Assembly (NCBI GenBank): GCA_034522055.1
Contig: JAXHLS010000002.1
Span: forward strand, 310,001-374,000
Reading direction: 5' to 3'
Origin: Gammaproteobacteria bacterium
Lineage (GTDB): Bacteria > Pseudomonadota > Gammaproteobacteria > JAABTG01
Length of the DNA stretch: 64,000 bases
Part shown: one piece after another, positions 1-64,000 of the stretch
Numbering within the stretch: the stretch's first letter is position 1
Layout of the letters: every line of letters starts with the position of its first letter
The notes under the pieces: model-generated
What the model was told of the DNA's origin: nothing
The model's input: only the letters and a program-made list of their open reading frames with translations
Databases searched by the model: none
Made by a program: the position numbers and the translations under genes

Positions 1-838
1 TCTCGGCCACCGCCGGGGCATGGGCCCGGGCGCTCGGCCAGACATAAGTGTAGTTGACCATGAAGGTGGCGATGCCCGCCTCGAAGGCGCGCCGCCCGTG
101 GTCCTCCCGGGCATTGGCCAGGCCCGGGGGTGCCGCGGGCGAGGTGGCCAGCCGGCGCATGGTGTCGAGGGCGGTGAGGGTGGGTCCCCGCTCCAGGGAT
201 ACCGCCTCGCCGTCCGGCGTCAATACCGACCCGCCGGCGGAGGCCAGCAGGGCGGTGAAGAACACCGTGAAGCCCTCGTAGCGCTCCCCCTGGACCTGGA
301 TGGCACCGGGGGTACCGAGGGCCTCGGCCAAGTCCAGCATCTCACCCCAGGTCGCCGGCGCCTCCTCCACGCGGTCGCGGCGATACCACAGCAACTGGGT
401 GTTGGTGGTGAAGGGCGCTGCCCACAGACGTCCATCGTACCCGGCGCTCTGAAGGGGGGCCGCCAACCGCCCCCGGCGGATGGCGTCGGCCTGGTCCTGC
501 GGCCACGGCAGCAGCCAGCCTGCGGCGGCGAATTCCGGCGTCCAGATGACGTCCATGCCCATGAGATCGATGGCCTCGTCCCCCGCCGCCAGGCGCCGCA
601 CCAGTTGCTCGCGTTGCTGGGAGGCGTCCGTGGGCAGGGGCGCGATGACCACCTCGTAGGCCCCGCCGGCGGCCTCGGTGCAGTGCCGCGCCGCCTCCTC
701 GAAGGCCCCGGAAGGCTCGTCGAAGACGTACCAGTGGAGGGTGGGCGCCTTGTCGGTCGACTCGGCGCAGGCGGCGAGCAGCAGTGCCCCGGCGAGGGTC
801 GTGGGGATCGCTAAGAGATGGCGGATGACGGACGGCAA
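1..838 (-). CDS. ABC transporter sugar-binding lipoprotein (partial, 3' end beyond window)
   Basis: The minus strand is open from a TTG at 838-836 to the left edge of the window, giving about 279 residues. The N-terminus is a lipoprotein signal: a short basic segment (IRH), a hydrophobic run and the lipobox LLAAC with the acceptor Cys near residue 25. The mature part resembles trehalose/maltose-type periplasmic binding proteins (LpqY/ThuE-like), with the recognisable stretch DLMGMDVIWTPEFAAAGW and, later, NTQLLWYRRD. It would capture a sugar for an ABC importer whose other genes should lie to the left. The start is odd: no Shine-Dalgarno is visible because a heptamer repeat array ends exactly at the TTG. 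The same frame stays open through the repeat to a GTG at 1012, but that start would ruin the signal peptide. Family is well supported; the sugar is unknown. Confidence 0.8.
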   Translation of the reverse strand, partial: MPSVIRHLLAIPTTLAGALLLAACAESTDKAPTLHWYVFDEPSGAFEEAARHCTEAAGGAYEVVIAPLPTDASQQREQLVRRLAAGDEAIDLMGMDVIWTPEFAAAGWLLPWPQDQADAIRRGRLAAPLQSAGYDGRLWAAPFTTNTQLLWYRRDRVEEAPATWGEMLDLAEALGTPGAIQVQGERYEGFTVFFTALLASAGGSVLTPDGEAVSLERGPTLTALDTMRRLATSPAAPPGLANAREDHGRRAFEAGIATFMVNYTYVWPSARAHAPAVAE

Positions 839-960
839 TGGTGAATGGTGAATGGTGAATGGTGAATGGTGAATGGTGAATGGTGAATGGTGAATGGTGA
901 ATGGTGAATGGTGAATGGTGAATGGTGAATGGTGAATGGTGAATGGTGAATGGTGAATGG
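837..960. repeat. Heptanucleotide tandem repeat, about 17.7 copies of GTGAATG
   Basis: Seventeen perfect copies of GTGAATG occupy 841-959, with partial units at both ends. On the plus strand each 21 bp contains a TGA in every frame. On the minus strand the repeat (CACCATT) has no stop in any frame. It lies directly against the start codon of the minus-strand binding-protein gene, so copy-number change would alter its leader or, if translation starts further upstream, its frame. The remaining gene-free DNA at 961-1198 shows no clear promoter or hairpin. Confidence 0.97.
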
Positions 961-1198
961 TCTGCAGCAAAACCCGGGGCGCGGGGATCGTCAAGGTCTG
1001 GAGCGCGATCACTCCCCGGGGAGGCTCAGTGCCACAGGTCGCTAATGCGCCAGCGGGGCGGGGTCTCCCTGGGCGGTCGAGGTAAACTTCGTACTCCCGC
1101 CTGCATGACAGGGCCAACCGGGCAGGGAGTGGGACCGATTGAGCCCGCCAGGGCACCGCCATCACTGACGGTCCATGCCACCGCCCTTGGGCTTCGGA

Positions 1199-1510
1199 TC
1201 AATCCTCCAGGCGCCAGCGACGGGCGCGCAACCGCTCCAGTTCCTCCAGCAGGTCGAGGGCCAGGGCCGCCCCGGCGGCGTTGACGCCGAGATCCCTTTC
1301 CAGGCGCAGGGCGCAACGGACCCGGTAGACGCTCACCCCGCGGAAACGCCAGCCCCGCGGGTCGCGCCCCAGGGGCTCCGCCACGCCCTGCTCCACCAAC
1401 TCGAACACATGCTCCGCCGGCACCCCACAGCTGCGGCAGAGTTCGCCGAGGCTCAGTTCCACCTCTTCCAGCACCTCGCCGGTCATCAATGACAACACGT
1501 CTCCAGCCAT
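1199..1510 (-). CDS. cbpM: Chaperone modulator CbpM
   Basis: This 103-residue protein matches the CbpM family, small MerR-HTH-like proteins that bind the J-domain of CbpA and inhibit it. Features seen are the segment LSLGELCRSCGVPAEHVFELVEQGV, matching the family's N-terminal helix-turn-helix-like region (residues about 20-45), a WRF motif near the middle and a C-terminal leucine/arginine-rich helix. It starts 6 bases after the cbpA stop, so the two are co-transcribed as in enterobacterial cbpAM. Only the family relation and the operon are visible; regulation of CbpA is taken from known members. Confidence 0.85.
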   Translation of the reverse strand: MAGDVLSLMTGEVLEEVELSLGELCRSCGVPAEHVFELVEQGVAEPLGRDPRGWRFRGVSVYRVRCALRLERDLGVNAAGAALALDLLEELERLRARRWRLED

Positions 1511-1516
1511 GGCTCG

Positions 1517-2467
1517 TCAGCCTCCCATGTGTGCCCGTGGATTGAAGGCCAGAGCCTGCTCCATCTGGCGATAAGCGGCCTTGGCCGCCTCGGTGTCCGC
1601 CGGTGGCAGGGCCACATTCAGTACCACGTAAAGGTCGCCCGGCCTGGGCCCCGGGATACCCCTGCCCTTCAGGCGCAGTTTACGCCCGTTGCCGGAACCG
1701 GGGGGTATCTTGAGGTCCACGGCCCCCGTGGGCATGGGCACCTTCACCGTGGCCCCGAGGGCCGCCTCCCATGGGGCCACGGGCAGTTCCATCACCACGT
1801 CCCTGCTCTCCACGTGATAGAGGGGGTGAGGACGGAACTCGATCTCGAGGTAGAGGTCTCCGGCCTCGCCCTGGCCCATGCCGGCCCCGCCCTGACCGCC
1901 CAACCGGATATGTTGGCCCTGGCGCACACCCTTCGGTATGCGCACGTTGAGGGTGCGCTCCTGCACCCGCGGCCGGCCGTCCGGCCCCAACTCCGTGTGG
2001 CGCAGGGTGACGCTGCGGGTGGCGCCATGGTAGGCATCCTCCAGGTCGATGAGGACCTTGGCATGAGTATCCTCGCCGCGGGCATTGAAGCCGGTCGAAC
2101 GCCGGCCACCCCCCGCACGCGAGAAGCCGCGCCCGAACAGGCTCTCGAAGAAGTCGCTGAACTCGGCGGCATCGGCGTCGGTGAAGCCACCACCGTGGAA
2201 CTCGAAACCCTGGTCCCAATCGGGCGGCGGCCGGAAGTCCTGGCCCGCCTTCCAGTTGGCACCCAGCTGGTCGTAGGCGGCCCGCTTCTCCGGGTCCTTA
2301 AGCACTTCGTAGGCCTCACCCACTTCCTTGAAGCGCTGCTCGGCGTCCGCCTCCTTGCTGACATCGGGATGATATTTGCGCGCCAGCTTGCGGTAGGCAC
2401 GTTTTATCTCGTCCTGGGTGGCGTCCCGCTCGACGCCCATGATCTTGTAATAATCTTTAAATTCCAT
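1517..2467 (-). CDS. cbpA: DnaJ-like co-chaperone CbpA (curved DNA-binding protein)
   Basis: A 316-residue J-protein that stimulates DnaK ATPase. The J-domain occupies residues 1-70 with the HPD signature at 33-35. It is followed by a G/F-rich linker (residues about 75-130) and two C-terminal substrate-binding domains. The cysteine-rich zinc finger of true DnaJ is absent, which marks a class B (CbpA/DjlA-type) protein. The start at 2467 is chosen because the protein then begins MEFKDYYKIMG like its family and has a GAGAG Shine-Dalgarno seven bases upstream; the open frame extends 24 codons further but with no family similarity. It forms an operon with cbpM. Confidence 0.92.
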   Translation of the reverse strand: MEFKDYYKIMGVERDATQDEIKRAYRKLARKYHPDVSKEADAEQRFKEVGEAYEVLKDPEKRAAYDQLGANWKAGQDFRPPPDWDQGFEFHGGGFTDADAAEFSDFFESLFGRGFSRAGGGRRSTGFNARGEDTHAKVLIDLEDAYHGATRSVTLRHTELGPDGRPRVQERTLNVRIPKGVRQGQHIRLGGQGGAGMGQGEAGDLYLEIEFRPHPLYHVESRDVVMELPVAPWEAALGATVKVPMPTGAVDLKIPPGSGNGRKLRLKGRGIPGPRPGDLYVVLNVALPPADTEAAKAAYRQMEQALAFNPRAHMGG

Positions 2468-2624
2468 ATCGGGCTCTCTGCGCAACCACTGCCTGGAATG
2501 GCACCCCCCGCCCCCGCCGGGGCCCGCGGATGACGTCACTCCTTATATGGTTGCCCGGGTGGGGAAATTTCAATGCCCGATATCACCCGAGACTTTCGAT
2601 CATGAGGAACCGTATCCGCAGCGC

Positions 2625-3173
2625 TCAGCAGCGACGCCTCTCCCGCTGGCGAGGCGGGACGCCGCCATTGCGGAAGAGTCGGGCGCGCAGGGCGGGGCTC
2701 GCCCCCAGTAGTGTGCCCGCGACCAGGGCCGCCACCATCACGTCCGAGACCCGGACGCCCCGGCGGCCGAGACGCTGGCCCAGGTCCTCGCCCAGGCGCG
2801 CCGCCATGTCTACCGGCCGCTCATCCGCGTCCGCGGGCGCCCCGGCGGCGGGGGGCGCCGACTGAGATGCGGCACCGTCATGACGGCCGCGCAATATCAG
2901 CCACACCCCCAGGGCACCGAGGAGAGCCACCCCCACCAGGGCCCCGCCCACGATGAGGGCCGCGCTCCAGGGCGCCATGACCTGAGCCAGGGCGAGATAC
3001 GCCGCGAGGACCAGAAAGCCGGCACCGCTCACCGCAAGCAGGGCCAGCACCAGGCTCAGGACCGCCATCGCCAGCCCCCGGCGCCAGACGGCCCGGACCC
3101 TGGCCCGTGCCGCCGCCAGCACTCCACCGGCCATCCCCCGGAGCCAGGATGCGGCGCGGTGCGTGCGACTCAA
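2625..3173 (-). CDS. Phage-holin-superfamily-like inner membrane protein
   Basis: A 182-residue protein with a basic N-terminus, two long hydrophobic helices at about residues 33-60 and 66-94, a hydrophilic Ala/Pro-rich stretch (about 98-125) and a short hydrophobic segment near 143-158. The topology fits the holin-like (Holin-X/DUF1469) membrane proteins of proteobacteria; I do not recognise a specific function. Its start overlaps the stop of the upstream DUF883 gene by 4 bases, so the pair is translationally coupled. Such pairs are often envelope-stress or stationary-phase genes, which is inference here. Confidence 0.6.
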   Translation of the reverse strand: MSRTHRAASWLRGMAGGVLAAARARVRAVWRRGLAMAVLSLVLALLAVSGAGFLVLAAYLALAQVMAPWSAALIVGGALVGVALLGALGVWLILRGRHDGAASQSAPPAAGAPADADERPVDMAARLGEDLGQRLGRRGVRVSDVMVAALVAGTLLGASPALRARLFRNGGVPPRQRERRRC

Positions 3174-3472
3174 TGTCCGCGGCGATCCAGCAGCATCCCG
3201 ACCACGAAGCCGGTGCCGAAGGCCACGAGAATGCTCGTCAAAGGGCGCTCTTCCACCTCCCGACCGACCGCGCCGTAGGCCTCGGTGGCGCGCCGGCGGA
3301 CATCAGCCCCGGCCTGACGGGCCCGAGTCTGCATCCCTTCGTAGGCCTCGCTTCCCTCCTTTAACCCCGCCTGCTTGATGGTGTCGATGAGCGTGGCCAT
3401 GTCCTCGCGCAAGGTAGCGACATCGGTCTTGAGCTGCTCGAGTTCTTTGTCGAATTCGTTGGTAGTGGCCAT
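3170..3472 (-). CDS. DUF883 family (ElaB/YqjD/YgaM-like) membrane-anchored protein
   Basis: This 100-residue protein has a long charged amphipathic helix (residues about 5-75, with TDVATLREDMATLIDTIKQ) followed by a single C-terminal membrane segment (LTSILVAFGTGFVVGMLL) and the ending DRRGH, the hallmark arrangement of YqjD/ElaB proteins. In E. coli these anchor ribosomes to the inner membrane in stationary phase. A good Shine-Dalgarno (AGGAGGAAC) precedes the ATG at 3472. It heads a two-gene operon with the holin-like gene. Confidence 0.85.
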   Translation of the reverse strand: MATTNEFDKELEQLKTDVATLREDMATLIDTIKQAGLKEGSEAYEGMQTRARQAGADVRRRATEAYGAVGREVEERPLTSILVAFGTGFVVGMLLDRRGH

Positions 3473-3973
3473 CGTTCCTCCTGCGTTTGAATGTATTACC
3501 GGCAGAACCTATTGGGCCGCTTCGATAGCGTACACCATCGAAAATAGTGCGGCTCCCTGCGCCACTCGGCAAACGTCGAATTCTTCAACGTTTGTTCTAG
3601 GATAGACCCACCAATGGGTCTTCTGCATTGAAGAATCGCAAGTCACCCCGCGCCGCGCAGCCAGAGATACTTGAAGCGGGGCGGAGTTAGTGCCTTTTCA
3701 TTCCGCCCCCAGCAACTCGCGCACCCGCGCCGCGCTCACCAGGTAGGGTCTCCCAGCCTCCCTTGCAGGAAAGATGCCGGCCCCACCACCGGGCCCAGGG
3801 GCCGGCACGTGGTCCATAACCCCCGGCCACCGGGGCATTTGCACCGATATTCCATATCAGTCGGCCGGGGCGGGATGAGCCCGGGCCGGCGTGCCGGGCC
3901 CCGGCGCCCTGGTATGCCCCTTGCTTTGCACTTTGTAGATTCCGACACCATGAGCGAAGGATGGACGACGACC
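3473..3973. other. Intergenic region between divergent DUF883 and encapsulin operons
   Basis: About 500 bases without a credible gene. It contains inverted repeats: AAACGT/ACGTTT around 3573-3595, a perfect 7-bp hairpin (AGACCCA-CCAA-TGGGTCT) at 3604-3621, and a small palindrome GATAT-tcc-ATATC near 3847. A sigma-54-like promoter (listed separately) lies at its right end. Open frames crossing it lack family similarity and are taken as shadows. Confidence 0.6.
3909..3927 (+). promoter_or_regulatory. Probable sigma-54 promoter for the encapsulin operon
   Basis: The sequence TGGTATGCCCCTTGCTTT has GG at 3911-3912 and GC at 3923-3924 separated by exactly 10 bases, and a TTGCT element like the sigma-54 -12 box. 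Transcription would start near 3936, leaving a leader of about 38 bases before the EncFtn start at 3974. GG-N10-GC can arise by chance in GC-rich DNA, so this is a candidate. Confidence 0.45.
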
Positions 3974-4363
3974 ATGACCGAAGCATCCGCCACCCTGCAT
4001 GAACCCGCAGAAATGCTGTCCGGGGACACCATCGATCTCCACCGCGCCCTCGTCTCCCTGCAGGAGGAACTGGAGGCCGTGGACTGGTACCGCCAGCGGG
4101 CCGACGCCTGTGGGGATGAGGAGTTGAGAGACATCCTCCGCCACAACATGCGCGAAGAGATGGAACACGCCGCCATGCTGCTGGAGTGGCTGCGACGTAA
4201 TGAGCCGGACTTTGCCGGTCAGATGGCCGAGTATCTCAATACCACGGGCCCCATCACCGCGGCCGAGGCGGAAGGAGGCACTGCGGCAGCGGAGTCTCCC
4301 GGGCCGGAGGCGGCGGAAGAACCGGACGTCGAGGCGTTCACCATCGGCAATCTGAAGGAGTAA
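3974..4363 (+). CDS. Encapsulated ferritin-like protein (EncFtn), encapsulin cargo
   Basis: A 129-residue iron oxidase of the EncFtn family, packaged inside encapsulin. Two-helix half-ferritin: helix 1 around residues 18-44 and helix 2 around 48-76. With the start at 3974 the key residues fall at E31, E32, E34, W38, Y39, E61, E62 and H65, the same numbers as the ferroxidase and entry-site residues of the Rhodospirillum rubrum protein as I remember them; this supports the chosen start over the in-frame ATG at 3950. The C-terminus, after an acidic Ala/Glu linker, ends FTIGNLKE, a cargo-loading peptide. The stop lies 3 bases before the encapsulin ATG, whose Shine-Dalgarno (AAGGAG) is inside this gene. 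Confidence 0.93.
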   Translation: MTEASATLHEPAEMLSGDTIDLHRALVSLQEELEAVDWYRQRADACGDEELRDILRHNMREEMEHAAMLLEWLRRNEPDFAGQMAEYLNTTGPITAAEAEGGTAAAESPGPEAAEEPDVEAFTIGNLKE

Positions 4364-4366
4364 TCC

Positions 4367-5170
4367 ATGACCGCATACCTGAACAGGCAGACCAGCGGCT
4401 TTTCCGACGACCTGTGGTCACGCATCGACGCCACGGCGGTGGCGGCCGCCCGGGATATCCTCACCGCCCGCCGCATCCTCGACGTGGACGGCCCCTACGG
4501 CCCCGGCCTCACCAGTATCGAGGTGGGCGACGAGAACGTGACCCAGCCGGGGGATGACAGCAAGGCTGCCACGGTGGCGGGCCGGGCCATCGCCGTACCC
4601 ATGTTGCGCCAACCCTTCGACCTCAGCATCCGCCGGGTGGAAGGCCATCTCGGCAAGGAGTTGCCCCTCGATCTGCGGCCCGTGGAGGACGCCGCCGAAG
4701 CCGTGGCACGGCGCGAGGAGGAACTCATCTATTACGGCCTGGAAGAAACCGGTCTCGAGGGACTGATGACGGCCGAGGGGCGCAACCACATGGAGTGCAG
4801 TGACTGGGACCAGGTGGAAAACGCGGTGAACGATGTCCTACAGGCCGTGACGCGGCTCGACCACAGCGGCTTCCGCGGGCCCTATGCCCTGGCCCTTTCG
4901 CCCGTTCGCTACAACGCCCTGTTCCGCCGCTATGAAGGCTCCGACATGCTGCAGGTGGACCACCTGCGGCGGCTGTGCGAGGGGGGTGTCTTCAAGGCCC
5001 CCATCGACGGCGCCGTGTTGGTGGACCCCCGGGTCGGCGACATCAAGGTCGGGCAGGATCTGCGGGTGGGCTACGGCACCAACGACGGCATTCACTTCAA
5101 ACTGTTCGCCAGCGAGAGCCTGGTGCTCATGCTGGATTCCCCCACTGCCGTATGCACCCTGGAGGAGTGA
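4367..5170 (+). CDS. Encapsulin nanocompartment shell protein (family 1)
   Basis: This 267-residue protein has the HK97-fold shell features of family 1 encapsulins (linocin M18-like): N-terminal helix for cargo peptide binding (residues about 5-40, with FSDDLWSRIDATAVAAARDIL), the RVEGHLGKELPLDLRPVEDAAEAVARREEE region read as the E-loop/spine segment, and the C-terminal LVLMLDSP strand followed by TAVCTLEE. Full length for the family. It follows encFtn directly, so shell and iron-oxidising cargo are co-expressed; the expected role is iron mineral storage and protection from iron-driven oxidative damage. Confidence 0.95.
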   Translation: MTAYLNRQTSGFSDDLWSRIDATAVAAARDILTARRILDVDGPYGPGLTSIEVGDENVTQPGDDSKAATVAGRAIAVPMLRQPFDLSIRRVEGHLGKELPLDLRPVEDAAEAVARREEELIYYGLEETGLEGLMTAEGRNHMECSDWDQVENAVNDVLQAVTRLDHSGFRGPYALALSPVRYNALFRRYEGSDMLQVDHLRRLCEGGVFKAPIDGAVLVDPRVGDIKVGQDLRVGYGTNDGIHFKLFASESLVLMLDSPTAVCTLEE

Positions 5171-5217
5171 GAGGGCATCCCCCATCACTGATTCACGATA
5201 TCGATAAGGAGATAGCC

Positions 5218-6168
5218 ATGAGCCGATACGAACCAACCACCGTCGAGACAACCACGCTCGAGCGATCCCTGCCATGGGCGGCGGCCATGGCCTTTCTGGT
5301 GCTCATGATCGCGACATCCATGGCCCTGGCCGCGCCGGGGGCATCCAACCCGGAGCGGCCGCAGTTGGGGGTGGTGGTTCAGCAGGTGCCCTTCGATCAT
5401 CTTCATGCCAAGGACCTCTCCCACGGAGTGGCCGTGAGCCGGGTAGTACCCGACAGTGCGGCCGATGAGGCCGGCATCGAGGGCGGAGACATCCTGATAC
5501 GGCTGGAAGACGAGCCGATCTATTCGCCCGCGCGGCTGCAGTGGCTGATGGGTCAACTGCCCGTCGACGAGACCCTGGAACTGCGCATCCATCGTGACGG
5601 TGCAGCCAAGACCCTGGAGGTCACCCTGGCCGCGCCCGCCGAGCGGCAGGCGCGGCGCCCGTCCCGGCAAGCCGGCATCGCCCACCTCGGCATCGCCATG
5701 ACGCCCCTCACCCCCGGACTGCGCCAAGGCTATGGCGTGCCCCGCGACAGCGGCGTGCTGGTATCCGACGTGGAAAAGAACGGACCGGCCCACGAGGCCG
5801 GGGTGAAGGCCGGCGATGTACTGATGAAGATCGACAGGCGCACCATCCACACTCCTGTCGATGTGTTGCGAGCCGTGTATTTCTTCGACCCCGGCGACGA
5901 GGTGACCATCACCCTGCTGCGGGATGGCGAGGCCAAGACCGTGGAGACCACCCTGGGTCGCGCCGAGCCCCGCCATCGGCCCCGCCAGCACAGCCACCAT
6001 CCCTACACCATGCCGCCCGGCTACGGTCAGCCCGTGCATCCCATGCCCATGATGCCGTATCCCTATGGCCCGCGGTGGGACGAAGGCGCCGCGGCCGGTG
6101 GTGACAGTGAGTCAAAAGGGGGCGCGTCCTCCGAGGATGGCAACGGCGCCGCAGACGAGGGCATATAA
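5218..6168 (+). CDS. Exported double-PDZ protein with His/Met/Pro-rich tail
   Basis: A 316-residue protein with an N-terminal membrane/signal segment (residues about 19-40, cleavage possible after ALAAP), then two PDZ domains (about 48-140 and 155-245) with GDILIRLEDEPI and GDVLMKIDRRTI motifs. There is no trypsin-like protease domain and no catalytic Ser, so it is not a DegP protease. The tail (about 255-290) is rich in His, Met, Pro and Tyr (HSHHPYTMPPGYGQ and PMPMMPYPYGP) and could bind metal. AAGGAG precedes the ATG at 5218, 47 bases after the encapsulin stop, so it is probably in the same operon. A role with the iron compartment is inference; it lacks a cargo peptide and is predicted to be outside the cytoplasm. 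Confidence 0.75.
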   Translation: MSRYEPTTVETTTLERSLPWAAAMAFLVLMIATSMALAAPGASNPERPQLGVVVQQVPFDHLHAKDLSHGVAVSRVVPDSAADEAGIEGGDILIRLEDEPIYSPARLQWLMGQLPVDETLELRIHRDGAAKTLEVTLAAPAERQARRPSRQAGIAHLGIAMTPLTPGLRQGYGVPRDSGVLVSDVEKNGPAHEAGVKAGDVLMKIDRRTIHTPVDVLRAVYFFDPGDEVTITLLRDGEAKTVETTLGRAEPRHRPRQHSHHPYTMPPGYGQPVHPMPMMPYPYGPRWDEGAAAGGDSESKGGASSEDGNGAADEGI

Positions 6169-6423
6169 TCGACATCCCCCGTCGGGCGGGGCCGGCGGAT
6201 AGGGACGATGGTTTATTCCTCCCGCCTGCTACGGCAGGCGGAGCGCTCATATCCGGCTCGAGCAATCAGGACGGTTATCCCGTCCCGGGTATGGGGTATG
6301 GACAACGAATGAACCCCTCCGCGCCCGGGATGGCTTGATCCGCAAGGGTGGTTGCCGCAATCTAGAATCGAGTTCGGAACGTCGGTTCGGCGGACCGCCC
6401 AACAACGACAACAGGGGAGTGCC

Positions 6424-6789
6424 ATGGCAGACATCAAGAGTATGGTAAGGAACGGCGGCACCGCGGACCCCCAGCAGGCCGACCGCGAACAGGAGTTGGC
6501 GGGCTGGGACGAGGAGACGGGTCGCCGCGTGGCCGCGGAAGTGGGTGTGGAGATGACTGCGGAGCATTGGTCCGTGGTGCACGGCCTGCGGGAGCACTAT
6601 CTCGAGCACGGCCAGCCGGAGAGTGGGAGGGACCTCGCCGATGCTTTGGCAGAGGCCTTCGCCGAACAGGGAGGAAGGCGTTATCTGTATAAACTGTTTC
6701 CCGGTGGCCCGGTGACCCAGGGCCTGAAGATCGCCGGCCTGCCCGTGCCCGCCTACACCGAGGACGAGGGCTTCGGCACCGCCCTGTAA
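6424..6789 (+). CDS. DsrC/TusE-family protein lacking the catalytic cysteines
   Basis: A 121-residue DsrC/TusE homologue. Family hallmarks are WDEETGRRVAAEVGVEMTAEHW (residues about 30-50), the helix-turn segment and the near-C-terminal GGRRYLYKLFPGGPVTQGLKIAGLP. In DsrC/TusE the position here read as L in QGLKIAG is the conserved Cys, and a second Cys is normally next to last; both are missing (tail PAYTEDEGFGTAL). It therefore cannot carry a persulfide as DsrC does. Cysteine-less members of this family have been proposed to be regulatory (RspA). The start ATG at 6424 has AGGGGAG upstream. No dsr or tus partner genes are adjacent. Confidence 0.85.
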   Translation: MADIKSMVRNGGTADPQQADREQELAGWDEETGRRVAAEVGVEMTAEHWSVVHGLREHYLEHGQPESGRDLADALAEAFAEQGGRRYLYKLFPGGPVTQGLKIAGLPVPAYTEDEGFGTAL

Positions 6790-6831
6790 CCATCCCGTGG
6801 ACAGCGCCGTTGCCGGCCCCTGGAGAGCTTC

Positions 6832-6996
6832 ATGCACGGAATATTCTTTGGCCATCCCCTGGTGGTGCCCCTGGTGTCCCTGCTGGCGGGCATCGCCATC
6901 CTGATGGTACCGCGCCTGCTCAACTACATCGTCGCCGGTTACCTGATCGTCCTCGGCCTGGTGGGGCTGCTCGATTATCTGCGTCCCACCATGTGA
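6832..6996 (+). CDS. Small membrane protein, DUF3096-like
   Basis: A 54-residue protein beginning MHGIFFGHPLVVPLVSLLAGIA, with two closely spaced hydrophobic helices (residues about 9-27 and 32-48) separated by the loop PRLLNY and ending LDYLRPTM. This is the form of DUF3096 miniproteins. A good GGAGAG Shine-Dalgarno stands 6 bases before the ATG. It follows the DsrC-like gene by 42 bases and may share its transcript. Function unknown. Confidence 0.75.
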   Translation: MHGIFFGHPLVVPLVSLLAGIAILMVPRLLNYIVAGYLIVLGLVGLLDYLRPTM

Positions 6997-7047
6997 GGTT
7001 GCCGAGTCAGGCCGGGCCGGCATGCCGCGGATCGGGCGTATCCCCCC

Positions 7048-7851
7048 TTAACGTGAAAGTCGCCGCAGGGCCGCGGCCTGCCGGCCGGAAGGGTCCTGGA
7101 GGCTCGCCGTCATCATGAGCATGTCGTCCCGGGGTGGCCCCGGCCCGAACCGTGTCAGGGTCTCCATGAGCCGGCGATTGAAATCGGGGCTGGGGAGGGT
7201 GTTGTGGCGGATCACGAATTGCTCCAGGCGCTCCATGCCGAAGGCCCTGCCCTGCCCGTCCCGGTGTTCGATGATGCCGTCGGTGTAGAAGAACAGCTTG
7301 TCCCCCGGGTCCAGGGACCGCCGGGCAGCCGAACACGCCAGCGGTGCCGGATGGGACACCCCCAGCAGGGTGGACTCGGAGGCCAGGGTCTCCGTATTCC
7401 CACTGGCACGGCGATAATGGATGGCCGGCGGATGCCCCGCCCCGGCGTAGTCCAGGGTACCGTGGCGGACATCGAGAAAGGCCACGAAAAACGACGCATA
7501 GATGCCGATCCCCGCCAGGGACCGGCACAGAAAGGCATTGAGTTCGTCCACCAGTTCACAGGGGTGGCCGGCACGCGGGGCGTGGGCGAGCACGAAGGTA
7601 TTGATACGCGCGGCGTACAGGGCGCTGCCCACGTCATGACCCACGGCATCGCACAGACACACCACCACCCGGCCGTCACACAGCGGCAGGATGCTGCCAT
7701 AGTCGCCGCCGATGTCGCCCCAGGGCACACAGTTCACGGCGATGTGCAGATCCCCGTCGCTGTAGTCCTCCGGCAGAAAGCTGTAATGGATACGCGCCGC
7801 CCGCCGGCGTTCGTCCTCACCAATCATCGAATCACGCTCGTATGGAACCAT
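7048..7851 (-). CDS. PP2C/SpoIIE-type serine phosphatase
   Basis: A 267-residue single-domain PPM-family phosphatase. Metal-binding motifs are visible: GDIGGDYG near residue 41, CDAVGHDVGSA near 65-75, and GDKLFFYTDGIIEHRD near 200-215, followed by RDDMLMM at the C-terminus. There is no receiver, HAMP or GAF domain, so any input must come from a partner. ATG at 7851 is chosen because the frame upstream loses family resemblance; an internal ATG at 7827 is also possible as neither has a strong Shine-Dalgarno. Expected role is dephosphorylation of an anti-anti-sigma factor or similar; no such gene is next to it. Confidence 0.8.
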   Translation of the reverse strand: MVPYERDSMIGEDERRRAARIHYSFLPEDYSDGDLHIAVNCVPWGDIGGDYGSILPLCDGRVVVCLCDAVGHDVGSALYAARINTFVLAHAPRAGHPCELVDELNAFLCRSLAGIGIYASFFVAFLDVRHGTLDYAGAGHPPAIHYRRASGNTETLASESTLLGVSHPAPLACSAARRSLDPGDKLFFYTDGIIEHRDGQGRAFGMERLEQFVIRHNTLPSPDFNRRLMETLTRFGPGPPRDDMLMMTASLQDPSGRQAAALRRLSR

Positions 7852-8106
7852 GCCTCTACACCTCGCCGGTGACGCCTGGATGAGAAGGAGACCACCAGGG
7901 CCACGGTCAATTGGTTCACCGGCCGCGGTCTCGCGGCGATGCCTTCTCCTCACAGACCGGGATGGGACGCGCCGCTTTTCGTCGCACCTGAAAGCAGACG
8001 CCGCGGCGACCGGTATTCTGAACGAGGTCCATCGCCATCCATTATCCTGTGGCCCCATGGGGCGTCACACGCCCGGGCCGATGCCCGCCGATTATCCGGA
8101 GTCACC

Positions 8107-9450
8107 ATGAGTGAACAACCCGCACGCACGGTGGCCATCGTGGGCGGTGGGTTTGCGGGCATCACCGTCGCCCGCCGACTCGAACGACAACTGCCCGACC
8201 ACTGGCGCATCCTGCTGCTCAGCCGCGAGAACTACATCACCTACAACCCCCTGCTCGCGGAGGTGGTGGGGGCCTCCATCCTGCCGGGCCACGTGGTGGC
8301 CCCCATCCGCCAGATGGTGCACCGCAGCAGCTTCCGCATGGTCAACGTCTCCCGGGTGGACCTGGAGCAACGACGGCTCATCATGGCCGAGCCCGACGCC
8401 GAACCCGTCCACTGGGACCGCCTGGTGCTGGCCTGCGGCGTGCGGGCCGACCTGGGCCGGGTGCCCGGCATGGCCGAGCACGCCGTCCCCCTCAAGCTGC
8501 TGGGGGACGCCCTGGCCCTGCGCAACCGCATCCTGGTGCAACTGGAGCGGGCCGCCCGCCAGCCCGACCCGGAGGTACGCCGGGCCCTCACCCGCTTCGT
8601 GGTAGTGGGGGGCGGCTTCAGCGGCGTGGAAGTGGCCGGTGAAATCCAGGACTTCCTCGCCGAGGCGGTGCGTTACTATCCCGAGGTGGATGCCGCGGAC
8701 TGCCGGGTGGCCGTCGTCCACAGCCGCGACCGGCTGCTGAACGAGATCTCCGAGGGTCTGGGACGCTATGCCGAGAAACGCATGCGCCGCAACGGCATCG
8801 ACATCCATCTCGGAGCACGGGTGGCGCAGGTGGACGGCCGCGGCGTGGAACTCAGCGGCGGCGGACGGGTGGAGGGTGCCACGGTGGTGGCCACCATCGG
8901 CACCGCCCCCATGGGGCTGATCGAAGGCGTGGCCCTGCCCAAGGAGAAGGGCCGCATCGTCACCGCCCCGGACCTGTCGGTGCAGGACCATCCGGACATC
9001 TGGGCCCTCGGGGACTGTGCATGGGTGATCAACCAGGCGGACGGCCAACCGTCGCCCCCCACCGCCCAGTTCGCGGTGCGCCAGGCGGCCCTGGTGGCCG
9101 ACAACCTGGTACGCCGGGAGGCGGGCCGCGACACCCGGCCCTTCCATTACCGCTCCCGCGGCCAGTTGGCCTCCATCGGCCACAACAAGGCGGTGGCCGA
9201 GATCTACGGCCTGCGCCTGTCGGGCTTTCCGGCATGGCTGTTGTGGAGGGGCTTCTACCTGCTGCAGATCCCCACCCTGCTGCGCAAGGTGCGGGTGTAC
9301 TTCGAGTGGAATTGGCAGATGCTGTTCCCGCCGGACATCGTCCACCTGCGTTTCACCCGCAGCGGCGACAACCGCTGGATCTTCGAGGCCGACGGCAAGC
9401 CGCCCCCAAACGCCGGGAAACCTGAGGGCTTTCGTAGCCACGGGCCATAA
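8107..9450 (+). CDS. ndh: Type II NADH dehydrogenase / NAD(P)/FAD-dependent oxidoreductase
   Basis: A 447-residue flavoprotein. The FAD-binding Rossmann motif GGGFAG lies at residues 13-18, the NADH-binding one (VVGGGFSGVEVAGEI) at about 166-180, and the second FAD motif (PDIWALGDCAW) near 300. The C-terminal hydrophobic region (AWLLWRGFYLLQIPTLLRK, about 380-400) fits monotopic attachment to the inner membrane. It transfers electrons from NADH to quinone without pumping, an alternative to the nuo complex further right. GGAG precedes the ATG at 8107. A sulfide:quinone reductase is less likely: the paired redox cysteines are not seen. Confidence 0.85.
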   Translation: MSEQPARTVAIVGGGFAGITVARRLERQLPDHWRILLLSRENYITYNPLLAEVVGASILPGHVVAPIRQMVHRSSFRMVNVSRVDLEQRRLIMAEPDAEPVHWDRLVLACGVRADLGRVPGMAEHAVPLKLLGDALALRNRILVQLERAARQPDPEVRRALTRFVVVGGGFSGVEVAGEIQDFLAEAVRYYPEVDAADCRVAVVHSRDRLLNEISEGLGRYAEKRMRRNGIDIHLGARVAQVDGRGVELSGGGRVEGATVVATIGTAPMGLIEGVALPKEKGRIVTAPDLSVQDHPDIWALGDCAWVINQADGQPSPPTAQFAVRQAALVADNLVRREAGRDTRPFHYRSRGQLASIGHNKAVAEIYGLRLSGFPAWLLWRGFYLLQIPTLLRKVRVYFEWNWQMLFPPDIVHLRFTRSGDNRWIFEADGKPPPNAGKPEGFRSHGP

Positions 9451-9508
9451 CGATGCCGCCACCGCCGTAGCGGCGGAACCGCTTCGCTCGTTCCTACACG
9501 CCCCGCTG

Positions 9509-9558
9509 CCTTTCCTCTTTTCGTGTATTTTCGCGTCTTTCGCGGTGATGCTTTTCGC
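9509..9558 (-). repeat. Dispersed intergenic repeat, copy 1
   Basis: Read on the minus strand this 50-base stretch contains ACCGCGAAAGACGCGAAA, identical over 18 bases to a second copy at 36137-36186, with further similarity on both sides (AAAAGC before; CGAAAA and a purine-rich AGAGGAAAGG-like end after). It sits between the converging ends of ndh and the GH100 gene. Confidence 0.8.
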
Positions 9559-9594
9559 TGTCAGGCCCCGGCCCATGCGGTACAGAAGGGGCCA

Positions 9595-10992
9595 TCAGGT
9601 GCTGCAACTCGCGGCATCCACGTGGTCACCGAGACGCAGCCAGGCGGCCCGCTCAGGGTGTTCCAGCAACTGCCGGGCCACCAGGTAGCCGGCGGCGGTC
9701 CAGGTCTGGCGGCGGCGCGCATAGCGGCCCACCAGACGGCCGGCACGGCCGTCGAAATACTCGGGCCAGTCCTCCCGGACCAGGCGCCGCTCCGCGTCGT
9801 GGAGGGCGGTCTCCAGCAGTTCCTGGTCACCCGCCTCGAGGGCCACGATGGCGAACAGCCACAACAGCATGGGCCAGTTGCCGCCGTTGTGATAGGACCA
9901 CGGCCGGTTCTTGGGGTCGCAGCCGGTAAGGATACGCCACTCCTGGCCGGCGAGGGCCGGGAAACAGAGCTTCAGGGGCATTTCCCCCAACAAGTCGTCC
10001 CGGTGCGCAGCGTATAAGGCCATGATGGCGGCGGTCTGCTCCGGGGTGGCGAGACCCGCGGCGCTGGCCAGCAGGTTGCCCTGGGCGAAGAAGCGGTAGT
10101 CGAGGCGGCCCGGCCCCACGTTGCCGGCAAAATAACCGCCCCCCTCCGGCAGCCAGTCCATCAGCCAGTCGGGGATCGCCTCCGGCTGGATGTTGAACTG
10201 GTTCGCCGCGGTGGGTCCGTACTCCTCCACGCCATAGCGGTACACCTGGTTGAGGCGCTCCAGATCCAACCAGTAATAGGTACGCAGGTGATAGGCGAGG
10301 TGCCCGAGGCGCTCCTCCACCGCGGCGACATACTCCGCGTTGGCCGGTTCATCTGCCACCAGCAGCCGGCGCGCGGCACACAGGGCGGCATAGAACTGGG
10401 CCTGGATATCGATGGGATAGCCGTAGACCCCCATGCGGCGGTCGATCATAAAGGACCCGTCGGGCACCAGCATGGTGGGGAACATGTCGAAGCGCGTGAC
10501 CAGGCTGAGATCGAGCACCAGGCGGATGGCTTCCTGGAACGGCGGGGTGCGCACCAGGGTGGTGTCGCCGGTGGCCCGCCCGTAGGCCTGGAGCGTAAGC
10601 AACCACCAGAAGCCGGAATCCACCGGCGCCACCCGGGCGATGGCGTGCTCGCCGAAATCGGCCGCCAGGCGCTGTCCCGCGTCAACGGTCTCGACCTTGA
10701 AGCTGGCGGGGATCAACCCCTGGCCGGGCTTGAAGCAGTCGAACTGGCGCTCGCTGCTCTGGAGTTCCACCGCGAGTTCCAGGAAATTGCGCACGATGTC
10801 GTCCCGTCCCTCCAGCAGGAGGGCGAAGGCGGACACCGCGAAGTCGCGGGTGAAGACCTGGTCGTAGTTCAGGGCCTCGAGGCCGGGATCCAGGGCCGCC
10901 ACCGTGCCCACGGGACGGCCCATGTAGGAGACCACAGCCTCTTCCAGGAGGGCTCTGGCCTTGGTGATGGCGGTCTTCGTATGCTCGGTCAT
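9595..10992 (-). CDS. Neutral/alkaline invertase, glycoside hydrolase family 100
   Basis: A 465-residue GH100 enzyme expected to hydrolyse sucrose to glucose and fructose in the cytoplasm. Recognisable family stretches are NYDQVFTRDFAVSAFALLL (residues about 42-60), GQGLIPASFKVE (about 89-100), ADFGEHAIARVAPVDSGFWW (about 110-130) and PWSYHNGGNWPMLLW near 385. The Asp in VFTRDF and the Glu in FGEHA are the likely catalytic pair by family analogy. Length is usual for bacterial members, which lack the plant transit region. It stands alone; the sugar-binding lipoprotein at the left edge and glycogen phosphorylase further right are the other carbohydrate genes. Confidence 0.88.
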   Translation of the reverse strand: MTEHTKTAITKARALLEEAVVSYMGRPVGTVAALDPGLEALNYDQVFTRDFAVSAFALLLEGRDDIVRNFLELAVELQSSERQFDCFKPGQGLIPASFKVETVDAGQRLAADFGEHAIARVAPVDSGFWWLLTLQAYGRATGDTTLVRTPPFQEAIRLVLDLSLVTRFDMFPTMLVPDGSFMIDRRMGVYGYPIDIQAQFYAALCAARRLLVADEPANAEYVAAVEERLGHLAYHLRTYYWLDLERLNQVYRYGVEEYGPTAANQFNIQPEAIPDWLMDWLPEGGGYFAGNVGPGRLDYRFFAQGNLLASAAGLATPEQTAAIMALYAAHRDDLLGEMPLKLCFPALAGQEWRILTGCDPKNRPWSYHNGGNWPMLLWLFAIVALEAGDQELLETALHDAERRLVREDWPEYFDGRAGRLVGRYARRRQTWTAAGYLVARQLLEHPERAAWLRLGDHVDAASCST

Positions 10993-11106
10993 GGATGCCG
11001 CAAGATCCCGCTACGGTTGGGGTGGGCTCAGCAGAACGGACCAGACGGGAAGGGTAATGATTACGAGAGGGCGGGGAACGACGCGGCCGACCGGGGATGT
11101 GGAAAG

Positions 11107-11126
11107 CCCCCGGCCCATGGCCGGGG
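11107..11126 (-). terminator. Candidate hairpin terminator after the RRM gene
   Basis: The palindrome CCCCGGCCATGGGCCGGGG (minus reading) could form an 8-bp GC stem just beyond the RRM stop, followed by GCTTTCC, a weak T-rich tail. Confidence 0.4.
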
Positions 11127-11141
11127 ACGTCAGGGGCGTCC

Positions 11142-11417
11142 TCAGTAGCGGCGGCCGCCGCCCGAGGGCTTGTTGCTGCGGGCCTGGGCCTGGTTCACCT
11201 TGACGGCGCGGCCGGCCAGGGCGCTGCCATTCAGGGTCTTGATGGCCACGTCGGCCTCGCGATTATTGGGCATCTCCACGAAGGCGAAGCCCTTGGACTG
11301 GCCCGAGAACTTGTCGGTGATGAGCTTGACGCTGGCCACCTCACCGAATTCAGTGAAGGTCTGCATGAGTTGCTCTTCGGTGACGCCGTAGGCCAGATTG
11401 CCGACATATAGATTCAT
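11142..11417 (-). CDS. Single-RRM RNA-binding protein
   Basis: A 91-residue protein that is essentially one RNA recognition motif. RNP2 is NLYVGNLAY at residues 2-10 and RNP1 is KGFAFVEM at about 43-50; a short Gly/Arg tail (SGGGRRY) follows. Such proteins are common in cyanobacteria and gammaproteobacteria and are often cold-induced RNA chaperones. The start at 11417 is fixed by the RNP2 position and by GAGGAAAC just upstream. It lies 37 bases after an RhlE-type helicase on the same strand, so RNA remodelling by the pair is a reasonable inference. Confidence 0.92.
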   Translation of the reverse strand: MNLYVGNLAYGVTEEQLMQTFTEFGEVASVKLITDKFSGQSKGFAFVEMPNNREADVAIKTLNGSALAGRAVKVNQAQARSNKPSGGGRRY

Positions 11418-11454
11418 ATTATTGTTTCCTCGCTTCGAGTTGAGGGTTGGGGGT

Positions 11455-12726
11455 TCAGGTACGCTGGTGCTGGCGCGGGCCGGACCGGCCTTTGCCGGCG
11501 CCGGCGCGGTGGGCCGGCGGGCGGTTGCTGCGCCCGCCCGGCTGGGAACGACCACCACCACCACGTCCCGGTGCCTTGAGCAACGGCTCCTCACGGCCGG
11601 AGGGCTCGAAGCCCGGAATCACCTCGGACGGTAGCTGGCGTTTCAGCAGGCGCTCGATGTCCGCCAGCAGCTTGCGCTCCTCCGAGGCCACCAGGGACAA
11701 GGCCACACCCTCCTCGCCCGCGCGACCGGTACGCCCGATGCGATGCACGTAGTCCTCGGGCACGTTGGGCAGTTCGAAGTTCACCACGTGGGGCAGGCGG
11801 CTGATGTCCAGGCCGCGGGCCGCGATATCCGTGGCTACCAGGGCGCGGATACGGCCCTCCTTGAAGTCGGACAGGGCGCGGGTACGGGCGCTCTGGCTCT
11901 TGTTGCCATGGATGGCGCTGGACTTGATGCCGTCCTGGCCGAGCTGCTCCGCCAGGCGGTTGGCGCCATGCTTGGTGCGGGTGAACACCAGCACCTGGCG
12001 CCAGTCACCGCTGCCGATGAGATGGGACAGCAGCTCGCGCTTGCGCTCCTTGTCCACCTTGTGGACGCGCTGGGACACGAGCTCGGCGGCCTGGCTCTGG
12101 CGCGCCACCTCCACCAGGGCCGGCTGATGAAGCAGGCCGTCGGCCAGCTTCTTGATCTCGTCCGAATAGGTGGCGGAGAACATGAGGTTCTGGCGCTTCT
12201 TGGGCATCACCGCCAACACCTTGCGGATGTCGTGGATGAAGCCCATGTCGAGCATGCGGTCGGCCTCGTCCAGCACCAGGATCTCCACGTGGGAGAGGTT
12301 CAGGGTACGCTGGCCCAGATGGTCCAGCAGCCGCCCGGGGGTGGCCACCAGCACATCCACGCCGGCCCGCAGGCGCTGGGCCTGGGGGTTGAAGCCCACG
12401 CCGCCGTACACCACCGCATGGCGCAGGGACAGATGCCGGCCGTAGGCCCCCACGCTCTCCCCCACCTGGGCCGCGAGTTCGCGGGTGGGCGTGAGGATGA
12501 GGGCCCGCGGGTGCCGGCCCTGAGGGTTGCCGGCACTCAGCAATTGGAGCAATGGCAGGGTGAAGGCGGCGGTCTTGCCGGTGCCGGTCTGGGCACCCGC
12601 GAGGACGTCGCGGCCTTCGAGAATGAGGGGGATGGTCTTCGCTTGGATGGGCGTCGTCTTGGCGTATCCACGCGCACTGACGGCGCGCACCAGTTCGGCT
12701 CTGAGGCCGAGTCGTTCGAAAGGCAT
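11455..12726 (-). CDS. rhlE: DEAD-box ATP-dependent RNA helicase RhlE-like
   Basis: A 423-residue DEAD-box helicase. In order: Q-motif with [13 protein letters not shown] (about 25-37), motif I AQTGTGKT (about 44-51), PTRELAAQ, motif II DEAD (about 149-152), motif III SAT (about 181-183) and motif [12 protein letters not shown] (about 320-329). The basic, Gly/Arg-rich tail ([18 protein letters not shown]) binds RNA non-specifically. The start MPFERLGL at 12726, with AGGA upstream, matches RhlE proteins; ten upstream codons in frame are ignored. Role: RNA unwinding in ribosome assembly or decay, and probably cold adaptation given the RRM neighbour. Confidence 0.93.
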
Positions 12727-13179
12727 GTAGTGTTCCTGAAAGACCAGGCCGATCACGCGGGGGCGACCGGGCCGGTGGGCGCGGAGCGTTTGACTGGAAA
12801 TCGAGGTAAGCCGGAGAAGCTAAGAGGACAACCGCGAGTCACCCAGCGCCAGATCCGCTTCGCGCTGAGTGGCGCGCACTATACGCCATAGTCGGCCTCA
12901 TTGCACGGACCGCGGGCGCCAATCTATTCCTGGTCTAATCCAGGTTTAATCGAAAGACGGCAATTCTTAAGTATTTATTAAGTTGTTGTTTTGGTTTCAT
13001 TAAGGGTCTTGCATCTTAGGCCTTAAAGCGGTCATCATCCGCGGCCATGACGGTAGGTGGCCTTCCGCCATCACGCCCAACGGACTTCGACAACGAGACG
13101 ATAAGGACCCAGGGACCGAACAGTCGATCATGCACGTCAGCCCCATCTCCAATCAGTGCTTCACGCGAGGCCCGGCATC
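12727..13179. other. Divergent promoter region between rhlE and nuoA
   Basis: About 450 bases with no credible gene. The right part (12940-13025) is unusually AT-rich for this window (AGTATTTATTAAGTTG and TTTGGTTTCATTAAGG) and is the likely promoter area of the nuo operon. No sigma-54 GG-N10-GC box or clear terminator was found. Confidence 0.6.
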
Positions 13180-13545
13180 ATGAATGCCTATGGGGCCTTC
13201 CTGCTTTATCTCCTGGCGATCCTCGGCGCCGTCGCAGTGATGCTGATCTTGAACCGCTTCCTGGGGCCGAAACCCGCCACCAGCGCGGTGAAGCAGGAGC
13301 CCTTCGAATGCGGCGCCACCCCCGTGGACCTGCAAAACGTGCGACCGATACCGGTGAAGTACTACGGCGTGGCGGTGGTGTTCATCCTCTTCGATCTGGA
13401 GACGGTGTTCCTGGTGCTGTGGGCCCTGGGGGCGCAGCCCCTCGATGCCACACTCGTGGTGGTGTTCGGGCTGTTCATGACCCTGCTGGTACTGATCATG
13501 CTGTATGTGTGGAAGAGCGGCCTGCTCGAAGACGTGAGAACCTGA
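13180..13545 (+). CDS. nuoA: NADH-quinone oxidoreductase subunit A
   Basis: A 121-residue membrane subunit with three hydrophobic helices (about 6-27, 62-85 and 90-110). The family motifs KQEPFECGATP (about 38-48) and FILFDLETVFL (about 69-79) are present. The ATG at 13180 (MNAYGAF) is preferred over the in-frame GTG at 13156. It is the first gene of the complete nuoA-N operon; its stop at 13543-13545 is followed at once by nuoB. Confidence 0.95.
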   Translation: MNAYGAFLLYLLAILGAVAVMLILNRFLGPKPATSAVKQEPFECGATPVDLQNVRPIPVKYYGVAVVFILFDLETVFLVLWALGAQPLDATLVVVFGLFMTLLVLIMLYVWKSGLLEDVRT

Positions 13546-14043
13546 ATGGTGGAAATGGAGCACAAGCCCATGGGCGCCATGGAATATATCACTACCCGCA
13601 AGGACGAGCTGGTGGGGTGGGCGCGTAAGTTCTCCATCTACCCCTACCCCTTCGTGACCGCCTGCTGTGCCATGGAGTTCATGTCGGTCAGTTCCACCCT
13701 CTATGACACCGACCGCTTCGGCGCCGCCCTGCCCCGCTTCACGCCGCGCCAGGCCGACCTGCTGATGGTGGTGGGCACCGTGACCCACAAGCAGGCCCCC
13801 ATCCTCAAGAAGGTCTACGAGCAGATGTGCGAGCCCAAGTGGGTGATGGCCTTCGGCGTGTGCGCCACCAGCGGCGGCTTCTACCAGAACTACGCGGCCC
13901 TGGACGGCATCGACCGCATCATCCCGGTGGATGTCTATATCCCGGGCTGCCCGCCGCGCCCGGAGACGGTCATCGACGGCATCATGCAGCTCCAGGACAA
14001 GATCGCCCGTTCACCGCACCCTATCGTCAACGAACGCTTCTGA
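13546..14043 (+). CDS. nuoB: NADH-quinone oxidoreductase subunit B
   Basis: A 165-residue peripheral-arm subunit holding the N2 [4Fe-4S] cluster. All four ligands are seen: the adjacent C40-C41 in TACCAMEF, C106 in FGVCATSGG and C135 in IPGCPPRPE. An ATG at 13555 (MEHKPMG) or further in (MEYITTRKD) are alternative starts. The TGA overlaps the nuoC ATG by one base (TGATG). Confidence 0.94.
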   Translation: MVEMEHKPMGAMEYITTRKDELVGWARKFSIYPYPFVTACCAMEFMSVSSTLYDTDRFGAALPRFTPRQADLLMVVGTVTHKQAPILKKVYEQMCEPKWVMAFGVCATSGGFYQNYAALDGIDRIIPVDVYIPGCPPRPETVIDGIMQLQDKIARSPHPIVNERF

Positions 14044-14522
14044 TGACCATGGAACCGACCCCGCTCACCGTCCTACGCGAACGGCTGGCCACCGACGGCC
14101 TCGAGGCCAGCGAAAGCCTAGGCCTGCTGGTGATGGAGTTGCCGGCGACGGACCTGCTGGCCACTGCCAAACGCCTGAAGTCGGCCCACGGTTTCGATAT
14201 CCTGCTCGACGTGACCGCGGTGGACTGGCCGGGGCGCGAGCCTCGCTTCGACGTGGTGTACCACTTCTACTCCAGCCGCGAGCACCTGCGGGTGCGGGTG
14301 AAGACCGCCGTCCCCGAAGGCGACCCCACGGTGGATTCCCTTACTCCTCTCTACGGTGCCGCCCATTTCATGGAGCGCGAGTGCCACGACATGTTCGGCA
14401 TCGGCTTTCGCGACAACCCGGACCTGCGCCCTATCCTGCTCTACGAAGGCTTCGAGGGTCACCCCCTGCGTAAGGACTACGCCAAGGACCACGCCCAACC
14501 CCTGGTGCGCTATCGCCAATGA
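14043..14522 (+). CDS. nuoC: NADH-quinone oxidoreductase subunit C
   Basis: A 159-residue 30-kDa-type subunit of the peripheral arm. It has the YHFYSSREHLRVRVK strand region and the signature ERECHDMFGIGFRDNPDLRPILLYEGFEGHPLRKDY (residues about 115-150) that docks on NuoD. NuoC and NuoD are separate here, unlike the fused NuoCD of E. coli. The stop overlaps the nuoD start (ATGA). Confidence 0.95.
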   Translation: MTMEPTPLTVLRERLATDGLEASESLGLLVMELPATDLLATAKRLKSAHGFDILLDVTAVDWPGREPRFDVVYHFYSSREHLRVRVKTAVPEGDPTVDSLTPLYGAAHFMERECHDMFGIGFRDNPDLRPILLYEGFEGHPLRKDYAKDHAQPLVRYRQ

Positions 14523-15748
14523 CCATGCTGCCTGAGGACAACACCCTGCAGAACCCCGTACGGGCGGCCTTCACGCCCGACGAGGTGGGCGGCATGGTGG
14601 TCAACATCGGCCCCTCCCATCCGGCCACCCACGGCACCCTGCAGATCATCGCCGCCCTGGACGGAGAGCGGGTGACCCGCGCCGATGTTCACTGCGGATA
14701 CCTGCACCGAGGCTTCGAGAAGGAGTGCGAGGACCACACCTGGAACAACCTCATCCCCTACGTGGACCGCCTCAACTATTGCTCCGGGCTCCTCAACGAC
14801 TTCGCCTACTGCGACGCCGTGGAGACCCTCATGGAGGTGGAGATCACGCCGCGCTGCCGGGTGCTGCGCACCCTGCTGGCCGAGTACTCCCGCATCGCCG
14901 ACCACATGACCTGCATCGCCGCGTCGTTGATGGAGATCGGGGCCATGACCGCCTTCCTGTATCTGATGACCATCCGCGACTACATCTATGAGCACCTCGC
15001 GGATGTCACGGGGGCGCGGGTCACCTACACCTACGGGCGCATCGGCGGCCTGGCCCGGGACCTGCCGGAGGGTTGGCTCGCGCGCCTCGAAGAGATCCTG
15101 GTGCAGTACGACGATTTCATCGGCCGGGTGCACGCCCTCATGGACCGCAACCGCATCTTCATCGATCGCACCCGCGATGTCGGCGTTCTCACCACCGAAG
15201 AGGCCCTGAACTGGGGCTTCACCGGCCCTATGCTGCGCTCCACCGGGGTGCCCCGGGACCTGCGCCGCGATACCCCTTACCTGGCCTATGAAGACCTGGA
15301 CTTCGAGGTGCCGGTGGGCATCAAGGGCGACAACTACGACCGCTACTACGTGCGCATGCGGGAGATGGACGAGTCGGTGTACATGATCCGCCAGCTGGTG
15401 GAGATGCTGGAGCCCGGCCCCATCAACGTGGACGACCGTCGCTGCACGCTGCCCGAGAAGCATCTCGTCTATTCGGAGATCGAGTCCCTCATCAATCATT
15501 TTAAGCTCATCATGGAGGGCCCCCAAGTGCCAGCCGGCGATGTCTACCGCGCCCACGAGGCGGCCAACGGCGAACTCGGCTTCTACCTCGTGAGCACCGG
15601 CGGCGGAAATCCCTACCGCATGCACGTGCGCGCCCCCAGCTTCATCCACATGGGCGGGCTCCATCGCCTGCTGGAGGGCTACCAGCTGGCGGACATCGTC
15701 GCCACCTTCGGCTCCGTGAACATGATCGGCGGCGAGTGCGACCGATGA
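14519..15748 (+). CDS. nuoD: NADH-quinone oxidoreductase subunit D
   Basis: A 409-residue 49-kDa-type subunit forming the quinone-binding cavity with NuoB. Visible: NIGPSHPATHGTLQ (about 29-42, the His and Thr loop at the quinone site), YLHRGFEKECED, the YVDRLNY segment, and the C-terminal LASTFGSVNMIGGECDR-like end, here DIVATFGSVNMIGGECDR. Standard length. Translationally coupled to nuoC and nuoE through ATGA overlaps. Confidence 0.96.
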   Translation: MTMLPEDNTLQNPVRAAFTPDEVGGMVVNIGPSHPATHGTLQIIAALDGERVTRADVHCGYLHRGFEKECEDHTWNNLIPYVDRLNYCSGLLNDFAYCDAVETLMEVEITPRCRVLRTLLAEYSRIADHMTCIAASLMEIGAMTAFLYLMTIRDYIYEHLADVTGARVTYTYGRIGGLARDLPEGWLARLEEILVQYDDFIGRVHALMDRNRIFIDRTRDVGVLTTEEALNWGFTGPMLRSTGVPRDLRRDTPYLAYEDLDFEVPVGIKGDNYDRYYVRMREMDESVYMIRQLVEMLEPGPINVDDRRCTLPEKHLVYSEIESLINHFKLIMEGPQVPAGDVYRAHEAANGELGFYLVSTGGGNPYRMHVRAPSFIHMGGLHRLLEGYQLADIVATFGSVNMIGGECDR

Positions 15749-16241
15749 AACACCTCATCCCCGAACTGGAGGCCCTGAAGCGCCGCCTGCCCCCGGACCA
15801 GGACGGCGTCCTGGTACTGCCCGCCCTGCGGCGCATCCAGGAGGATAGGGGCTACATCGCCGACGAGGACATCGACGGCCTGGTGGAGTGGCTCGGCATT
15901 CCGCGCATCCGGGTGGAAGAGATCCTGTCCTTTTATCACATGCTGCGCCGTGCCCCCATCGGCCACTGGCACCTCCAGGTCTGTCGCAATGTCTCCTGTT
16001 CCATGCTGGGCGCCGAACGCCTCATCGCCCACCTCGAGCAACGCCTGGGGATCGCCGTGGGCGAGACTACCCCGGACGGGCGTTTCACCCTCTCTACGGT
16101 GGAGTGCCTGGGGGCCTGCGGCGGCGCACCGGTGGTGCGGGTGAACGAGGCCTACCATGATGCCGTGAACACCGAGAACGTCGATGCCCTCTTGGACGAA
16201 CTGGCGGCGGCACCGCCCGCAGAAACGACGGGGGGCCGGGT

Positions 16242-16245
<4 letters not shown>
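15745..16245 (+). CDS. nuoE: NADH-quinone oxidoreductase subunit E
   Basis: A 166-residue 24-kDa-type subunit with a thioredoxin-like [2Fe-2S] domain (cluster N1a). Ligands: VCRNVSCSMLGA (two Cys) and VECLGACGGAPVV (two Cys, near residues 115-120). The N-terminal helical part includes EEILSFYHMLRRAP. The ATG at 15745 overlaps the nuoD stop (ATGA), which favours it over the in-frame GTG at 15736. Sits in the NADH-binding module with NuoF and NuoG. Confidence 0.95.
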
Positions 16246-17545
<1,300 letters not shown>

Positions 17546-17561
<16 letters not shown>

Positions 17562-18973
17562 TCGACGGCCGCGAACTGGAGGCGGAGGGTGGCCAGACCG
17601 TGATGCAGGTGGCGCTGGCCCATGACATCCCCATCCCCGCCTTCTGCTGGCATCCGGCCTTGTCCATCGCCGGCAACTGCCGCGTGTGTATGGTGGAGGT
17701 GGAAGGCCGCGGGCTGGCCCTCGCCTGCAATCTGCCGATATATGACGGCCTCAAGGTGCACACGGACACCGAAGCGGTGCGCAACCAGCGCAAGCTGACC
17801 CTGCAGTTCCTGACCCTGAATCATCCCGTGGACTGTGGCATCTGCGACAAGGCCGGCGAGTGCCTGCTGCAGGATTATCACTATGCCCATAACGGCAGCC
17901 CATCCACCTCCATCGATCCCAAGGTCCACGCCACCAAGCACTACTCCCTGGGCAGCCGCATCGTGCTGGACAACGAGCGCTGCATCCTGTGCTCGCGCTG
18001 CGTGCGCTTCACCCGCGAGGTGTCGGGCTCCAACGTCCTGGGCATCAAGCACCGCGGCGACACCTCCCTGGTACGTCCCGCCGAGGGACGCAGCCTGGAC
18101 GACGACCCCTACTCGGACAACGTCATCGATATCTGCCCGGTGGGGGCGCTGCTGTCGCGCGCCTTCCTGCACCAATCGCGGGTGTGGTACCTCACCACCA
18201 CGCCCTCGGTGTGCCCGGGCTGCGCCCGTGGCTGCACCATCGACGTGTGGCACCGCAAACCCGAATGGCGCCTGCAGGCGGTGGCCACCCACCGCAACCA
18301 CACCATCGCCCGGGTCACCCCCCACGAGAACCCCGCGGTGAACGGCCCGTGGATTTGTAACAAGGGCCGCGACCTCGCGGCCCTGGTGGAGCGGCCGCGG
18401 GCCCTGGAGCCCATGGTGAAGGGCGAAGTGGTGGCCATGGACCAGGCGCTGGAGGCCGCCCGGCAGGCCATCGCCGGCGCCCAACGGCCTCTGGCCCTGG
18501 TATCCAGCTGGGGCTCCAACGAGGAACTCGATGCCTTCAAGGAACACCTGGCGCCGCGCTTTAGCTGCGCGGTGAAGGAGGACCATCGGCAGCAGCCCAA
18601 CGAGCCGGGGGACGACCACCTGCTGCTGCGGGCCGACAAGAACCCCAACACCACCCGCGCCCGGGCACTGTTCGGGGAAACGCCGGCGGCCGTCCCGGAG
18701 GGCACGGACCTGGTGCTGGTATGGGGCGAAGGCTTCGATTTCGACACGATCCCAGACGGTGTCGCCACCATCGTCCTGGGGGCCTTCGATGCGCCGGAGA
18801 ATGGGTTGGCGGCGGTATTCGTCCCCCTGAGCATCCACACCGAGCGCGCCGGGCACTTCACCAACTTCGAGGGCGTGGTGAGCGCCTTCGCACCCTGTTT
18901 CCCGCCTCCGGCCACGGTGGCCGATGCCGAGACCGTGTTTCCACAGCTGGCACCGCAGGGGGCCACGTCATGA
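17546..18973 (+). CDS. nuoG: NADH-quinone oxidoreductase subunit G, short form
   Basis: A 475-residue NuoG. All iron-sulfur motifs are in the N-terminal half: the [2Fe-2S] set (CWHPALSIAGNCRVC...C, about 34-61), HPVDCGICDKAGEC (His plus three Cys, N5), CILCSRCVRF with a later CPVGAL (N4-type), and SVCPGCARGC with a distant WICNKGR (the extra N7-type cluster found in E. coli and Thermus). After residue about 290 only some 180 residues of the molybdopterin-oxidoreductase-like domain remain, so the protein is much shorter than E. coli NuoG (about 900). Reading frame and overlaps with nuoF and nuoH are intact, so this is a natural short version rather than a frameshift. Confidence 0.93.
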
Positions 18974-20112
18974 TCCAGGACCTGGTGGTACACGGGGTAT
19001 TCATCGCCTACTCGGTGCTGGTGCTCATGACATGCGGCCTGCTCCTCACCTGGGTGGAGCGCAAGCAGTCCGCCATCATGTCGGACCGCATCGGCGCCAA
19101 CCGAGCCTACCTGCGGCTGCCCTACACCCAGGTGAAGCTGGTATGGATGGGGCTCTTCCACGGCCTCGCCGATGGCGCGAAGATGCTGCTGAAAGAGGAC
19201 TTCCGCGCCGATTCCAACGACCGTCTGGCCTATACCCTGGCGCCGTGGATCGCCTTCGTGCCGGTGCTGCTGGTGTTTGCGGTGGTGCCCTTCGGCGGCA
19301 CCCTGGTACCCGGCGAGTTGTTCGGCAGCGAGTGGTTCGGCGACCGCAGCTATCAGATGCAAGTGGCCCGCCTGGATGCCGGCCTGCTGGTGGTGTTCGC
19401 CTTCGGCGGCCTGGCGGTGCTCGGCACCCTGCTGGCGGGCTGGTCCTCCAACAACAAGTTCTCCCTGCTGGGGGCGGTGCGCGCCGGTTCCCAGCTCATC
19501 TCCTACGAGCTGGTGCTGGCCCTGACGGTGGTGGGCCTGCTGTTCATCTACGGCACCGTCGACCTGGTGGATATCGTCCACCAGCAATCCGGCATCGTGC
19601 TGGGCTTCCTGCCGGCCTGGGGGGTCTTCCTCCAGCCCCTGGGGGCGCTGCTGTTCGTGGTGGCGGCCCAGGCCGAGAACCAGCGCATCCCCTTCGACCT
19701 GCCCGAGGCCGAGTCGGAACTGGTGTCGGGCTATTTCACCGAGTACAGCGCCATGAAGATGGGGCTGTTCATGTTTGCCCACTTCATCGAGATCGCCATC
19801 GTCGCGGCGGTGTTCACCACCCTGTTCCTGGGCGGCTACAACCTGCCCTACATGGGAGACGACGGCTTCCTCCTGCCGGGGGGCTACGCCATCGCCATGA
19901 GCCATGGCCTGGTGGTGACCCTCCAGGTGCTGGTGTTCTGGCTCAAGGTATTCCTGATGTGCAGCTTCCTGATCCTGGTGCGCTGGTCCCTGCCGCGCTT
20001 CCGCTATGACCAGTTGCTGGGCTTCGCCTGGCGCTTCCTGTTGCCCCTGGCCCTGGCCAATCTGGTGGTCACGGTGGTGGTGGTGTGGTTCCTCCAGGGG
20101 GTGGGCCTGTGA
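18970..20112 (+). CDS. nuoH: NADH-quinone oxidoreductase subunit H
   Basis: A 380-residue membrane subunit with eight or more helices that lines the quinone entry. Motifs: LLTWVERKQSAIMSDRIGANRA (about 19-40) and the conserved loop AENQRIPFDLPEAESELVSGYFTEYSAMKMG (about 236-266). Slightly longer than E. coli NuoH. The ATG overlaps the nuoG stop by 4 bases. Confidence 0.95.
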   Translation: MIQDLVVHGVFIAYSVLVLMTCGLLLTWVERKQSAIMSDRIGANRAYLRLPYTQVKLVWMGLFHGLADGAKMLLKEDFRADSNDRLAYTLAPWIAFVPVLLVFAVVPFGGTLVPGELFGSEWFGDRSYQMQVARLDAGLLVVFAFGGLAVLGTLLAGWSSNNKFSLLGAVRAGSQLISYELVLALTVVGLLFIYGTVDLVDIVHQQSGIVLGFLPAWGVFLQPLGALLFVVAAQAENQRIPFDLPEAESELVSGYFTEYSAMKMGLFMFAHFIEIAIVAAVFTTLFLGGYNLPYMGDDGFLLPGGYAIAMSHGLVVTLQVLVFWLKVFLMCSFLILVRWSLPRFRYDQLLGFAWRFLLPLALANLVVTVVVVWFLQGVGL

Positions 20113-20672
20113 GCCCCAGGCCCCCACGCCGCGACTACTGGAACGAGCCCACCCTCGGCTGGTGGGAGCGCGCCTATATCTTCGAGATAATCCGCGGCCT
20201 GCTCACCACCAACCGCGTGTTCTGGCGCAACATGGGGCGCTGGATGACCGGACGCAAGGGCGCGGTCACCAGCTATTATCCCGAGGAGCGGCGCCCCGAC
20301 TATGCCCGCGGCAACCGTGGCAAGCATGTGCTCACCCAGCGCCCCGATGGTCGTCCCCAGTGCATCGCGTGCAACATGTGCGCCACCGTATGTCCGGCCC
20401 ACTGCATCGAGATCGAGGCCGGCTTCGATATCGAGGACACCACCCATCCCAAGTATCCCGAGGCCTTCGCCATCGACTACGCCCGCTGCATCTTCTGTGG
20501 CTTCTGCGTGGAGGCCTGCCCCGAGGACGCCATCCGCATGGTGCCGGACGTCCCCAACCTGCCGGGTAGTGACCGTCATAACATGTGGCTGGACAAGGAG
20601 CACCTGATGACCTGGAACCCCCAGCAGGACGTGGCCAAGCCCTATCCTCCCAAGGGCGGTCTCCAGAAATGA
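20109..20672 (+). CDS. nuoI: NADH-quinone oxidoreductase subunit I
   Basis: A 187-residue ferredoxin-like subunit carrying N6a and N6b. The two motifs are CIACNMCATVCP (about 87-98) and CIFCGFCVEACP (about 128-139). The start is taken as the GTG at 20109, which overlaps the nuoH stop (GTGA); the 30 to 40 residue basic N-terminal extension before the ferredoxin core (RRDYWNEPTLGWWERAY) is longer than in E. coli. Stop overlaps the nuoJ ATG. Confidence 0.92.
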   Translation: MSPRPPRRDYWNEPTLGWWERAYIFEIIRGLLTTNRVFWRNMGRWMTGRKGAVTSYYPEERRPDYARGNRGKHVLTQRPDGRPQCIACNMCATVCPAHCIEIEAGFDIEDTTHPKYPEAFAIDYARCIFCGFCVEACPEDAIRMVPDVPNLPGSDRHNMWLDKEHLMTWNPQQDVAKPYPPKGGLQK

Positions 20673-21172
20673 TGGAAACCTTCCTGCTGATGTTCTTTGC
20701 CGCCGCCGCCGTGGCCGGCGCCCTGCTCATGCTGGTGTTCCACCACCCCATGCGGGTGGCCCTGGCCCTGGCCGCCACCATGCTCTCCGTAGCGGCTCTC
20801 TACGCCATGCTCGGCCTCCACGTGGTGGCCGTGTTCCAGGTGCTCATCTACGTGGGTGCGGTGATGGTCTTCATGATCTACGCCATCATGCTGTTCGAGG
20901 TCCGCGACCGCGCCGATGTCGACCGGCGTTCGGGCTTCCTCCTGCCCGCCATCGTGGGGCTGGTGATCCTCGGCGGCATCCTGCTGGTCGTGCTGCTGCC
21001 GGGCACGCCGGTGCCGGCCGGCGCGCCGGGCCCCTTCGGCGTCCAGGCTTTCGCGCATTCCTTTCTCGCGGATTACTGGCTCTTCTTCGAACTCGCCTCG
21101 GTGCTGCTGCTGGCGGCAGTGGTGGCAGCCGTCGCGGTGCTGCGCGCCTATCAGGAACAAGACCATGGATGA
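20669..21172 (+). CDS. nuoJ: NADH-quinone oxidoreductase subunit J
   Basis: A 167-residue membrane subunit with five hydrophobic helices. The conserved third-helix stretch VFQVLIYVGAVMVFMIYAIML (about 56-76) is clear. The start overlaps the nuoI stop; an ATG three bases later would shorten it by one residue. Overlaps nuoK by 8 bases. Confidence 0.94.
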   Translation: MMETFLLMFFAAAAVAGALLMLVFHHPMRVALALAATMLSVAALYAMLGLHVVAVFQVLIYVGAVMVFMIYAIMLFEVRDRADVDRRSGFLLPAIVGLVILGGILLVVLLPGTPVPAGAPGPFGVQAFAHSFLADYWLFFELASVLLLAAVVAAVAVLRAYQEQDHG

Positions 21173-21467
21173 CACCACCCTGCTGCTCGGCCTCGCCGCG
21201 TTGCTCTTCGCCATCGGCCTCGTGGGCATCATCGTGCGGCACAACCTGCTGGTGATGCTCATGTTCCTCGAACTCATGCTGAACGGTGTGCTGCTCAGTC
21301 TGGCGGTGTTCACCGCCCATACCGGCGCCGCCGCGGGTGCGGTGCTGATCTTCCTGGCCTTCGTGGTGGCCGCCGCCGAGGTGGCCGTCGCCGTACCCCT
21401 GGTGGTCCTGCTGGCGCGCCGCCGGCGTTCCCTGGACCCGAGTGCCTACATGGAACTGCGGGGCTGA
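21165..21467 (+). CDS. nuoK: NADH-quinone oxidoreductase subunit K
   Basis: A 100-residue three-helix subunit, homologous to MrpC. The proton-channel glutamates sit in MFLELMLNGV (about residue 34) and AAAEVAVAV (about residue 69). Standard length. Overlaps nuoJ and is followed after 4 bases by nuoL. Confidence 0.95.
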   Translation: MDDTTLLLGLAALLFAIGLVGIIVRHNLLVMLMFLELMLNGVLLSLAVFTAHTGAAAGAVLIFLAFVVAAAEVAVAVPLVVLLARRRRSLDPSAYMELRG

Positions 21468-21471
21468 CACC

Positions 21472-23349
21472 ATGAGCGCATCCCTCACCACCATCGTTCT
21501 GCTGCCGCTGCTGGGATTCCTCGTCAACGGCCTCCTCGGGCCCCGGCTCGGCACCCGCTTCGTCACCGTGGTGGGCTGCGGCCTGCCCATCGCCGCCTTC
21601 CTGGTCGCCGTGCAGGCGGTGATGCAACTGGAGGCCGGTACGGGCCAACCTCTGGTGGAGACCCTGTTCACCTGGGCCGCCTTCGGCACGGGGGCCCTGG
21701 AGGTTTCCCTCTATCTCGACCGCCTGAGCGCGGTCATGGTGCTGGTGGTCACCGGCGTGGGCTCCCTCATCCATATCTATTCCATGGGCTACATGAAGGG
21801 CGACGAGAGCTACGCCCGCTACTTCGCCTATCTCAACCTGTTCCTGTTCTTCATGCTGCTGCTGGTGCTGGGGCGCTCCCTGCTGGTGCTGTTCGTGGGC
21901 TGGGAGGGCGTGGGGCTGGCCTCCTATCTGCTCATCGGCTTCTGGTTCGACGACCCCGCCAAAGCCGCTGCAGGCAAGAAGGCCTTCATCACCAACCGGG
22001 TGGGCGATGCCGGCTTCCTGCTGGGTATGTTCGTGCTGTTCGCCGTGCTGGGCACCCTGGAGATGGACGCCATCAATGCCGCCGCCGCAGGGGGCATGCT
22101 GCCGGCAGCGACCGCCACCCTGGTGGGGGTACTGCTGTTCGTGGGCGCCACCGGCAAGTCGGCCCAGATCCCGCTTCATGTATGGCTGCCCGACGCCATG
22201 GCCGGCCCCACCCCGGTGTCCGCCCTGATCCATGCCGCCACCATGGTGACCGCGGGGGTCTACCTGGTGGCCCGCCTGTCCGGCGTCTACCTGCTGTCCC
22301 CCGAGGCCTCCCTGCTGCTGGCGGTGGTGGGCGTGGCCACGGCCTTCTTCGCCGCCACCATCGCCCTGGTGCAGACCGACATCAAAAAGGTGTTGGCCTA
22401 CTCCACCGTCTCCCAGCTCGGCTTCATGGTGCTCGCCCTGGGTGTGGGTGCCCATGCCGTGGCGGTGTTCCATCTGGTGACCCACGCCTTCTTCAAGGCC
22501 TGCCTGTTCCTGGGGGCCGGCAGCGTCATCCATGCCCTCGGCGGCGAGCAGGATCTGCGCCGCATGGGTGGGCTGGCGCGGCGCATCCCCATCACCTTCG
22601 TCACCTTCGCGGTGGCCACCGCAGCCATCGCCGGGCTGCCCCCTCTGGCAGGCTTCTTCTCCAAGGACGAGATCCTGTGGTTCACCCTGGCCGGGGAGCA
22701 CGGCGGGGCCCTGCTATTCGTGGTGGGCGCCATCACCGCCTTCCTCACCGCCCTGTACATGTTCCGCCTGCTGTGGCTGGCCTTCCTGACGCCCTCCCGC
22801 ATGGCCCCCGAGGTGGAGGCCCATGTCCACGAGTCGCCCCGCTCCATGACCGGCGTGCTGGTGGTGCTGGCCCTACTGTCGGCGGTGGGGGGCTTCATCG
22901 CCGTGCCCCATTACCTGGAAAGCCTGCTGCCCCTGCCCGCGGTGGCCGAAGGCCTGGCCGCCTGGCATCTGCCCCTGGCGGTATTCGCCGTGGCGCTGGC
23001 CGTGGGGGGGCTCGCCGGGGCGCGCTACCTGTTTGCCGGCGAGGCCCGGCCGGCGGCAGTCCTGAGCGAGCGCTTCGCCACCCTGCACCGGGTACTCACC
23101 AACAAATACTACGTGGATGAACTCTACCAGGGATTCATCGGCCGGCCCCTGGTGTGGGTCTCGGATCGGGTGTTGCTGAGGGTGTCCGATCGCCTGCTCA
23201 TCGACGGTCTGCTGCATGCCTCGGCGGCCCTCGCGCGGGGCACCGCCGGGGCCCTGGTGCGGGTCCAGACCGGCAACCTGCAACTCTATGCCTGGCTGGT
23301 CCTGATGGGCCTGGGTGCCGGGCTGCTATGGACGTGGACCGATGTCTGA
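21472..23349 (+). CDS. nuoL: NADH-quinone oxidoreductase subunit L
   Basis: A 625-residue antiporter-like proton-pumping subunit with about sixteen helices including the C-terminal lateral helix. Motifs: FVGWEGVGLASYLLIGFW with its key Glu (about 143-160), HVWLPDAMAGPTPVSALIHAATMVTAGVYL (about 230-260) and KKVLAYSTVSQLGFM (about 303-317). The ATG at 21472 is 4 bases after the nuoK stop. Related to DabB further right. Confidence 0.95.
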   Translation: MSASLTTIVLLPLLGFLVNGLLGPRLGTRFVTVVGCGLPIAAFLVAVQAVMQLEAGTGQPLVETLFTWAAFGTGALEVSLYLDRLSAVMVLVVTGVGSLIHIYSMGYMKGDESYARYFAYLNLFLFFMLLLVLGRSLLVLFVGWEGVGLASYLLIGFWFDDPAKAAAGKKAFITNRVGDAGFLLGMFVLFAVLGTLEMDAINAAAAGGMLPAATATLVGVLLFVGATGKSAQIPLHVWLPDAMAGPTPVSALIHAATMVTAGVYLVARLSGVYLLSPEASLLLAVVGVATAFFAATIALVQTDIKKVLAYSTVSQLGFMVLALGVGAHAVAVFHLVTHAFFKACLFLGAGSVIHALGGEQDLRRMGGLARRIPITFVTFAVATAAIAGLPPLAGFFSKDEILWFTLAGEHGGALLFVVGAITAFLTALYMFRLLWLAFLTPSRMAPEVEAHVHESPRSMTGVLVVLALLSAVGGFIAVPHYLESLLPLPAVAEGLAAWHLPLAVFAVALAVGGLAGARYLFAGEARPAAVLSERFATLHRVLTNKYYVDELYQGFIGRPLVWVSDRVLLRVSDRLLIDGLLHASAALARGTAGALVRVQTGNLQLYAWLVLMGLGAGLLWTWTDV

Positions 23350-24877
23350 GGCCGTCATGCTGAACTGGTTGCTGTTCCTGCCCCTGCTGGGGGCCCTGGC
23401 CCTGGCGCTGGTCCCGGCCGGGCGGGATGGCCTGACCCGCGGCCTGGCCCTGGCCGTGATGGTGGTGCAATTCGTGCTCGCCGCCTGGCTCTACAGCCAT
23501 TTCCAGGCCGGAATCCCGGGCCTGCAGTTCGAGACCCGCATCCCCTGGATCGAGCAGTGGGGCGTCTATTACCACGTGGGCCTCGACGGCCTCAACGTGC
23601 TGCTGGTGCTCCTCACCGCCTTCCTGGGGCCGCTGGTGGTGGCGGGCGCCTTCAGCGCCATCACCACCAGCGTGCGCCTGTTCTACGCCATGCTGCTGGT
23701 GCTGCAGTTCGCCATGGTGGGCACATTCCTGGCCCAGGACCTGTTCCTGTTCTACGTGTTCTGGGAGGCCATGCTCATCCCCATGTTCCTGATCATCGGC
23801 ATCTGGGGCGGCGAGCGACGCCTCTATGCCACCTTCAAGTTCGTACTCTACACCGCCTTCGGCAGCATCCTCATGCTGGCGGCGGTGATCTATATCGCCT
23901 ACACGGTCTACACGGCCACCGGCGTGCCCTCCTTCGCCATCGCCGACCTCTACCGCGGCGACTGGCCCCTGGAGGTGCAGTCCCTGCTGCTGGCCGCCTT
24001 CGCCCTGTCCTTCGCCGTCAAGGTGCCCATGGTGCCCCTGCACACCTGGCTGCCCGACGCCCATGTGGAGGCCCCCGCCGCGGGCTCGGTGATCCTCGCC
24101 GGCGTGCTCCTCAAGATGGGCACCTACGGATTTCTCAAGCTCGGTCTGCCGCTGTTTCCCGAAGCGGCGCTGCTGTTCCGGCCGGCCCTCATGACTCTGG
24201 CGGTGGTGAGTATCATCTACGGTGCCCTGCTGGCCCTGGTGCAGGATGACATCAAGAAGATCGTCGCCTACTCCTCCATCAGCCACCTGGGCTACGTGAT
24301 GCTGGGGCTGGTGAGCTATGACCTGCTGGGGATACAGGGGGCCATCATCCAGATGGTCAGCCACGGCCTGATTGCAGGCGGCCTGTTCCTCATGGTGGGG
24401 ATGATCTACGAGCGCTGCCACAGCCGTGACCTGGCGGATTACGGCGGCCTCGCCAAGCTGCTGCCGGGCTACGCGGTGTTCTTCATGTTGCTGACCCTGG
24501 CTTCCGTCGGGCTGCCCTCCACCAGCGGCTTCACCGGCGAATTCCTGGTGCTCCTGGGGGCCTTCAACGCCGGCTGGGCCGAGTTGCCCCACGCCACCTG
24601 GCCCCTGGCCCTGGCGGCGACGGCGGTGCTGGGGGTGGTGCTTGGCGCCCTCTACATGCTGCGCCTGGCCGGACGCCTGCTGTTCGGCCCGGCCAAGGCG
24701 CCCCATACCCCGCTGGCGGGTCTCAACCGCCGCGAGAGCGGCATCCTGGCCGCCCTGGTGGCGGCCATCTTCCTCATTGGCCTGGCGCCGGCGTCCCTGC
24801 TGGAGAAGACCGAGGCCTCCGCCCTCGAGATCCAGTCCATCATGCGCGCGGTCCAACCCCCAGGAGTCACTCCATGA
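23342..24877 (+). CDS. nuoM: NADH-quinone oxidoreductase subunit M
   Basis: A 511-residue antiporter-like proton-pumping subunit. Motifs: FYVFWEAMLIPMFLIIGIWGG with the conserved Glu (about 138-158), HTWLPDAHVEAPAAGSVILAG (about 235-255) and KKIVAYSSISHLGYVMLG (about 304-321). Starts 8 bases inside nuoL and overlaps nuoN by 4. Confidence 0.95.
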   Translation: MSEAVMLNWLLFLPLLGALALALVPAGRDGLTRGLALAVMVVQFVLAAWLYSHFQAGIPGLQFETRIPWIEQWGVYYHVGLDGLNVLLVLLTAFLGPLVVAGAFSAITTSVRLFYAMLLVLQFAMVGTFLAQDLFLFYVFWEAMLIPMFLIIGIWGGERRLYATFKFVLYTAFGSILMLAAVIYIAYTVYTATGVPSFAIADLYRGDWPLEVQSLLLAAFALSFAVKVPMVPLHTWLPDAHVEAPAAGSVILAGVLLKMGTYGFLKLGLPLFPEAALLFRPALMTLAVVSIIYGALLALVQDDIKKIVAYSSISHLGYVMLGLVSYDLLGIQGAIIQMVSHGLIAGGLFLMVGMIYERCHSRDLADYGGLAKLLPGYAVFFMLLTLASVGLPSTSGFTGEFLVLLGAFNAGWAELPHATWPLALAATAVLGVVLGALYMLRLAGRLLFGPAKAPHTPLAGLNRRESGILAALVAAIFLIGLAPASLLEKTEASALEIQSIMRAVQPPGVTP

Positions 24878-26256
24878 ATCTCGACATGCTGGTGGGCCTG
24901 CTCCCCGAGCACCTGCTGCTGGCGGGGATCCTGATACTGCTGGTGCTCGACCTGACCGCCCTTCGGTCGAGTCCGTCGTTGCCCATCCCCTTGCTGGCAG
25001 TGGCCGCGGCGGCCCTCGCGGCCCTGTGGCTCGCCGCGGGTGACTATGTCGCGGCGCCCTTCCCCGAACAGTTCGTGCTGGACCCGGGTCGCGCCGTGGC
25101 CAAGGCGGTGTTGTTGGGCCTGGCCCTGCCGGTGCTGCTGCTGGCGGGCGAGTCGCAGAGCGACAGGCGCTTCGCCATGCTGCTGCTGTCGTCCCTCTAT
25201 GGCGCCTGCCTGGTGGTCTCCGCGGGCAGCCTGGTGACCCTGTTCCTGGGCCTGGAACTGCTGTCCCTGCCGGTCTATGCCCTCATCGTGGCGGGCTCCG
25301 GACGCCCGGAGAGCGCCGAGGCCGCCCTCAAATACCTGATCCTGGGCGGCGCCGGCAGCGCCACCCTGCTGTTCGGCATATCCCTGACCCTGGGCGCCAC
25401 CGGTTCCCTGTCCATGGCCGCCTTCGCCGCTGCCGCAGTCAGCCCGGAACCCCTGGCCGTGGCCGCCGTGACCCTGGTACTGGTGGGCCTGATGCTCAAG
25501 GCCGCCCTGGTGCCCTTCCATGCCTGGGCCCCCGATGCCTACGCCGGCACCGGCATCCCGGTGACAGCCTATATGGCCACGGTGATCAAGGGCGCCGTGT
25601 TGCTGGCCCTGATAGGGCTGTTCGACGGCGCCCGTCTCTCCCCCGGCGTCGTCGGCCTCACCGCCACCCTGGCCCTGCTATCCGCCGCCTGGGGCAATCT
25701 CGCGGCCATGGCCCAGACGGGCTTCCGGCGCATGATCGCCTACTCTTCCATCGCCCATGCGGGGTTTCTGTTCTTCGTGCTGCTGGGAGAACCCGGCGGA
25801 CGCCAGGAGGCGGTGGTGTTCTACGTGCTGGTTTACGGCCTCGCCAATCTCCTGGCCTTCGCCTGCCTGCCCCCCCACGATGACGAGGCGACCCGGGACC
25901 ATCTGGATCGCCTGCGGGGGCTCTACCGCAGCCGGCCCGCGGCAGCCATCCTCATCGCCGTGGCCATGCTGTCACTGGCGGGGATCCCGCCCCTGCCGGG
26001 CTTCGTAGCCAAGTTCTTCATCTTCAAGAACGTGGTGGAGGCGGGCTATACCGCCTGGGCGGTGGCCGGCCTGCTGGCCAGCTATTTGGGGCTGTTCTTC
26101 TATCTGCGGGTTATTCGCATCATGTTCATGGACGAACCCGTCGCCACGGAGGCCAAGGCGCATACCGGGGTGTTGGCGGGCATCGCCGGCCTGGTCTGCG
26201 TGACCGCGGTGGCGGCGGTGACCCTGTTTCCCGGCTGGCTGCTGGCACGTCTCTGA
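24874..26256 (+). CDS. nuoN: NADH-quinone oxidoreductase subunit N
   Basis: A 460-residue antiporter-like subunit, last of the operon. Motifs: LFLGLELLSLPVYALI (about 126-141), FHAWAPDAYAGTGIPVTAYMATVIK (about 213-237), RRMIAYSSIAHAGF (about 287-300) and SLAGIPPLPGFVAKFFIFK. A little shorter than E. coli NuoN. glgP begins 95 bases after its stop. Confidence 0.95.
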   Translation: MNLDMLVGLLPEHLLLAGILILLVLDLTALRSSPSLPIPLLAVAAAALAALWLAAGDYVAAPFPEQFVLDPGRAVAKAVLLGLALPVLLLAGESQSDRRFAMLLLSSLYGACLVVSAGSLVTLFLGLELLSLPVYALIVAGSGRPESAEAALKYLILGGAGSATLLFGISLTLGATGSLSMAAFAAAAVSPEPLAVAAVTLVLVGLMLKAALVPFHAWAPDAYAGTGIPVTAYMATVIKGAVLLALIGLFDGARLSPGVVGLTATLALLSAAWGNLAAMAQTGFRRMIAYSSIAHAGFLFFVLLGEPGGRQEAVVFYVLVYGLANLLAFACLPPHDDEATRDHLDRLRGLYRSRPAAAILIAVAMLSLAGIPPLPGFVAKFFIFKNVVEAGYTAWAVAGLLASYLGLFFYLRVIRIMFMDEPVATEAKAHTGVLAGIAGLVCVTAVAAVTLFPGWLLARL

Positions 26257-26350
26257 CGGACGCCGCCGTGGCCCGCCTGGAGGCCATGGCTCTCTTGGAA
26301 GCTGCGGCTCGCTTGGAAAGAATAGCTGACGTTCAAACCGAGGGCCGAGC

Positions 26351-28819
<2,469 letters not shown>

Positions 28820-29101
28820 ACTCAGGGCGCCATGCGGAATCTCAAGGACCGAGTCTCCCCCATCCGCCGAGGGGCTCTCGACGACCATGGGAGCACAGGG
28901 GTTCCGCCATGACCACCGGGCGTCACATCACCGTCGCCCGTCCCTATAAGCGCACGGTATGGGCCCCCGCATCGAGCGGGTAGGTATCGACGGGGTCATC
29001 CGCCAGCTTCGCTGCAAGAACCGCGGCGCCAGAGGAAACGGGCAGCCCTGAAGGGTGGACCACCCTGCCGTTTATGGGTTGGAAGCCCCCTTCCAGGACC
29101 C
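28820..29101. other. Gene-free stretch between converging glgP and the P-II-like gene
   Basis: About 280 bases between convergent genes. An imperfect inverted repeat (AACGGGCAG ... CTGCCGTT, with an inner GGGTGGACCACCC) at about 29036-29074 may end transcription from one or both sides. A 24-codon open frame at 28909 has no ribosome site and is not called. Confidence 0.4.
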
Positions 29102-29449
29102 TCAGCTCTCCTCGGATTCGCTCGCGCCGCCGAACTTCACCAGCCGCGTGACCTGGATATCCGAGATGAACACCACCCCGGAATGCTCGCTGTAGAAGGG
29201 CGCGAAGCCTTCGAGGATGGGAGCCACCAGGGACTCGGGCACGGCGGCGATGATCATGATCAGCACATCATCCTCGTTGAACATGAGGTGGCCTTCGTGG
29301 AAGCCGTGGTTGCCCTTGCCCGACAGGTTGTTGACGATGGTGTAGCCCTTCACGCCGGCGCGGTCCAGCAGGTCCGTGGCAAAGCCCTGGTGCTCTCCGC
29401 CCAGGATGATTTCGAGCTTCTTCAAGGGGCTGAATCGGAGATTCTTCAT
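29102..29449 (-). CDS. P-II-like regulatory protein of the inorganic carbon uptake operon
   Basis: A 115-residue protein with the P-II-like ferredoxin fold: strand FSPLKKLEIILGGEHQGFATDLLDRAGVKGYTIVNNLSGKGNHG (residues about 6-50), a loop, and DVLIMIIAAVPESLVAPILEGFAPFYSEHSGVVFISDIQVTRL (about 62-105). The classical T-loop Tyr51 context of GlnB is absent. The ATG overlaps the dabA stop (ATGA), so it is part of the DAB operon. P-II relatives beside carbon concentrating genes sense adenine nucleotides or bicarbonate, which is the likely role. Start fixed by overlap; the open frame extends 19 codons upstream. Confidence 0.82.
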   Translation of the reverse strand: MKNLRFSPLKKLEIILGGEHQGFATDLLDRAGVKGYTIVNNLSGKGNHGFHEGHLMFNEDDVLIMIIAAVPESLVAPILEGFAPFYSEHSGVVFISDIQVTRLVKFGGASESEES

Positions 29450-32400
29450 GATGCTTGGGCCTCCTCGGCGATGGGATGTTCCAAGAGAGTCGACAGGCAC
29501 TGCCACTGGCCGTCGGCGTAGAGGGAGACCACCTCCGTCTCGGGATCGATGACCAGCACCCGTATCCAGCCGTTGCGCACCAGCTGCTTCACCGCCACCA
29601 CGGCCTCGACGGCCCGGCGGGCGTGCTCCAGGGGCGCCTCCATGAGGGTGATCAAGCGCAGAGGCTCGTGGTAGGGCTCCCCCTGGTGCAGCACCGTCTG
29701 GGCCGGCAGCCCGGTAAGCAAGTCACTGAGGTTGCCCCGCATCACGCCGAAGCGTCCGGCGACGTTGTGATACACCTTGCTGCCGCTGCCCAGACAGCCG
29801 CCGTCCACGGTGGAGAAATAGTGCTCCATGTTGATCCACTGCCCCACCACCAGGGGCCCGGTGAGAATGTTCTCCAACAGCCGGCGCCGGGGGTCCAACC
29901 GGTAGTCGTAGGAATGGAGAAAGGCCCGGCCTTCCAGGGACAGCCGCCGGGTGAGGTCCCGGCGACCAATGACGAAATAGGCATTACGGGACAAGCCCCA
30001 CTCGGGACGCACCTGGGACCAGTCCATGGCATTGCGCTCGGCGGCGCGGCCGGCGGTGGCCGCTGCCGGCGGTGGCCGCATGGCCCGGGACGGGGACTGC
30101 AGGGTGGGTATGCGCTCCTGGGCACACAGCCGGGAGGCGGCGCTGAGGCCGCTGCGCAGGCGGTCCAGGTAGACCACGTGGGTCGAAGGCAGGCGGTCGA
30201 GGTCGAACAGCTCCAGGGCATCGGTGGCGGTATTGTGTAGGGCGGGGATGAACCAGGCGTCATCGTTGATGTGGACCCCGTGGGCGACCAGGCGCCGCCG
30301 TACCTCCGGTTTGTTGGCCATCTGGGCCAGCACCCGCGCGTTCACCAGGCCATGATTGCCGCCACAGGCCCCGCAGTCCAGCGCCGACTCGTAGGGGTTG
30401 TTCTCCGATGTACTGCCGTGGCCCACCAGCAGGACGAAGCGGGAGAAGTCCCGCGTGAGGCCGATGGAACGCAGGGCCTGGCTGACGAAGCCCACCTGCT
30501 CGTCGAGGCTGAAGCCGATGCGCGCCAGGCGCTCGAGCTGCAGGCGGGCGAAGGCGGGATTGATGCGGTAGACCTGCCGCAGGCGCCGGATGAAGCCCTG
30601 CTCGGCCTCGGGGTCCAGCCCCAGCTCCCGCACCAGCGCCGAGCGCCCCGCCTGCCGGCCCAGGGCGGCCTCTCGCAACTCGCGCACCAGGTCGTCGGTG
30701 ATGCGCTCGGTGGCGAGGCGCAGTTCCTGCTCCACCGCCTTGATGATCACCGCGCGCTGGACGGTGCGCACGATGGAATCGGCCTGGTCGCGATCGAGCT
30801 TGTCCATCAGCAGATGGGTGGGCGGCTTATGCTCGTGCAACCGCCGGCGCCAGCGGTTGTAGGACCGCGGCATCAGGGTCTTGCCCACCATGTCGAAGCC
30901 GAACAGCAGACCGATGGCCTCCACCGTGACGAAAGGGCTGAGGACGGATTCCTTGAGTTCGTGAAGCACCTTCTCCAGGGCGGTCACCGCCGCCGGGTCC
31001 CGGGGGCCGTCGACAGTCATCTCCAGGGTCAGGTTCCTGGGGGTCAGCAGCACCGGGCACAGATGGGTCTCGCTGCCCTTGCCCAATTCCATGAAGCTGA
31101 TGGGCACGCCGAAGAAGCCGGCGATGCCGAAGGTCTGGTAGTCGCCGGCCCCCTCCAGGTGACGGCGGATGCGCTCGGAACGGGTATCGATGCAGAACAG
31201 CGCCTGCGCGAAGGGGCGCTTGTCCCGCGGCGGCGGGGGTTCCAGGGTCACCCCCGCCATGAGGTGGCCCATGGCCCGGGACTCCATGGCCTCCAGCCAC
31301 ACCATGCCCTCCCGCTCCTCGAAGTCCCTGAGCCCCTCCAGCAGGCGGCCCAGGGCCTCGGCAGACAGGCCCTCGAGGCCCGAGACCGCGCCGGCACGTA
31401 GCGCCAAGGCCCGCAGGCGGGCGGCCTGTTGCTCTGCCTCGTGCCGGCGCTTGGCCGCCACGTACCGCTTGAACACCCGTTCTATGCGCGCCCTGCCCCC
31501 CAGGGCCAGGGCCTCCTCCACCCCCTGGGCCAGGGCAGGCAGCAGGCGGGGACCGTGGAACTCGTGGCGCAGGCAGGCCTCCGAGGTGCGCGTCTCGATG
31601 AACTCGCGAATGGCGGGTGCGGTGATGGCCAGGCCCCGGCGCCCATGCGCCTTCAGGAGGGCCAGCCCCAGGGTCAGACGCACCGCCAGCAGATCCACCA
31701 GATCCGCGGGATAAAGCCGGCCCCAGTGGTAGTGGCGGGCACTGGAGCGCCAGCGGATGAAGCCCGCCCAGCCATGGAGGCGGGCCAGCTCGCGGGTGAA
31801 ATAGGCCGTCCAGCGGTCCTCGGCTACCCCCAGGGCCTCCATGGCGTGGATGATGACGCCCTCGGGACTGGATTCCGCGGCGAGGATACGCCGGACGTGG
31901 GCCCCGTGAGGAAACAGCCAGCCGTTGCGCCCGACCGCCTCGCGCCAGGCGCCGAAGAGGCCGCGCTGGCGCCCCGGCATGGCCCGCACCGATTGGCCCT
32001 CATCCAGGAACTCGAGGCAGATCTTGATGACCTGTTGGTCCAATTGCGCGCCGATGGCGGTGCCGTACAGGCCATCCACGGCGGCGTAGACGGGCTCGTC
32101 CCGCAATAGGGTATCCTTCAGGCGCACGGCCAGGGCGGCAAGGTCCACCTCGTCCGTGGTGCCGGAAGGCAGGCCCGCCAGGGCGGCATGGATGTCTTCG
32201 GCCGCGGCGAAATCCCCGGCCGGCACCACGGGACCGTCGATTTCGGTGAGCAGGGCCATGAGCCAATCCCCGAGGGCCACCCCCGGTATGGCCGGCCGTG
32301 ACGCCACGAAGGCGTCCACGGCCCCCTCCAGATGCCTTCGATCCACCTTGCCGGCGGCCAGGCAGCCCTGGTACTGGCGGCGGGACAGGTAGCCCCGGCA

Positions 32401-32571
32401 ATGGAACAGGCGCGCGCCCTCGGCCACCGCGTCCCCGAAGGGCAGGTGTTCCAGACCGTGCAGCGGATTGTGATGGATGAAGGCCCGCATGGGCCAGAAG
32501 AAGGGGATGGGTTCGCCGGCCACGTAGGCCATGGCCCGCACCCTCAGCCGTTGTCCCAGGACCAGGCTCAT
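29446..32571 (-). CDS. dabA: Inorganic carbon accumulation protein DabA (DUF2309)
   Basis: A 1041-residue beta-carbonic-anhydrase-like subunit of the DAB complex, which uses a cation gradient to drive one-way CO2 hydration and so accumulate bicarbonate. The zinc ligands expected for DabA are all present: C460 and D462 in FCIDTRSERIRR, H718 in VGHGSTSENN and C733 in LDCGACGGNHG; the 15-residue H-to-C spacing equals that in Halothiobacillus. The N-terminus has PFFWPMRAFIHHNPLHGLEHLPF. It is longer than the Halothiobacillus protein (about 830). The start at 32571 overlaps the upstream membrane gene stop; the frame is open 220 codons further, but that part is a shadow of the membrane gene. Confidence 0.93.
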   Translation of the reverse strand: MSLVLGQRLRVRAMAYVAGEPIPFFWPMRAFIHHNPLHGLEHLPFGDAVAEGARLFHCRGYLSRRQYQGCLAAGKVDRRHLEGAVDAFVASRPAIPGVALGDWLMALLTEIDGPVVPAGDFAAAEDIHAALAGLPSGTTDEVDLAALAVRLKDTLLRDEPVYAAVDGLYGTAIGAQLDQQVIKICLEFLDEGQSVRAMPGRQRGLFGAWREAVGRNGWLFPHGAHVRRILAAESSPEGVIIHAMEALGVAEDRWTAYFTRELARLHGWAGFIRWRSSARHYHWGRLYPADLVDLLAVRLTLGLALLKAHGRRGLAITAPAIREFIETRTSEACLRHEFHGPRLLPALAQGVEEALALGGRARIERVFKRYVAAKRRHEAEQQAARLRALALRAGAVSGLEGLSAEALGRLLEGLRDFEEREGMVWLEAMESRAMGHLMAGVTLEPPPPRDKRPFAQALFCIDTRSERIRRHLEGAGDYQTFGIAGFFGVPISFMELGKGSETHLCPVLLTPRNLTLEMTVDGPRDPAAVTALEKVLHELKESVLSPFVTVEAIGLLFGFDMVGKTLMPRSYNRWRRRLHEHKPPTHLLMDKLDRDQADSIVRTVQRAVIIKAVEQELRLATERITDDLVRELREAALGRQAGRSALVRELGLDPEAEQGFIRRLRQVYRINPAFARLQLERLARIGFSLDEQVGFVSQALRSIGLTRDFSRFVLLVGHGSTSENNPYESALDCGACGGNHGLVNARVLAQMANKPEVRRRLVAHGVHINDDAWFIPALHNTATDALELFDLDRLPSTHVVYLDRLRSGLSAASRLCAQERIPTLQSPSRAMRPPPAAATAGRAAERNAMDWSQVRPEWGLSRNAYFVIGRRDLTRRLSLEGRAFLHSYDYRLDPRRRLLENILTGPLVVGQWINMEHYFSTVDGGCLGSGSKVYHNVAGRFGVMRGNLSDLLTGLPAQTVLHQGEPYHEPLRLITLMEAPLEHARRAVEAVVAVKQLVRNGWIRVLVIDPETEVVSLYADGQWQCLSTLLEHPIAEEAQAS

Positions 32572-33326
32572 AGCAGGGCCATCCCGCCATAGATACCGGC
32601 ACCGGCCAGCCCCGCGAGGGCCGCAGCGTAGGCCCAGGCGGCGGGCAGGCTCAGATCCGCCGCCCCACCCCCACCGGCCGGCCCCACCACCAGTCCCGCC
32701 AGGAGGCGCGCGCCCGCCCAGGTCCACAGCAGCCAGATGCCGGCCAGGGCCAGGGCGGTAAGGGGCACCGCGGGGACGGCGGCAAAGACCAGGGCCAACA
32801 TGGTGAAGAAGGGCGGAAAAAGGGGCGTAGCCGTGACGGCGAGCACCACCAACACCAGCACCCCGGCGTAGCGGGGCAGGGATTGGGCCAGCCCACCGGG
32901 GAGCCCCGCCCGGGCGGCACCGAAGCGCCGCTCCAGGCCCGCACCGAGAAGGGCGAGCAACACCAGGGGCAGGCTCAAACCCAGAGCATGGAGCGCCGCC
33001 TGCAGGGTCCAGCCATCTCCGGCCACCACCAGCCACAGTAGCGACCACAGGGAGGTGGCCAGGAAACCGCTCCACAGGCCCACGTCCTCCAGGGTCAGGG
33101 CACGCAGGGCATAGAGTCCCGAGGTCAGCAGGGCCCAGGGTATGAACCAAGCGGGTGCTGGCGCCGCAGCCGCCAGCACCAGCATCAGACCGATCTGGGG
33201 CCAGGCCAGCAACAGCACCATACGCAGCCACGGGTAAGGCGCACGACGCAGCATGGCGTTGAACACTAGACTCAAGGGAAACAGGGGCAGGAACAGGCCT
33301 GCGAGAAGGTATGTGGGCACGCTCAT
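32568..33326 (-). CDS. Multi-pass membrane protein between dabB and dabA
   Basis: A 252-residue, strongly hydrophobic protein with about seven or eight helices (for example LLAGLFLPLFPLSLVFNAML near the start and AYAAALAGLAGAGIYGGMALL at the end) and few charged residues. No motif is recognised. It starts 1 base after the dabB stop and overlaps the dabA start by 4, so it is strictly co-translated with the DAB complex and may be a third subunit or an assembly factor, which is inference. The start MSVPTYL at 33326 is chosen over an ATG 8 codons upstream that would overlap dabB. Confidence 0.7.
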   Translation of the reverse strand: MSVPTYLLAGLFLPLFPLSLVFNAMLRRAPYPWLRMVLLLAWPQIGLMLVLAAAAPAPAWFIPWALLTSGLYALRALTLEDVGLWSGFLATSLWSLLWLVVAGDGWTLQAALHALGLSLPLVLLALLGAGLERRFGAARAGLPGGLAQSLPRYAGVLVLVVLAVTATPLFPPFFTMLALVFAAVPAVPLTALALAGIWLLWTWAGARLLAGLVVGPAGGGGAADLSLPAAWAYAAALAGLAGAGIYGGMALL

Positions 33327-33327
33327 C

Positions 33328-35007
33328 TCAGGCCCACCGCAACCAGACATTCAGCCGCCTGGCGGCGAACAGGATCCCATCCGTCAGCCGGCCGTAGACA
33401 TCGGCCACATAGAACTCGCGAGAGATCACGGCATAGGCCGTGTTCCACAGGCGTTTGGCCCAGCGGCGACCAGGTTTGCCGTTCTGCTCCGAGTAGTAGG
33501 TGAGCAGCCAGCCCACGACGATCACCGCCGTCACCAGGGCCACGAGGACATCGAAGCGCAACAGGGCGATGTCCGCGGCATCGTAGATCTGCGCCCGCAA
33601 CGCAGGGTCCGGATAGAGGAACAGGTCGAAGGCGTGGCTGATAAAGGTGTAACCCAACACCACCACGGCGAAGGAGAACACGCCGAGGCCCAACAGCCGC
33701 CAGGGGTTCTGGCTGCCCATGCGGTAGGTGGCGAAGATGAGTTGGGCCCCCGTCACCCAACCGAAGAACAACAATATGATGGCACCCTGCTTCTGGAAAT
33801 AATCCTCCGCGACCAGCCAGTGGGTCACCACCAGGATGGTCACGGGTACCGCCAGGGTGATGGCCGCCATCAACAACCAGGGCTGGCGCTGGCGGGCCGG
33901 CCGCCGTTCGACGACGAAAGTGTAGAGGTCATCCTTGGGGACCCCGTCATCCCTGCGGGCCCCATGGATGATGCCGCCGGCCCCGAGAAACAGGGTGCCC
34001 TTGAACAGGCCATGGGCGATGAGGTGATAGATGGCCAGGGAGAAGGCGCCGATGCCGCACTCCATGATCATGAACCCCATCTGCCCCATGGTGGAGTAAC
34101 CGAGGGCCTTCTTGATGTCGTTCTGGGTCAGCATGAGCATCGAACCGATGACCGCGCTCACCAGTCCGACGATGAATATCCACGGCAGTACGCCGTCGGT
34201 GTGGACGTATACGGGCGCGAAGCGATTGATGAGAAAGCCCCCCGCGTTGACGATCCCCGCATGCATCAGGGCCGACACCGGTGTGGGCCCGTCCATGGAG
34301 TAGGGCAGCCAGGTGTGGAGCAGGAACTGGGCCGAGCGGGCGAAGGCCGCCAGGGCCACCAGCGCCCCTACGGCCTCCGGCAATGGCAGCCCGAGGAAAT
34401 CGTGGGCGTCCGGCAGGGTCGCCATGGTCGCGAAGATCTCCGGCAGGGACCAAGTCCCGTAGGCGTGATAGAGCAGCCCGGCGGCCACCACCAGGGGCAG
34501 GTCGCCGATGCGGTAGGTCAGCAGCGTCCACAGCCCATAGCGGTAGGCCGACGGGCTGCGGGTCTCCTGGCCCAACAGGAAGTAGAGCAGCACACCGATG
34601 AGATGCCAGGCGATGAGCAGGGTGATGAGGTCGCCGGCGGCCACCATGACCAGCAGGGCGGCGGTCATGAGGTCCAGGAGCACGAAGAAACGCGCGTAGC
34701 CCGGCTCCTCCGCCATGTAGCGTAGGGAGTAGACGTGGACGATGAGGCTGATGCCGGCGATGACCAGGGCCATGAGGCTGCCGAGGGGGTCGAACAACAG
34801 CAGGCCCCAGCTCCCACCGAGGCCGGTGGCGGCCGGCGGCCGGCCCACCACGGCCTGCCAGAGAACCACTGCGGCGAGGAGGAAGGTGGCGATGGTGAAG
34901 GCCACACTCACGCCCCCCGCCCGCCCGCCGAGGCGGCGGGAGAGCAGCTGAATCACGAGGGCGGACACCAGCGGCAGGACCGCGACCAACACCACGAGTC
35001 GTTCCAT
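33328..35007 (-). CDS. dabB: DAB complex membrane subunit DabB (NuoL/Mrp-like)
   Basis: A 559-residue proton-conducting membrane protein of the NuoL/MrpA family. Motifs: IAWHLIGVLLYFLLGQETRS (about 121-140; where NuoL has WEGVGL), HTWLPYSMDGPTPVSALMHAGIVNAGGFLINR (about 232-263) and KKALGYSTMGQMGFMIMECGIGAF (about 297-320). The C-terminus carries LYTFVVERRP and VYGRLTDGILFAARRLNVWLRW. It would supply ion flux to DabA. The start at 35007, with GGGGATT upstream, follows the family; a 30-codon upstream extension is ignored. Not a nuo gene: no other nuo subunit is adjacent and DabA is. Confidence 0.92.
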   Translation of the reverse strand: MERLVVLVAVLPLVSALVIQLLSRRLGGRAGGVSVAFTIATFLLAAVVLWQAVVGRPPAATGLGGSWGLLLFDPLGSLMALVIAGISLIVHVYSLRYMAEEPGYARFFVLLDLMTAALLVMVAAGDLITLLIAWHLIGVLLYFLLGQETRSPSAYRYGLWTLLTYRIGDLPLVVAAGLLYHAYGTWSLPEIFATMATLPDAHDFLGLPLPEAVGALVALAAFARSAQFLLHTWLPYSMDGPTPVSALMHAGIVNAGGFLINRFAPVYVHTDGVLPWIFIVGLVSAVIGSMLMLTQNDIKKALGYSTMGQMGFMIMECGIGAFSLAIYHLIAHGLFKGTLFLGAGGIIHGARRDDGVPKDDLYTFVVERRPARQRQPWLLMAAITLAVPVTILVVTHWLVAEDYFQKQGAIILLFFGWVTGAQLIFATYRMGSQNPWRLLGLGVFSFAVVVLGYTFISHAFDLFLYPDPALRAQIYDAADIALLRFDVLVALVTAVIVVGWLLTYYSEQNGKPGRRWAKRLWNTAYAVISREFYVADVYGRLTDGILFAARRLNVWLRWA

Positions 35008-35381
35008 AATCCCCGGCAACCCCCCGTTTGCGGCGACAAGCGCACGCCGTGACCCGTCCCGCTGCGGCGCCTCACGATGTCGGCGCCCGCCGGACATCTT
35101 TGGTCCCAGCTTTTTCTGGCGAGATCAAGGCAGGGCCGGGGGGCGGGCCAGCAAATAGTTATCGACGCAGTCTATGCAAGGGATCCATCTACAATAAGTC
35201 GAAAGTTTGAATGGCATTGATTGCCTAAAGCCAATGGATCCGGCCGGCGAGACGGCGGGTGCTCGAGATTCCACCCATCCGGGTTCCCGGACCGGCCCAG
35301 AGACGGCCGGCCGTGGCCGTGGTTGAACACCGACACCGCCATGGGCGACCATGGACCGATATGAGCGGAGGACAGGCTCCC
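35008..35381. other. Divergent regulatory region between dabB and the Rieske-like gene
   Basis: About 370 bases. The part 35150-35215 is locally AT-rich (GCAAATAGTTATCGACGC; CTACAATAAGTCGAAAGTTTG) and probably holds the divergent promoters. No sigma-54 box, riboswitch or long inverted repeat was recognised. Confidence 0.5.
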
Positions 35382-36107
35382 ATGGTTAAAGACTGTCCCG
35401 GCGATCGCCGGTGCTTCCTCAAGGCAGGTGGGCTCGCCCTCGCCATGCAGGCCCTGCCCGCCCTGGGCGCCCCCGAGCCCCGCCCGCCGGCCCGGCTGGT
35501 GGGCCGCGGCGAACGGGCCCTGCCGACGGCCGAACTGGTGCCCGAAGAGGCCTATATCTTCCATTATCCCTACGTCAGCACGCCCTGCTTCCTGCTCGAC
35601 CTGGGAGAGCCCCTGGATCCCGCGGAACTGCGGACCGAGGATGGCACGGCCTACACCTGTCCGGGGGGCGTGGGACCCCGGCGCAGCATCGTGGCCTTCT
35701 CCGCCATCTGCTCCCACCGCATGAGCCACCCGGCGCCCTCGGTGAGTTTCATCAACTATCGGAGCGAGCAGGTGCGTTTCCTGGACAAGGCGGAACAGAA
35801 ACGCACGGGTGCAGGGCTGATCTATTGCTGTTCGGAGCGCAGCGTCTTCGACCCGCGGCGCGGCGCCCGGGTGCTGGGGGGGCCGGCCCCCCAACCCCTG
35901 GCCGCCGTCACCCTGGCCTACGATGAGGATAGCGACGGCCTGACGGCCACCGGCACGGCGGGCGGCGCCCTCTTCGAGCGCTTCTTCGACAAGTTCGGCA
36001 TGCGCCTCATGCTGACCCATGGGCCCCGTTACCAGGAGCCCGTGGGGGAACGCAGCCGGGTCCACCCGGCGGCGGACTTCAGCGACAACCAGATGCGCTG
36101 CGGCTGA
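35382..36107 (+). CDS. Tat-exported Rieske-like protein with altered second ligand box
   Basis: A 241-residue protein with a twin-arginine signal (RRCFLK at residues 9-14, then AGGLALAMQALPALGA) and a Rieske-type domain. Box 1 is normal: C110-S-H112-R-M-S-H-P. Box 2 reads Y-C149-C150-S-E-R153-S-V-F-D-P: the Cys is present but no His follows within the motif; R153 (codon CGC) or E152 occupies the ligand place. The cluster is therefore either ligated differently or lost. Downstream ARVLGGPAPQPL fits Rieske proteins of the arsenite-oxidase small-subunit type. GGAGGA lies 9 bases before the ATG at 35382; an ATG at 35361 is also in frame. Monocistronic. Confidence 0.75.
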   Translation: MVKDCPGDRRCFLKAGGLALAMQALPALGAPEPRPPARLVGRGERALPTAELVPEEAYIFHYPYVSTPCFLLDLGEPLDPAELRTEDGTAYTCPGGVGPRRSIVAFSAICSHRMSHPAPSVSFINYRSEQVRFLDKAEQKRTGAGLIYCCSERSVFDPRRGARVLGGPAPQPLAAVTLAYDEDSDGLTATGTAGGALFERFFDKFGMRLMLTHGPRYQEPVGERSRVHPAADFSDNQMRCG

Positions 36108-36116
36108 GCCTGAATG

Positions 36117-36425
36117 TCGGGATGAATCCCGACCTACAAAAAGCGTAACCGCGAAAGACGCGAAATAACGCGAAAAAAGAGAAGGTCAGGGAGGAGTGGC
36201 AGTTTGAAAAGGCGCAGCGGATCCACCGTTTCGGCGTCAGCAGAGCGGACGCACGGAGGGTAATCTTTCCCCATTTCCCCTTTCCCATTTCCCCTGGGAA
36301 AAAGACAGAGGCGTAGGTCGGCTGCTCTTGGCAGCCGACGGAAACCCGGCGCTTTGCGGGCGCGGATGTCGCTTGCCGAGAGCAACCGACCTACAGACTA
36401 TTCTGTAGGTCGGGCTTCAGCCCGA
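36117..36425. repeat. Four REP-like GTAG hairpin units in two inverted pairs
   Basis: Four hairpins share the leader TGTAGGTCGG. Units: 36117-36138 (minus), 36313-36339 (plus), 36371-36396 (minus), 36403-36425 (plus). Units 1 and 4 read TGTAGGTCGGGATTCATCCCGA and TGTAGGTCGGGCTTCAGCCCGA in the same sense (22 bases; the core after GTAG is what counts), differing by a paired A/T for C/G change that keeps the stem. Units 3 and 4 face away from each other across ACTATT. GTAG followed by a palindrome is the layout of REP elements moved by RAYT transposases. They fill the gap between the converging Rieske and ankyrin genes. Confidence 0.8.
36137..36186 (+). repeat. Dispersed intergenic repeat, copy 2
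   Basis: Second copy of the 50-base repeat also found at 9509-9558 (opposite strand), sharing ACCGCGAAAGACGCGAAA exactly. It begins at the end of REP unit 1. Confidence 0.8.
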
Positions 36426-36433
36426 TATGTGCC

Positions 36434-37213
36434 TCAGCCGGGGGGCGCGCGCCGTGCCAGCACGGCGGCCACCTCGTCGCGGCCGCCCAGGCGCGCCACA
36501 TCGCCGGGGGTGAGGCCCCGGCTGGTACGACGGGCTGGATCGGCCCCGTGTCGCAACAACAGATCCACGATCCCGGAGTCGCCATTGGCCGCCGCATGGT
36601 GCAGGGCCGTGGCACCCTGCTCGTCTACGGCATCCACCGCCGCGCCCCCCTCCTCCAGCAGGATCCGGGCCGCGGCCCCGTAACCCCCCTCCACCGCACG
36701 GATCAACGGCGTTCCGCCATAGATATCCGCCTTGTCGGGATCGGCGCCCCGCGCCAGCAACAGCCGCACGGCCGCCTCGTGGCCCTTGGCGGCCGCGATG
36801 GTCAGGGCCGACCAGCCGTTGGAGGCGCGCTCACGGATCCGCGCACCATGGTCCAGCAGCCACGCCAGGGTCGCCGGGTCCCCCGCCACCGCGGCATACA
36901 TCAGGGCCGTGCCACCGCGGGTGTTCTCGGCGCAGACGTCCGCCCCCAGGGTGACGAGGCGCTCCATCAGCCTCGGAGGACCCTGACGGGCGACCACCAT
37001 GAGGGCGGTGGTGCCATCCGGGAGCGCCGCCTCCACGGGAGCCGCCGGGGTGGCGGCGAGACGCGCCAGGGATGCGCTGTCCCGCTGGCGCAGGGCCTCC
37101 AGCCAGGCGGTGGCCGGGTCCTCCATGGCCGCGCCCCCGGGTGCCGCCAACGCCACCGCCAGCAGAAACAGACGGCCCGCCGCAGGACGGCTCCGAAGGG
37201 CAGAGATCGCCAT
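36434..37213 (-). CDS. Exported ankyrin-repeat protein
   Basis: A 259-residue protein with a signal peptide (LFLLAVALAAPGGAA, cleavage near residue 29) and about five or six ankyrin repeats from about residue 60 to the end, with repeat cores such as GGTALMYAAVAGDPATLAWLLDHGA, GWSALTIAAAKGHEAAVRLLLARGADP and GATALHHAAANGDSGIVDLLLRHGADP. It should be a periplasmic protein-binding module. The ATG at 37213 has GAGG 6 bases upstream, better than the ATG at 37225. Partner unknown. Confidence 0.85.
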   Translation of the reverse strand: MAISALRSRPAAGRLFLLAVALAAPGGAAMEDPATAWLEALRQRDSASLARLAATPAAPVEAALPDGTTALMVVARQGPPRLMERLVTLGADVCAENTRGGTALMYAAVAGDPATLAWLLDHGARIRERASNGWSALTIAAAKGHEAAVRLLLARGADPDKADIYGGTPLIRAVEGGYGAAARILLEEGGAAVDAVDEQGATALHHAAANGDSGIVDLLLRHGADPARRTSRGLTPGDVARLGGRDEVAAVLARRAPPG

Positions 37214-37337
37214 GAACGGCCTCATTGGAATCGGGAGATTGGGCAAGGATAAGGAGCGCAGCTAGTCAGGTAAATCGGCAAAACCGGCCTTTGCCCGTGG
37301 TTCAGGGGACAAACCGCGGCGCCCGCAGAAGGCCACG

Positions 37338-37374
37338 GGCGTCCGGCCCCGGCAAGGAGGCCGGGCCAGACGCC
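37338..37374 (-). terminator. Strong hairpin after the formate dehydrogenase operon
   Basis: GGCGTC-C-GGCC-CCGGC pairs with GGCCGG-GCC-A-GACGCC around a short AAGGA loop, immediately beyond the fdhC stop (minus strand). There is no following T run, so it may act as a Rho-associated or mRNA-stabilising hairpin rather than a classical terminator. Confidence 0.5.
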
Positions 37375-37387
37375 GCCTGGGGGGAGT

Positions 37388-38464
37388 TCAGGCGGTGCGT
37401 GGTTGCCCGCCGGGCGCCGCGCCGGTGTCGGCGGCGGCCCCCTGGGATGCCCCCCCCTTGCCGTAGACCTCCTCGTACCACAGATCGTGGTGCTGCCTCG
37501 CCCAGCCTTCGTCCACCTCACCCGTGATCATGCCCTCGAGGGAACCCTCGTTGCCCAGGGTGCCGAGATAGATATGGCCGAAGGACAGGGCGATGAGCAG
37601 GATGCTGGAGGCGGCGTGGATAAGGGTGGAGAGCTGCATGGTGCCACGTTCCCATCCCATATTGGGGAACAGCAGGATGGCCCCGGAGGCCATCATCACG
37701 ATACCGGCGAAGGTGAGGATCCAGAACCACATCTTCTCGCCGGCGTTGGCCTTGTAGGCATGGGGGTGTCCCTTGCCCAGGTAGCCGCCGCCGGCCTTGA
37801 ACCACTCCCAGTCCACCTTGGTCAGCAGGTTCTCGTGGGCCCAGGAGATGATCATGGCCAGCAGGCCCACCACGAAGAAAAGGGCCAGTATGTTATGGGA
37901 ATCCTTGGCGAACTGGGCATAGGCTGCGAAGGCCTCGGGGCCCATGACCGGGATGAGCACCGCGCGCCCGTAGAGCAGGCTGAGCCCGGTGATGGCCAGC
38001 ACGATGAAAAGGATGGCCACGAACCAGTGCATGACCCGCTCCCAGGCGCTCCATCGCATGACCTTGCGGCCGGTGCGTTCCTCGAGCTTCGCCCGTCCCC
38101 CCACCAGGTGGAAGAGGGCCAGTATCAGCAGGGAGGCGGCCATCAGCCAGCCACCGAAGAGGGCCAGGGGGCCGTTACGCAACTGGCGCCAGTTCTCGCC
38201 GCCATTCTGGATCAGGACATTGGTCTCCTGCCCCTTCACCGCCGTATAGCCCTGATTGCCCTCCCTCACGGCTCGCCAGTAGTCGGAGCGCGGGTTGGCG
38301 TCACCCTCGAACGCCGCCTCGGCGTCGGGCACGGCGCCATGCAGGAGGCCGAGCCCCAGGGGCAGGACCAGCGCCATCAGCGCCATCCCCACCATCAGCC
38401 ACATCCTGCGGACGCTGCCGGCGCGGGGCCGGCCTGAGTTACTGTTCTTGAGCATCTGGGGCAT
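37388..38464 (-). CDS. fdhC: Formate dehydrogenase cytochrome b subunit (gamma)
   Basis: A 358-residue membrane cytochrome b of the FdnI/FdoI type that passes electrons from FdhB to quinone. After a signal-like first helix (about 20-43) and a periplasmic loop, there are four transmembrane helices (about 102-122, 146-170, 195-215, 250-270, with a further one near 285-305). Candidate haem ligands include the His in WERVMHWFVAILF and in LIHAASSILLIALSFGHIYLG. The C-terminal DEGWARQHHDLWYEEVYGKG is characteristic of this subunit. AAGGAG lies 8 bases before the ATG. Last gene of the fdh operon. Confidence 0.92.
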   Translation of the reverse strand: MPQMLKNSNSGRPRAGSVRRMWLMVGMALMALVLPLGLGLLHGAVPDAEAAFEGDANPRSDYWRAVREGNQGYTAVKGQETNVLIQNGGENWRQLRNGPLALFGGWLMAASLLILALFHLVGGRAKLEERTGRKVMRWSAWERVMHWFVAILFIVLAITGLSLLYGRAVLIPVMGPEAFAAYAQFAKDSHNILALFFVVGLLAMIISWAHENLLTKVDWEWFKAGGGYLGKGHPHAYKANAGEKMWFWILTFAGIVMMASGAILLFPNMGWERGTMQLSTLIHAASSILLIALSFGHIYLGTLGNEGSLEGMITGEVDEGWARQHHDLWYEEVYGKGGASQGAAADTGAAPGGQPRTA

Positions 38465-38499
38465 CTGGCTACTCCTTGGATTACCGCTTCCCCGCAGGG

Positions 38500-38712
38500 T
38501 CAGCGGTCGATCTGGTTATACATGGCCCGGTGGCGCAGCTGCTCCGCCGTCTCGGCGCTGCGGCTGCGTTCCTCCTCGTACTGGCCTTCGGCCACCCAGG
38601 GCTCCTGCACCTCGCCATACTGGCAGGCACCGAGCCCGGGCATGACCGCGAGGGCCAGGATGGCGGGCAACACATGACTTCTGATCGCTGGGTGCGCGTA
38701 TGGCTCTGTCAC
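38500..38712 (-). CDS. Small lipoprotein of the formate dehydrogenase operon
   Basis: A 70-residue predicted lipoprotein: signal HVLPAILALAVMPGLGAC with a lipobox ending at Cys 29, then a short polar chain ending RHRAMYNQIDR. The GTG at 38712 is favoured because GAGGAG stands 9 bases upstream; an ATG at 38754 is in frame but puts an acidic run before the signal. Lies between the second small lipoprotein gene and fdhC. No domain recognised. The ending (R-x-x-x-x-Q-x-DR) resembles that of its neighbour. Confidence 0.65.
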   Translation of the reverse strand: MTEPYAHPAIRSHVLPAILALAVMPGLGACQYGEVQEPWVAEGQYEEERSRSAETAEQLRHRAMYNQIDR

Positions 38713-38769
38713 GGTCACTCTCTCCTCGGCTTTGACATCACGGGATATCTCCACGGGGCGCCAAACTAT

Positions 38770-38967
38770 TCAACGGTCCATCTGGACGGTGCGGAAACGC
38801 GCCTGCAGGGTCTCCTGATGATCCTCGCTGGCCATCTTGTCCAGCAAGGGGTCATGGTCGCCCTTGTATACCCCGGGCTCGTAGACCGTCACCCCGGGCT
38901 CGTCGTAGCAACCCGCGAGGCCTGCGCTCAGCCCGGCGAGCAGTGAAATGACCAGCATTCGCTTCAT
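38770..38967 (-). CDS. Small lipoprotein of the formate dehydrogenase operon
   Basis: A 65-residue lipoprotein with the signal MKRMLVISLLAGLSAGLAGC (lipobox LAGC, Cys 20) followed by YDEPGVTVYEPGVYKG and DPLLDK, and ending QARFRTVQMDR. GGGAGA precedes the ATG. Short lipoproteins with the YEPGVYKG signature are, from memory, found next to fdhB/fdhC in other proteobacteria, so a role in assembling or anchoring the periplasmic enzyme is plausible but unproven. Confidence 0.75.
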   Translation of the reverse strand: MKRMLVISLLAGLSAGLAGCYDEPGVTVYEPGVYKGDHDPLLDKMASEDHQETLQARFRTVQMDR

Positions 38968-39094
38968 CGTCTTCTCCCGTCGGCCCAGCCATGTTCGACG
39001 CGTTGGACGCGGTTACCATGACGGCGGGTCCGTTGTCTCGCCTCACGGGCTCCCGCCGGCCATGGACCACCGGCGGGGCCCCGTCCGGGGATGT

Positions 39095-39685
39095 CTACAC
39101 CTTGTCGCCGTAAGCGGCATCCCAGCCCCAGGTATCGGGGCGCCCGCCGCGCTTCAACACGCGCTTGCGATAGATGTCCGCGATGAGATCGCCGTCACCG
39201 GCGATGAGGGCCTTGGTGGCGCACATCTCCGCGCACGCCGGCAGCTTGCCCTCGGCGATGCGGTTGGCCCCGTACTTGGCGAACTCCTCGTCCGAGTTGT
39301 CCGCCGGCGGGCCGCCCGCGCAGAAGGTGCACTTGTCCATCTTGCCCCGCACGCCGAAGGCCTCCTGCTGGGGATACTGGGGCGCGCCGAAGGGACAGGC
39401 GTAGAAACAGTAGCCGCAGCCGATGCACAGGTCCTTGTCGTGGAGCACGATACCGTCCGTGGTGGTGTAGAAGCAGTCCACCGGGCACACCGCCGCACAG
39501 GGGGCGTCGGTGCAATGCATGCAGGCGACGGAGATGGACTTCTCCCCCGGCTCGCCGTCGTTCAGGGTGACCACCCGCCGGCGGTTGACCCCCCACGGGA
39601 CCTCGTTCTCGTTCTTGCAGGCGGTCACACAGCCGTTGCACTCGATGCAGCGGTCGGCGTCACAGAGAAATTTCATTCGGGCCAT
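39095..39685 (-). CDS. fdhB: Formate dehydrogenase iron-sulfur subunit (beta)
   Basis: A 196-residue subunit with four [4Fe-4S] clusters. Motifs: CIECNGCVTACKNEN (about 13-27), CMHCTDAPCAAVCP (about 55-68), CIGCGYCFYACP (about 87-98) and a fourth set CTFC ... CAEMCATKAL (about 119-157). There is no C-terminal membrane helix, so it relies on the cytochrome subunit for anchoring, as in FdhB of non-enteric proteobacteria. GAGGAG precedes the ATG. It lies 13 bases after fdhA and carries electrons from it to fdhC. Confidence 0.94.
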   Translation of the reverse strand: MARMKFLCDADRCIECNGCVTACKNENEVPWGVNRRRVVTLNDGEPGEKSISVACMHCTDAPCAAVCPVDCFYTTTDGIVLHDKDLCIGCGYCFYACPFGAPQYPQQEAFGVRGKMDKCTFCAGGPPADNSDEEFAKYGANRIAEGKLPACAEMCATKALIAGDGDLIADIYRKRVLKRGGRPDTWGWDAAYGDKV

Positions 39686-39698
39686 TGCTGCTCTCCTC

Positions 39699-42602
39699 TC
39701 AGGCTGACGTAATCTGACACAGGGTTGCCTTGGTCTCCTGCATCTGGGTCACCGAGTCATAGCCGTAGGTGGTGGCGGTGTTGCAGGCCTCGCCCCGCAT
39801 ATAGGGCGCCGTGCCCTCGGGATAGCGATCCACGAGGTCCTCACCCTGGAACCAGCCACCGAAGTGGAAGGGCGTCCAGATGACACCACGGCCCACCCGG
39901 GGCGTCACCATGGCCATGACCTTGATGCGCCCGCCCTCGGGCCCTTCCAGCCACACCCACTGGCCGTCCCTCAGGTTGCGGTCGTTGGCGTCGGCCGGGT
40001 TGATCTCCACGAACATGTCCTGCTGGAGTTCCGCCAGCCAGGGGTTGGAACGGGTCTCCTCGCCGCCGCCTTCGTACTCCGTCAAGCGGCCGCTGATGAA
40101 CACCAGGGGGTAGTCCCCCGAGTAGTCCTTGGCCTGAACCGAGGCGTAGCGCGTGGGCAGGCGCCAGAAGGCCTTGCGGTCCTCATAGGTGGGATATTTG
40201 GACACCAAGTCGTAACGCGCCGTATACAGGGGCTCGCGGTGGATGGGCACCGGGTCCGGGAACTGCCACACCACGCAGCGGGCCTTGGCATTGCCGAAGG
40301 GTGCCGCGCCGTGCTTGATGGCCACCCGCTGGATGCCGCCGGAGAGATCCGTCTTCCAGTTGCGTCCTTCCGCCGCCTCCTTCTCCGCGGCGGTGAGGTC
40401 ATCCCACCAGCCCAGTTGCTTGAGCATGTCGGCGGTGAACTCCGGGTGTCCGTCCTTGATCTCGGAGCCCTGGGGATAGGAACCCTCCGCCAGCAGGGTC
40501 ACGCCGTCGCGCTCCACGCCGAAACGGGCACGGAAGCACAGCCCGCCCTCGGCCACCGGCTTGCTGGGGTCGTAGAGGATGGGAGTACCCGGATGCTTCA
40601 TGTCCGCGCTGCCCCAGCAGGGCCAGGGCAGGCCGTAGTAATCACCGTCCGCGGGGCCGCCCTCGGCCCGCAGGGTGGTGGTGTTGAAGGTGTGGCGGTT
40701 GGCCATGTGCATCTTGAGCCGCTCGGGGCTCTGGCCGGTATAGCCGATGGTCCAGGTGCCGCGGTTGATCTCCCGCAGGGTGTCCTCGGGGTTGGGCATC
40801 TTGCCGTCCAGCTTGATGTGCTTGAACATCTGATCGGCGAAACCGAACTTCTCGGCCAGCAGATAGAGCACCTCGGCATCCGTCTTGGATTCGAACAGCG
40901 GCTCCACCACCTTCTCCCGCCACTGCAGGGAACGGTTGGACGCCGTCACCGAACCGGCCTGCTCGAACTGGGTGCAGGTAGGCAGCAGGTACACCCCGTC
41001 CTTGCGCTCGCTCATCACCGCGAGGTGAGTGGGATAGGGGTCGGAGATGACCACCAGGTCCAGGCGCGGGCTCTCCAGGGCCGCCTTCATGTCGACACCC
41101 CTGCTCTGGCTGTTGACCGCATGGCCCTGGAAGATGACGGCCCTGACGTTGTCCTTCTGAGACAGGTTGTCCTTGTCCTCCAGGATGCCGTCGATCCAGC
41201 GTGATACTGGCATGCCCGGGATATTCATGGTGTAGGCCATCTTGCCGCCGCCGGCGTCGTACTGGCGGGACATGTCGAAGCGCTCCTTCAGCCATTCGTA
41301 GTCCACATCCCACACCCGGGCCCAGTGCTTCCAGGCCCCCTCGGAAAGGCCGTAATAGCCCGGCAGGGTATGGCAGTTGGGCCCCACGTCGGTGGCGCCC
41401 TGCACGTTGTCATGGCCGCGAAAGATGTTGGCACCGCCGCCGGACACCCCGATGTTGCCGAGGGCCAGCTGCAGGATGCAGTAGGCACGGGTGTTGTTGT
41501 TGCCGATGTGGTGCTGGGTGCCGCCCATGCACCAGACGATGGTGCCGGGCCGGTGCTCCGCCATGGTCTTGGCGCACTGGTACATCTCCTGCTCGGGCAC
41601 CCCCGTCAGGTCCTCCACCGTCTTGGGGTCGAACTTCTTCGCCTCCTCACGGATGTCGTCCAGGCCGTAGACCCGCTGGGCGATGTACTCCTTGTCCTCC
41701 CAGCCGTTCTCGAAGATGTGCCACAGCAGGCCGTGAATGAAGGGTACGTCGGAGCCGGGCCGCAGGCGGATGTACTGGTCGGCGTGGGCCGCGGTGCGGG
41801 TGAACCGCGGGTCCACGACGATCATCTTGGCGCCGTTCTCCTTGCCCCGCAGGATGTGCTGCATGGCCACGGGGTGGGCCTCGGCGGCATTGGAGCCCAC
41901 GAACAACATGGCCTTGGCGTTATGCATGTCGTTGTAGGAGTTGGTCATGGCCCCGTAGCCCCAGGTGTTGGCGACACCTGCGACGGTGGTGGAATGACAG
42001 ATCCGGGCCTGGTGGTCGATGTTGTTGGAGCCCCAGAAGGCGGCGAACTTGCGCTGCAGGTAAGAGCCCTCGTTACTCGCCTTGGACGAACCGGCCATCC
42101 ACAGGGCGTCGGGGCCGGATTCCTCGCGGATCTGCAGGATCTTGTCGCCGATCTCGTCCATGGCCTGGTCCCAGGAGATGCGCTGCCACTTGCCGCCGGC
42201 GAGCTTCATGGGGTACTTGAGGCGCTTCTCGCCGTGGCCGTGCTCCCGCAACGCCGCCCCCTTGGCGCAGTGGGCCCCGAGGTTGATGGGCGACTCGAAG
42301 TCGGGCTCCTGACCGGTCCACACACCGTTCTGCACCTCGGCCATGACGCCGCAACCCACCGAGCAATGGGTACAGACGCTGCGGCGGATCTCGGTCGCGA
42401 CCCCGGCCTTGGGCGAGATGCTCTTGCCTTCTTCCGCCCGCAGCATGGAGAAGGGCACCATGCCGGCGATGGCGCTACCGCCCACGGCCAGCCCGGAGCG
42501 CTGCATGAAGGTGCGCCGACTCACCGCCTCGCCCTTGAACCCCAGGCCGATGCTGGTGCCGCTGTCCACCGCAGCCGTATTGCGCTTCTTGATCAGCTTC
42601 AT
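39699..42602 (-). CDS. fdhA: Periplasmic formate dehydrogenase catalytic subunit (alpha)
   Basis: A 967-residue molybdopterin (Mo or W) enzyme oxidising formate to CO2. It has a twin-arginine signal (SRRTFMQ, residues 28-34), an N-terminal [4Fe-4S] motif (C77, C80, C84, C112), and the catalytic metal ligand in QARICHSTT at C202, a cysteine rather than selenocysteine; no in-frame TGA is involved. The C-terminal molydopterin domain ends with RGEACNTATTYGYDSVTQMQETKA. The gene is part of fdhA-fdhB-lipoproteins-fdhC, led by a TorD-like chaperone and a small Tat protein. Confidence 0.96.
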   Translation of the reverse strand: MKLIKKRNTAAVDSGTSIGLGFKGEAVSRRTFMQRSGLAVGGSAIAGMVPFSMLRAEEGKSISPKAGVATEIRRSVCTHCSVGCGVMAEVQNGVWTGQEPDFESPINLGAHCAKGAALREHGHGEKRLKYPMKLAGGKWQRISWDQAMDEIGDKILQIREESGPDALWMAGSSKASNEGSYLQRKFAAFWGSNNIDHQARICHSTTVAGVANTWGYGAMTNSYNDMHNAKAMLFVGSNAAEAHPVAMQHILRGKENGAKMIVVDPRFTRTAAHADQYIRLRPGSDVPFIHGLLWHIFENGWEDKEYIAQRVYGLDDIREEAKKFDPKTVEDLTGVPEQEMYQCAKTMAEHRPGTIVWCMGGTQHHIGNNNTRAYCILQLALGNIGVSGGGANIFRGHDNVQGATDVGPNCHTLPGYYGLSEGAWKHWARVWDVDYEWLKERFDMSRQYDAGGGKMAYTMNIPGMPVSRWIDGILEDKDNLSQKDNVRAVIFQGHAVNSQSRGVDMKAALESPRLDLVVISDPYPTHLAVMSERKDGVYLLPTCTQFEQAGSVTASNRSLQWREKVVEPLFESKTDAEVLYLLAEKFGFADQMFKHIKLDGKMPNPEDTLREINRGTWTIGYTGQSPERLKMHMANRHTFNTTTLRAEGGPADGDYYGLPWPCWGSADMKHPGTPILYDPSKPVAEGGLCFRARFGVERDGVTLLAEGSYPQGSEIKDGHPEFTADMLKQLGWWDDLTAAEKEAAEGRNWKTDLSGGIQRVAIKHGAAPFGNAKARCVVWQFPDPVPIHREPLYTARYDLVSKYPTYEDRKAFWRLPTRYASVQAKDYSGDYPLVFISGRLTEYEGGGEETRSNPWLAELQQDMFVEINPADANDRNLRDGQWVWLEGPEGGRIKVMAMVTPRVGRGVIWTPFHFGGWFQGEDLVDRYPEGTAPYMRGEACNTATTYGYDSVTQMQETKATLCQITSA

Positions 42603-42647
42603 GTCTCGCCTCCAGATGACGAAAATTGTCTGGCCGATGCAGTCATC

Positions 42648-42866
42648 TCAGAACTGCGCCTTGTCGTAGTAGGTCTCGATGTGGGACGTCACGTGGTAGC
42701 CCTGGGACGCGCCCTGCTCTGCGCCCTGAGCGGTCTCGGGGGCCTCGCCACCGCCCGCCACGGCACTGCCCGTCATCACCAGTACCGTGGTGGTGGCGCC
42801 GGCACCGGCCACGCCGCGCAGGAACATGCGGCGGTCATGACCCTTGGGATCTGCTGGTGTGGTCAT
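42648..42866 (-). CDS. Formate dehydrogenase region small Tat-signal protein
   Basis: A 72-residue protein with the twin-arginine signal DRRMFLRG at residues 11-18 and a short mature part ending GYHVTSHIETYYDKAQF, the hallmark of the formate-dehydrogenase-region Tat target family. Known only as a conserved companion of fdhA; function unknown. GAGGAGG precedes the ATG. It lies 45 bases before fdhA. Confidence 0.88.
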   Translation of the reverse strand: MTTPADPKGHDRRMFLRGVAGAGATTTVLVMTGSAVAGGGEAPETAQGAEQGASQGYHVTSHIETYYDKAQF

Positions 42867-42902
42867 TGCTGCCTCCTCGTGTGAATGGGTCGCGGCCTTG
42901 CC

Positions 42903-43535
42903 TCACTCGGGCAGGGCGAGGTATTGCCTCTCGAACTGCATGAACTGCTCTCCCAGCAACCCCACGGCGCGGTAGAAGCGCGCGCTCTGGGCCTGCTGGA
43001 GGTCCCGGAAAAACCGTTCCATCCAGGGGGCGAGGTGGGTATCGAACCACGCCTGCTGGACGCCGTCGTCCCCCCGCTCGATCATCACCGCCATCGACTC
43101 GCACAGCGCCGCGACGTGGTCCTCGGGCTCGCTGACGCCGGGGCGGGCCTCGATGCCGTAACGGGCCAGGTCCTGACGCAACTGGGCCAGAGGGCGCTCC
43201 ATCAGGAACCCGGTGAGGTACCAGGACGCGTAGGGCACCAACTCGCCGCGGCCGATGCCGATGAAGAGGTCGTGGTACTCGTCCTCGAGTTCCCTGGGCC
43301 ACGCATTGGTGCCGGCCTGTTGCAGCAACTGCCAGCTCGCGGCCAGGCCGTCGCCCTCCGCGGCGCTCGCCTCGATGCCCCGCAGGCGTTCCAGCACCCC
43401 CGCGTCCGGCGGCGCCGCCAGCAGAGTCCCCAGCAGGGCGTAGGTACCGGCCCGCAACAGATCCTCCTCCAGCATACCGGCCATGGGCGCGGGGGGGGCG
43501 ATGGCTTCCTGTCGGGCGATAGTATCGGGTTGCAT
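42903..43535 (-). CDS. TorD/DmsD-family chaperone for the formate dehydrogenase
   Basis: A 210-residue all-helical protein of the TorD family that holds cofactor-less molybdoenzymes until they are ready for Tat export. Recognisable: RAGTYALLGTLLAAPPD (about 29-45), ELEDEYHDLFIGIGRGELVPYASWYLTGFLMERPLA (about 90-125) and a late PWMERFFRDLQQAQSARFYRAVGLLGEQFM. The start at 43535 is chosen because the sigma-54 promoter would start transcription near 43559, which excludes the ATG at 43565. First gene of the fdhA block. Confidence 0.88.
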   Translation of the reverse strand: MQPDTIARQEAIAPPAPMAGMLEEDLLRAGTYALLGTLLAAPPDAGVLERLRGIEASAAEGDGLAASWQLLQQAGTNAWPRELEDEYHDLFIGIGRGELVPYASWYLTGFLMERPLAQLRQDLARYGIEARPGVSEPEDHVAALCESMAVMIERGDDGVQQAWFDTHLAPWMERFFRDLQQAQSARFYRAVGLLGEQFMQFERQYLALPE

Positions 43536-43567
43536 GGATGATGATCGTCCAGAGGTTTCTTTCATTA

Positions 43568-43586
43568 TTAGCAAGCCCCACGCCAA
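43568..43586 (-). promoter_or_regulatory. Probable sigma-54 promoter of the torD-like/fdhA operon
   Basis: Minus-strand TTGGCGTGGGGCTTGCTAA: GG and GC separated by 10 bases, with TTGGC and TTGCT close to the sigma-54 consensus. Expected start of transcription near 43559, giving a leader of about 24 bases. Confidence 0.7.
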
Positions 43587-43696
43587 GGTGTTTGGAAAAG
43601 AAACGGTAAATACGGACGAATTGCCGGAGCAACGAGGACCGATCCGTCCCGCGGGCCCCTGCCATCCGCCGGCCTGACCCAACGGCCCGGCATGGC

Positions 43697-43709
43697 GGAC
43701 AAAATGTCC
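43697..43709. promoter_or_regulatory. Palindromic operator GGACA-AAA-TGTCC upstream of the fdhA promoter
   Basis: A perfect 5-bp inverted repeat around AAA, about 115 bases upstream of the sigma-54 -24 box, the usual distance for an enhancer-binding activator. Similar GGACA boxes lie upstream of the DUF3305 promoter at 46621-46660. Confidence 0.5.
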
Positions 43710-43742
43710 TTCAAGGAACATCCCGAAGCATTCAGCATGGGT

Positions 43743-45428
43743 CTAGGGACGGTCCCCAGTCCGCGTCTCCGAGGGCCCGGAGGCGTAGAAGTCCCGCACC
43801 CGGCAGTCCTCGCACATCTGCAGGCGACGCCGGCTCTCGGGGGTCTGGAACATCCAGTGATCGCTCAGCTTGGCGAGCATGCGGTCCATCATGCGCCGGG
43901 TGGCGAAGGGCTTGCCGCAGCCGACACAGCGGAAGGGCTCTTCCTCGTAAAGCACCCGGGTCTCGCGACGGCGCGTGGCCTCGTAGAGGTAACGGGGCGA
44001 CGTCGTTACGCAATCTTCCGGACAGGCCCCCACGCACAGGCCGCACTGCACACAGTTGTCTTCCAGGAAACGCAGCTGGGGACTCTCGCCGCCCGCAAGC
44101 AAGGCGCCGGCGGGACACACGGAGACACAGGCCATGCACAGGGTGCAGCGCTGTTCATCCACCGTTACCTGGCCGAATGGCGCGCCCGCGGACAGCTCCG
44201 TCGAGGGACGGGGCGCGGGGGCATGCGCCCACAGATGATCCATGGCCAGGCGCACGGTGGTGCGTTTCTCGTCGAAGGCGGCGAAGCGGGCCGCCGGCGG
44301 CGGATCCAGATCATCCAGTCCCTGCAGCGCCAACGGCATGTCGTCCCCCGCCACCATGGCGATGCGCCCGCCGGCGTGCCCCATGCCCTCCAGCATCTCC
44401 CGGGCGATGCCGAGCTGATGGGCCAACTCCCGGGCCACCGAGGCCGGCACGCTGGCGGGGATCAACAGGCGCACGTGGCACGCCCCATAGGCCAGGATGG
44501 CGAGCCAGGCATCCATGCCCACGGACCCCACCTCCTCCACCGCCACCGGCAGCACCCGGCCCGGCAGGGCGGCGGCGTGGCGGGCCACCAGCTCCGCCCC
44601 CGCACTGGTGTCGTGGAACAGCACGCAGGCCTGGCCGCCGCCGGCCTCGTGGTAGGCGCCCAGCAGCCGGCGCAGGGCGCCGATGAGTTCTACGGGACGC
44701 GGAAAGGCATAGCGGATGGCCCCCGTGGGGCAGGCAGTGGCGCAGCTGCCGCCACCCTGACACAGGAAGGGGTCCACCTCGATCCGCTCCCCCAGGGAGG
44801 TGATGGCCTCGGTGGGGCAGGCATCGATGCAGCGGGTGCAGGCCTGGATACCGCTGCGGCCGTGGGCGCAGATGGCGGCGTCGTACGAGAAAAAACGGGG
44901 CTTGTCGAACTCCCCCGCCAGGTCGGGGATCGCGGCCAAGGCGGCCTCCAGGCGCTTCTCATCATCTTCGGGGGCGAAATAACCGGGGGGCGGCACCTCG
45001 CGCCGAAGGCTGGGCGGCGTGGCGAGGTCCAGCACCACGTCGAAGTACCCGCCGGCAGGGCCCGCCAGGGTGGCGAGGTCCACCTCCCGTTCCCCGTCCA
45101 TCACGGTCACGCTGAAGCGGCCGAGGTGACCCTCCAGCCGTTGCGGCCGCCCGGGGATGACGCTGACACCATTGCCCGCCGGGCGCCCCCCGGCGCTGGT
45201 GTCGGCAAGCACCGTGCACTCCACGGCCCCGGCGAGGCGCCGCGCCGTGGCCACCGCCACATCCTGGGGACCGATGATGAGCACCCGCCCCGCCGAGGTG
45301 TAGGTGACCATCTCGATGTCCAGCGCCTCGGCCCCAGCTACCGCGGCCAGGGCAGCGGCCCGGGCCTTGCCATTCGCGGTGGCCGTGGACAGGCCACCGT
45401 GGCCACCCGCTTCCTCAACCACGCGCAT
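43743..45428 (-). CDS. Polyferredoxin-like 4Fe-4S protein of the formate dehydrogenase locus
   Basis: A 561-residue cytoplasmic iron-sulfur protein. Two ferredoxin pairs are visible: CTRCIDACPTEAI with CQGGGSCATACPTGAI (about 200-245), and CTLCMACVSVCPAGAL with CVQCGLCVGACPEDC (about 425-475). A further CVGCGKPF and CEDCRV near the C-terminus may bind metal. Between them is a non-cluster domain (about 250-410). The ATG at 45428 has GGAG upstream and overlaps the DUF3306 stop. Proteins like this accompany fdh clusters with DUF3305/3306; an electron-transfer or maturation role is inferred. Confidence 0.85.
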   Translation of the reverse strand: MRVVEEAGGHGGLSTATANGKARAAALAAVAGAEALDIEMVTYTSAGRVLIIGPQDVAVATARRLAGAVECTVLADTSAGGRPAGNGVSVIPGRPQRLEGHLGRFSVTVMDGEREVDLATLAGPAGGYFDVVLDLATPPSLRREVPPPGYFAPEDDEKRLEAALAAIPDLAGEFDKPRFFSYDAAICAHGRSGIQACTRCIDACPTEAITSLGERIEVDPFLCQGGGSCATACPTGAIRYAFPRPVELIGALRRLLGAYHEAGGGQACVLFHDTSAGAELVARHAAALPGRVLPVAVEEVGSVGMDAWLAILAYGACHVRLLIPASVPASVARELAHQLGIAREMLEGMGHAGGRIAMVAGDDMPLALQGLDDLDPPPAARFAAFDEKRTTVRLAMDHLWAHAPAPRPSTELSAGAPFGQVTVDEQRCTLCMACVSVCPAGALLAGGESPQLRFLEDNCVQCGLCVGACPEDCVTTSPRYLYEATRRRETRVLYEEEPFRCVGCGKPFATRRMMDRMLAKLSDHWMFQTPESRRRLQMCEDCRVRDFYASGPSETRTGDRP

Positions 45429-46014
45429 GGCCGTCTCCTATGTTTCCATCCGTTGCGTCTTCATCCGCGGCCGCGGTCCCGACCGTGTCGGAAAGGCCGG
45501 CATGGGCAGGTGCCGCGGGGGACACCGGCCCATCGCCGGACGGCCCGGCCGTATCCTCCGGCGCCTCAGCCACCACCTCCGCCCTGGCCTCGGCCTCCCG
45601 CAGCCGCGCCTCCAGACGCTCCTGCTGGCGCCGCATCTCCGTGGTCACGATATCCCCCAGGGCCTCGAAGTTGCGGTAGTCCTCGTCGTAGTCATCCAGC
45701 CCGTCGCGGATGTTGAACTTGGGTCCGCGGAACAGCCGCTTGAGGGCCGCCTGACGCAGATCCTCGCTGACGCCCGAGGAGAAGAAAGGGCTCAGGTCGC
45801 TGTGATCGTCGATGGTGGACAGATCGGGCATCTCCGCGTCCGTGAGAACCGGCGCCGGCTCACCGGCGGGCGGAGCGGCGTCAGCCCCGGCGGTCTCCTC
45901 CACCGGCTCCGGCTCCTGCTCCAGGCCGCGCTTGCGCCGCGACCAGCGTCGCAGGAAGGGCTGGCCCTCCGTCCCGTCGTGGGCGACACCGCTGTCATCT
46001 TGCGGGTGGCGCAC
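45415..46014 (-). CDS. DUF3306 family protein
   Basis: A 199-residue acidic, low-complexity protein. The family signature FLRRWSRRKRG is near residue 20, and FFSSGVSEDLRQAALKRLFRGPKFNIRDGLDDYDEDY lies in the middle; the ends are rich in Ala, Pro, Glu and Asp and probably disordered. The GTG at 46014 is chosen for its strong Shine-Dalgarno (AAGGAGG, 6 bases upstream); an ATG at 46041 is in frame. Overlaps DUF3305 upstream and the polyferredoxin downstream. Function unknown; consistently linked to formate dehydrogenase. Confidence 0.8.
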   Translation of the reverse strand: MRHPQDDSGVAHDGTEGQPFLRRWSRRKRGLEQEPEPVEETAGADAAPPAGEPAPVLTDAEMPDLSTIDDHSDLSPFFSSGVSEDLRQAALKRLFRGPKFNIRDGLDDYDEDYRNFEALGDIVTTEMRRQQERLEARLREAEARAEVVAEAPEDTAGPSGDGPVSPAAPAHAGLSDTVGTAAADEDATDGNIGDGHARG

Positions 46015-46504
46015 CGGCGGCCTCCTTCTTCCAGTCTTCACGGCGCCGCTTGCGGGGCGGCTCGGGCTTGTAGTGGTCCATCACATAACGCTCGAGGCGC
46101 TGATGGATCTCCGGTGGCATGGGAGTGGAGAACACGGTGTCGTCCGCCTCCATGTGGGCGCCCGCCTCGTCATGGTCCGCGGACACCGCGCAGGGCTCCA
46201 GCTCGCCGGCTTCGTTCTCCCGGCACACCACGAACAGGGACGGGTTGCGACCCACGAGGTTGTACCAATAGCTCTCGGCACTGTCTTTGAAAAAGCTCAA
46301 CATGAACCCGGGCCACACGAACTGCTCCATCCCGTCCTCGACGTGCACCTGCTGCCGCCCCTGCTCGGTATCAGCGATAGCCCCGGCCACCACCCCCACC
46401 AGTTGCCAGTCGGGGTAGCTCCAGCCGCGGTGAGTCGCCATGCGCCGGCTCATGATCACCGCCACCGGGATGGCGTCCCGGTCCGTTATGGTCTCCTCAG
46501 CCAT
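45995..46504 (-). CDS. DUF3305 family protein
   Basis: A 169-residue soluble protein. The family stretch IPVAVIMSRRMATHRGWSYPDWQLVGVV is at residues about 12-40 and YWYNLVGRNPSLFVVCR near 79-95; the C-terminus is basic (PPRKRRREDWKK). A near-perfect Shine-Dalgarno (AGGAAGGAGG) precedes the ATG. First gene of the DUF3305-DUF3306-polyferredoxin block and directly downstream of a sigma-54-type promoter. Biochemical function unknown. Confidence 0.85.
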   Translation of the reverse strand: MAEETITDRDAIPVAVIMSRRMATHRGWSYPDWQLVGVVAGAIADTEQGRQQVHVEDGMEQFVWPGFMLSFFKDSAESYWYNLVGRNPSLFVVCRENEAGELEPCAVSADHDEAGAHMEADDTVFSTPMPPEIHQRLERYVMDHYKPEPPRKRRREDWKKEAAGAPPAR

Positions 46505-46547
46505 GGAACCTCCTTCCTGAAGCCCGAAAGATTAAATATAGATTAAT

Positions 46548-46566
46548 AATGCAATAGGCACACCAA
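46548..46566 (-). promoter_or_regulatory. Probable sigma-54 promoter of the DUF3305 block
   Basis: Minus-strand TTGGTGTGCCTATTGCATT has GG at 46564-46563 and GC at 46552-46551, 10 bases apart, with TTGCA at the -12 element. Transcription would begin near 46539, 35 bases before the DUF3305 ATG. Confidence 0.7.
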
Positions 46567-46620
46567 CCCACCAACCACGGAACCACGCCCGCAGAACGGA
46601 ACCCGGGAACGCAATTTCTG

Positions 46621-46660
46621 GGACATTTCGTACCGATGCCCCACGTTATGGGACAAAATG
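46621..46660. promoter_or_regulatory. Candidate enhancer sites upstream of the DUF3305 promoter
   Basis: Two related boxes: GGACATTTCGTACCGATG (46621-46638) and GGGACAAAATG (46650-46660), 60-100 bases upstream of the sigma-54 box. The first contains CATTTCGTAC, which matches the left part of the FhlA-binding sequence of E. coli as I remember it. The rest of the gene-free region 46505-46976 holds no gene that I can support; the divergent hsdM promoter is not obvious. Confidence 0.45.
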
Positions 46661-46976
46661 ACGCGCCCCCTTTCCCCTACCTGCCCCACCCTCTTGCCCT
46701 ATCCATCCAACGGCCCTATGTCGCCACCCCCCCCCTTTTATTGAAGGATGTTCCCCCATACCCACCCGCCTCGCCCCACCCACGCCTCCCCGCGCCAGCG
46801 CCCAAACCCGGGGCCACCCACCGCGCGTGACTCTATAGAATAGTGCCGGAGAATAGTGCCGGGTACGGAAGAGCGACCCAAGGCCAGCGGCGACGCCCGA
46901 CGGAGGACCGGCGACGGGAGGAGTTCCCGGAGCTATTTCCGGCACAATGAAATCAACGCGGGATACGGAGTAAAAC

Positions 46977-48980
46977 GTGGCACAACTCGAACACATCGAA
47001 GCCATCGAAAAACGCCTGTGGAGCGCCGCCGACAACCTGCGCGCCAACTCCAACTACGCCAGCAACGAATACTTCCTGCCGGTGATGGGCCTGGTGTTCC
47101 TGCGCCACGCCTACAGCCGTTATCTGATGGTAAAGGAACAGATCGAACCCCATCTGCCCAGCCGCGGCGGCAAGACCCGTGCCCTGACCAAGGAGGACTT
47201 CTCCCAGCGAAGCGCCATTTATCTCAGGCCCGCGGCCCGGTTCGATTCTCTGGTGGCCCTGCCCGACAGCGCCGACCGCGCCCGCGCCATCATCGAGGCC
47301 ATGGAGTCCATCGAGGCGGATTACGAGAACCTGCGCGGCACCCTGCCCAAAGGCGAATACCAGGAGCTGGACAACCAGGTGCTCGGCCAGTTGCTGCGCA
47401 CCCTCAACCCCGAGGAGCTGAACCGGGTTTCGGGCGATGTCTTCGGCCGCATCTACGAATACTTCCTCACCCAGTTCGCCGACCAGGGTGCCCACGACGG
47501 CGGCGAGTTCTTCACCCCCATATCCCTCGTCTCCCTCATCGCCCACGTCCTCAACCCGGCCAGGGGCACCGTGCTGGACCCGGCCTGCGGCTCCGGCGGC
47601 ATGTTCGTGCAGAGCGCGCGCATCGTCGAGGAACACGGCGACAGCCCCACCGAAAAGCTTACCTTCCGCGGCCTGGAGAAAAACGCCACCACCATCCGCC
47701 TGGCCAAGATGAACCTCGCCGTGCACGGCCTCGAAGGCGACATCCAGAAGGCCATCACCTACTACGAAGACCCCCACGAACTGGTGGGCAAGGCCGACTA
47801 CGTCATGGCCAATCCGCCCTTCAACGTCGACGAGATCGACGCCGACAAGGTCAAGTCCGACCCGCGCCTGCCCTTCGGCCTGCCCGGCGTCAACAAAAAG
47901 GAAAAGGTCAGCAACGGCAACTACGTCTGGATCAGCTACTTCTACAGCTACCTGAACGACAAAGGCCGCGCCGGCTTCGTCATGTCCTCCCAGGCCTCCA
48001 GTGCCGGCGGCGGCGAGGCCAAGGTGCGACAGAAACTGGTGGAGACCGGCGACGTGGACCTCATGATCGCCATCCGCTCCAACTTCTTCTACACCCGCAC
48101 CGTGCCCTGCGAGCTGTGGTTCATTGATCGGGGCAAGCCCGATCAACCCTCATCCCCGGCCCTTCTCCCAGAGGCAGAAGGGGGAAAAACAAGGCAGTAT
48201 CGGGGTGGCCATGATTTCAGCGGACTGGTGGAGCGAGCGCGTGAGCTCCGCAAAAAACAGACTCCGGCGGAAGAGCTGTTCTGGGAACTTGTTCGTAACC
48301 GTCAATTCCTTGGGCTCAAGTTTCGCAGACAGCATCAGGCAGGTGACTACATCCTCGACTTCTATTGCCACGAAGCCGGTATCGCCATCGAGATCGATGG
48401 CCCTGTTCATGACAAACGCAAGAAAAAAGACGCAAAGAGTGATGCCTATCTGAAATCACAAGGCATTCGCGTTGTGCGTATAGAAAACGCCGCATTGCTT
48501 AACGATACCGAAGCAACGCTAGGCAATCTGGCCAAGCAGATCAGTGCTATCGGAGAAAGTCCTCTCCCTTTGGGAGAGGATTTAGGTGAGGGTAGATTTT
48601 CTAGCCCACTAAACCGCAAGGGCCATGTGCTCATGCTTGATGCCAGAAACATCTACCGAAAAGTCACCCGGAAAATCTATGACTTCTCCCCCGAGCAGCA
48701 GCAAAACCTGCAAGCCATCGTCTGGCTCTACCGGGGCGCGACCAACCGCTACCTGCAACTGCTGTCGCAATACCTGGGTAATGTCGCCGACGAAGCCATC
48801 GCCTGTTTCAAAGTCGAAGACGACCTGGGCCACACCTTCCACCCCCTGGCGGACTTCAGCGACGCATTAGATGCCCTGCGCCAAGCCCTCGCGCCATATT
48901 TGAAAACACCCTTCCGAAAGATCATTCGCTTCCCCACTCAGGCAGAGGCCAGGGTGAGGGTGGTCTATCGGAAGTTGTAA
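46977..48980 (+). CDS. hsdM: Type I restriction-modification methyltransferase HsdM, with in-frame DUF559 insertion and frameshifted end
   Basis: A 667-residue product. Residues 1-387 are a normal HsdM: N-terminal helical domain, the AdoMet motif DPACGSGG at about 201-208 and the adenine-methylase motif NPPF at 279-282. Family alignment from memory runs from TVPCELWFIDRGKP straight to HVLMLDARNIYRKVTRKIYDFSPEQ, yet here about 160 residues intervene (388-548) containing a DUF559 endonuclease domain between palindromic modules. After LAPYLKT a further module shifts the frame and the product ends in unrelated residues (TQAEARVRVVYRKL); the true C-terminus continues in another frame from about 48962 to 49606. 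Methylation activity is doubtful. Confidence 0.85.
   Translation: MAQLEHIEAIEKRLWSAADNLRANSNYASNEYFLPVMGLVFLRHAYSRYLMVKEQIEPHLPSRGGKTRALTKEDFSQRSAIYLRPAARFDSLVALPDSADRARAIIEAMESIEADYENLRGTLPKGEYQELDNQVLGQLLRTLNPEELNRVSGDVFGRIYEYFLTQFADQGAHDGGEFFTPISLVSLIAHVLNPARGTVLDPACGSGGMFVQSARIVEEHGDSPTEKLTFRGLEKNATTIRLAKMNLAVHGLEGDIQKAITYYEDPHELVGKADYVMANPPFNVDEIDADKVKSDPRLPFGLPGVNKKEKVSNGNYVWISYFYSYLNDKGRAGFVMSSQASSAGGGEAKVRQKLVETGDVDLMIAIRSNFFYTRTVPCELWFIDRGKPDQPSSPALLPEAEGGKTRQYRGGHDFSGLVERARELRKKQTPAEELFWELVRNRQFLGLKFRRQHQAGDYILDFYCHEAGIAIEIDGPVHDKRKKKDAKSDAYLKSQGIRVVRIENAALLNDTEATLGNLAKQISAIGESPLPLGEDLGEGRFSSPLNRKGHVLMLDARNIYRKVTRKIYDFSPEQQQNLQAIVWLYRGATNRYLQLLSQYLGNVADEAIACFKVEDDLGHTFHPLADFSDALDALRQALAPYLKTPFRKIIRFPTQAEARVRVVYRKL
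48147..48592 (+). mobile_element. Insertion carrying a DUF559 (Vsr-like fold) endonuclease domain, bounded by inverted palindromic modules
   Basis: The left module (CCCTCATCCCCGGCCCTTC then TCCCAGAGGCAGAAGGGGGA) and the right module (CCTCTCCC-TTT-GGGAGAGG then ATTTAGGTGAGGG) are inverted copies of one pattern. Between them, in the hsdM frame, lies a DUF559 domain: ARELRKKQTPAEELFWELVRNRQFLGLKFRRQ, GDYILDFYC, IAIEIDG with PVH, then GIRVVRIEN. The D-x(n)-E-x-D core fits the PD-(D/E)xK/Vsr fold. A possible internal start is the TTG/GTG region near 48222-48241. It is frame-neutral in the host gene. The exact ends are uncertain; foreign sequence probably spans 48139-48623. Confidence 0.75.
48929..48960 (+). 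repeat. Second palindromic module in hsdM (frameshifting)
   Basis: CTTCCCCACTCAGGCAGAGG followed by CCAGGGTGAGGG, the same pattern as the right end of the DUF559 element, lies where hsdM switches from frame of codons starting at multiples of 3 to the next-but-one frame. Confidence 0.7.
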
Positions 48981-49606
48981 AAGAGCTAGACCAGGAAACC
49001 CAACAGTTCCAGCAGGACGTCGACGAGTTCCGCAAAAGCGCGAACGAAGCCGTCAAGAACTGGAAAAAGGCTCCCGACACCAACGCCGCTCTGGTCAAAC
49101 TCACCGCCACGTTCGAGCCTCTCGCCGAGGCCAGCCGCGACCTCATCAAACAGACCGACCTCGTCTACAAACTCGCCACCCGCCTCATCGACGAAGTGTC
49201 ATCTTCCCCTCTCCCCCCGGGAGAGGGGCCAGGGGTGAGGGCAACAACCCGCGACCTCACCCGCGCCCGCAAGGCCGCCGACGAAGCCCGCGGCATCGCC
49301 GTCGAGCAACTGAAAAAGGTCCGCTACTTCTGGAAACAGGCCCACTGGCTCACCGACCGCTTCCCCCAAGGCCAACTGCGCGACGTGGAAGGCCTGGTCA
49401 AGTTGGTGGACATCAAAGAAATCGAAGCCAACGACTGGAGCCTCACCCCCGGCCGCTACGTCGGCGTCGCTCCCGAGGAAGTAGACGAGGACTTCGACTT
49501 CGAAGAGACCCTGCGCGAAATCCACGTGGAGCTGGAAGACCTCAATGCCGAGGCCGTTAAGCTGGCCGCGACGATTAAACGGAATTTTGAGAAGTTGGGG
49601 GTATGA
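48962..49606 (+). pseudogene. hsdM: 3' part of hsdM, out of frame with the 5' part
   Basis: About 215 codons that complete HsdM: KELDQETQQFQQDVDEFRKSA, DLVYKLATRLIDE, then after a third module TRARKAADEA, QLKKVRYFWKQAHWLTDRF, ANDWSLTPGRYVGVAPEE and a coiled C-terminus ending NFEKLGV. There is no ATG, GTG or TTG in this frame before 49196, so without frameshifting it is not translated as a full segment; a product starting at the GTG 49196 (136 residues) is possible. The stop overlaps the hsdS start (ATGA). Confidence 0.8.
49206..49241 (+). repeat. Third palindromic module in hsdM (in frame)
   Basis: CCCCTCTCC-CCCCGG-GAGAGGGG followed by CCAGGGGTGAGGG, translated in frame as SSSPLPPGEGPGVRA between LIDEV and TTRDLTR. 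Same module family and orientation as the two upstream. Confidence 0.8.
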
Positions 49607-50094
49607 CCACGAAACCGCTTGGTGGCCGTCGAAAGATCCCTCCGGGCTGGAGGCCAGTGACCCTTGACGAAATCAAGTCTCCAGATCTCGATGCCTGCCG
49701 CGCTGGTCCGTTTGGATCAAGTATCAGTCGCAAGTTTTTTGTCAAGCAAGGTATACCGGTAATACGCGGAAACAATCTTACAACCAATTTGGTTGAGTTT
49801 GTTGCTGATGAGTTCGTGTATGTATCTGAAGAACGGGCAAGAGATAAATACAAGAACTGTCTAGTCCGGCCTGGCGACCTCGTGTTTACTTGTTGGGGAA
49901 CTATTGGCCAAGTTGGTCGCATTCCTCGAGATGGTCCATTCGGCGAGTATGTGATTTCAAATAAGCAACTAAAGCTCCGTACCAACCCATCGTTTGCGAA
50001 TAGCAAATTCGTCTACTACTACGTCGCCTCAAAGGCAGGCGTCGAATACATCGAAAGCCGAGGCATTGGGGCGGCTGTACCAGGTATCTCGTGA
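49603..50094 (+). pseudogene. hsdS: Type I specificity subunit HsdS, 5' part, truncated by insertion
   Basis: Codes for 163 residues of the first target-recognition domain: IPPGWRPVTLDEI, CRAGPFGSSISRKFFVKQGIPVIRGNNLT, VRPGDLVFTCWGTIGQVGRIP and VEYIESRGIGAAVPGI. The reading frame then meets a TGA inside the left inverted end of the 2.68-kb insertion. Joining the flanks at the duplicated CAGGTAT restores AAVPGINLGILKSIPI in frame with the second part at 52774-53494. Base composition is lower in GC than the metabolic genes, as usual for recognition domains. Confidence 0.9.
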
Positions 50095-50108
50095 GTCCCG
50101 ACTTCTCG

Positions 50109-51551
50109 TCAGGACGCGAGTCGGAACATGCTGATTCTTTCAGTGTCCTGCCGTTCGGTGATGAATTTTGCCAGGGAATGGGTTTTGGCGGAACTCAAGA
50201 GAAATTCCGGCAGCGTGTTGCGTAGCGCATGAGTGACGACGAGTTCCGACGGGGAATACCCGGGTCGGATCGTCCGCAGCCACGAGCCGAAGGATTTCCA
50301 GATGAGCTGCGGGAAAACCACCGACAGATACTGAAGCAAGCCTTGAGCGACGACGCCGGCCTGCATGAAGACGTGGTAGGCGTGGATCTTGCGTTTGACG
50401 TTCTCGCGATACCTGCGCGTTTCCCGGTGCAGGTATTGATTGCCCTTGCGGCGTTTGAGCGGCTTCATGTCCTGCATCCAGAAGTGATAGGCGAAGGTGC
50501 CGATCTGTCGGACGGCCTGCTTGAAGCTGTGCTCGATCTTGAAGCGCAGGCCGTAGAGGCGAATGATCTCGACGGCGTCCAGGGCGACGTCGGTGCACAT
50601 CAGCAGGGAAGAGCCTCTGGTCGGGTGGATGACGGCGACGAAGCGCACGAGCTGTCCGGCGGGCCGCCAGAGCAGGTCTCGGACCTGGTACCGAATCGTG
50701 ACGTTGTCCTCGCCGTAGACGGGGCTTGGCGCGGATTGGAAGTCGTTCGTGTCGTTCAGCAGTGACCTGAGCTTGAGCTTCTTCCCGTAGCGTCTCGGCC
50801 GGCCTCTTTTCCTCGGGCCGCGCTGGTGATAGGGGGTGTAAGCGACGGCATTGGATCGGACGCGGGTGACGAGATGGTTGCCCTCGGCGATGAGGCCGCG
50901 AACCATCTTGCCGGCGGCGTAGTAGGCATCGGCAACGTAGTAGAAGGGTTCCGTGATCGCCACGGTCTGAATCAGGGCGAGCATCTTGTCGAGCAGGGTG
51001 CGCCGGTCGCGATTGGAGAAGACGAGGCCCTCGTGGATGCGCACGGCGAGGGGGACAGCGAAGACGCTTTGGTCGGCCTCAACCAGCAGGCTCACCGCCT
51101 GAAGGGAGTGTCCCATGATGTATTCGGGCTTGGTGTTGGCGTCGGACTGCTGATGCAATAGCTTCACGGCGGGCATCTTCTTGCCGCGCTTGGGGACTTT
51201 GATCCCGTCCCCGACCATGACGCGGCGGCCGTTGACGAGCAGCGGCGCGGGAAAGAGCCGCAGCACGGCCTGGGTCCACAGCGCCGCGAGCCGCTCGAGC
51301 TTGATGGCGCGGCTGTGGAACGAATCCAGCAGGTTGTCGTAGAAGCGGGGCTTGAGGGCGAGCGCCCGCACGAGGCTGGTCACGCCTAAAAGATCGCCTC
51401 GCACGGTGAGACCGGCCACGGCGGTGGCGAACCACAGGAAGGTGCGCAGGCGCGAGAACGCCGGACGCAGCAGCCAGATTGCTTCCACCAGGACTCCCAT
51501 AGCGACATCGTCCACCTCCCATGAAGTGAATGAAACGGTGATTTGGCCCAC
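50109..51551 (-). CDS. DDE-type (IS4-like fold) transposase
   Basis: A 480-residue transposase ending 21 bases inside the left inverted end. Acidic residues fitting a DDE triad are seen in MVGDGIKVPKRGKKMP (about 122-137), FYYVADAYYAAGKMVRGL (about 205-222) and RLYGLRFKIEHSFKQAVRQIGTFAYHFW (about 335-362, the Y-(2)R-(3)E-(6)K-like C1 region with E after KI). The remainder is basic. The ATG at 51551 gives the longest frame; MGVLVEAIW at 51500 is also possible. Intact, so the element may still move. Confidence 0.85.
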   Translation of the reverse strand: MGQITVSFTSWEVDDVAMGVLVEAIWLLRPAFSRLRTFLWFATAVAGLTVRGDLLGVTSLVRALALKPRFYDNLLDSFHSRAIKLERLAALWTQAVLRLFPAPLLVNGRRVMVGDGIKVPKRGKKMPAVKLLHQQSDANTKPEYIMGHSLQAVSLLVEADQSVFAVPLAVRIHEGLVFSNRDRRTLLDKMLALIQTVAITEPFYYVADAYYAAGKMVRGLIAEGNHLVTRVRSNAVAYTPYHQRGPRKRGRPRRYGKKLKLRSLLNDTNDFQSAPSPVYGEDNVTIRYQVRDLLWRPAGQLVRFVAVIHPTRGSSLLMCTDVALDAVEIIRLYGLRFKIEHSFKQAVRQIGTFAYHFWMQDMKPLKRRKGNQYLHRETRRYRENVKRKIHAYHVFMQAGVVAQGLLQYLSVVFPQLIWKSFGSWLRTIRPGYSPSELVVTHALRNTLPEFLLSSAKTHSLAKFITERQDTERISMFRLAS

Positions 51552-51564
51552 CGCGCGGGGCCGG

Positions 51565-52254
51565 TTATGGAGAAGGCGTGCCGGGCTCGGGCTCCTGGAC
51601 TTCCACGGCCATCACGGCCGAGAGCACCGCCAGGCGCTCGGCGGGCGGCATGGCCTCGTAGCGGCGGGCCCAGCTCACCGCCTTGCGCTTGATGCGTTGG
51701 CGGTCCGTGAAGTTCTTGCCCGCATAGCGCGCCCAGTGCAGGCGCTCGACGCTGAAGTTGAACCACAGCTTCTCGGTGACGACGCCCGCCTGGTTCATCA
51801 CCTGAAGCTCGAGGCTGCGCCACCCGGCCAGCCGCTCGTCGTAGAGCGCCGAGGGGTAGCCGGAGAGGATCACGTGACAGGGCAGGCACTTGAGCAGCTC
51901 GAGCAACGCCACGTGGTCGTGCTCTTCGTAGTCGAAACGGTATCGGCGCTCGCCGCGGCGGGTCGGCTGCAGATAGGGCGGGTCGCAGTAGATGAGCTCT
52001 CGCCCCCGATACGCATACTCGGCCAGGAATCGGTGCGCGCAACCATGCACCAGCTCGACCGGATAGGGGCATTCGAACTTCGCGAGTGCTCGCCGATTGC
52101 GGTCGATGCCGATGTTGACGAGCGCCGGCGGCTTGCGTTGCATGATCGCCCCGCCGCCGAGGTGGCTCTCGATGTAGGTGTCGTGGGGCGGCATCAGGGC
52201 GATGATCGCCTGGCACAAACCCGACGTCGCCTTCGATCCGAAGTAGCTGCCCAT
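51565..52254 (-). CDS. DNA adenine methylase (Dam-like), passenger of the element
   Basis: A 229-residue N6-adenine methyltransferase of the D12/alpha class. Motif I is YFGSKATSGL at residues 4-13 with SHLGGGAIM (about 30-38), and the catalytic motif IV DPPY is in LIYCDPPYLQP (about 93-104). The C-terminal part (about 150-215) is basic. Resembles phage-type orphan methylases; no cognate nuclease is nearby. It lies 13 bases from the transposase on the same strand and inside the inverted ends. A role in protecting the element or regulating transposition through methylation is inference. Confidence 0.88.
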   Translation of the reverse strand: MGSYFGSKATSGLCQAIIALMPPHDTYIESHLGGGAIMQRKPPALVNIGIDRNRRALAKFECPYPVELVHGCAHRFLAEYAYRGRELIYCDPPYLQPTRRGERRYRFDYEEHDHVALLELLKCLPCHVILSGYPSALYDERLAGWRSLELQVMNQAGVVTEKLWFNFSVERLHWARYAGKNFTDRQRIKRKAVSWARRYEAMPPAERLAVLSAVMAVEVQEPEPGTPSP

Positions 52255-52386
52255 CGCTGCCGATCCGTGTCCGTGACGACCAGCAGACTAGCTTCATTCA
52301 GCTAGGGTGTCAAACGACATCGATGACTCGGCGGCAGCGCCTTGCGTACCTGATGATCGAACGTCCGCCAGTGTTATGCTATCGAC

Positions 52387-52741
52387 ATGAGTGAGAAGCA
52401 TCCCTTCGCCGGCGGGCTACTCGACTACATGGGCTCGTCCCAGGGCCAACGCTCCATCGAAGTTTCAGACGCTCTCTGGGCGCTCATGGACGACGTGCAG
52501 CTCGATCCCGGACGACGCGAGATCATCTGGCCCGAGGCCCAACGCCTCAGCTTCGATCAGTCCATCGAATGCATACAGAAGGCGTATCCGGACTTCCCTC
52601 GTGAGCGTATTACGAGCTTCCCTGATCTCCTGGCTCGAGCACTACGCCCCGGAAGATTACTCCCGGGAACAACTAGACGAACTCGATGCGCTCACCGAAG
52701 ACTGGCTCGACGAGCTCGAGGGTCAGTACGGGGAGCAATAA
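52387..52741 (+). pseudogene. Small passenger gene of the element, frameshifted
   Basis: The frame starting at 52387 gives HPFAGGLLDYMGSSQGQRSI and continues acidic/structured to about IQKAYPDFPRER; the sensible continuation (ASLISWLEHYAPEDYSREQ, then LDELDALTEDWLDELEGQ) is in the next frame, ending at 52741. A +1 shift around 52605-52625 joins them to a roughly 118-residue acidic protein. Not recognised. It is divergent from the methylase. Confidence 0.65.
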
Positions 52742-52773
52742 CCGCCGAGAACTCGGGACTCTTGAGCAGGTAT

Positions 52774-53494
52774 TAACTTAGGAATATTGAAATCAATTCC
52801 AATTGCTTTACCACCGATTAAGATCCAAGAGTCTATCGTCGCAATCCTCTCCGCCTACGACGACATGATCGAAAACAACCGCCGCCGCATCCAGTTGCTG
52901 GAACAGTCCGCCCGACTGCTCTACAACGAATGGTTCGTCCACCTCCGCTTCCCCGGCCATAAGCATGTCAAAATCAAAGACGGCGTGCCGGAGGGGTGGG
53001 AGAAGAAAACTATTGGCGAGTTGGCGCCGCTAAAGTATGGCAAGGCACTGAAGGCGGATGACCGGGTTCCAGGTCCATACTTAGTCTACGGTTCAAGTGG
53101 CGTAGTCGGCACCCACGACAAAGCACTTGTGCCAGGCCCTGCAATTATCGTGGGAAGAAAAGGCAACGTAGGAAGCGTCTACTGGGCGAGCAGTGGCTTC
53201 TACCCCATCGATACCGTCTACTACATCGACCCCAAAAACTGCAACCTTTACTTGTACTACGCATTGCTCAACACGCAGTTCATCAGCACCGACGTCGCGG
53301 TTCCCGGACTTAACAGAGATTACGCTCACAGCCGTGCACTACTCGTACCTGACGTAAAGATTCTGACGCTGTTCGAGCAGCATGCAGTCGAAATACATAA
53401 ACAGATCGAGTGCCTCACAAAATACAACGCATCTCTCACTAAAGCCCGCGACCTACTCCTGCCGCGCCTGATGAACGGGGAGGTCGCAGTATGA
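52774..53494 (+). pseudogene. hsdS: Type I specificity subunit HsdS, 3' part
   Basis: About 240 codons continuing HsdS: LGILKSIPIALPPIKIQESI, the central conserved helix ILSAYDDMIENNRRRIQLLEQSARLLYNEWFVHLRFPGHKHV, a second recognition domain (IGELAPLKYGKALKADDR ... GNVGSVYWASSGFYPIDTVYY ... PGLNRDYAHSRALLVPDV) and the terminal coiled coil ending LLLPRLMNGEVAV. The only start is a TTG at 52787 without ribosome site. The stop overlaps the OLD-nuclease ATG. Both halves look intact, so loss of the element would restore the gene. Confidence 0.9.
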
Positions 53495-55203
53495 CGCTGT
53501 CGCATGTTTCCATCCATAACTTCCGGGGAATAATCGATGCATCTATGGGTTTTCAACCATATGCGCTTCTGGTCGGTGCAAATAATGCCGGAAAGAGCAC
53601 AATCATTGACTGCATTCGGGCATTCTATGAAAAAGACGGGTTCAAATTTAAAAAAGATGGCGACTTCCCTCTCAAGGGAGCAACCGACCAGGAATCTTGG
53701 ATAGAGCTTACTTTTGCTCTGGACGACCAAGAACACGAATCGTTAAAAGACGAGTACAAGAGCGCTGAAAAAACTCTGAAAGTGAGAAAGTATTTCCAGA
53801 CCAGCGAAAAGATACACGACGGCAAAAATGCGACCGGGTCGATTCTCGGTTACAAGTTTGACGGCACATTATCTAACGAACCGTTTTATGGTGCCAAGAA
53901 CGTACAGAGCGGAAAGTTTGGCGACCTGATCTACATTCCTGCAATCAGCAAGATCGACGAGCATACCAAGCTCAGCGGCCCGTCGGCTTTGCGCGATCTA
54001 ATCACCAACATCATGGCAGATGTTGTCGAGGGGAGTGAGGCGTATAAATCATTGACAGACAGCGTGACCACCTTTGCCGGTAGTGTTCGGGCAATAGAAA
54101 CTGACGACAAACGGTCTCTTTCGAGCTTCGAGGAGGATTTGAACTCGCTGCTCTCACCATGGCAGACCAAGTTCAACCTGAAGTTCACCGCACCCTCCAC
54201 AGCGGAAATCATCAAATCGATGCTCGGCTGGGACATCCGGGACAATCATCATGAGAAGCCGCAAGCCGTTGAATACTTTGGATCAGGATTTCAGCGGCAT
54301 TTCATCTATTCACTAATTCAGCTCGGCGCTAAATACGTCCCTCAAAAGGTTTCCAAAAAGGCGAAGGATTTCACACCATCCCTCAACCTTGTTCTGTTTG
54401 AAGAGCCGGAAGCGTTTCTGCATCCGCCACAACAGGATGATCTTGCCAGAAACTTGATCAAGGTTAGCGAAGCCGAGGATTGGCAGATCGTCTGTTCCAC
54501 GCACTCCGCGCATTTCGTGAGCAGGAATGCCAGCCGCATTCCGGCCATAATTCACGCACAAAGAAGTGACGGAATTGTAAAAACATTTCAAGTCGACTCC
54601 ACCCAATGGGACAACATTGTTGATGGCAACCGTGCCATTGAGCAAGTCGCGGCCAAATATCCGAAAGTCCAGAAAACCATGCAGGACGATGACCTCAAGC
54701 CCGAGATGGAGGCCGTGAAATATTTTCTGTGGTTGAATCCTGACCGGGCCGGGATGTTTTTTGCAGAAAGCGTGTTGCTGGTCGAAGGTCCAAGCGAAAC
54801 TGCACTGATTAACCGGTTACTTGACGATGGTAAATTGTCTCTTCCTCAAGGCGTCTACATTCTGGATTGCCTCGGAAAGTACAACATCCATCGGTTCATG
54901 AACCTGCTGAGCGCACTTGGCGTTGTCCACGCCGTGCTCCATGATGATGACGACAACAAAAATGAGCATCAGGAACTCAATCAGCTTATCTTCGATTCAA
55001 AGCATGCTGATTTCACGAAATCAGTTGTCACATTGCCTAAAGACCTCGAAACAGTCCTCGGGATAACGCCGCCAGTTTCCAGCCACAGAAAACCCCAGCA
55101 TCTTCTTTATTGTTATTCCTGCGGCCAGATTGATGTTGGCAAGCTGACAGATTTCTGTACGAAGGTTCAAGCATGTTTCACGGGGCAGGGAGGTCAATTG
55201 TGA
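53491..55203 (+). CDS. OLD-family ATP-dependent nuclease (ATPase plus TOPRIM)
   Basis: A 570-residue protein. ABC-type ATPase: Walker A GANNAGKST at 29-37, a helical insertion, signature-like AVEYFGSGFQRHFIYSLIQ (about 256-274) and Walker B LNLVLFEEPEAFLHPPQQ (about 295-312), then the D-loop/H-loop CSTHSAHFVSR. The C-terminal TOPRIM domain has SVLLVEGPSETALINRLL (about 427-444) and the acidic HDDDDNKNEH (about 487-496). Overcoming-lysogenization-defect nucleases act in phage defence, often inside other defence loci. Coupled to hsdS by ATGA overlap and to the small relic downstream (GTGA). GC content is clearly lower than average, a sign of transfer. Confidence 0.9.
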   Translation: MTLSHVSIHNFRGIIDASMGFQPYALLVGANNAGKSTIIDCIRAFYEKDGFKFKKDGDFPLKGATDQESWIELTFALDDQEHESLKDEYKSAEKTLKVRKYFQTSEKIHDGKNATGSILGYKFDGTLSNEPFYGAKNVQSGKFGDLIYIPAISKIDEHTKLSGPSALRDLITNIMADVVEGSEAYKSLTDSVTTFAGSVRAIETDDKRSLSSFEEDLNSLLSPWQTKFNLKFTAPSTAEIIKSMLGWDIRDNHHEKPQAVEYFGSGFQRHFIYSLIQLGAKYVPQKVSKKAKDFTPSLNLVLFEEPEAFLHPPQQDDLARNLIKVSEAEDWQIVCSTHSAHFVSRNASRIPAIIHAQRSDGIVKTFQVDSTQWDNIVDGNRAIEQVAAKYPKVQKTMQDDDLKPEMEAVKYFLWLNPDRAGMFFAESVLLVEGPSETALINRLLDDGKLSLPQGVYILDCLGKYNIHRFMNLLSALGVVHAVLHDDDDNKNEHQELNQLIFDSKHADFTKSVVTLPKDLETVLGITPPVSSHRKPQHLLYCYSCGQIDVGKLTDFCTKVQACFTGQGGQL

Positions 55204-55373
55204 CCCTTCAGCACTTTCACAACCTCCACAACCTCCTCTCCCCCGGCGTCGGCTTCACCACCGAGTTCAAGCGCTCCGGCACCTCTTACCTCGGGCGGGA
55301 CGTCTGCGCCTTTGTTTACGCTGCCAGCGGGGTGATACTTCCCAAACTAATGAACGGGGAGGTGGCGGCATGA
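55200..55373 (+). pseudogene. Chimeric relic: AlbA_2-like N-terminus fused to HsdS-like tail
   Basis: A 57-codon frame starting GTG at 55200. Residues about 15-45 (GVGFTTEFKRSGTSYLGRDVCAFVYAASGVI) match the start of AlbA_2/putative DNA-binding (Schlafen-related) proteins, but the rest of that domain is missing. The last 10 residues (PKLMNGEVAA) copy the HsdS terminus PRLMNGEVAV found at 53494. It looks like a deletion scar joining two former genes. The TGA overlaps the ImmA-like ATG. Confidence 0.65.
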
Positions 55374-56524
55374 TAACACGCGTCACGGTCAATCCCGATC
55401 TACTCGGCTGGGCCCTTGAACGCGCCGGTGTGAGCGCCGATGCGTTGGCTGGCAAATTTCCTAAGCTGCACGAGTGGCTGACGGGCGAGCTTGCGCCGAC
55501 CTTGAAGCAACTGGAGGCCTTCGCCGCCGCGACGCATACCGCCATCGGTTTGTTGTTTTTGCCGCAACCGCCCGAGGAGCCGTTGCCCATTCCGGATTTT
55601 CGCACCCTGCCACAGGCGCGTCTGTCGTGGCCTTCTGCCGACCTGCTCGATACCATCTACCTGTGCCAACAGCGGCAGGCCTGGTATCGGGATCATCAGC
55701 GCCTGTATGGCGTGGATCCGCTCGCCTTCGTGGGCTCTGCTTCGATAACAGATCAGGTGGTTGATATTGCCGCCGGGATCGCCCGCACCATCGGCTTCAA
55801 TATGGATGAAAGAAAGCAGTTGTCCAACTGGTCGGAGGCGCTGCGCCGTCTCATCGCACAGATCGAGGAGGCCGGGGTGCTGGTGATGGTCAGCGGCGTG
55901 GTGGGCAGCAATACGCACCGGTCGCTGGTTGTCGAGGAGTTCCGGGGGTTTGCGCTCGCCGATGCGTTTGCACCGTTGATCTTCATCAATGGCAAGGACA
56001 GCAAGGCGGCGCAGATGTTTAGCCTGGCCCATGAGCTGGCGCATCTCTGGCTCGGCGAGAGCGGCATCTCCGACGCGCAGGCGGCCACCCGGCCCGATGA
56101 GGAAACGGAGCGCTGGTGCAACGCGGTGGCGGCGGAGTTGCTGGTCCCGCTGGAAGAACTGCGCCAGATCCACCAGCCGGGGCAAGCGTTGCAGGAGGAG
56201 ATGCAGCGTCTGGCCCGCTGGTTCAAGGTCAGCACCCTGGTCATCGTCCGCCGCCTGTACGACCTGGGATCATTGGACCAGGCAACGTTGTGGCGCGTCT
56301 ACCGCGAGGAGCTGGAGCGGGTGAAGGCCCTTTCTGCACGGGAAGGTGGCGGTGGCGATTTCTACAATAGCCTTGGCGCGCGGGTCAGCAAGCGTTTCGC
56401 ATCGGCCGTGGTGGGCAGCACGCTGGAAGGGCAGACCCCCTTTACCGATGCCTTCCGGATGCTGGGGATCAAAAAGAGCGCCACCTTCTATGAAGAGGCG
56501 CGACGGCTGAGGTTGCACGGATGA
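55370..56524 (+). CDS. XRE/ImmA-IrrE family metallopeptidase-like antitoxin
   Basis: A 384-residue protein with an N-terminal helix-turn-helix-like domain (WALERAGVSADALAGKFPKLHEWLTGELAPTLKQLEAFA, about 14-52) and a C-terminal zinc peptidase domain with H221-E-L-A-H225 in FSLAHELAHLWLG. This is the ImmA/IrrE (DUF955) layout. Directly upstream of, and overlapping, a DUF4411 PIN-like toxin gene, a pairing known for HTH-ImmA antitoxins. It probably represses the pair and neutralises the toxin. An earlier anti-repressor protease role is the alternative. Confidence 0.88.
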   Translation: MITRVTVNPDLLGWALERAGVSADALAGKFPKLHEWLTGELAPTLKQLEAFAAATHTAIGLLFLPQPPEEPLPIPDFRTLPQARLSWPSADLLDTIYLCQQRQAWYRDHQRLYGVDPLAFVGSASITDQVVDIAAGIARTIGFNMDERKQLSNWSEALRRLIAQIEEAGVLVMVSGVVGSNTHRSLVVEEFRGFALADAFAPLIFINGKDSKAAQMFSLAHELAHLWLGESGISDAQAATRPDEETERWCNAVAAELLVPLEELRQIHQPGQALQEEMQRLARWFKVSTLVIVRRLYDLGSLDQATLWRVYREELERVKALSAREGGGGDFYNSLGARVSKRFASAVVGSTLEGQTPFTDAFRMLGIKKSATFYEEARRLRLHG

Positions 56525-57015
56525 GCTATTTGCTGGATGCAAATGTCTTCATGGCGGCGAACAACCTGCACTATGGGTTGGATTTCTGTCCGGCGTTCTG
56601 GGAGTGGCTGATCCGGGGAAATGCCGCGCGGAAGGTGTTCAGTATCGAGAAGGTGGGCGATGAAATCGAGGCCGGTGGCGATGAACTATCGGATTGGGCG
56701 AAGGATGTGGGCGGGGCGCTGTTTCTCAAGCCCGATGCCAGTGTCCTGAGCGGTATGGGTAACGTCAGCCTGTGGGTAACCGAAAACGGCTACACGCCCG
56801 CGGCGGTGAATACTTTTCTGCAGGTTGCGGATTACTGGCTGGTATCCCATGCCTTGGCGCATGGCCATATTGTCGTGTCGCACGAGAAACCGGCGAATAC
56901 CCCACACAAGGTCAAGATTCCGAACGTCTGCGTAGGATTGGGGATCAAGGTGATGACGCCGTTCGAGATGTTGCGCCATGAGCGGGCGCGTTTTGTATTG
57001 GGGGCTGGTGCATGA
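56521..57015 (+). CDS. DUF4411 PIN-like toxin
   Basis: A 164-residue PIN-fold protein. The first conserved acid is D6 in YLLDANVFM, another is in IEKVGDEIEAGGDELSDW (about 44-61), and D near 101 in FLQVADYWLVSHA, with late VSHEKPANTPHKVKIPNVC, typical of DUF4411. Expected to be an RNase toxin. Overlaps the ImmA-like gene by 4 bases (ATGA), so antitoxin and toxin are coupled. Confidence 0.85.
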   Translation: MSYLLDANVFMAANNLHYGLDFCPAFWEWLIRGNAARKVFSIEKVGDEIEAGGDELSDWAKDVGGALFLKPDASVLSGMGNVSLWVTENGYTPAAVNTFLQVADYWLVSHALAHGHIVVSHEKPANTPHKVKIPNVCVGLGIKVMTPFEMLRHERARFVLGAGA

Positions 57016-57104
57016 TATGCCAGATTGGCATCATGGATGATCGGGGTAAAACTACGCCAATACTCGACTTAATGCTATCGAACGAAAAATGAAAAGATGA
57101 CCCC

Positions 57105-57326
57105 ATGAAAGCCACAGAAGCCAAACTCTTCGAGTTCCTGAAAAAGTCACTCCAGTTCGTCATACCAATTTACCAGCGCACCTGGTCCTGGACCGAGCCG
57201 CAGTGCCGGCAGTTGTGGGATGACATTCTGCGCGCCGGGCGGGGTTTTCATTTGAAGACATATACAACTTTCAATCAGCCGGGCAATGGCTCGAGTGATG
57301 GCACAGCAAGGAGGCTGCATGAATGA
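57105..57326 (+). pseudogene. Truncated DUF262 (GmrSD-type) gene fragment
   Basis: The first 46 residues (ATEAKLFEFLKKSLQFVIPIYQRTWSWTEPQCRQLWDDILRAG) are the N-terminus of DUF262 proteins, whose IPxYQRxYxW motif binds nucleotide in the GmrS-like domain. After about 57243 similarity stops and the frame runs into the leader of the next gene. The rest of the gene (normally 500 residues or more) is missing. Confidence 0.75.
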
Positions 57327-58311
57327 CATCGTGATTTTCGAGGCAGAAAGCCAGAAGGTGGAAGTCAGGCTGGAAGGCGAAACTCTTTGGCTGAGCCTTC
57401 AGCAACTGGCTGATCTGTTTGGGCGGGACAAGTCGGTTATCTCACGCCACTTGAAAAATATATTTGATACCAATGAGTTAAAGCGAGACCGAACTGTTGC
57501 AAAAAATGCAACAGTTCAAAAAGAGGGTGAACGAGAGGTTATCCGGCAAGTCGAGTTCTACAACCTGGATGCCATCATTTCCGTCGGCTACCGGGTGAAC
57601 TCCACCCAGGCCACCCGTTTCCGTCAATGGGCCACCCGCGTGCTGCGCGAACACCTGACCCAGGGCTACAGCTTGAACGAACACCGTTTGGCACAACAGG
57701 GGCTGGCCGAACTGGAGCAGGCGGTGGATCTGCTAAGCCAGACCTTGACGCGGCAGGAACTGGTGACCGATATCGGGAGGGAAGTGGTGGGCCTGATCCT
57801 GGGCTATGCCAAGACCTGGCGCCTACTGCTGGACTACGACGAAGGCAGGCTAAATATCCCCGCCGGTGCCCAACCGGCGCGTGGTGTGCTGGCTCTGGAA
57901 GAGGCGCGTCGGGCGCTGGATGCCTTGGCCGGGGAATTGCGCGAGCGCGGCGAGGCCAGTGAACTGTTTGCCCGCGATCGGAGCGAGGGCTTGGCGGCCA
58001 TTCTCGGCAATATCGAACAGACCATGTTTGGCGATCCGCTTTACAAGACCCGGGAAGAACGCGCGGCCCATCTTTTGTACTTTGTCATCAAGAACCACCC
58101 GTTTTCGGACGGCAACAAACGCTCCGGGGCGTTTTTGTTTCTGCTCTACCTGCGCCACGAGGGCATGCGCCTGACCCTGGATGAAAACGGCCTGACGGCA
58201 CTGACGCTGCTGATCGCCGAGAGCGACCCGAAAGCCAAGGAGCTGATGGTGCGGCTGGTGATGAATCTACTAACAGCAGGCTCCGGGGTCATGGAGAGTG
58301 AGGGGCGATGA
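57319..58311 (+). CDS. RhuM-family protein with C-terminal Fic/Doc domain
   Basis: A 330-residue protein. The N-terminal RhuM-like part (residues 1-125: VEVRLEGETLWLSLQQLADLFGRDKSVISRHLKNIF, then a winged-helix-like segment ending YRVNSTQATRFRQWATRVLREH) resembles a DNA-binding module. The C-terminus holds a complete Fic motif H260-P-F-S-D-G-N-K-R, so it should transfer AMP or another nucleotide group. AAGGAGG precedes the ATG at 57319. The stop overlaps hsdR (ATGA), placing it inside the restriction operon, a recurrent position for such proteins. No separate antitoxin with the inhibitory S/TxxxE/N motif was recognised. Confidence 0.88.
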   Translation: MNDIVIFEAESQKVEVRLEGETLWLSLQQLADLFGRDKSVISRHLKNIFDTNELKRDRTVAKNATVQKEGEREVIRQVEFYNLDAIISVGYRVNSTQATRFRQWATRVLREHLTQGYSLNEHRLAQQGLAELEQAVDLLSQTLTRQELVTDIGREVVGLILGYAKTWRLLLDYDEGRLNIPAGAQPARGVLALEEARRALDALAGELRERGEASELFARDRSEGLAAILGNIEQTMFGDPLYKTREERAAHLLYFVIKNHPFSDGNKRSGAFLFLLYLRHEGMRLTLDENGLTALTLLIAESDPKAKELMVRLVMNLLTAGSGVMESEGR

Positions 58312-61300
58312 GTTATACCGAGGACGCACTGGTTCAGCAGACAACCGCCGATTATTTGGAACAGCAACTCGGCTGGCGCTCAGTGCTTGCCTGGAACAAC
58401 GAGGACTACGGACCGGACAGTCTGTTGGGCCGTGCTTCTGATCGCGAGGTGGTGCTGACGCGCACCCTGCGCGAGAAAATGATGGCGCTGAACCCGGGTT
58501 TACCGGATTCGGCTTATGACGAGGCCGTACGCCAGATCACTGCGACAGTTGCCTCCCAACCCCTGATCGCCACCAACCGTGAGAAATACACACAAATTAT
58601 CGATGGCGTGCAGGTCACCTTCCGTAATGACAAGGGAGAACGCGACAGGCGACGCCTGCGGCTGTTCGACTTCGACACGCCGGACAACAACGATTTTCTC
58701 TGCGTGCGTGAACTGTGGGTGCGGGGTGATCTCTACCGGCGGCGGGCGGACATCATCGGTTTCGTCAACGGCCTGCCGCTGCTATTCATCGAATGTAAGA
58801 ATCTGCACAAGAACCTGAAAGCCGCCTTCGAGCAGAATTTCTCCGACTATCGCGACACCGTTCCGCATCTGTTCCACCACAACGCCATCGTGATGTTCGC
58901 CAATGGCGAGCAGGCGAAGATCGGCTCCATCACCAGCCGCTGGGACCACTTCAACGAGTGGAAGCGCCTGGCAGAGGAGGCGCCCGGCGCGGTGGATATG
59001 GAGACCCTGCTCAAGGGCGTCTGCGACCGGCGTAATTTTCTCGATCTGGTGGAGAACTTCATCCTGTTCAACGAATCCACCGGCGAGGCGAAGAAGATCA
59101 TCGCGCGCAATCACCAGTTTCTCGGCGTCAACCGTGCCATTGCGTCCGTGCGGGATCGCAAGGCACGGCAGGGCAAGTTGGGCGTGTTCTGGCACACCCA
59201 GGGCTCGGGCAAGAGCTATTCCATGGTGATGTTCACCCGCAAGGTGCACCGCAAGCTCGGCGGTAATTTTACCTTTCTGGTCCTCACCGACCGCGACGAC
59301 CTGGACACACAGATCTACAAGACCTTCGCCGGTTGTGGCGTGGTGAGCGAGAGGGATGAATGCCGCGCCGCCAGCGGCCACCATTTGAACGCGCTGCTGA
59401 TTCAGCACAAGGCTTTTATCTTCTCGCTGATCCAGAAGTTCAATAAGAAGGTGGAACCGGAGCAGCCCTACAGCGAGCGCGAGGATATCATCGTCATCAC
59501 CGACGAGGCGCACCGCACCCAGTACGGCACGCTGGCCTTGAACCTACGCAACGCCCTGCCCCACGCCAGCTATATCGGCTTTACCGGCACACCGCTGTTC
59601 AAGGACGACGAGATCACGCGCAAGGTGTTCGGCGAGTATGTCTCCACCTACGACTTCCAGCGGGCGGTGGAAGACAAAGCCACCGTGCCGCTTTATTATG
59701 ATGCCCGCGGCGAGAAGCTGGGCCTCGCTATCGGCGACCTCAACGAGCGCATCGCCGGCAAACTGGAAGCGCTGGAGACCGACGACATCGATGTGGAGCA
59801 GCGCCTGGAGAAGGAACTCAAGCGCGACTATCACATCATCACCGCCGGCAGGCGCCTCGACCAGGTGGCGCGGGACTTCGTGCAGCACTACTCCACTTCC
59901 TGGGAGACCGGCAAGGCGATGCTGGTATGCATCGACAAGGTTACCTGTGTGCGCATGCACAGGCTGATGGCTTTTTACTGGGATGAACGCATCCGCGAGC
60001 TGGAGCAGGAAAAACTCCTGGACGAGCAGGACGAGTTATTTCGTCAACGTCAGATCACCTGGATGCGCGAGACCCGTATGGCGGTGGTGGTGAGCGAGGA
60101 ACAGGGCGAGGTCGCCAGGTTCAACAAGTGGGACCTGGACATCATCCCGCACCGCAAGTTGATGAAGGAAGGCATCGAGCTGCCGGAGACCATGCGCGCC
60201 AGGCCCGAATACCGCAACCTGCAGACCATGGCCCTGGACGATGCCTTCAAGGCACCGGAACACCCGCTACGCATCGCCATCGTCTGCGCCATGTGGCTGA
60301 CCGGTTTCGACGTACCCAGCCTGTCCACGCTCTATCTCGACAAGCCCCTCAAGGCCCACACCCTTATGCAGGCCATCGCCCGCGCCAACCGCGTGGCCGA
60401 GGGCAAGAACAACGGCCTGATCGTGGATTACTGCGGCATTCTTGCACACCTGCGCAAGGCACTGGCAACCTTTGCCGGCACCCAACCTGACGGCGAAGAT
60501 GGCGAGATCGACCCGGCACGGCCCGAGGAGGAACTGCTGGCCGACCTGGCCGAGGCCATCGCCCTGGTGCGCGCCTTCGTGGAGGACCGCCAGGCCTCAC
60601 TGGATGAGGTCATCCGAAAGACAGGTTTCGAACGCAACGCCGCCATCGTCGCCTGCAAGGAAGCGGCCAACGGCAACGACGAAAGCCGCAAGCGCTTCGA
60701 GGTGATGTGCCGCGAGGTGTTCAAGAAGTTCAAGGCCTGCATCAATGTGGCCGGCGTCAATACCCACCGTGCGCATCGGGATGCCATCCATATCGTCTAC
60801 AAGAGCCTGCAGCAGGACCGTGAGCGGGCCGACATCACCGACATCATCCGACAACTACACGACGTGGTGGATGAGGCGATCGAGGTGCGCTCCGACTGGC
60901 AGGGCGAAGAATCCGCGCCCTATGACATCAGCAGGATCGACTTCGACCGCCTGCGCCAGGAATTCGAGCGTAGCCCGGGCAAGAACACCACGGTTCAGAA
61001 CCTGCGCGAGGCCGTCGAACGACGACTGCAAAAGCTGCTGTTACAGAATCCGCTGCGCACCGACTTCCAACAACACTACGAGCAGATCGTCGCCGAGTAC
61101 AACCGCGAGAAGGACCGGGCCACCATCGAAAAGACCTTCGAGGCCCTGTTCACTCTGGTTCTGGGACTCGATGAGGAAGAAGACCGCGCCGTGCGGGAGG
61201 GGCTCGATGAGGAGACCCTGGCGATATTCGACCTGCTGAAAAAACCGGAACTCAAGGCCGCGGAGATCAAACGCATCAAGGCGGTCGCAGTACAGTTACT

Positions 61301-61535
61301 CGAAAGACTGAAGGCCGAAAAACTGCGCGTCGACCACTGGCGCGACAAGGAAGCCACCCGCGACGCCGTACGCAGCGCCATTCGGGATTTTCTCTGGGAT
61401 GATGCCAGCGGGCTGCCCGTGGATACGTTTGCCGAAGCGGACGTGGACCAGAAGACCGAGGACGTATTCCGGCATATATACCGCGCCTACCCGACCGTGC
61501 CCTCGCCTTATTACGCCGCCGTGGGCCAGGGATAA
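58308..61535 (+). CDS. hsdR: Type I restriction endonuclease subunit R
   Basis: A 1075-residue motor/nuclease subunit. The N-terminal PD-(D/E)xK nuclease has LPLLFIECKN with E162 and K164; the SF2 helicase follows with Walker A GSGK at 299-302, DEAH at 399-402, FTGTPLF (motif III) near 424 and AIARANRV (motif VI) near 685. The C-terminal third is helical and binds the methyltransferase. Complete and in frame. With hsdM and hsdS interrupted, an active translocase-nuclease without specificity subunit should be inert, since HsdR needs HsdS for loading. Confidence 0.95.
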   Translation: MSYTEDALVQQTTADYLEQQLGWRSVLAWNNEDYGPDSLLGRASDREVVLTRTLREKMMALNPGLPDSAYDEAVRQITATVASQPLIATNREKYTQIIDGVQVTFRNDKGERDRRRLRLFDFDTPDNNDFLCVRELWVRGDLYRRRADIIGFVNGLPLLFIECKNLHKNLKAAFEQNFSDYRDTVPHLFHHNAIVMFANGEQAKIGSITSRWDHFNEWKRLAEEAPGAVDMETLLKGVCDRRNFLDLVENFILFNESTGEAKKIIARNHQFLGVNRAIASVRDRKARQGKLGVFWHTQGSGKSYSMVMFTRKVHRKLGGNFTFLVLTDRDDLDTQIYKTFAGCGVVSERDECRAASGHHLNALLIQHKAFIFSLIQKFNKKVEPEQPYSEREDIIVITDEAHRTQYGTLALNLRNALPHASYIGFTGTPLFKDDEITRKVFGEYVSTYDFQRAVEDKATVPLYYDARGEKLGLAIGDLNERIAGKLEALETDDIDVEQRLEKELKRDYHIITAGRRLDQVARDFVQHYSTSWETGKAMLVCIDKVTCVRMHRLMAFYWDERIRELEQEKLLDEQDELFRQRQITWMRETRMAVVVSEEQGEVARFNKWDLDIIPHRKLMKEGIELPETMRARPEYRNLQTMALDDAFKAPEHPLRIAIVCAMWLTGFDVPSLSTLYLDKPLKAHTLMQAIARANRVAEGKNNGLIVDYCGILAHLRKALATFAGTQPDGEDGEIDPARPEEELLADLAEAIALVRAFVEDRQASLDEVIRKTGFERNAAIVACKEAANGNDESRKRFEVMCREVFKKFKACINVAGVNTHRAHRDAIHIVYKSLQQDRERADITDIIRQLHDVVDEAIEVRSDWQGEESAPYDISRIDFDRLRQEFERSPGKNTTVQNLREAVERRLQKLLLQNPLRTDFQQHYEQIVAEYNREKDRATIEKTFEALFTLVLGLDEEEDRAVREGLDEETLAIFDLLKKPELKAAEIKRIKAVAVQLLERLKAEKLRVDHWRDKEATRDAVRSAIRDFLWDDASGLPVDTFAEADVDQKTEDVFRHIYRAYPTVPSPYYAAVGQG

Positions 61536-61589
61536 ATTGGGGTTCGCGGGCTCACCCCAACAGGCACCCAAATGCGACCGCGGCCGGCG

Positions 61590-61796
61590 TCATTCCAGGG
61601 CGATGTCCCCGTCGATGGTCACCTCCAGCTCCACCCCTGCGACGCGCAGGGTCATGGAGGCGGGCAGGCGTTCGTTGCCCTGCAGCCGGCCGTCCGCCAG
61701 GCGGGCCCGCACGGCGGCCTCGATCTCGCGCTGGGCGGTGATGCCGGTGCGTTTGAGAAAGGCGCGTATCTGTTGGTTCAGCACTTCTTCGTCCAT
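61590..61796 (-). CDS. DUF6494 family small protein
   Basis: A 68-residue protein beginning MDEEVLNQQIRAFLKRTGI and TAQREIEAAVRARLADGRL, the pattern of DUF6494, followed by a C-terminal beta segment (TLRVAGVELEVTIDGDIALE). The start at 61796 with GAGAAGA-type upstream sequence matches the family; the open frame extends 45 codons further without similarity. Function unknown. Confidence 0.75.
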   Translation of the reverse strand: MDEEVLNQQIRAFLKRTGITAQREIEAAVRARLADGRLQGNERLPASMTLRVAGVELEVTIDGDIALE

Positions 61797-61946
61797 CGTC
61801 TTCTCCTCGTCGCTCGCGGATCCGCCGGGGATCCTGCTGCAAAGCTGAGATGGTACGCCAGTCCGCCCCGCGAAACTCCCCCCGGGGCCAGCACGCCATT
61901 GGTCACCAGGACCCCGCCCCATGACCCGCATCCTGCCCGCCCAGCG

Positions 61947-62807
61947 CTAACCTGCCAGCTCGGTGACCCGTGCGACGATGCTGAGCTGCGGGCTGTTGCT
62001 GGCCGGCCCTAGGAAGCTGCCGGCCACCGGTGGCACGGCCTCCGGGTGGCGGGCCACCGCCACCGCAATATGCCGGTCGCCCGTCACGGTGCCACTGGTG
62101 GGGTCGAAACCCTTCCAGCCGGCGCCAGGCAGATAGACCTCGGCCCAGGCGTGGGTGGAGGCGCTGTCGGCCTCGCCCGACTCCACGTACAGATAACCGC
62201 TGACGAAACGGCTCGCGAGGCCAAGCGCGCGGCAGACCTCGATGAACAGGGCCGCGAAGTCCCGGCAGGAGCCGGCGTTGAGGGCCAGGGTAAGGGCGGG
62301 CCCCTGTACCCCGGGCTCCTCGCGGATCTGATAGACGAAGCCGTTGGCGATGGCACGGTTCAGGCGATCCAGCAACACGATGGTCTGATCCGGACGCCTC
62401 AAGTCCAGGGCGTCAAGCCATTGCCCCACGGCCTGCGCATCGGCCGGATAGTCGGCCTGCTGGAAAGCCGCGAGCTCGGCCTGTTCAGCGGCCGCGTATT
62501 TGAAAGGGTAGGCCACCGCGTAGTCCTCCAGCAGGAAATCGAAGGGGTTGTCCTCGTAATGCTGGATGATCACGTTGCTGGCGATACACAGGCGATCCGT
62601 CGGTTCCAAGAAACTCACCACCGCCACGGAATTATCCAGCACGTCCCGTTGCCACTGCACGCTGTGGGAAGGCACGATGTCCAGCTCGGCGCATTCGATG
62701 CGCACGTTGTGGTTCTCCCGCGGGCGCAGCAACAGGCGGTGCGGCAACAGCGATGCCGGGACCGGGAAGCGGTACTCGGTGACATGACTGATATTCAGAC
62801 GTCGCAT
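61947..62807 (-). CDS. Transglutaminase-like cysteine protease family protein
   Basis: A 286-residue protein with an N-terminal beta domain (MRRLNISHVTEYRF ... LLRPRENHNVRI) and a transglutaminase core whose catalytic triad is visible: Cys in LNAGSCRDFAALFIEVCRALGL (about 179-200), His in STHAWAEVYLP (about 217-227) and Asp in GFDPTSGT (about 233-240). GGAG precedes the ATG. Such proteins act as peptidases or amidohydrolases; substrate unknown. The partner alpha-E or circularly permuted ATP-grasp genes sometimes linked to it are absent here. Confidence 0.88.
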   Translation of the reverse strand: MRRLNISHVTEYRFPVPASLLPHRLLLRPRENHNVRIECAELDIVPSHSVQWQRDVLDNSVAVVSFLEPTDRLCIASNVIIQHYEDNPFDFLLEDYAVAYPFKYAAAEQAELAAFQQADYPADAQAVGQWLDALDLRRPDQTIVLLDRLNRAIANGFVYQIREEPGVQGPALTLALNAGSCRDFAALFIEVCRALGLASRFVSGYLYVESGEADSASTHAWAEVYLPGAGWKGFDPTSGTVTGDRHIAVAVARHPEAVPPVAGSFLGPASNSPQLSIVARVTELAG

Positions 62808-62925
62808 GGTGAAGCTCCTGCCCTGTCATGAGTGGGTATGGTGGGAGAAGGTGGCGGGACCATGACGTCACCGGTGAAAAGCCGTTCGCAGGGCGACGCG
62901 GCCCCGCCCATCCGCGGCCGTGGAT

Positions 62926-63984
62926 TCACCCAGCCTCCTCCGGCTCGCTGTTGAAGTCGCGCATGAAGATCCCCCAGAAGGCCACGAACAGGGCCGCCAC
63001 CATGGGACCGATGACGAAGCCGTTCATGCCGAACAGCACGAAGCCGCCCAGAGTGGAGAGCAGCACCAGGTAATCCGGGAGCTTGGTATCCCGTCCCACC
63101 AGCACGGGACGCAGCACATTGTCGGCGAGCCCGATGACCCCCATGCCGAAGCCCGTCAGCACCAGCCCCTGCACCCAGTCGCCGGTGGCGAACAGGTAGA
63201 TGGCCACCGGCGCCCAGATGAGGCCCGCCCCCACCACCGGGATGAGGGACAGCAGGGCCATGACCACGCCCCACAACAGAGCGCCGTAGATGTCGAGGAT
63301 CCAGAAGATGAGGCCACCCAATGCCCCCTGGACCAGGGCCACCACCAGGTTGCCCTTGATGGTGGCACGGGTCACCTCGGCGAACTTGGCGAACAGCAGG
63401 TGCTCCCGCTCGTCCCCCAGGGGCAGGGCCCGCACCAGCAGGGCCACCAGGGCGGGGCCGTCGCGCAGCATGAAGAAGGTAATGTAGAGCATCAGGGCCA
63501 GGGAGACGAAGAACTGCACGGTGCCCTGGCCCAGTTGCACGGCATTCTCGGCAATGAAGCGGGTGGCCCCCACGGCGCCGTCGGCGAGCCGCTGCTTGAG
63601 GCTCGCGAGGTCCACATCCAGGCGCTCCAGCAGGCCCTGGATCATGGGAAAACCCTCGCGGATACGGTCCAGATAGGCGCCGGGGTCCAGCTCGCCACTC
63701 TGCAGGCGCTGGTAGAGGGCCACCCCCTCCTGGAAAAACGACCCCAGCACGAACAGTGCCGGCACCACGCCGACGAACACACACAGGATGAGGGTAATCA
63801 GGGCCGCCAGGTTGGGACGCCCTTCGAGCCGCCGCAACACCCGGCGATGCAGCGGATAGAATATGAGGCCAATGACACAGGCCCAGAACACGGCACCGAA
63901 GAAGGGCTTGAGCAGGTACAGAAACAACAGCGTCACCCCCGCCAGCACCAGCAGAAACGACCGGTCTTCGAGCTTGCCCCCCAT
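62926..63984 (-). CDS. AI-2E family transporter-like membrane protein
   Basis: A 352-residue protein of the AI-2E (PerM/YdiK/TqsA) family with eight hydrophobic helices: an N-terminal hairpin (about 8-45), one at 60-85, a long extramembrane helical region (about 85-150) and then the cluster 155-330 with LSLIPVVGAGLIWAPVAIYLFATGDW and DNVLRPVLVGRDTKLPDYLVLLSTLGGFVLFGMNGFVIGPM, the most conserved family stretch. GGAGGG precedes the ATG at 63984. Members export AI-2 or act as ion antiporters; the substrate here is not predictable. Confidence 0.88.
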   Translation of the reverse strand: MGGKLEDRSFLLVLAGVTLLFLYLLKPFFGAVFWACVIGLIFYPLHRRVLRRLEGRPNLAALITLILCVFVGVVPALFVLGSFFQEGVALYQRLQSGELDPGAYLDRIREGFPMIQGLLERLDVDLASLKQRLADGAVGATRFIAENAVQLGQGTVQFFVSLALMLYITFFMLRDGPALVALLVRALPLGDEREHLLFAKFAEVTRATIKGNLVVALVQGALGGLIFWILDIYGALLWGVVMALLSLIPVVGAGLIWAPVAIYLFATGDWVQGLVLTGFGMGVIGLADNVLRPVLVGRDTKLPDYLVLLSTLGGFVLFGMNGFVIGPMVAALFVAFWGIFMRDFNSEPEEAG

Positions 63985-64000
63985 TCTACCCTCCTTCGCC

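Follow-up and report, generated by a model that had tools for sequence, protein, structure and literature searches.

Which regulator controls the formate dehydrogenase locus found in the 64,000-nucleotide stretch of gammaproteobacterial DNA analysed here (the window), and from which promoters? An initial annotation had attributed control of this locus to two sigma-54 promoters of GG-N10-GC type with shared GGACA enhancer boxes, likened part of these boxes to the target of FhlA, and noted that the window holds no regulator gene. The features on which the present analysis relies are the following (positions in the window).

37388 to 38464, minus strand: fdhC, formate dehydrogenase gamma (cytochrome b) subunit (TIGR01583, 174 bits for a cut-off of 116)
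39095 to 39685, minus strand: fdhB, FDH3-type beta subunit (NF038355, 341 bits for a cut-off of 240)
39699 to 42602, minus strand: fdhA, formate dehydrogenase catalytic subunit, with a sequence-inferred Cys at the catalytic position
42903 to 43535, minus strand: torD, TorD-family chaperone gene (PF02613), with a revised start inferred from the promoter position
43570 to 43586, minus strand: predicted sigma-54 promoter of torD-fdhABC, TTGGCGTGGGGCTTGCT, conserved in the sister genome
43697 to 43709, unstranded: palindrome GGACAAAATGTCC, candidate torD enhancer with a perfect core, its centre 119 bp 5' of the -24 GG
43743 to 45428, minus strand: multi-4Fe-4S (FeS) protein gene (Fer4 domains)
45415 to 46041, minus strand: DUF3306 gene (PF11748)
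45995 to 46504, minus strand: DUF3305 gene, first in the operon (PF11749, E 3.4e-39)
46550 to 46566, minus strand: predicted sigma-54 promoter of the DUF3305, DUF3306 and FeS protein genes, TTGGTGTGCCTATTGCA, conserved in the same genus
46619 to 46635, unstranded: predicted enhancer site 2, TGGGACATTTCGTACCG, 17.8 bits, about 63 bp 5' of the -24 GG
46649 to 46665, unstranded: predicted enhancer site 1 of the DUF3305 operon, TGGGACAAAATGACGCG, 20.2 bits, centre about 93 bp 5' of the -24 GG

Promoters and operators of the locus

Judged by sequence, the two GG-N10-GC elements have the appearance of genuine sigma-54 promoters. Their coordinates held (GGCGTGGGGCTTGC, minus strand 43584-43571, is embedded in TTGGCGTGGGGCTTGCT, and GGTGTGCCTATTGC, minus strand 46564-46551, in TTGGTGTGCCTATTGCA), the GG-N10-GC core stands in a TTGGCACG-N4-TTGCW-like context, and scores with hand-set weights were 18.1 for torD and 17.4 for DUF3305 out of a maximum of 19.4, a value of 16.8 or more occurring just 8 times in the 64 kb when both strands are counted. 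The genome also encodes RpoN (rpoN). In the same-genus genome the torD promoter is conserved and reads TTGGCGCGGGGCTTGCT, and the footprint of the DUF3305 promoter is kept as well. Comparison across genera of sulfur-oxidising Gammaproteobacteria showed a sigma-54 promoter upstream of DUF3305 in 63 of 91 relatives and upstream of torD in 52 of 75. Among the tested operon genes of these relatives, promoters occurred only at these two positions, the upstream regions of the FeS protein gene, fdhA, fdhB and fdhC displaying no promoter excess and counts near shuffle level. The promoter positions assigned by the initial annotation stood, but the torD start codon had to be moved: the 43.57-kb promoter predicts transcription to begin at about 43560, within ATG 43565-43563, so that torD most likely begins at ATG 43535-43533, with a predicted leader of about 25 nt.

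The operator was derived from relatives by unbiased dyad enumeration in 93 non-redundant DUF3305 upstream regions, the window's own genus being left out. The top dyad was GGACA-N3-TGTCC (found in 27 regions where 1.2 were expected, z 21; shuffled sets reached a z of 6.5 at most), that is, the very enhancer box proposed from the window, here conserved across genera. The full operator, TGGGWCA-WWW-TGWCCCA (TGGGWCAWWWTGWCCCA), is usually paired; of 60 pairs, 50 are spaced by 30-33 bp. It was present in 70 of the 93 regions (3.2 in shuffles) and the promoter in 64 (1.6 in shuffles), and their co-occurrence was strong (63/1/7/22 for both, promoter only, operator only and neither; Fisher p 3e-14). 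When the window was ranked with an operator matrix trained without its own genus, 46649-46665 came first and 46619-46635 second, the third match reaching only 11.2 bits. These two sites, 30 bp apart, cover the boxes GGGACATTTCGTACC and GGGACAAAATGACG located within 46620-46662, and sequence comparison showed both to be kept in the same-genus genome. Promoters and operator being conserved at orthologous operons, the attribution of these elements to the formate dehydrogenase locus is sustained.

The boxes exceed what chance would give: a pattern search of the 5.14-Mb genome retrieved exact GGACA-N3-TGTCC at 8 places, among which an AT-dominated spacer (AAA, GAA) was seen only at the window locus and in the intergenic region between mobA and the activator gene described below. 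Four one-mismatch operators (C2:975175, C2:1187689, C2:2389809 and C6:864304) were rejected as targets: each lacks a second site as well as any sigma-54 element within 330 bp, and they lie in or beside reading frames without evident formate link.

The palindrome at 43697 behaved differently from the promoters and the 46.6-kb sites in the comparison of orthologous loci, since it was not conserved in the same-genus sister genome. Its flanks are poor, and with them it obtained only 5.7 bits with the full matrix, rank 18 in the window. It is possible, rather than probable, that the promoter and enhancers of DUF3305 are real but the torD promoter does not depend on this palindrome and is served either by a degenerate site or by the enhancers of DUF3305, located some 3 kb upstream; besides the absence from the sister genome, this is suggested by the relatives, where an operator lies near torD in just 20 of 75 genomes, far fewer than keep the promoter. 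Conversely, the 5.1 Mb hold just 8 perfect dyads, 43697-43709 among them, its 119-bp distance to the -24 element is a common one in relatives, and perfect sites at torD exist in some of them.

The candidate activator and its neighbourhood

In agreement with the initial annotation, no sigma-54 activator domain was detected in the 64-kb window. The genome encodes 19 full sigma-54 activators, and a strong candidate among them lies between mobAB-moeA and fdhD (G000:C6:137674-139089). Its product combines a receiver (PF00072), a sigma-54 AAA+ domain (PF00158) and a Fis-type HTH (PF02954), and the GAFTGA loop is present in the protein of the own genome and, counting it, in 63 of 69 ortholog rows. 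This organisation is that of Group I activators (NtrC/AtoC/ZraR type), and its best solved structural relatives are NtrC-family regulators, e.g. 4l4u and 1ny5. It differs from that group by the loss of the phospho-acceptor Asp in the own genus, and its scores below all named NCBIfam cut-offs place it in an unnamed subfamily; no description of this regulator was found in the open-licence literature searched.

Gene neighbourhood and distribution both connect this activator with the operator. Within the 19.9-kb activator region of the own genome, the best four operator matches are the pair between mobA and the activator gene and the pair at fdhD, and sigma-54 elements are present upstream of both mobA and fdhD. 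Orthologs were detected in 24 of 46 genomes carrying DUF3305 and in none of 14 controls without it, often 1-30 kb from the formate dehydrogenase operon and co-located with it in many genera. Operator presence followed that of the activator (20 of 25 genomes against 4 of 13, p 0.005); of the four operator-only genomes, three are assembled in fragments and the other carries a syntenic activator that scores below the cut-off, and five genomes (G313, G071, G111, G217 and G097) have the activator without the DUF3305 operator. The TupA gene of the own genome (C6:45852) showed neither operator nor sigma-54 element in its 3.8-kb locus.

We consider it highly probable that a dedicated sigma-54 regulon for formate dehydrogenase exists, driven not by FhlA but by the NtrC-type activator whose gene lies between mobA and fdhD. 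Sigma-54 RNA polymerase would be poised at TTGGYGYGNNNNTTGCW promoters upstream of DUF3305, torD, mobAB-moeA and fdhD, the last two loci lying outside the window, elsewhere in the genome. The activator would bind the TGGGWCA-WWW-TGWCCCA palindromes, which mostly come in pairs separated by about three helical turns, and would open the promoters via ATP hydrolysis, leading to joint production of the enzyme subunits, the chaperone, FdhD and the cofactor nucleotidyltransferase.

Sensor kinase, phosphorylation and competing regulators

In most relatives a kinase gene follows the activator gene (the two adjoin in 17 of 26 genomes, and the kinase is missing from G000 and G001), an adjacency which suggests that the two proteins are paired and that a probably formate-sensing kinase would phosphorylate the activator. 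The kinase is of double-Cache type, its periplasmic domain matches sCache_3_3, and 51-52 of 53 kinase rows display R/T/T residues of formate-binding type with matching spacing. In PacF, formate is bound by R142, T145 and T158 (PMC12501870), so that the likeness comprises the Cache_3 family and the R, T+3, T+16 arrangement. However, PacF is a chemoreceptor whereas the protein of the relatives is a histidine kinase, absent from the window's genus, and the motif sits in the membrane-proximal module of the kinase, the formate site of PacF being in the distal one. A fold search with a predicted model of the kinase sensor described the distal module as CitA/DcuS-like (Z 17) and did not recover the 8py0/8py1 chains matched by sequence search; the motif-bearing module was modelled at pLDDT under 50. 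As far as these residues indicate, formate or a related carboxylate is the probable signal perceived by the Cache domain.

In the own genus the kinase gene is gone and the phospho-acceptor Asp of the receiver is an Ala; the activator lacks both the phosphorylatable Asp and the cognate kinase that most relatives possess, and would have to work without phosphorylation. Loss of the receiver Asp, with replacement by Ala, Ser or Glu, took place on three occasions, all of them in lineages without the kinase. Such losses could also mean that the own-genus activator is inactive and decaying, the operon being silent or using another promoter. This seems unlikely: the protein is 84% identical to its sister-species ortholog over nearly full length with GAFTGA intact, comparison of the two species shows promoters and operator pairs as conserved footprints, and no sigma-70-like promoter was found within 42.6-47.0 kb of the window.

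That another of the 19 activators binds the operator, the one between mobA and fdhD being a mere neighbour with different targets, appears quite unlikely: 18 further full activators are available and operator and activator are not matched one to one across genomes, but the same operator pair precedes both the divergent neighbour mobA and fdhD, and the activator is co-located with the formate dehydrogenase operon in many genera and absent from all 14 examined genomes lacking DUF3305.

The likeness to the FhlA target did not survive comparison. FhlA recognises CATTTCGTACGAAATG (PMC4987338), one half of which is indeed present as CATTTCGTAC at 46622-46633; this string is confined to one site of one genome, is replaced by CGATTTGTCCC in the same-genus copy, and the family-wide operator TGGGWCAWWWTGWCCCA is built around another axis of symmetry. 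A search for an FhlA-like activator gave at best 365.5 bits for a curated cut-off of 830, over the AAA+ part only (261.9 bits for the candidate activator), and the FhlA N-terminal region matched none of the genome's activators. That a formate-sensing protein of FhlA type activates these promoters, in the manner of enteric bacteria, is already largely refuted and extremely improbable.

Relation to known systems and significance

The regulon driven by the NtrC-type activator would nevertheless resemble that of formate hydrogenlyase in its use of sigma-54, its association of formate oxidation with enzyme maturation, and its upstream palindromic enhancers. The differences are that FhlA has an N-terminal formate-binding region and no receiver (PMC4987338), while a receiver-AAA+-HTH protein is found here, that the enzyme is a respiratory one of FDH3 type, and that the operators are distinct. 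The DUF3305/DUF3306-torD/dmsD-fdhGHI operon type is known as a chaperone association (PMC4464133); the account of these operons in that report gives no promoter, operator or regulator.

On a broader proposal our confidence is evenly divided: that respiratory formate dehydrogenase, tungstate uptake and cofactor genes are controlled by a previously undescribed two-component system of sigma-54 type, which responds to formate, is widespread among sulfur-oxidising Gammaproteobacteria and their animal symbionts, and repeatedly became one-component through kinase loss and Asp to Ala, Ser or Glu replacement in three lineages, including the own genus, with unchanged DNA targets. The present analysis assigns a named operator, a named candidate gene for its activator and a probable sensor of formate to a respiratory formate dehydrogenase family for which no prior description of transcriptional control was found, and which is carried by bacteria including chemosynthetic animal symbionts. 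One regulator would co-ordinate the enzyme with sulfurtransferase and cofactor genes and, in relatives, with tungstate uptake genes, and the repeated loss of kinase and phospho-site may represent a natural test of a phosphorylation-free NtrC-type activator.

Predicted promoters and operators of the formate dehydrogenase locus

The GG-N10-GC and GGACA boxes described in the initial annotation were found in the window sequence at the minus-strand formate dehydrogenase (FDH) operon, DUF3305-DUF3306-FeS gene-torD-fdhABC.

Predicted sigma-54 promoters and enhancer sites of the locus
43586-43570, minus strand: sigma-54 promoter TTGGCGTGGGGCTTGCT, ahead of torD-fdhABC
46566-46550, minus strand: sigma-54 promoter TTGGTGTGCCTATTGCA, ahead of the DUF3305-DUF3306-FeS genes
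43697-43709: palindrome GGACAAAATGTCC
46619-46635 and 46649-46665: two sites related to this palindrome, 30 bp apart

Translation of torD probably starts at 43535, since the predicted transcript start falls within the first possible ATG (43565). The claim of two promoters was supported by a gene-by-gene scan of relatives, using score weights hand-set from the known consensus: sigma-54 elements preceded DUF3305 in 63 of 91 cases and torD in 52 of 75, whereas DUF3306, the FeS gene, fdhA, fdhB and fdhC had just one to three each. The operator was near DUF3305 in 71 of 91 relatives versus near torD in 20 of 75.

Any 5+5 dyad was searched for in 93 non-redundant DUF3305 upstream regions from other genera, own genus excluded (named hosts included Candidatus Thiodiazotropha, the Solemya velum symbiont, Sedimenticola, Cocleimonas and Thiogranum). 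GGACA-N3-TGTCC came out first (27 observed versus 1.2 expected, z 21; largest z among 20 shuffled sets, 6.5), and the dyads ranked just below it were mostly variants or phases of the same palindrome; its exact form has eight sites in the 5.14 Mb of the own genome. The refined operator matrix, TGGGWCA-WWW-TGWCCCA, was found in 70 of the 93 regions (3.2 in shuffles) and sigma-54 elements in 64 (1.6 in shuffles). Both occurred in 63 regions, neither in 22, the operator alone in seven and the promoter alone in one (p 3e-14). Paired operators were spaced by 30-33 bp in 50 of 60 cases.

Over the 64-kb window, the two best matches to this matrix were 46649 (20.2 bits) and then 46619 (17.8 bits), the third reaching only 11.2 bits; the 43697 palindrome scored 5.7 bits because its flanks do not fit. 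In the comparison with a genus mate (G001), both DUF3305 enhancers, the DUF3305 promoter and the torD promoter were footprinted, and the 43697 palindrome showed no footprint. The refuting condition named in the initial annotation, lack of conservation of the boxes at orthologous loci, was answered in favour of the proposal, except for the 43697 palindrome.

The best sigma-54-like element of the window (CTGGTATGCCCCTTGCT, 3909-3925, plus strand, score 18.2) lies directly before a small two-gene set, whose second gene resembles, by eye, an encapsulin-type shell protein. In a type I restriction system, the methylase domain of the HsdM frame (46977-48980, plus strand) is followed in frame by a complete DUF559 domain (residues 419-522). 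The specificity gene is seemingly split (49603-50094 and 52787-53494, plus strand); between its parts, on the minus strand, lie a DDE transposase (50109-51551) and a frame without Pfam match (51565-52254) that is possibly DNA methylase-like.

The candidate activator and its gene region

The own genome encodes RpoN and 19 full sigma-54 activators, none within the window, in agreement with the initial annotation. FhlA, to whose target the enhancer had been likened, was rejected as activator: no protein of the genome scored above 365 of the 830 bits required for the FhlA family, that top match covering the AAA+ part only, the FhlA operator (CATTTCGTACGAAATG; PMC4987338) has a different dyad axis, and the ten resembling bases are not kept in G001.

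The candidate activator (NtrC-type, C6:137674-139089, elsewhere in the genome; 262 bits with the FhlA-family profile) stands in the order moeA-mobB-mobA, activator, HTH_17/PBP_like regulator, fdhD. One of the few perfect dyads of the genome (C6:137555) separates mobA from the divergent activator gene. The four best operator matches of this region form one pair in that intergenic region and one ahead of fdhD; sigma-54 elements are directed at mobA and at fdhD (TGGGAATGGTTTTTGC, kept in G001). Relatives usually have the arrangement moeA-mobB-mobA-tupCBA, activator-kinase, HTH/PBP regulator-fdhD and DUF3305-to-fdhC.

An ortholog (at least 384 bits; next best proteins at most 351) was present in 24 of the 46 DUF3305-bearing genomes, often on the contig of the FDH operon, and in none of the 14 that lack DUF3305. 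The operator ahead of DUF3305 tracked the activator (20 of 25 versus 4 of 13, p 0.005), in a sample where metagenome-assembled genomes may miss genes and some genomes, never the own genus, also fed the matrix. Among the four operator-bearing exceptions, G355 has a syntenic activator that scores under the cut-off, and the other three genomes are fragmented assemblies.

The HTH_17/PBP_like regulator adjoining fdhD (L058:13179-14099, minus strand) is kept beside the FDH/activator cluster in relatives; a sequence search found no relative of solved structure, and it is possibly a sensor of molybdate, tungstate or formate. In relatives, the tupA gene had promoter and operator in 16 of 26 cases. TupA-type tungstate uptake genes (L134, L145, L195, L221 and other loci) have the operator and a sigma-54 promoter in common with the cofactor genes, which suggests a tungsten-dependent enzyme in those species.

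Sensor kinase and receiver changes

Of the 26 genomes searched, 25 or 26 of which bear the activator, 17 had a kinase gene adjoining it. For the periplasmic part of this kinase, the domain matches are sCache_3_3 and Cache_3-Cache_2, and the modelled distal module is CitA/DcuS-like (Z 17, rmsd 2.3, 128 residues). In 51-52 of 53 rows the proximal module has an R followed by T at +3 and +16, the spacing of the formate-binding residues of PacF (R142, T145, T158; PMC12501870), although PacF binds formate in its distal module and the proximal module is here poorly modelled. Formate binding has been demonstrated for one sCache_3_3 receptor that has residues of this kind (PMC12415202). On these grounds, the kinase of relatives would likely sense formate.

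A genome search did not find the activator-linked kinase in the own genome or G001, and the receiver phospho-acceptor is Ala in both (FDLIIAAVGLPG and FDLIIVAVGLP, respectively). Among 45 activators compared, none of the 32 that adjoin a kinase and have a readable site had lost Asp, against 5 of 11 without adjacent kinase (p 0.0005), with three separate losses on the tree: own genus (Ala), Thiogranum group (Ser, Ala) and G199 (Glu). The 84% identity of the activator between the two species argues that it is probably still used in this genus, in a way that does not depend on phosphorylation. Speculatively, a second input may come from the HTH/PBP_like regulator adjoining fdhD.

Follow-up and report, generated by a model that had tools for sequence, protein, structure and literature searches.

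The window, by which we mean the whole 64-kb stretch of gammaproteobacterial DNA analysed here, carries an hsdM gene whose reading frame takes in a DUF559 nuclease domain lying between two inverted palindromic modules (Table 1). In the Pfam results the N6_Mtase, HsdM_N and DUF559 (E=1.5e-30) domains all fall in the single frame 46977-48980, the gene that hosts the insert being an N6 methylase. The translation passes both modules without a stop, and the insert is frame-neutral, as the sequence-only reading of this DNA had claimed along with the presence of the domain in frame, although hsdM overall is not.

Table 1. Features of the interrupted hsdM and its surroundings, in window coordinates
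Feature	Position	Strand	Remarks
hsdM frame, type I methyltransferase subunit with insert	46977..48980	+	ends early, TAA 48978-48980
In-frame insert, between ...LWFIDRGK and HVLMLDAR	48138..48623	+	absent at this codon from five homologues (69-76% identity)
Left TM-type module, tag outward	48147..48184	+	read from sequence; same place in L002-L007
DUF559 nuclease domain	48228..48542	+	PF04480, E=2.3e-31; conserved D, D, H; AlphaFold2 pLDDT 85.5
Right TM-type module, inverted, tag outward	48560..48592	-	read from sequence; same place in L002-L007
Decayed lone module adjoining frameshift	48930..48960	-	sequence reading
3' part of hsdM, next frame	48923..49606	+	aligned stretch 53% identical to L031 HsdM
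Intact lone module, in frame in 3' hsdM part	49206..49241	-	also at same place in L003, L005
Likely hsdS part	49603..50094		
DDE transposase gene	50109..51551	-	between the likely hsdS parts
Likely hsdS part	52787..53494		
AAA ATPase with OLD-like TOPRIM domain	53491..55203	+	possible defence gene

The left module consists of a CCCTCATCC tag and a CCCTTCTCCC/GAAGGGGG stem and the right one of a CCTCTCCC/GGGAGAGG stem and a GGTGAGGG tag, and the two are inverted, diverged copies of a palindrome that, as claimed earlier, also stands alone twice more in the gene: once intact, in the complete three-block form (SSSPLPPGEGPGVRA), and once decayed. A sequence-string literature search identified the module as the TM/PIT/BoxC motif of PMC4666352. 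The excerpted text of that paper describes intrastrand-triplex repeats in more than 260 genomes, with 23 copies in E. coli MG1655 that are always intergenic, describes no associated mobility gene, and reports an intrastrand triplex in vitro for the E. coli motif. The modules here resemble the motif of that text in having a stem arm, its complement and a near-copy of the complement, in being G/C-rich and in sometimes forming inverted pairs; unlike it, they flank DUF559 genes and sit inside coding frames. The identity of the module with a described repeat goes beyond the sequence-only reading, as do the break in the gene near the decayed module and the clustering of inserts in restriction-modification genes presented below.

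We note that the decayed module coincides with a frameshift: the stop codon adjoins it and the remainder of the gene continues in the next frame, and the window hsdM is therefore broken. The likely hsdS downstream is split by a 2.7-kb interval holding a DDE transposase gene, with a Methylase_S match in its 3' part only, and the restriction locus of the window is probably in decay. The ATPase gene of Table 1 adjoins this locus.

Taken alone, the ends of the window insert do not stand out, and the case rests on homologues and on general tests. The pair is too diverged to be recognised by itself: its inverted match score of 15 was equalled or exceeded by 308 of 1024 control placements; it is not among the repeats listed by a repeat search; and a module scan at three mismatches was near control in the genome of origin (37+37 against 29+34) and at chance level in the 64-kb window. 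No target-site duplication is evident by eye at the hsdM insertion site, and the genome has one DUF559 match. A related module pattern occurs 75 times in its 5.1 Mb against three times for the reversed pattern, a count that includes three copies belonging to one simple repeat; at the hsdM locus only the third module matches it exactly. The same genome holds 33 exact copies of another module type, CCCTCACCCCATCCCTCTCCC, distinct from that of hsdM and found singly within a repeat of about 120 bp in the three copies read (L224-L226, G000:C2), as well as two module clusters, 20 at G000:C2 2609432-2712784 and 11 at C6 407809-458956, mostly of the CCCTCACCCCGGCCCTCTCCC type.

A DUF559-domain scan of genome contigs yielded 28 loci, among them six further hsdM genes (L002-L007) that are occupied at the same codon, with modules directed outward and frames that read on through the insert. 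In four of these six the inverted flanks score above the 99th percentile of the control. The hosts are assigned to Planctomycetes, Hydrogenedentota, Nitrosomonas, Desulfobacteraceae, an unclassified bacterium and Opitutales; all six genomes are metagenome-assembled, so that the assignment to phylum depends on binning. The supposed interruption of HsdM is evident on alignment with uninterrupted homologues, since five of these (L031, L032, L195-L197) are empty at the insert codon and their sequence runs straight across it. A more distant gene (L035, 47% identity) has a single module in frame at this codon, and another (L037) has a lone in-frame module elsewhere in hsdM. The hsdM insert itself is firm. 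Rickettsia palindromic elements offer a likeness, being palindromic DNA in frame within genes; they differ from the hsdM insert in that, to our knowledge, they carry no nuclease gene.

The domain itself is a YcjD/Vsr-like PD-(D/E)XK nuclease domain, with a match to the related MTES_1575 Pfam family below the cut-off. Twelve columns are invariant in 42 DUF559 sequences, including D52, D65 and H69, which correspond to the Vsr catalytic Asp/His residues described in the available part of PMC12907096. Its AlphaFold2 model matches 3hrl and the homing endonuclease I-Bth0305I, and Vsr more weakly; the E-values for I-Bth0305I (3r3p) are 2e-5 in the profile comparison and 2e-4 in the fold comparison.

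Vsr-like homing endonucleases insert at a fixed site in a conserved gene, and the window insert might be explained in the same manner: DUF559 would cut empty hsdM alleles at a conserved site, and the insert would be copied by gene conversion. This would account for seven hsdM genes from several phyla being occupied at one codon while close homologues are empty, and it accords with the likeness to I-Bth0305I in sequence and fold. In a quick HsdM tree of 37 sequences, some with long branches, the window gene and five other occupied genes form a supported clade (SH-aLRT 99) and L007 is placed apart, beyond empty genes, so that the tree needs at least two changes. That number suits homing, yet six of the seven occupied genes share one clade, and a single old insertion with whole-gene transfer fits them; as for all seven, they would fit either two gains at the one site or a single gain followed by loss. 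Moreover, unlike I-Bth0305I, the window insert has palindromic modules at both ends, the Pfam table holds no intron or intein domain, and homing accounts neither for the modules at the flanks nor for the numerous intergenic copies described below. We consider homing unlikely. What stands of the earlier suggestion of a homing-type or miniature element is the pair of inverted modules and the empty homologues; homing itself is no more than a possibility.

Outside the hsdM-site group, 11 loci contain DUF559 within an open frame that extends 80 or more residues on each side, and nine of these two-sided in-frame inserts have restriction-modification genes as hosts: HsdR (L009, L102), HsdS (L092, L095, L098), HsdM (L091), DNA methylases (L066, L111, in which Pfam-recognised host sequence occurs only before DUF559) and an MmeI-like enzyme (L020). 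Of the remaining two, L076 has an aminotransferase as host and L008 a DEAH helicase with DUF3418, which we take to be of HrpA type. By comparison, a restriction-modification gene was the longest neighbouring frame at one of 20 loci drawn at random from the 59 other class loci (Fisher p=2.5e-5, or 5e-4 against the 13 with a Pfam match, seven of the 20 frames having none); such frames serve only imperfectly as a control, not being inserted genes themselves. In L092 the HsdS with its DUF559 insert shares an open frame with an upstream nucleotidyltransferase domain.

This concentration raises the possibility that restriction-modification genes have acquired DUF559 as a nuclease in a working domain fusion, with the modules no more than scars of its arrival, and the conserved catalytic-type residues are in keeping with it. 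Most sampled DUF559 copies, however, lie outside such frames, next to mostly unrelated genes; the window hsdM is broken; and restriction-modification genes may merely tolerate inserts. We think it very unlikely that a working fusion explains the element. The concentration nonetheless poses a new question, namely how restriction-modification genes gain domains.

The association of DUF559 with the modules was examined in 158 DUF559 pieces, or 150 once eight loci fetched twice were removed. The sample from the window's class, which comprises the matches listed with E up to 4.4e-20 and leaves out the window's own, has 70 loci and 73 pieces, 72 of them scorable and a few partial; the Alphaproteobacteria sample takes the best match per genome from 29 of the 51 genomes with a match; and eight further genomes from several phyla were picked for a DUF559 locus already known there. 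Inverted repeats between the two 220-bp flanks were scored, with sliding placements within the same loci as the control; scores lay above the control's 99th percentile in 50 of the 72 class copies (control n=1791), with 22 not above this threshold, in 15 of 29 Alphaproteobacteria copies and in 17 of 28 from the eight further genomes. Under a stricter test, which required a three-block module of the triplex type on each side of DUF559 at no more than 200 bp, 42 of 72 class copies were positive against 0.4% of 784 control placements, 14 of 29 in Alphaproteobacteria against 0/312, 13 of 28 in the eight further genomes against 0/308, and 8 of 28 genome-contig loci against 0/1868. At least one side carried a module in 55/72, 23/29, 20/28 and 19/28 copies respectively, against 1.3-4.8% for the controls. 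The DUF559-module association is firm, and what the sequence-only reading stated for proteobacteria, that DUF559 genes are widely flanked by such modules, proves true there and in other phyla, the gene-plus-palindrome arrangement recurring in bacteria of several phyla. Where both sides carry a module, the tags usually point inward to the gene (40/42 in the class, 12/14 in Alphaproteobacteria, 10/13 in the eight genomes and 4/8 among genome-contig loci); tags facing the gene are the usual intergenic arrangement, and the hsdM type is reversed, with tags outward.

Across 229 genomes of the window's class, the module pattern was found in 42 of 54 genomes with DUF559 against 25 of 175 without (p=6e-18), and at least five copies in 30 of 54 against 12 of 175; with the reversed-pattern control subtracted, the counts were 38 against 22 for at least one copy and 23 against 10 for at least five. 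These figures apply to a DUF559 cut-off of E<1e-15 and a pattern covering one module type only, with kinship handled only by an even drawing of genomes, and three genomes (G049, G051, G097) have 31-60 module copies and no DUF559 match. DUF559 identity also tracks module similarity (Mantel rho 0.39, with 0/200 permutations as high), and the correlation is not significant within either of two Sphingomonas genomes, G233 and G235. Both the co-occurrence and the Mantel result may be inflated by host phylogeny. Among phages the DUF559 search matched 1 of 50,697 records.

The Sphingomonas genomes also suggest what smaller forms the element may take. S. jinjuensis (G235) has 63 copies of its module, with 17 inward pairs whose spacers measure 30-38 nt and a single outward pair next to a DUF559 gene. 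Apart from small exceptions, the ends are common to all 12 pairs that were read, and nearly the same ends bound the DUF559 elements of Sphingomonas sp. G233 (L139) and of G235 (L141), in which the gene takes the position of the spacer. Because pairs and elements share these ends, the inward pairs resemble DUF559 elements that have no gene. Different DUF559 genes within each of G233 and G235 show 34-59% identity, and their modules are mostly dissimilar.

A different picture is offered by G036, the only one of 17 genomes compared to contain near-identical DUF559 copies. Here three 98%-identical units lie at three places, bounded by 9-bp junction repeats as read by eye (two exact, one with a mismatch), and from the near-identical dispersed copies and the junction repeats it follows that these units were recently mobile, by some enzyme. 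At other loci with long inverted repeats no target-site duplication was convincing by eye. The outer end of the G036 unit recurs, with two mismatches, at four other places in the genome, and in G120 (L220-L223) module pairs lie within a closely similar repeat of about 170 bp that has its own outer inverted repeat.

Given such longer outer repeats, the G036 and G120 units could owe their movement to another transposase, and this leads to a further explanation, that the element is passive, moved in trans by ordinary transposases, with DUF559 as cargo. The long outer inverted repeats, junction repeats and shared outer end of G036 and the nested pairs of G120 are what this would predict. Against it, the constant part across the loci read is module plus DUF559 and never one particular outer repeat, and no transposase frame was recognised by eye beside three of the four related G036 ends (L185-L187). 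We regard the passive element as improbable. A Legionella study, in the part available to us (PMC12308824), identifies as hotspots of mutation and recombination three segments that contain a transposase and DUF559.

The best explanation of the window insert is instead that it belongs to a widespread selfish or once-mobile class in which a DUF559 nuclease gene lies between inverted TM/PIT/BoxC palindromes. We judge it slightly likelier to be right than wrong that DUF559 acts on its own modules and spreads them in the manner of REP sequences and RAYT enzymes. In its favour are the two-sided modules and their orientation, the co-occurrence, the tracking of enzyme by module, the gene-less pairs, the near-identical G036 units and the nuclease fold; against it weigh the unremarkable ends of the window insert, the class copies not above the control threshold, the genomes that have modules and no DUF559, the longer outer repeats in G036 and G120, the missing correlation within the two Sphingomonas genomes and the repair role proposed for VsrA. 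DUF559 would recognise its own module folded as a hairpin or triplex, probably while the module is single-stranded during replication or DNA uptake, and nick it; repair or replication would then copy the unit elsewhere, with solo modules and inward pairs as the non-autonomous derivatives. In hsdM the unit would sit in a presumed surface loop, where its stop-free reading frame would have kept the gene open; hsdM with its insert may then have passed horizontally, giving its presence across phyla, and the window copy would have broken later, near another module.

This scheme parallels REP sequences and their RAYT enzymes, with an unrelated nuclease fold. As with REP/REPIN-RAYT systems in the text of PMC3733652 at our disposal, palindromes surround a nuclease gene and occur both as dispersed singles and as inverted pairs, and the REPtron layout, in which the gene has dispersed palindromes on its flanks and inverted pairs occur at other sites of the genome, is found in this class of elements, the pairs having been counted in G235. 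According to the same text, RAYTs are HUH tyrosine transposases and the REP tag is GTAG, whereas DUF559 has a PD-(D/E)XK fold and its module a CCCTCA-type tag. There Di Nocera et al. also describe CGTC repeats, a palindromic class said to be without a transposase; with a short list of motifs, no CGTC-type REP was found as a DUF559 partner at the 29 Alphaproteobacteria loci, and this candidate was set aside. If the scheme holds, DUF559 would represent a second solution, of unrelated fold, to the REP-RAYT arrangement, and is likely to be the enzyme that goes with a repeat family found in many genomes and previously without a known means of spreading.

We also put forward, tentatively, a wider proposal: that DUF559 proteins are dedicated enzymes that spread and maintain TM/PIT/BoxC palindromes, a REP-like superfamily for which no mobiliser is known, including the BoxC of E. 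coli by way of YcjD, and that the elements repeatedly enter restriction-modification genes in frame, using these as vehicles between phyla. We place it somewhat below an even chance. In the open-licence literature, as far as its available text extends, we found no published link between DUF559 and these repeats. From the portions of PMC1189080, PMC12817139 and PMC12907096 available to us, YcjD is a predicted PD-(D/E)XK protein, and Caulobacter VsrA, which carries DUF559, is required for the SOS response in cells without cytosine methyltransferase and is proposed in the last of these to be a mismatch-repair enzyme; unlike the elements described here, neither is linked to palindromic repeats in those portions.

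E. coli ycjD is annotated as DUF559 and aligns with the family, and judged by this alignment it is a member of the palindrome-flanked DUF559 family. TM modules lie downstream of ycjD, the nearest having its tag toward the gene in L189 and having no tag in L188 (99.8% identical to a K-12 MG1655 record); upstream lies a different hairpin. Three genomes that lack ycjD (L191-L193) were considered as a clean presence/absence site, and they have an efflux operon between sapF and fabI, so that there is no clean empty site; the available text of PMC12817139 names the efflux operon of this region eef. Counting against the scheme, a TM module is present in 5093 of 5426 complete E. coli genomes, although only 3333 of them cover 80% or more of the ycjD query. 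Since E. coli K-12 has this consistent nuclease partner in the form of ycjD, a standard laboratory strain can serve to test how one large repeat superfamily arose.
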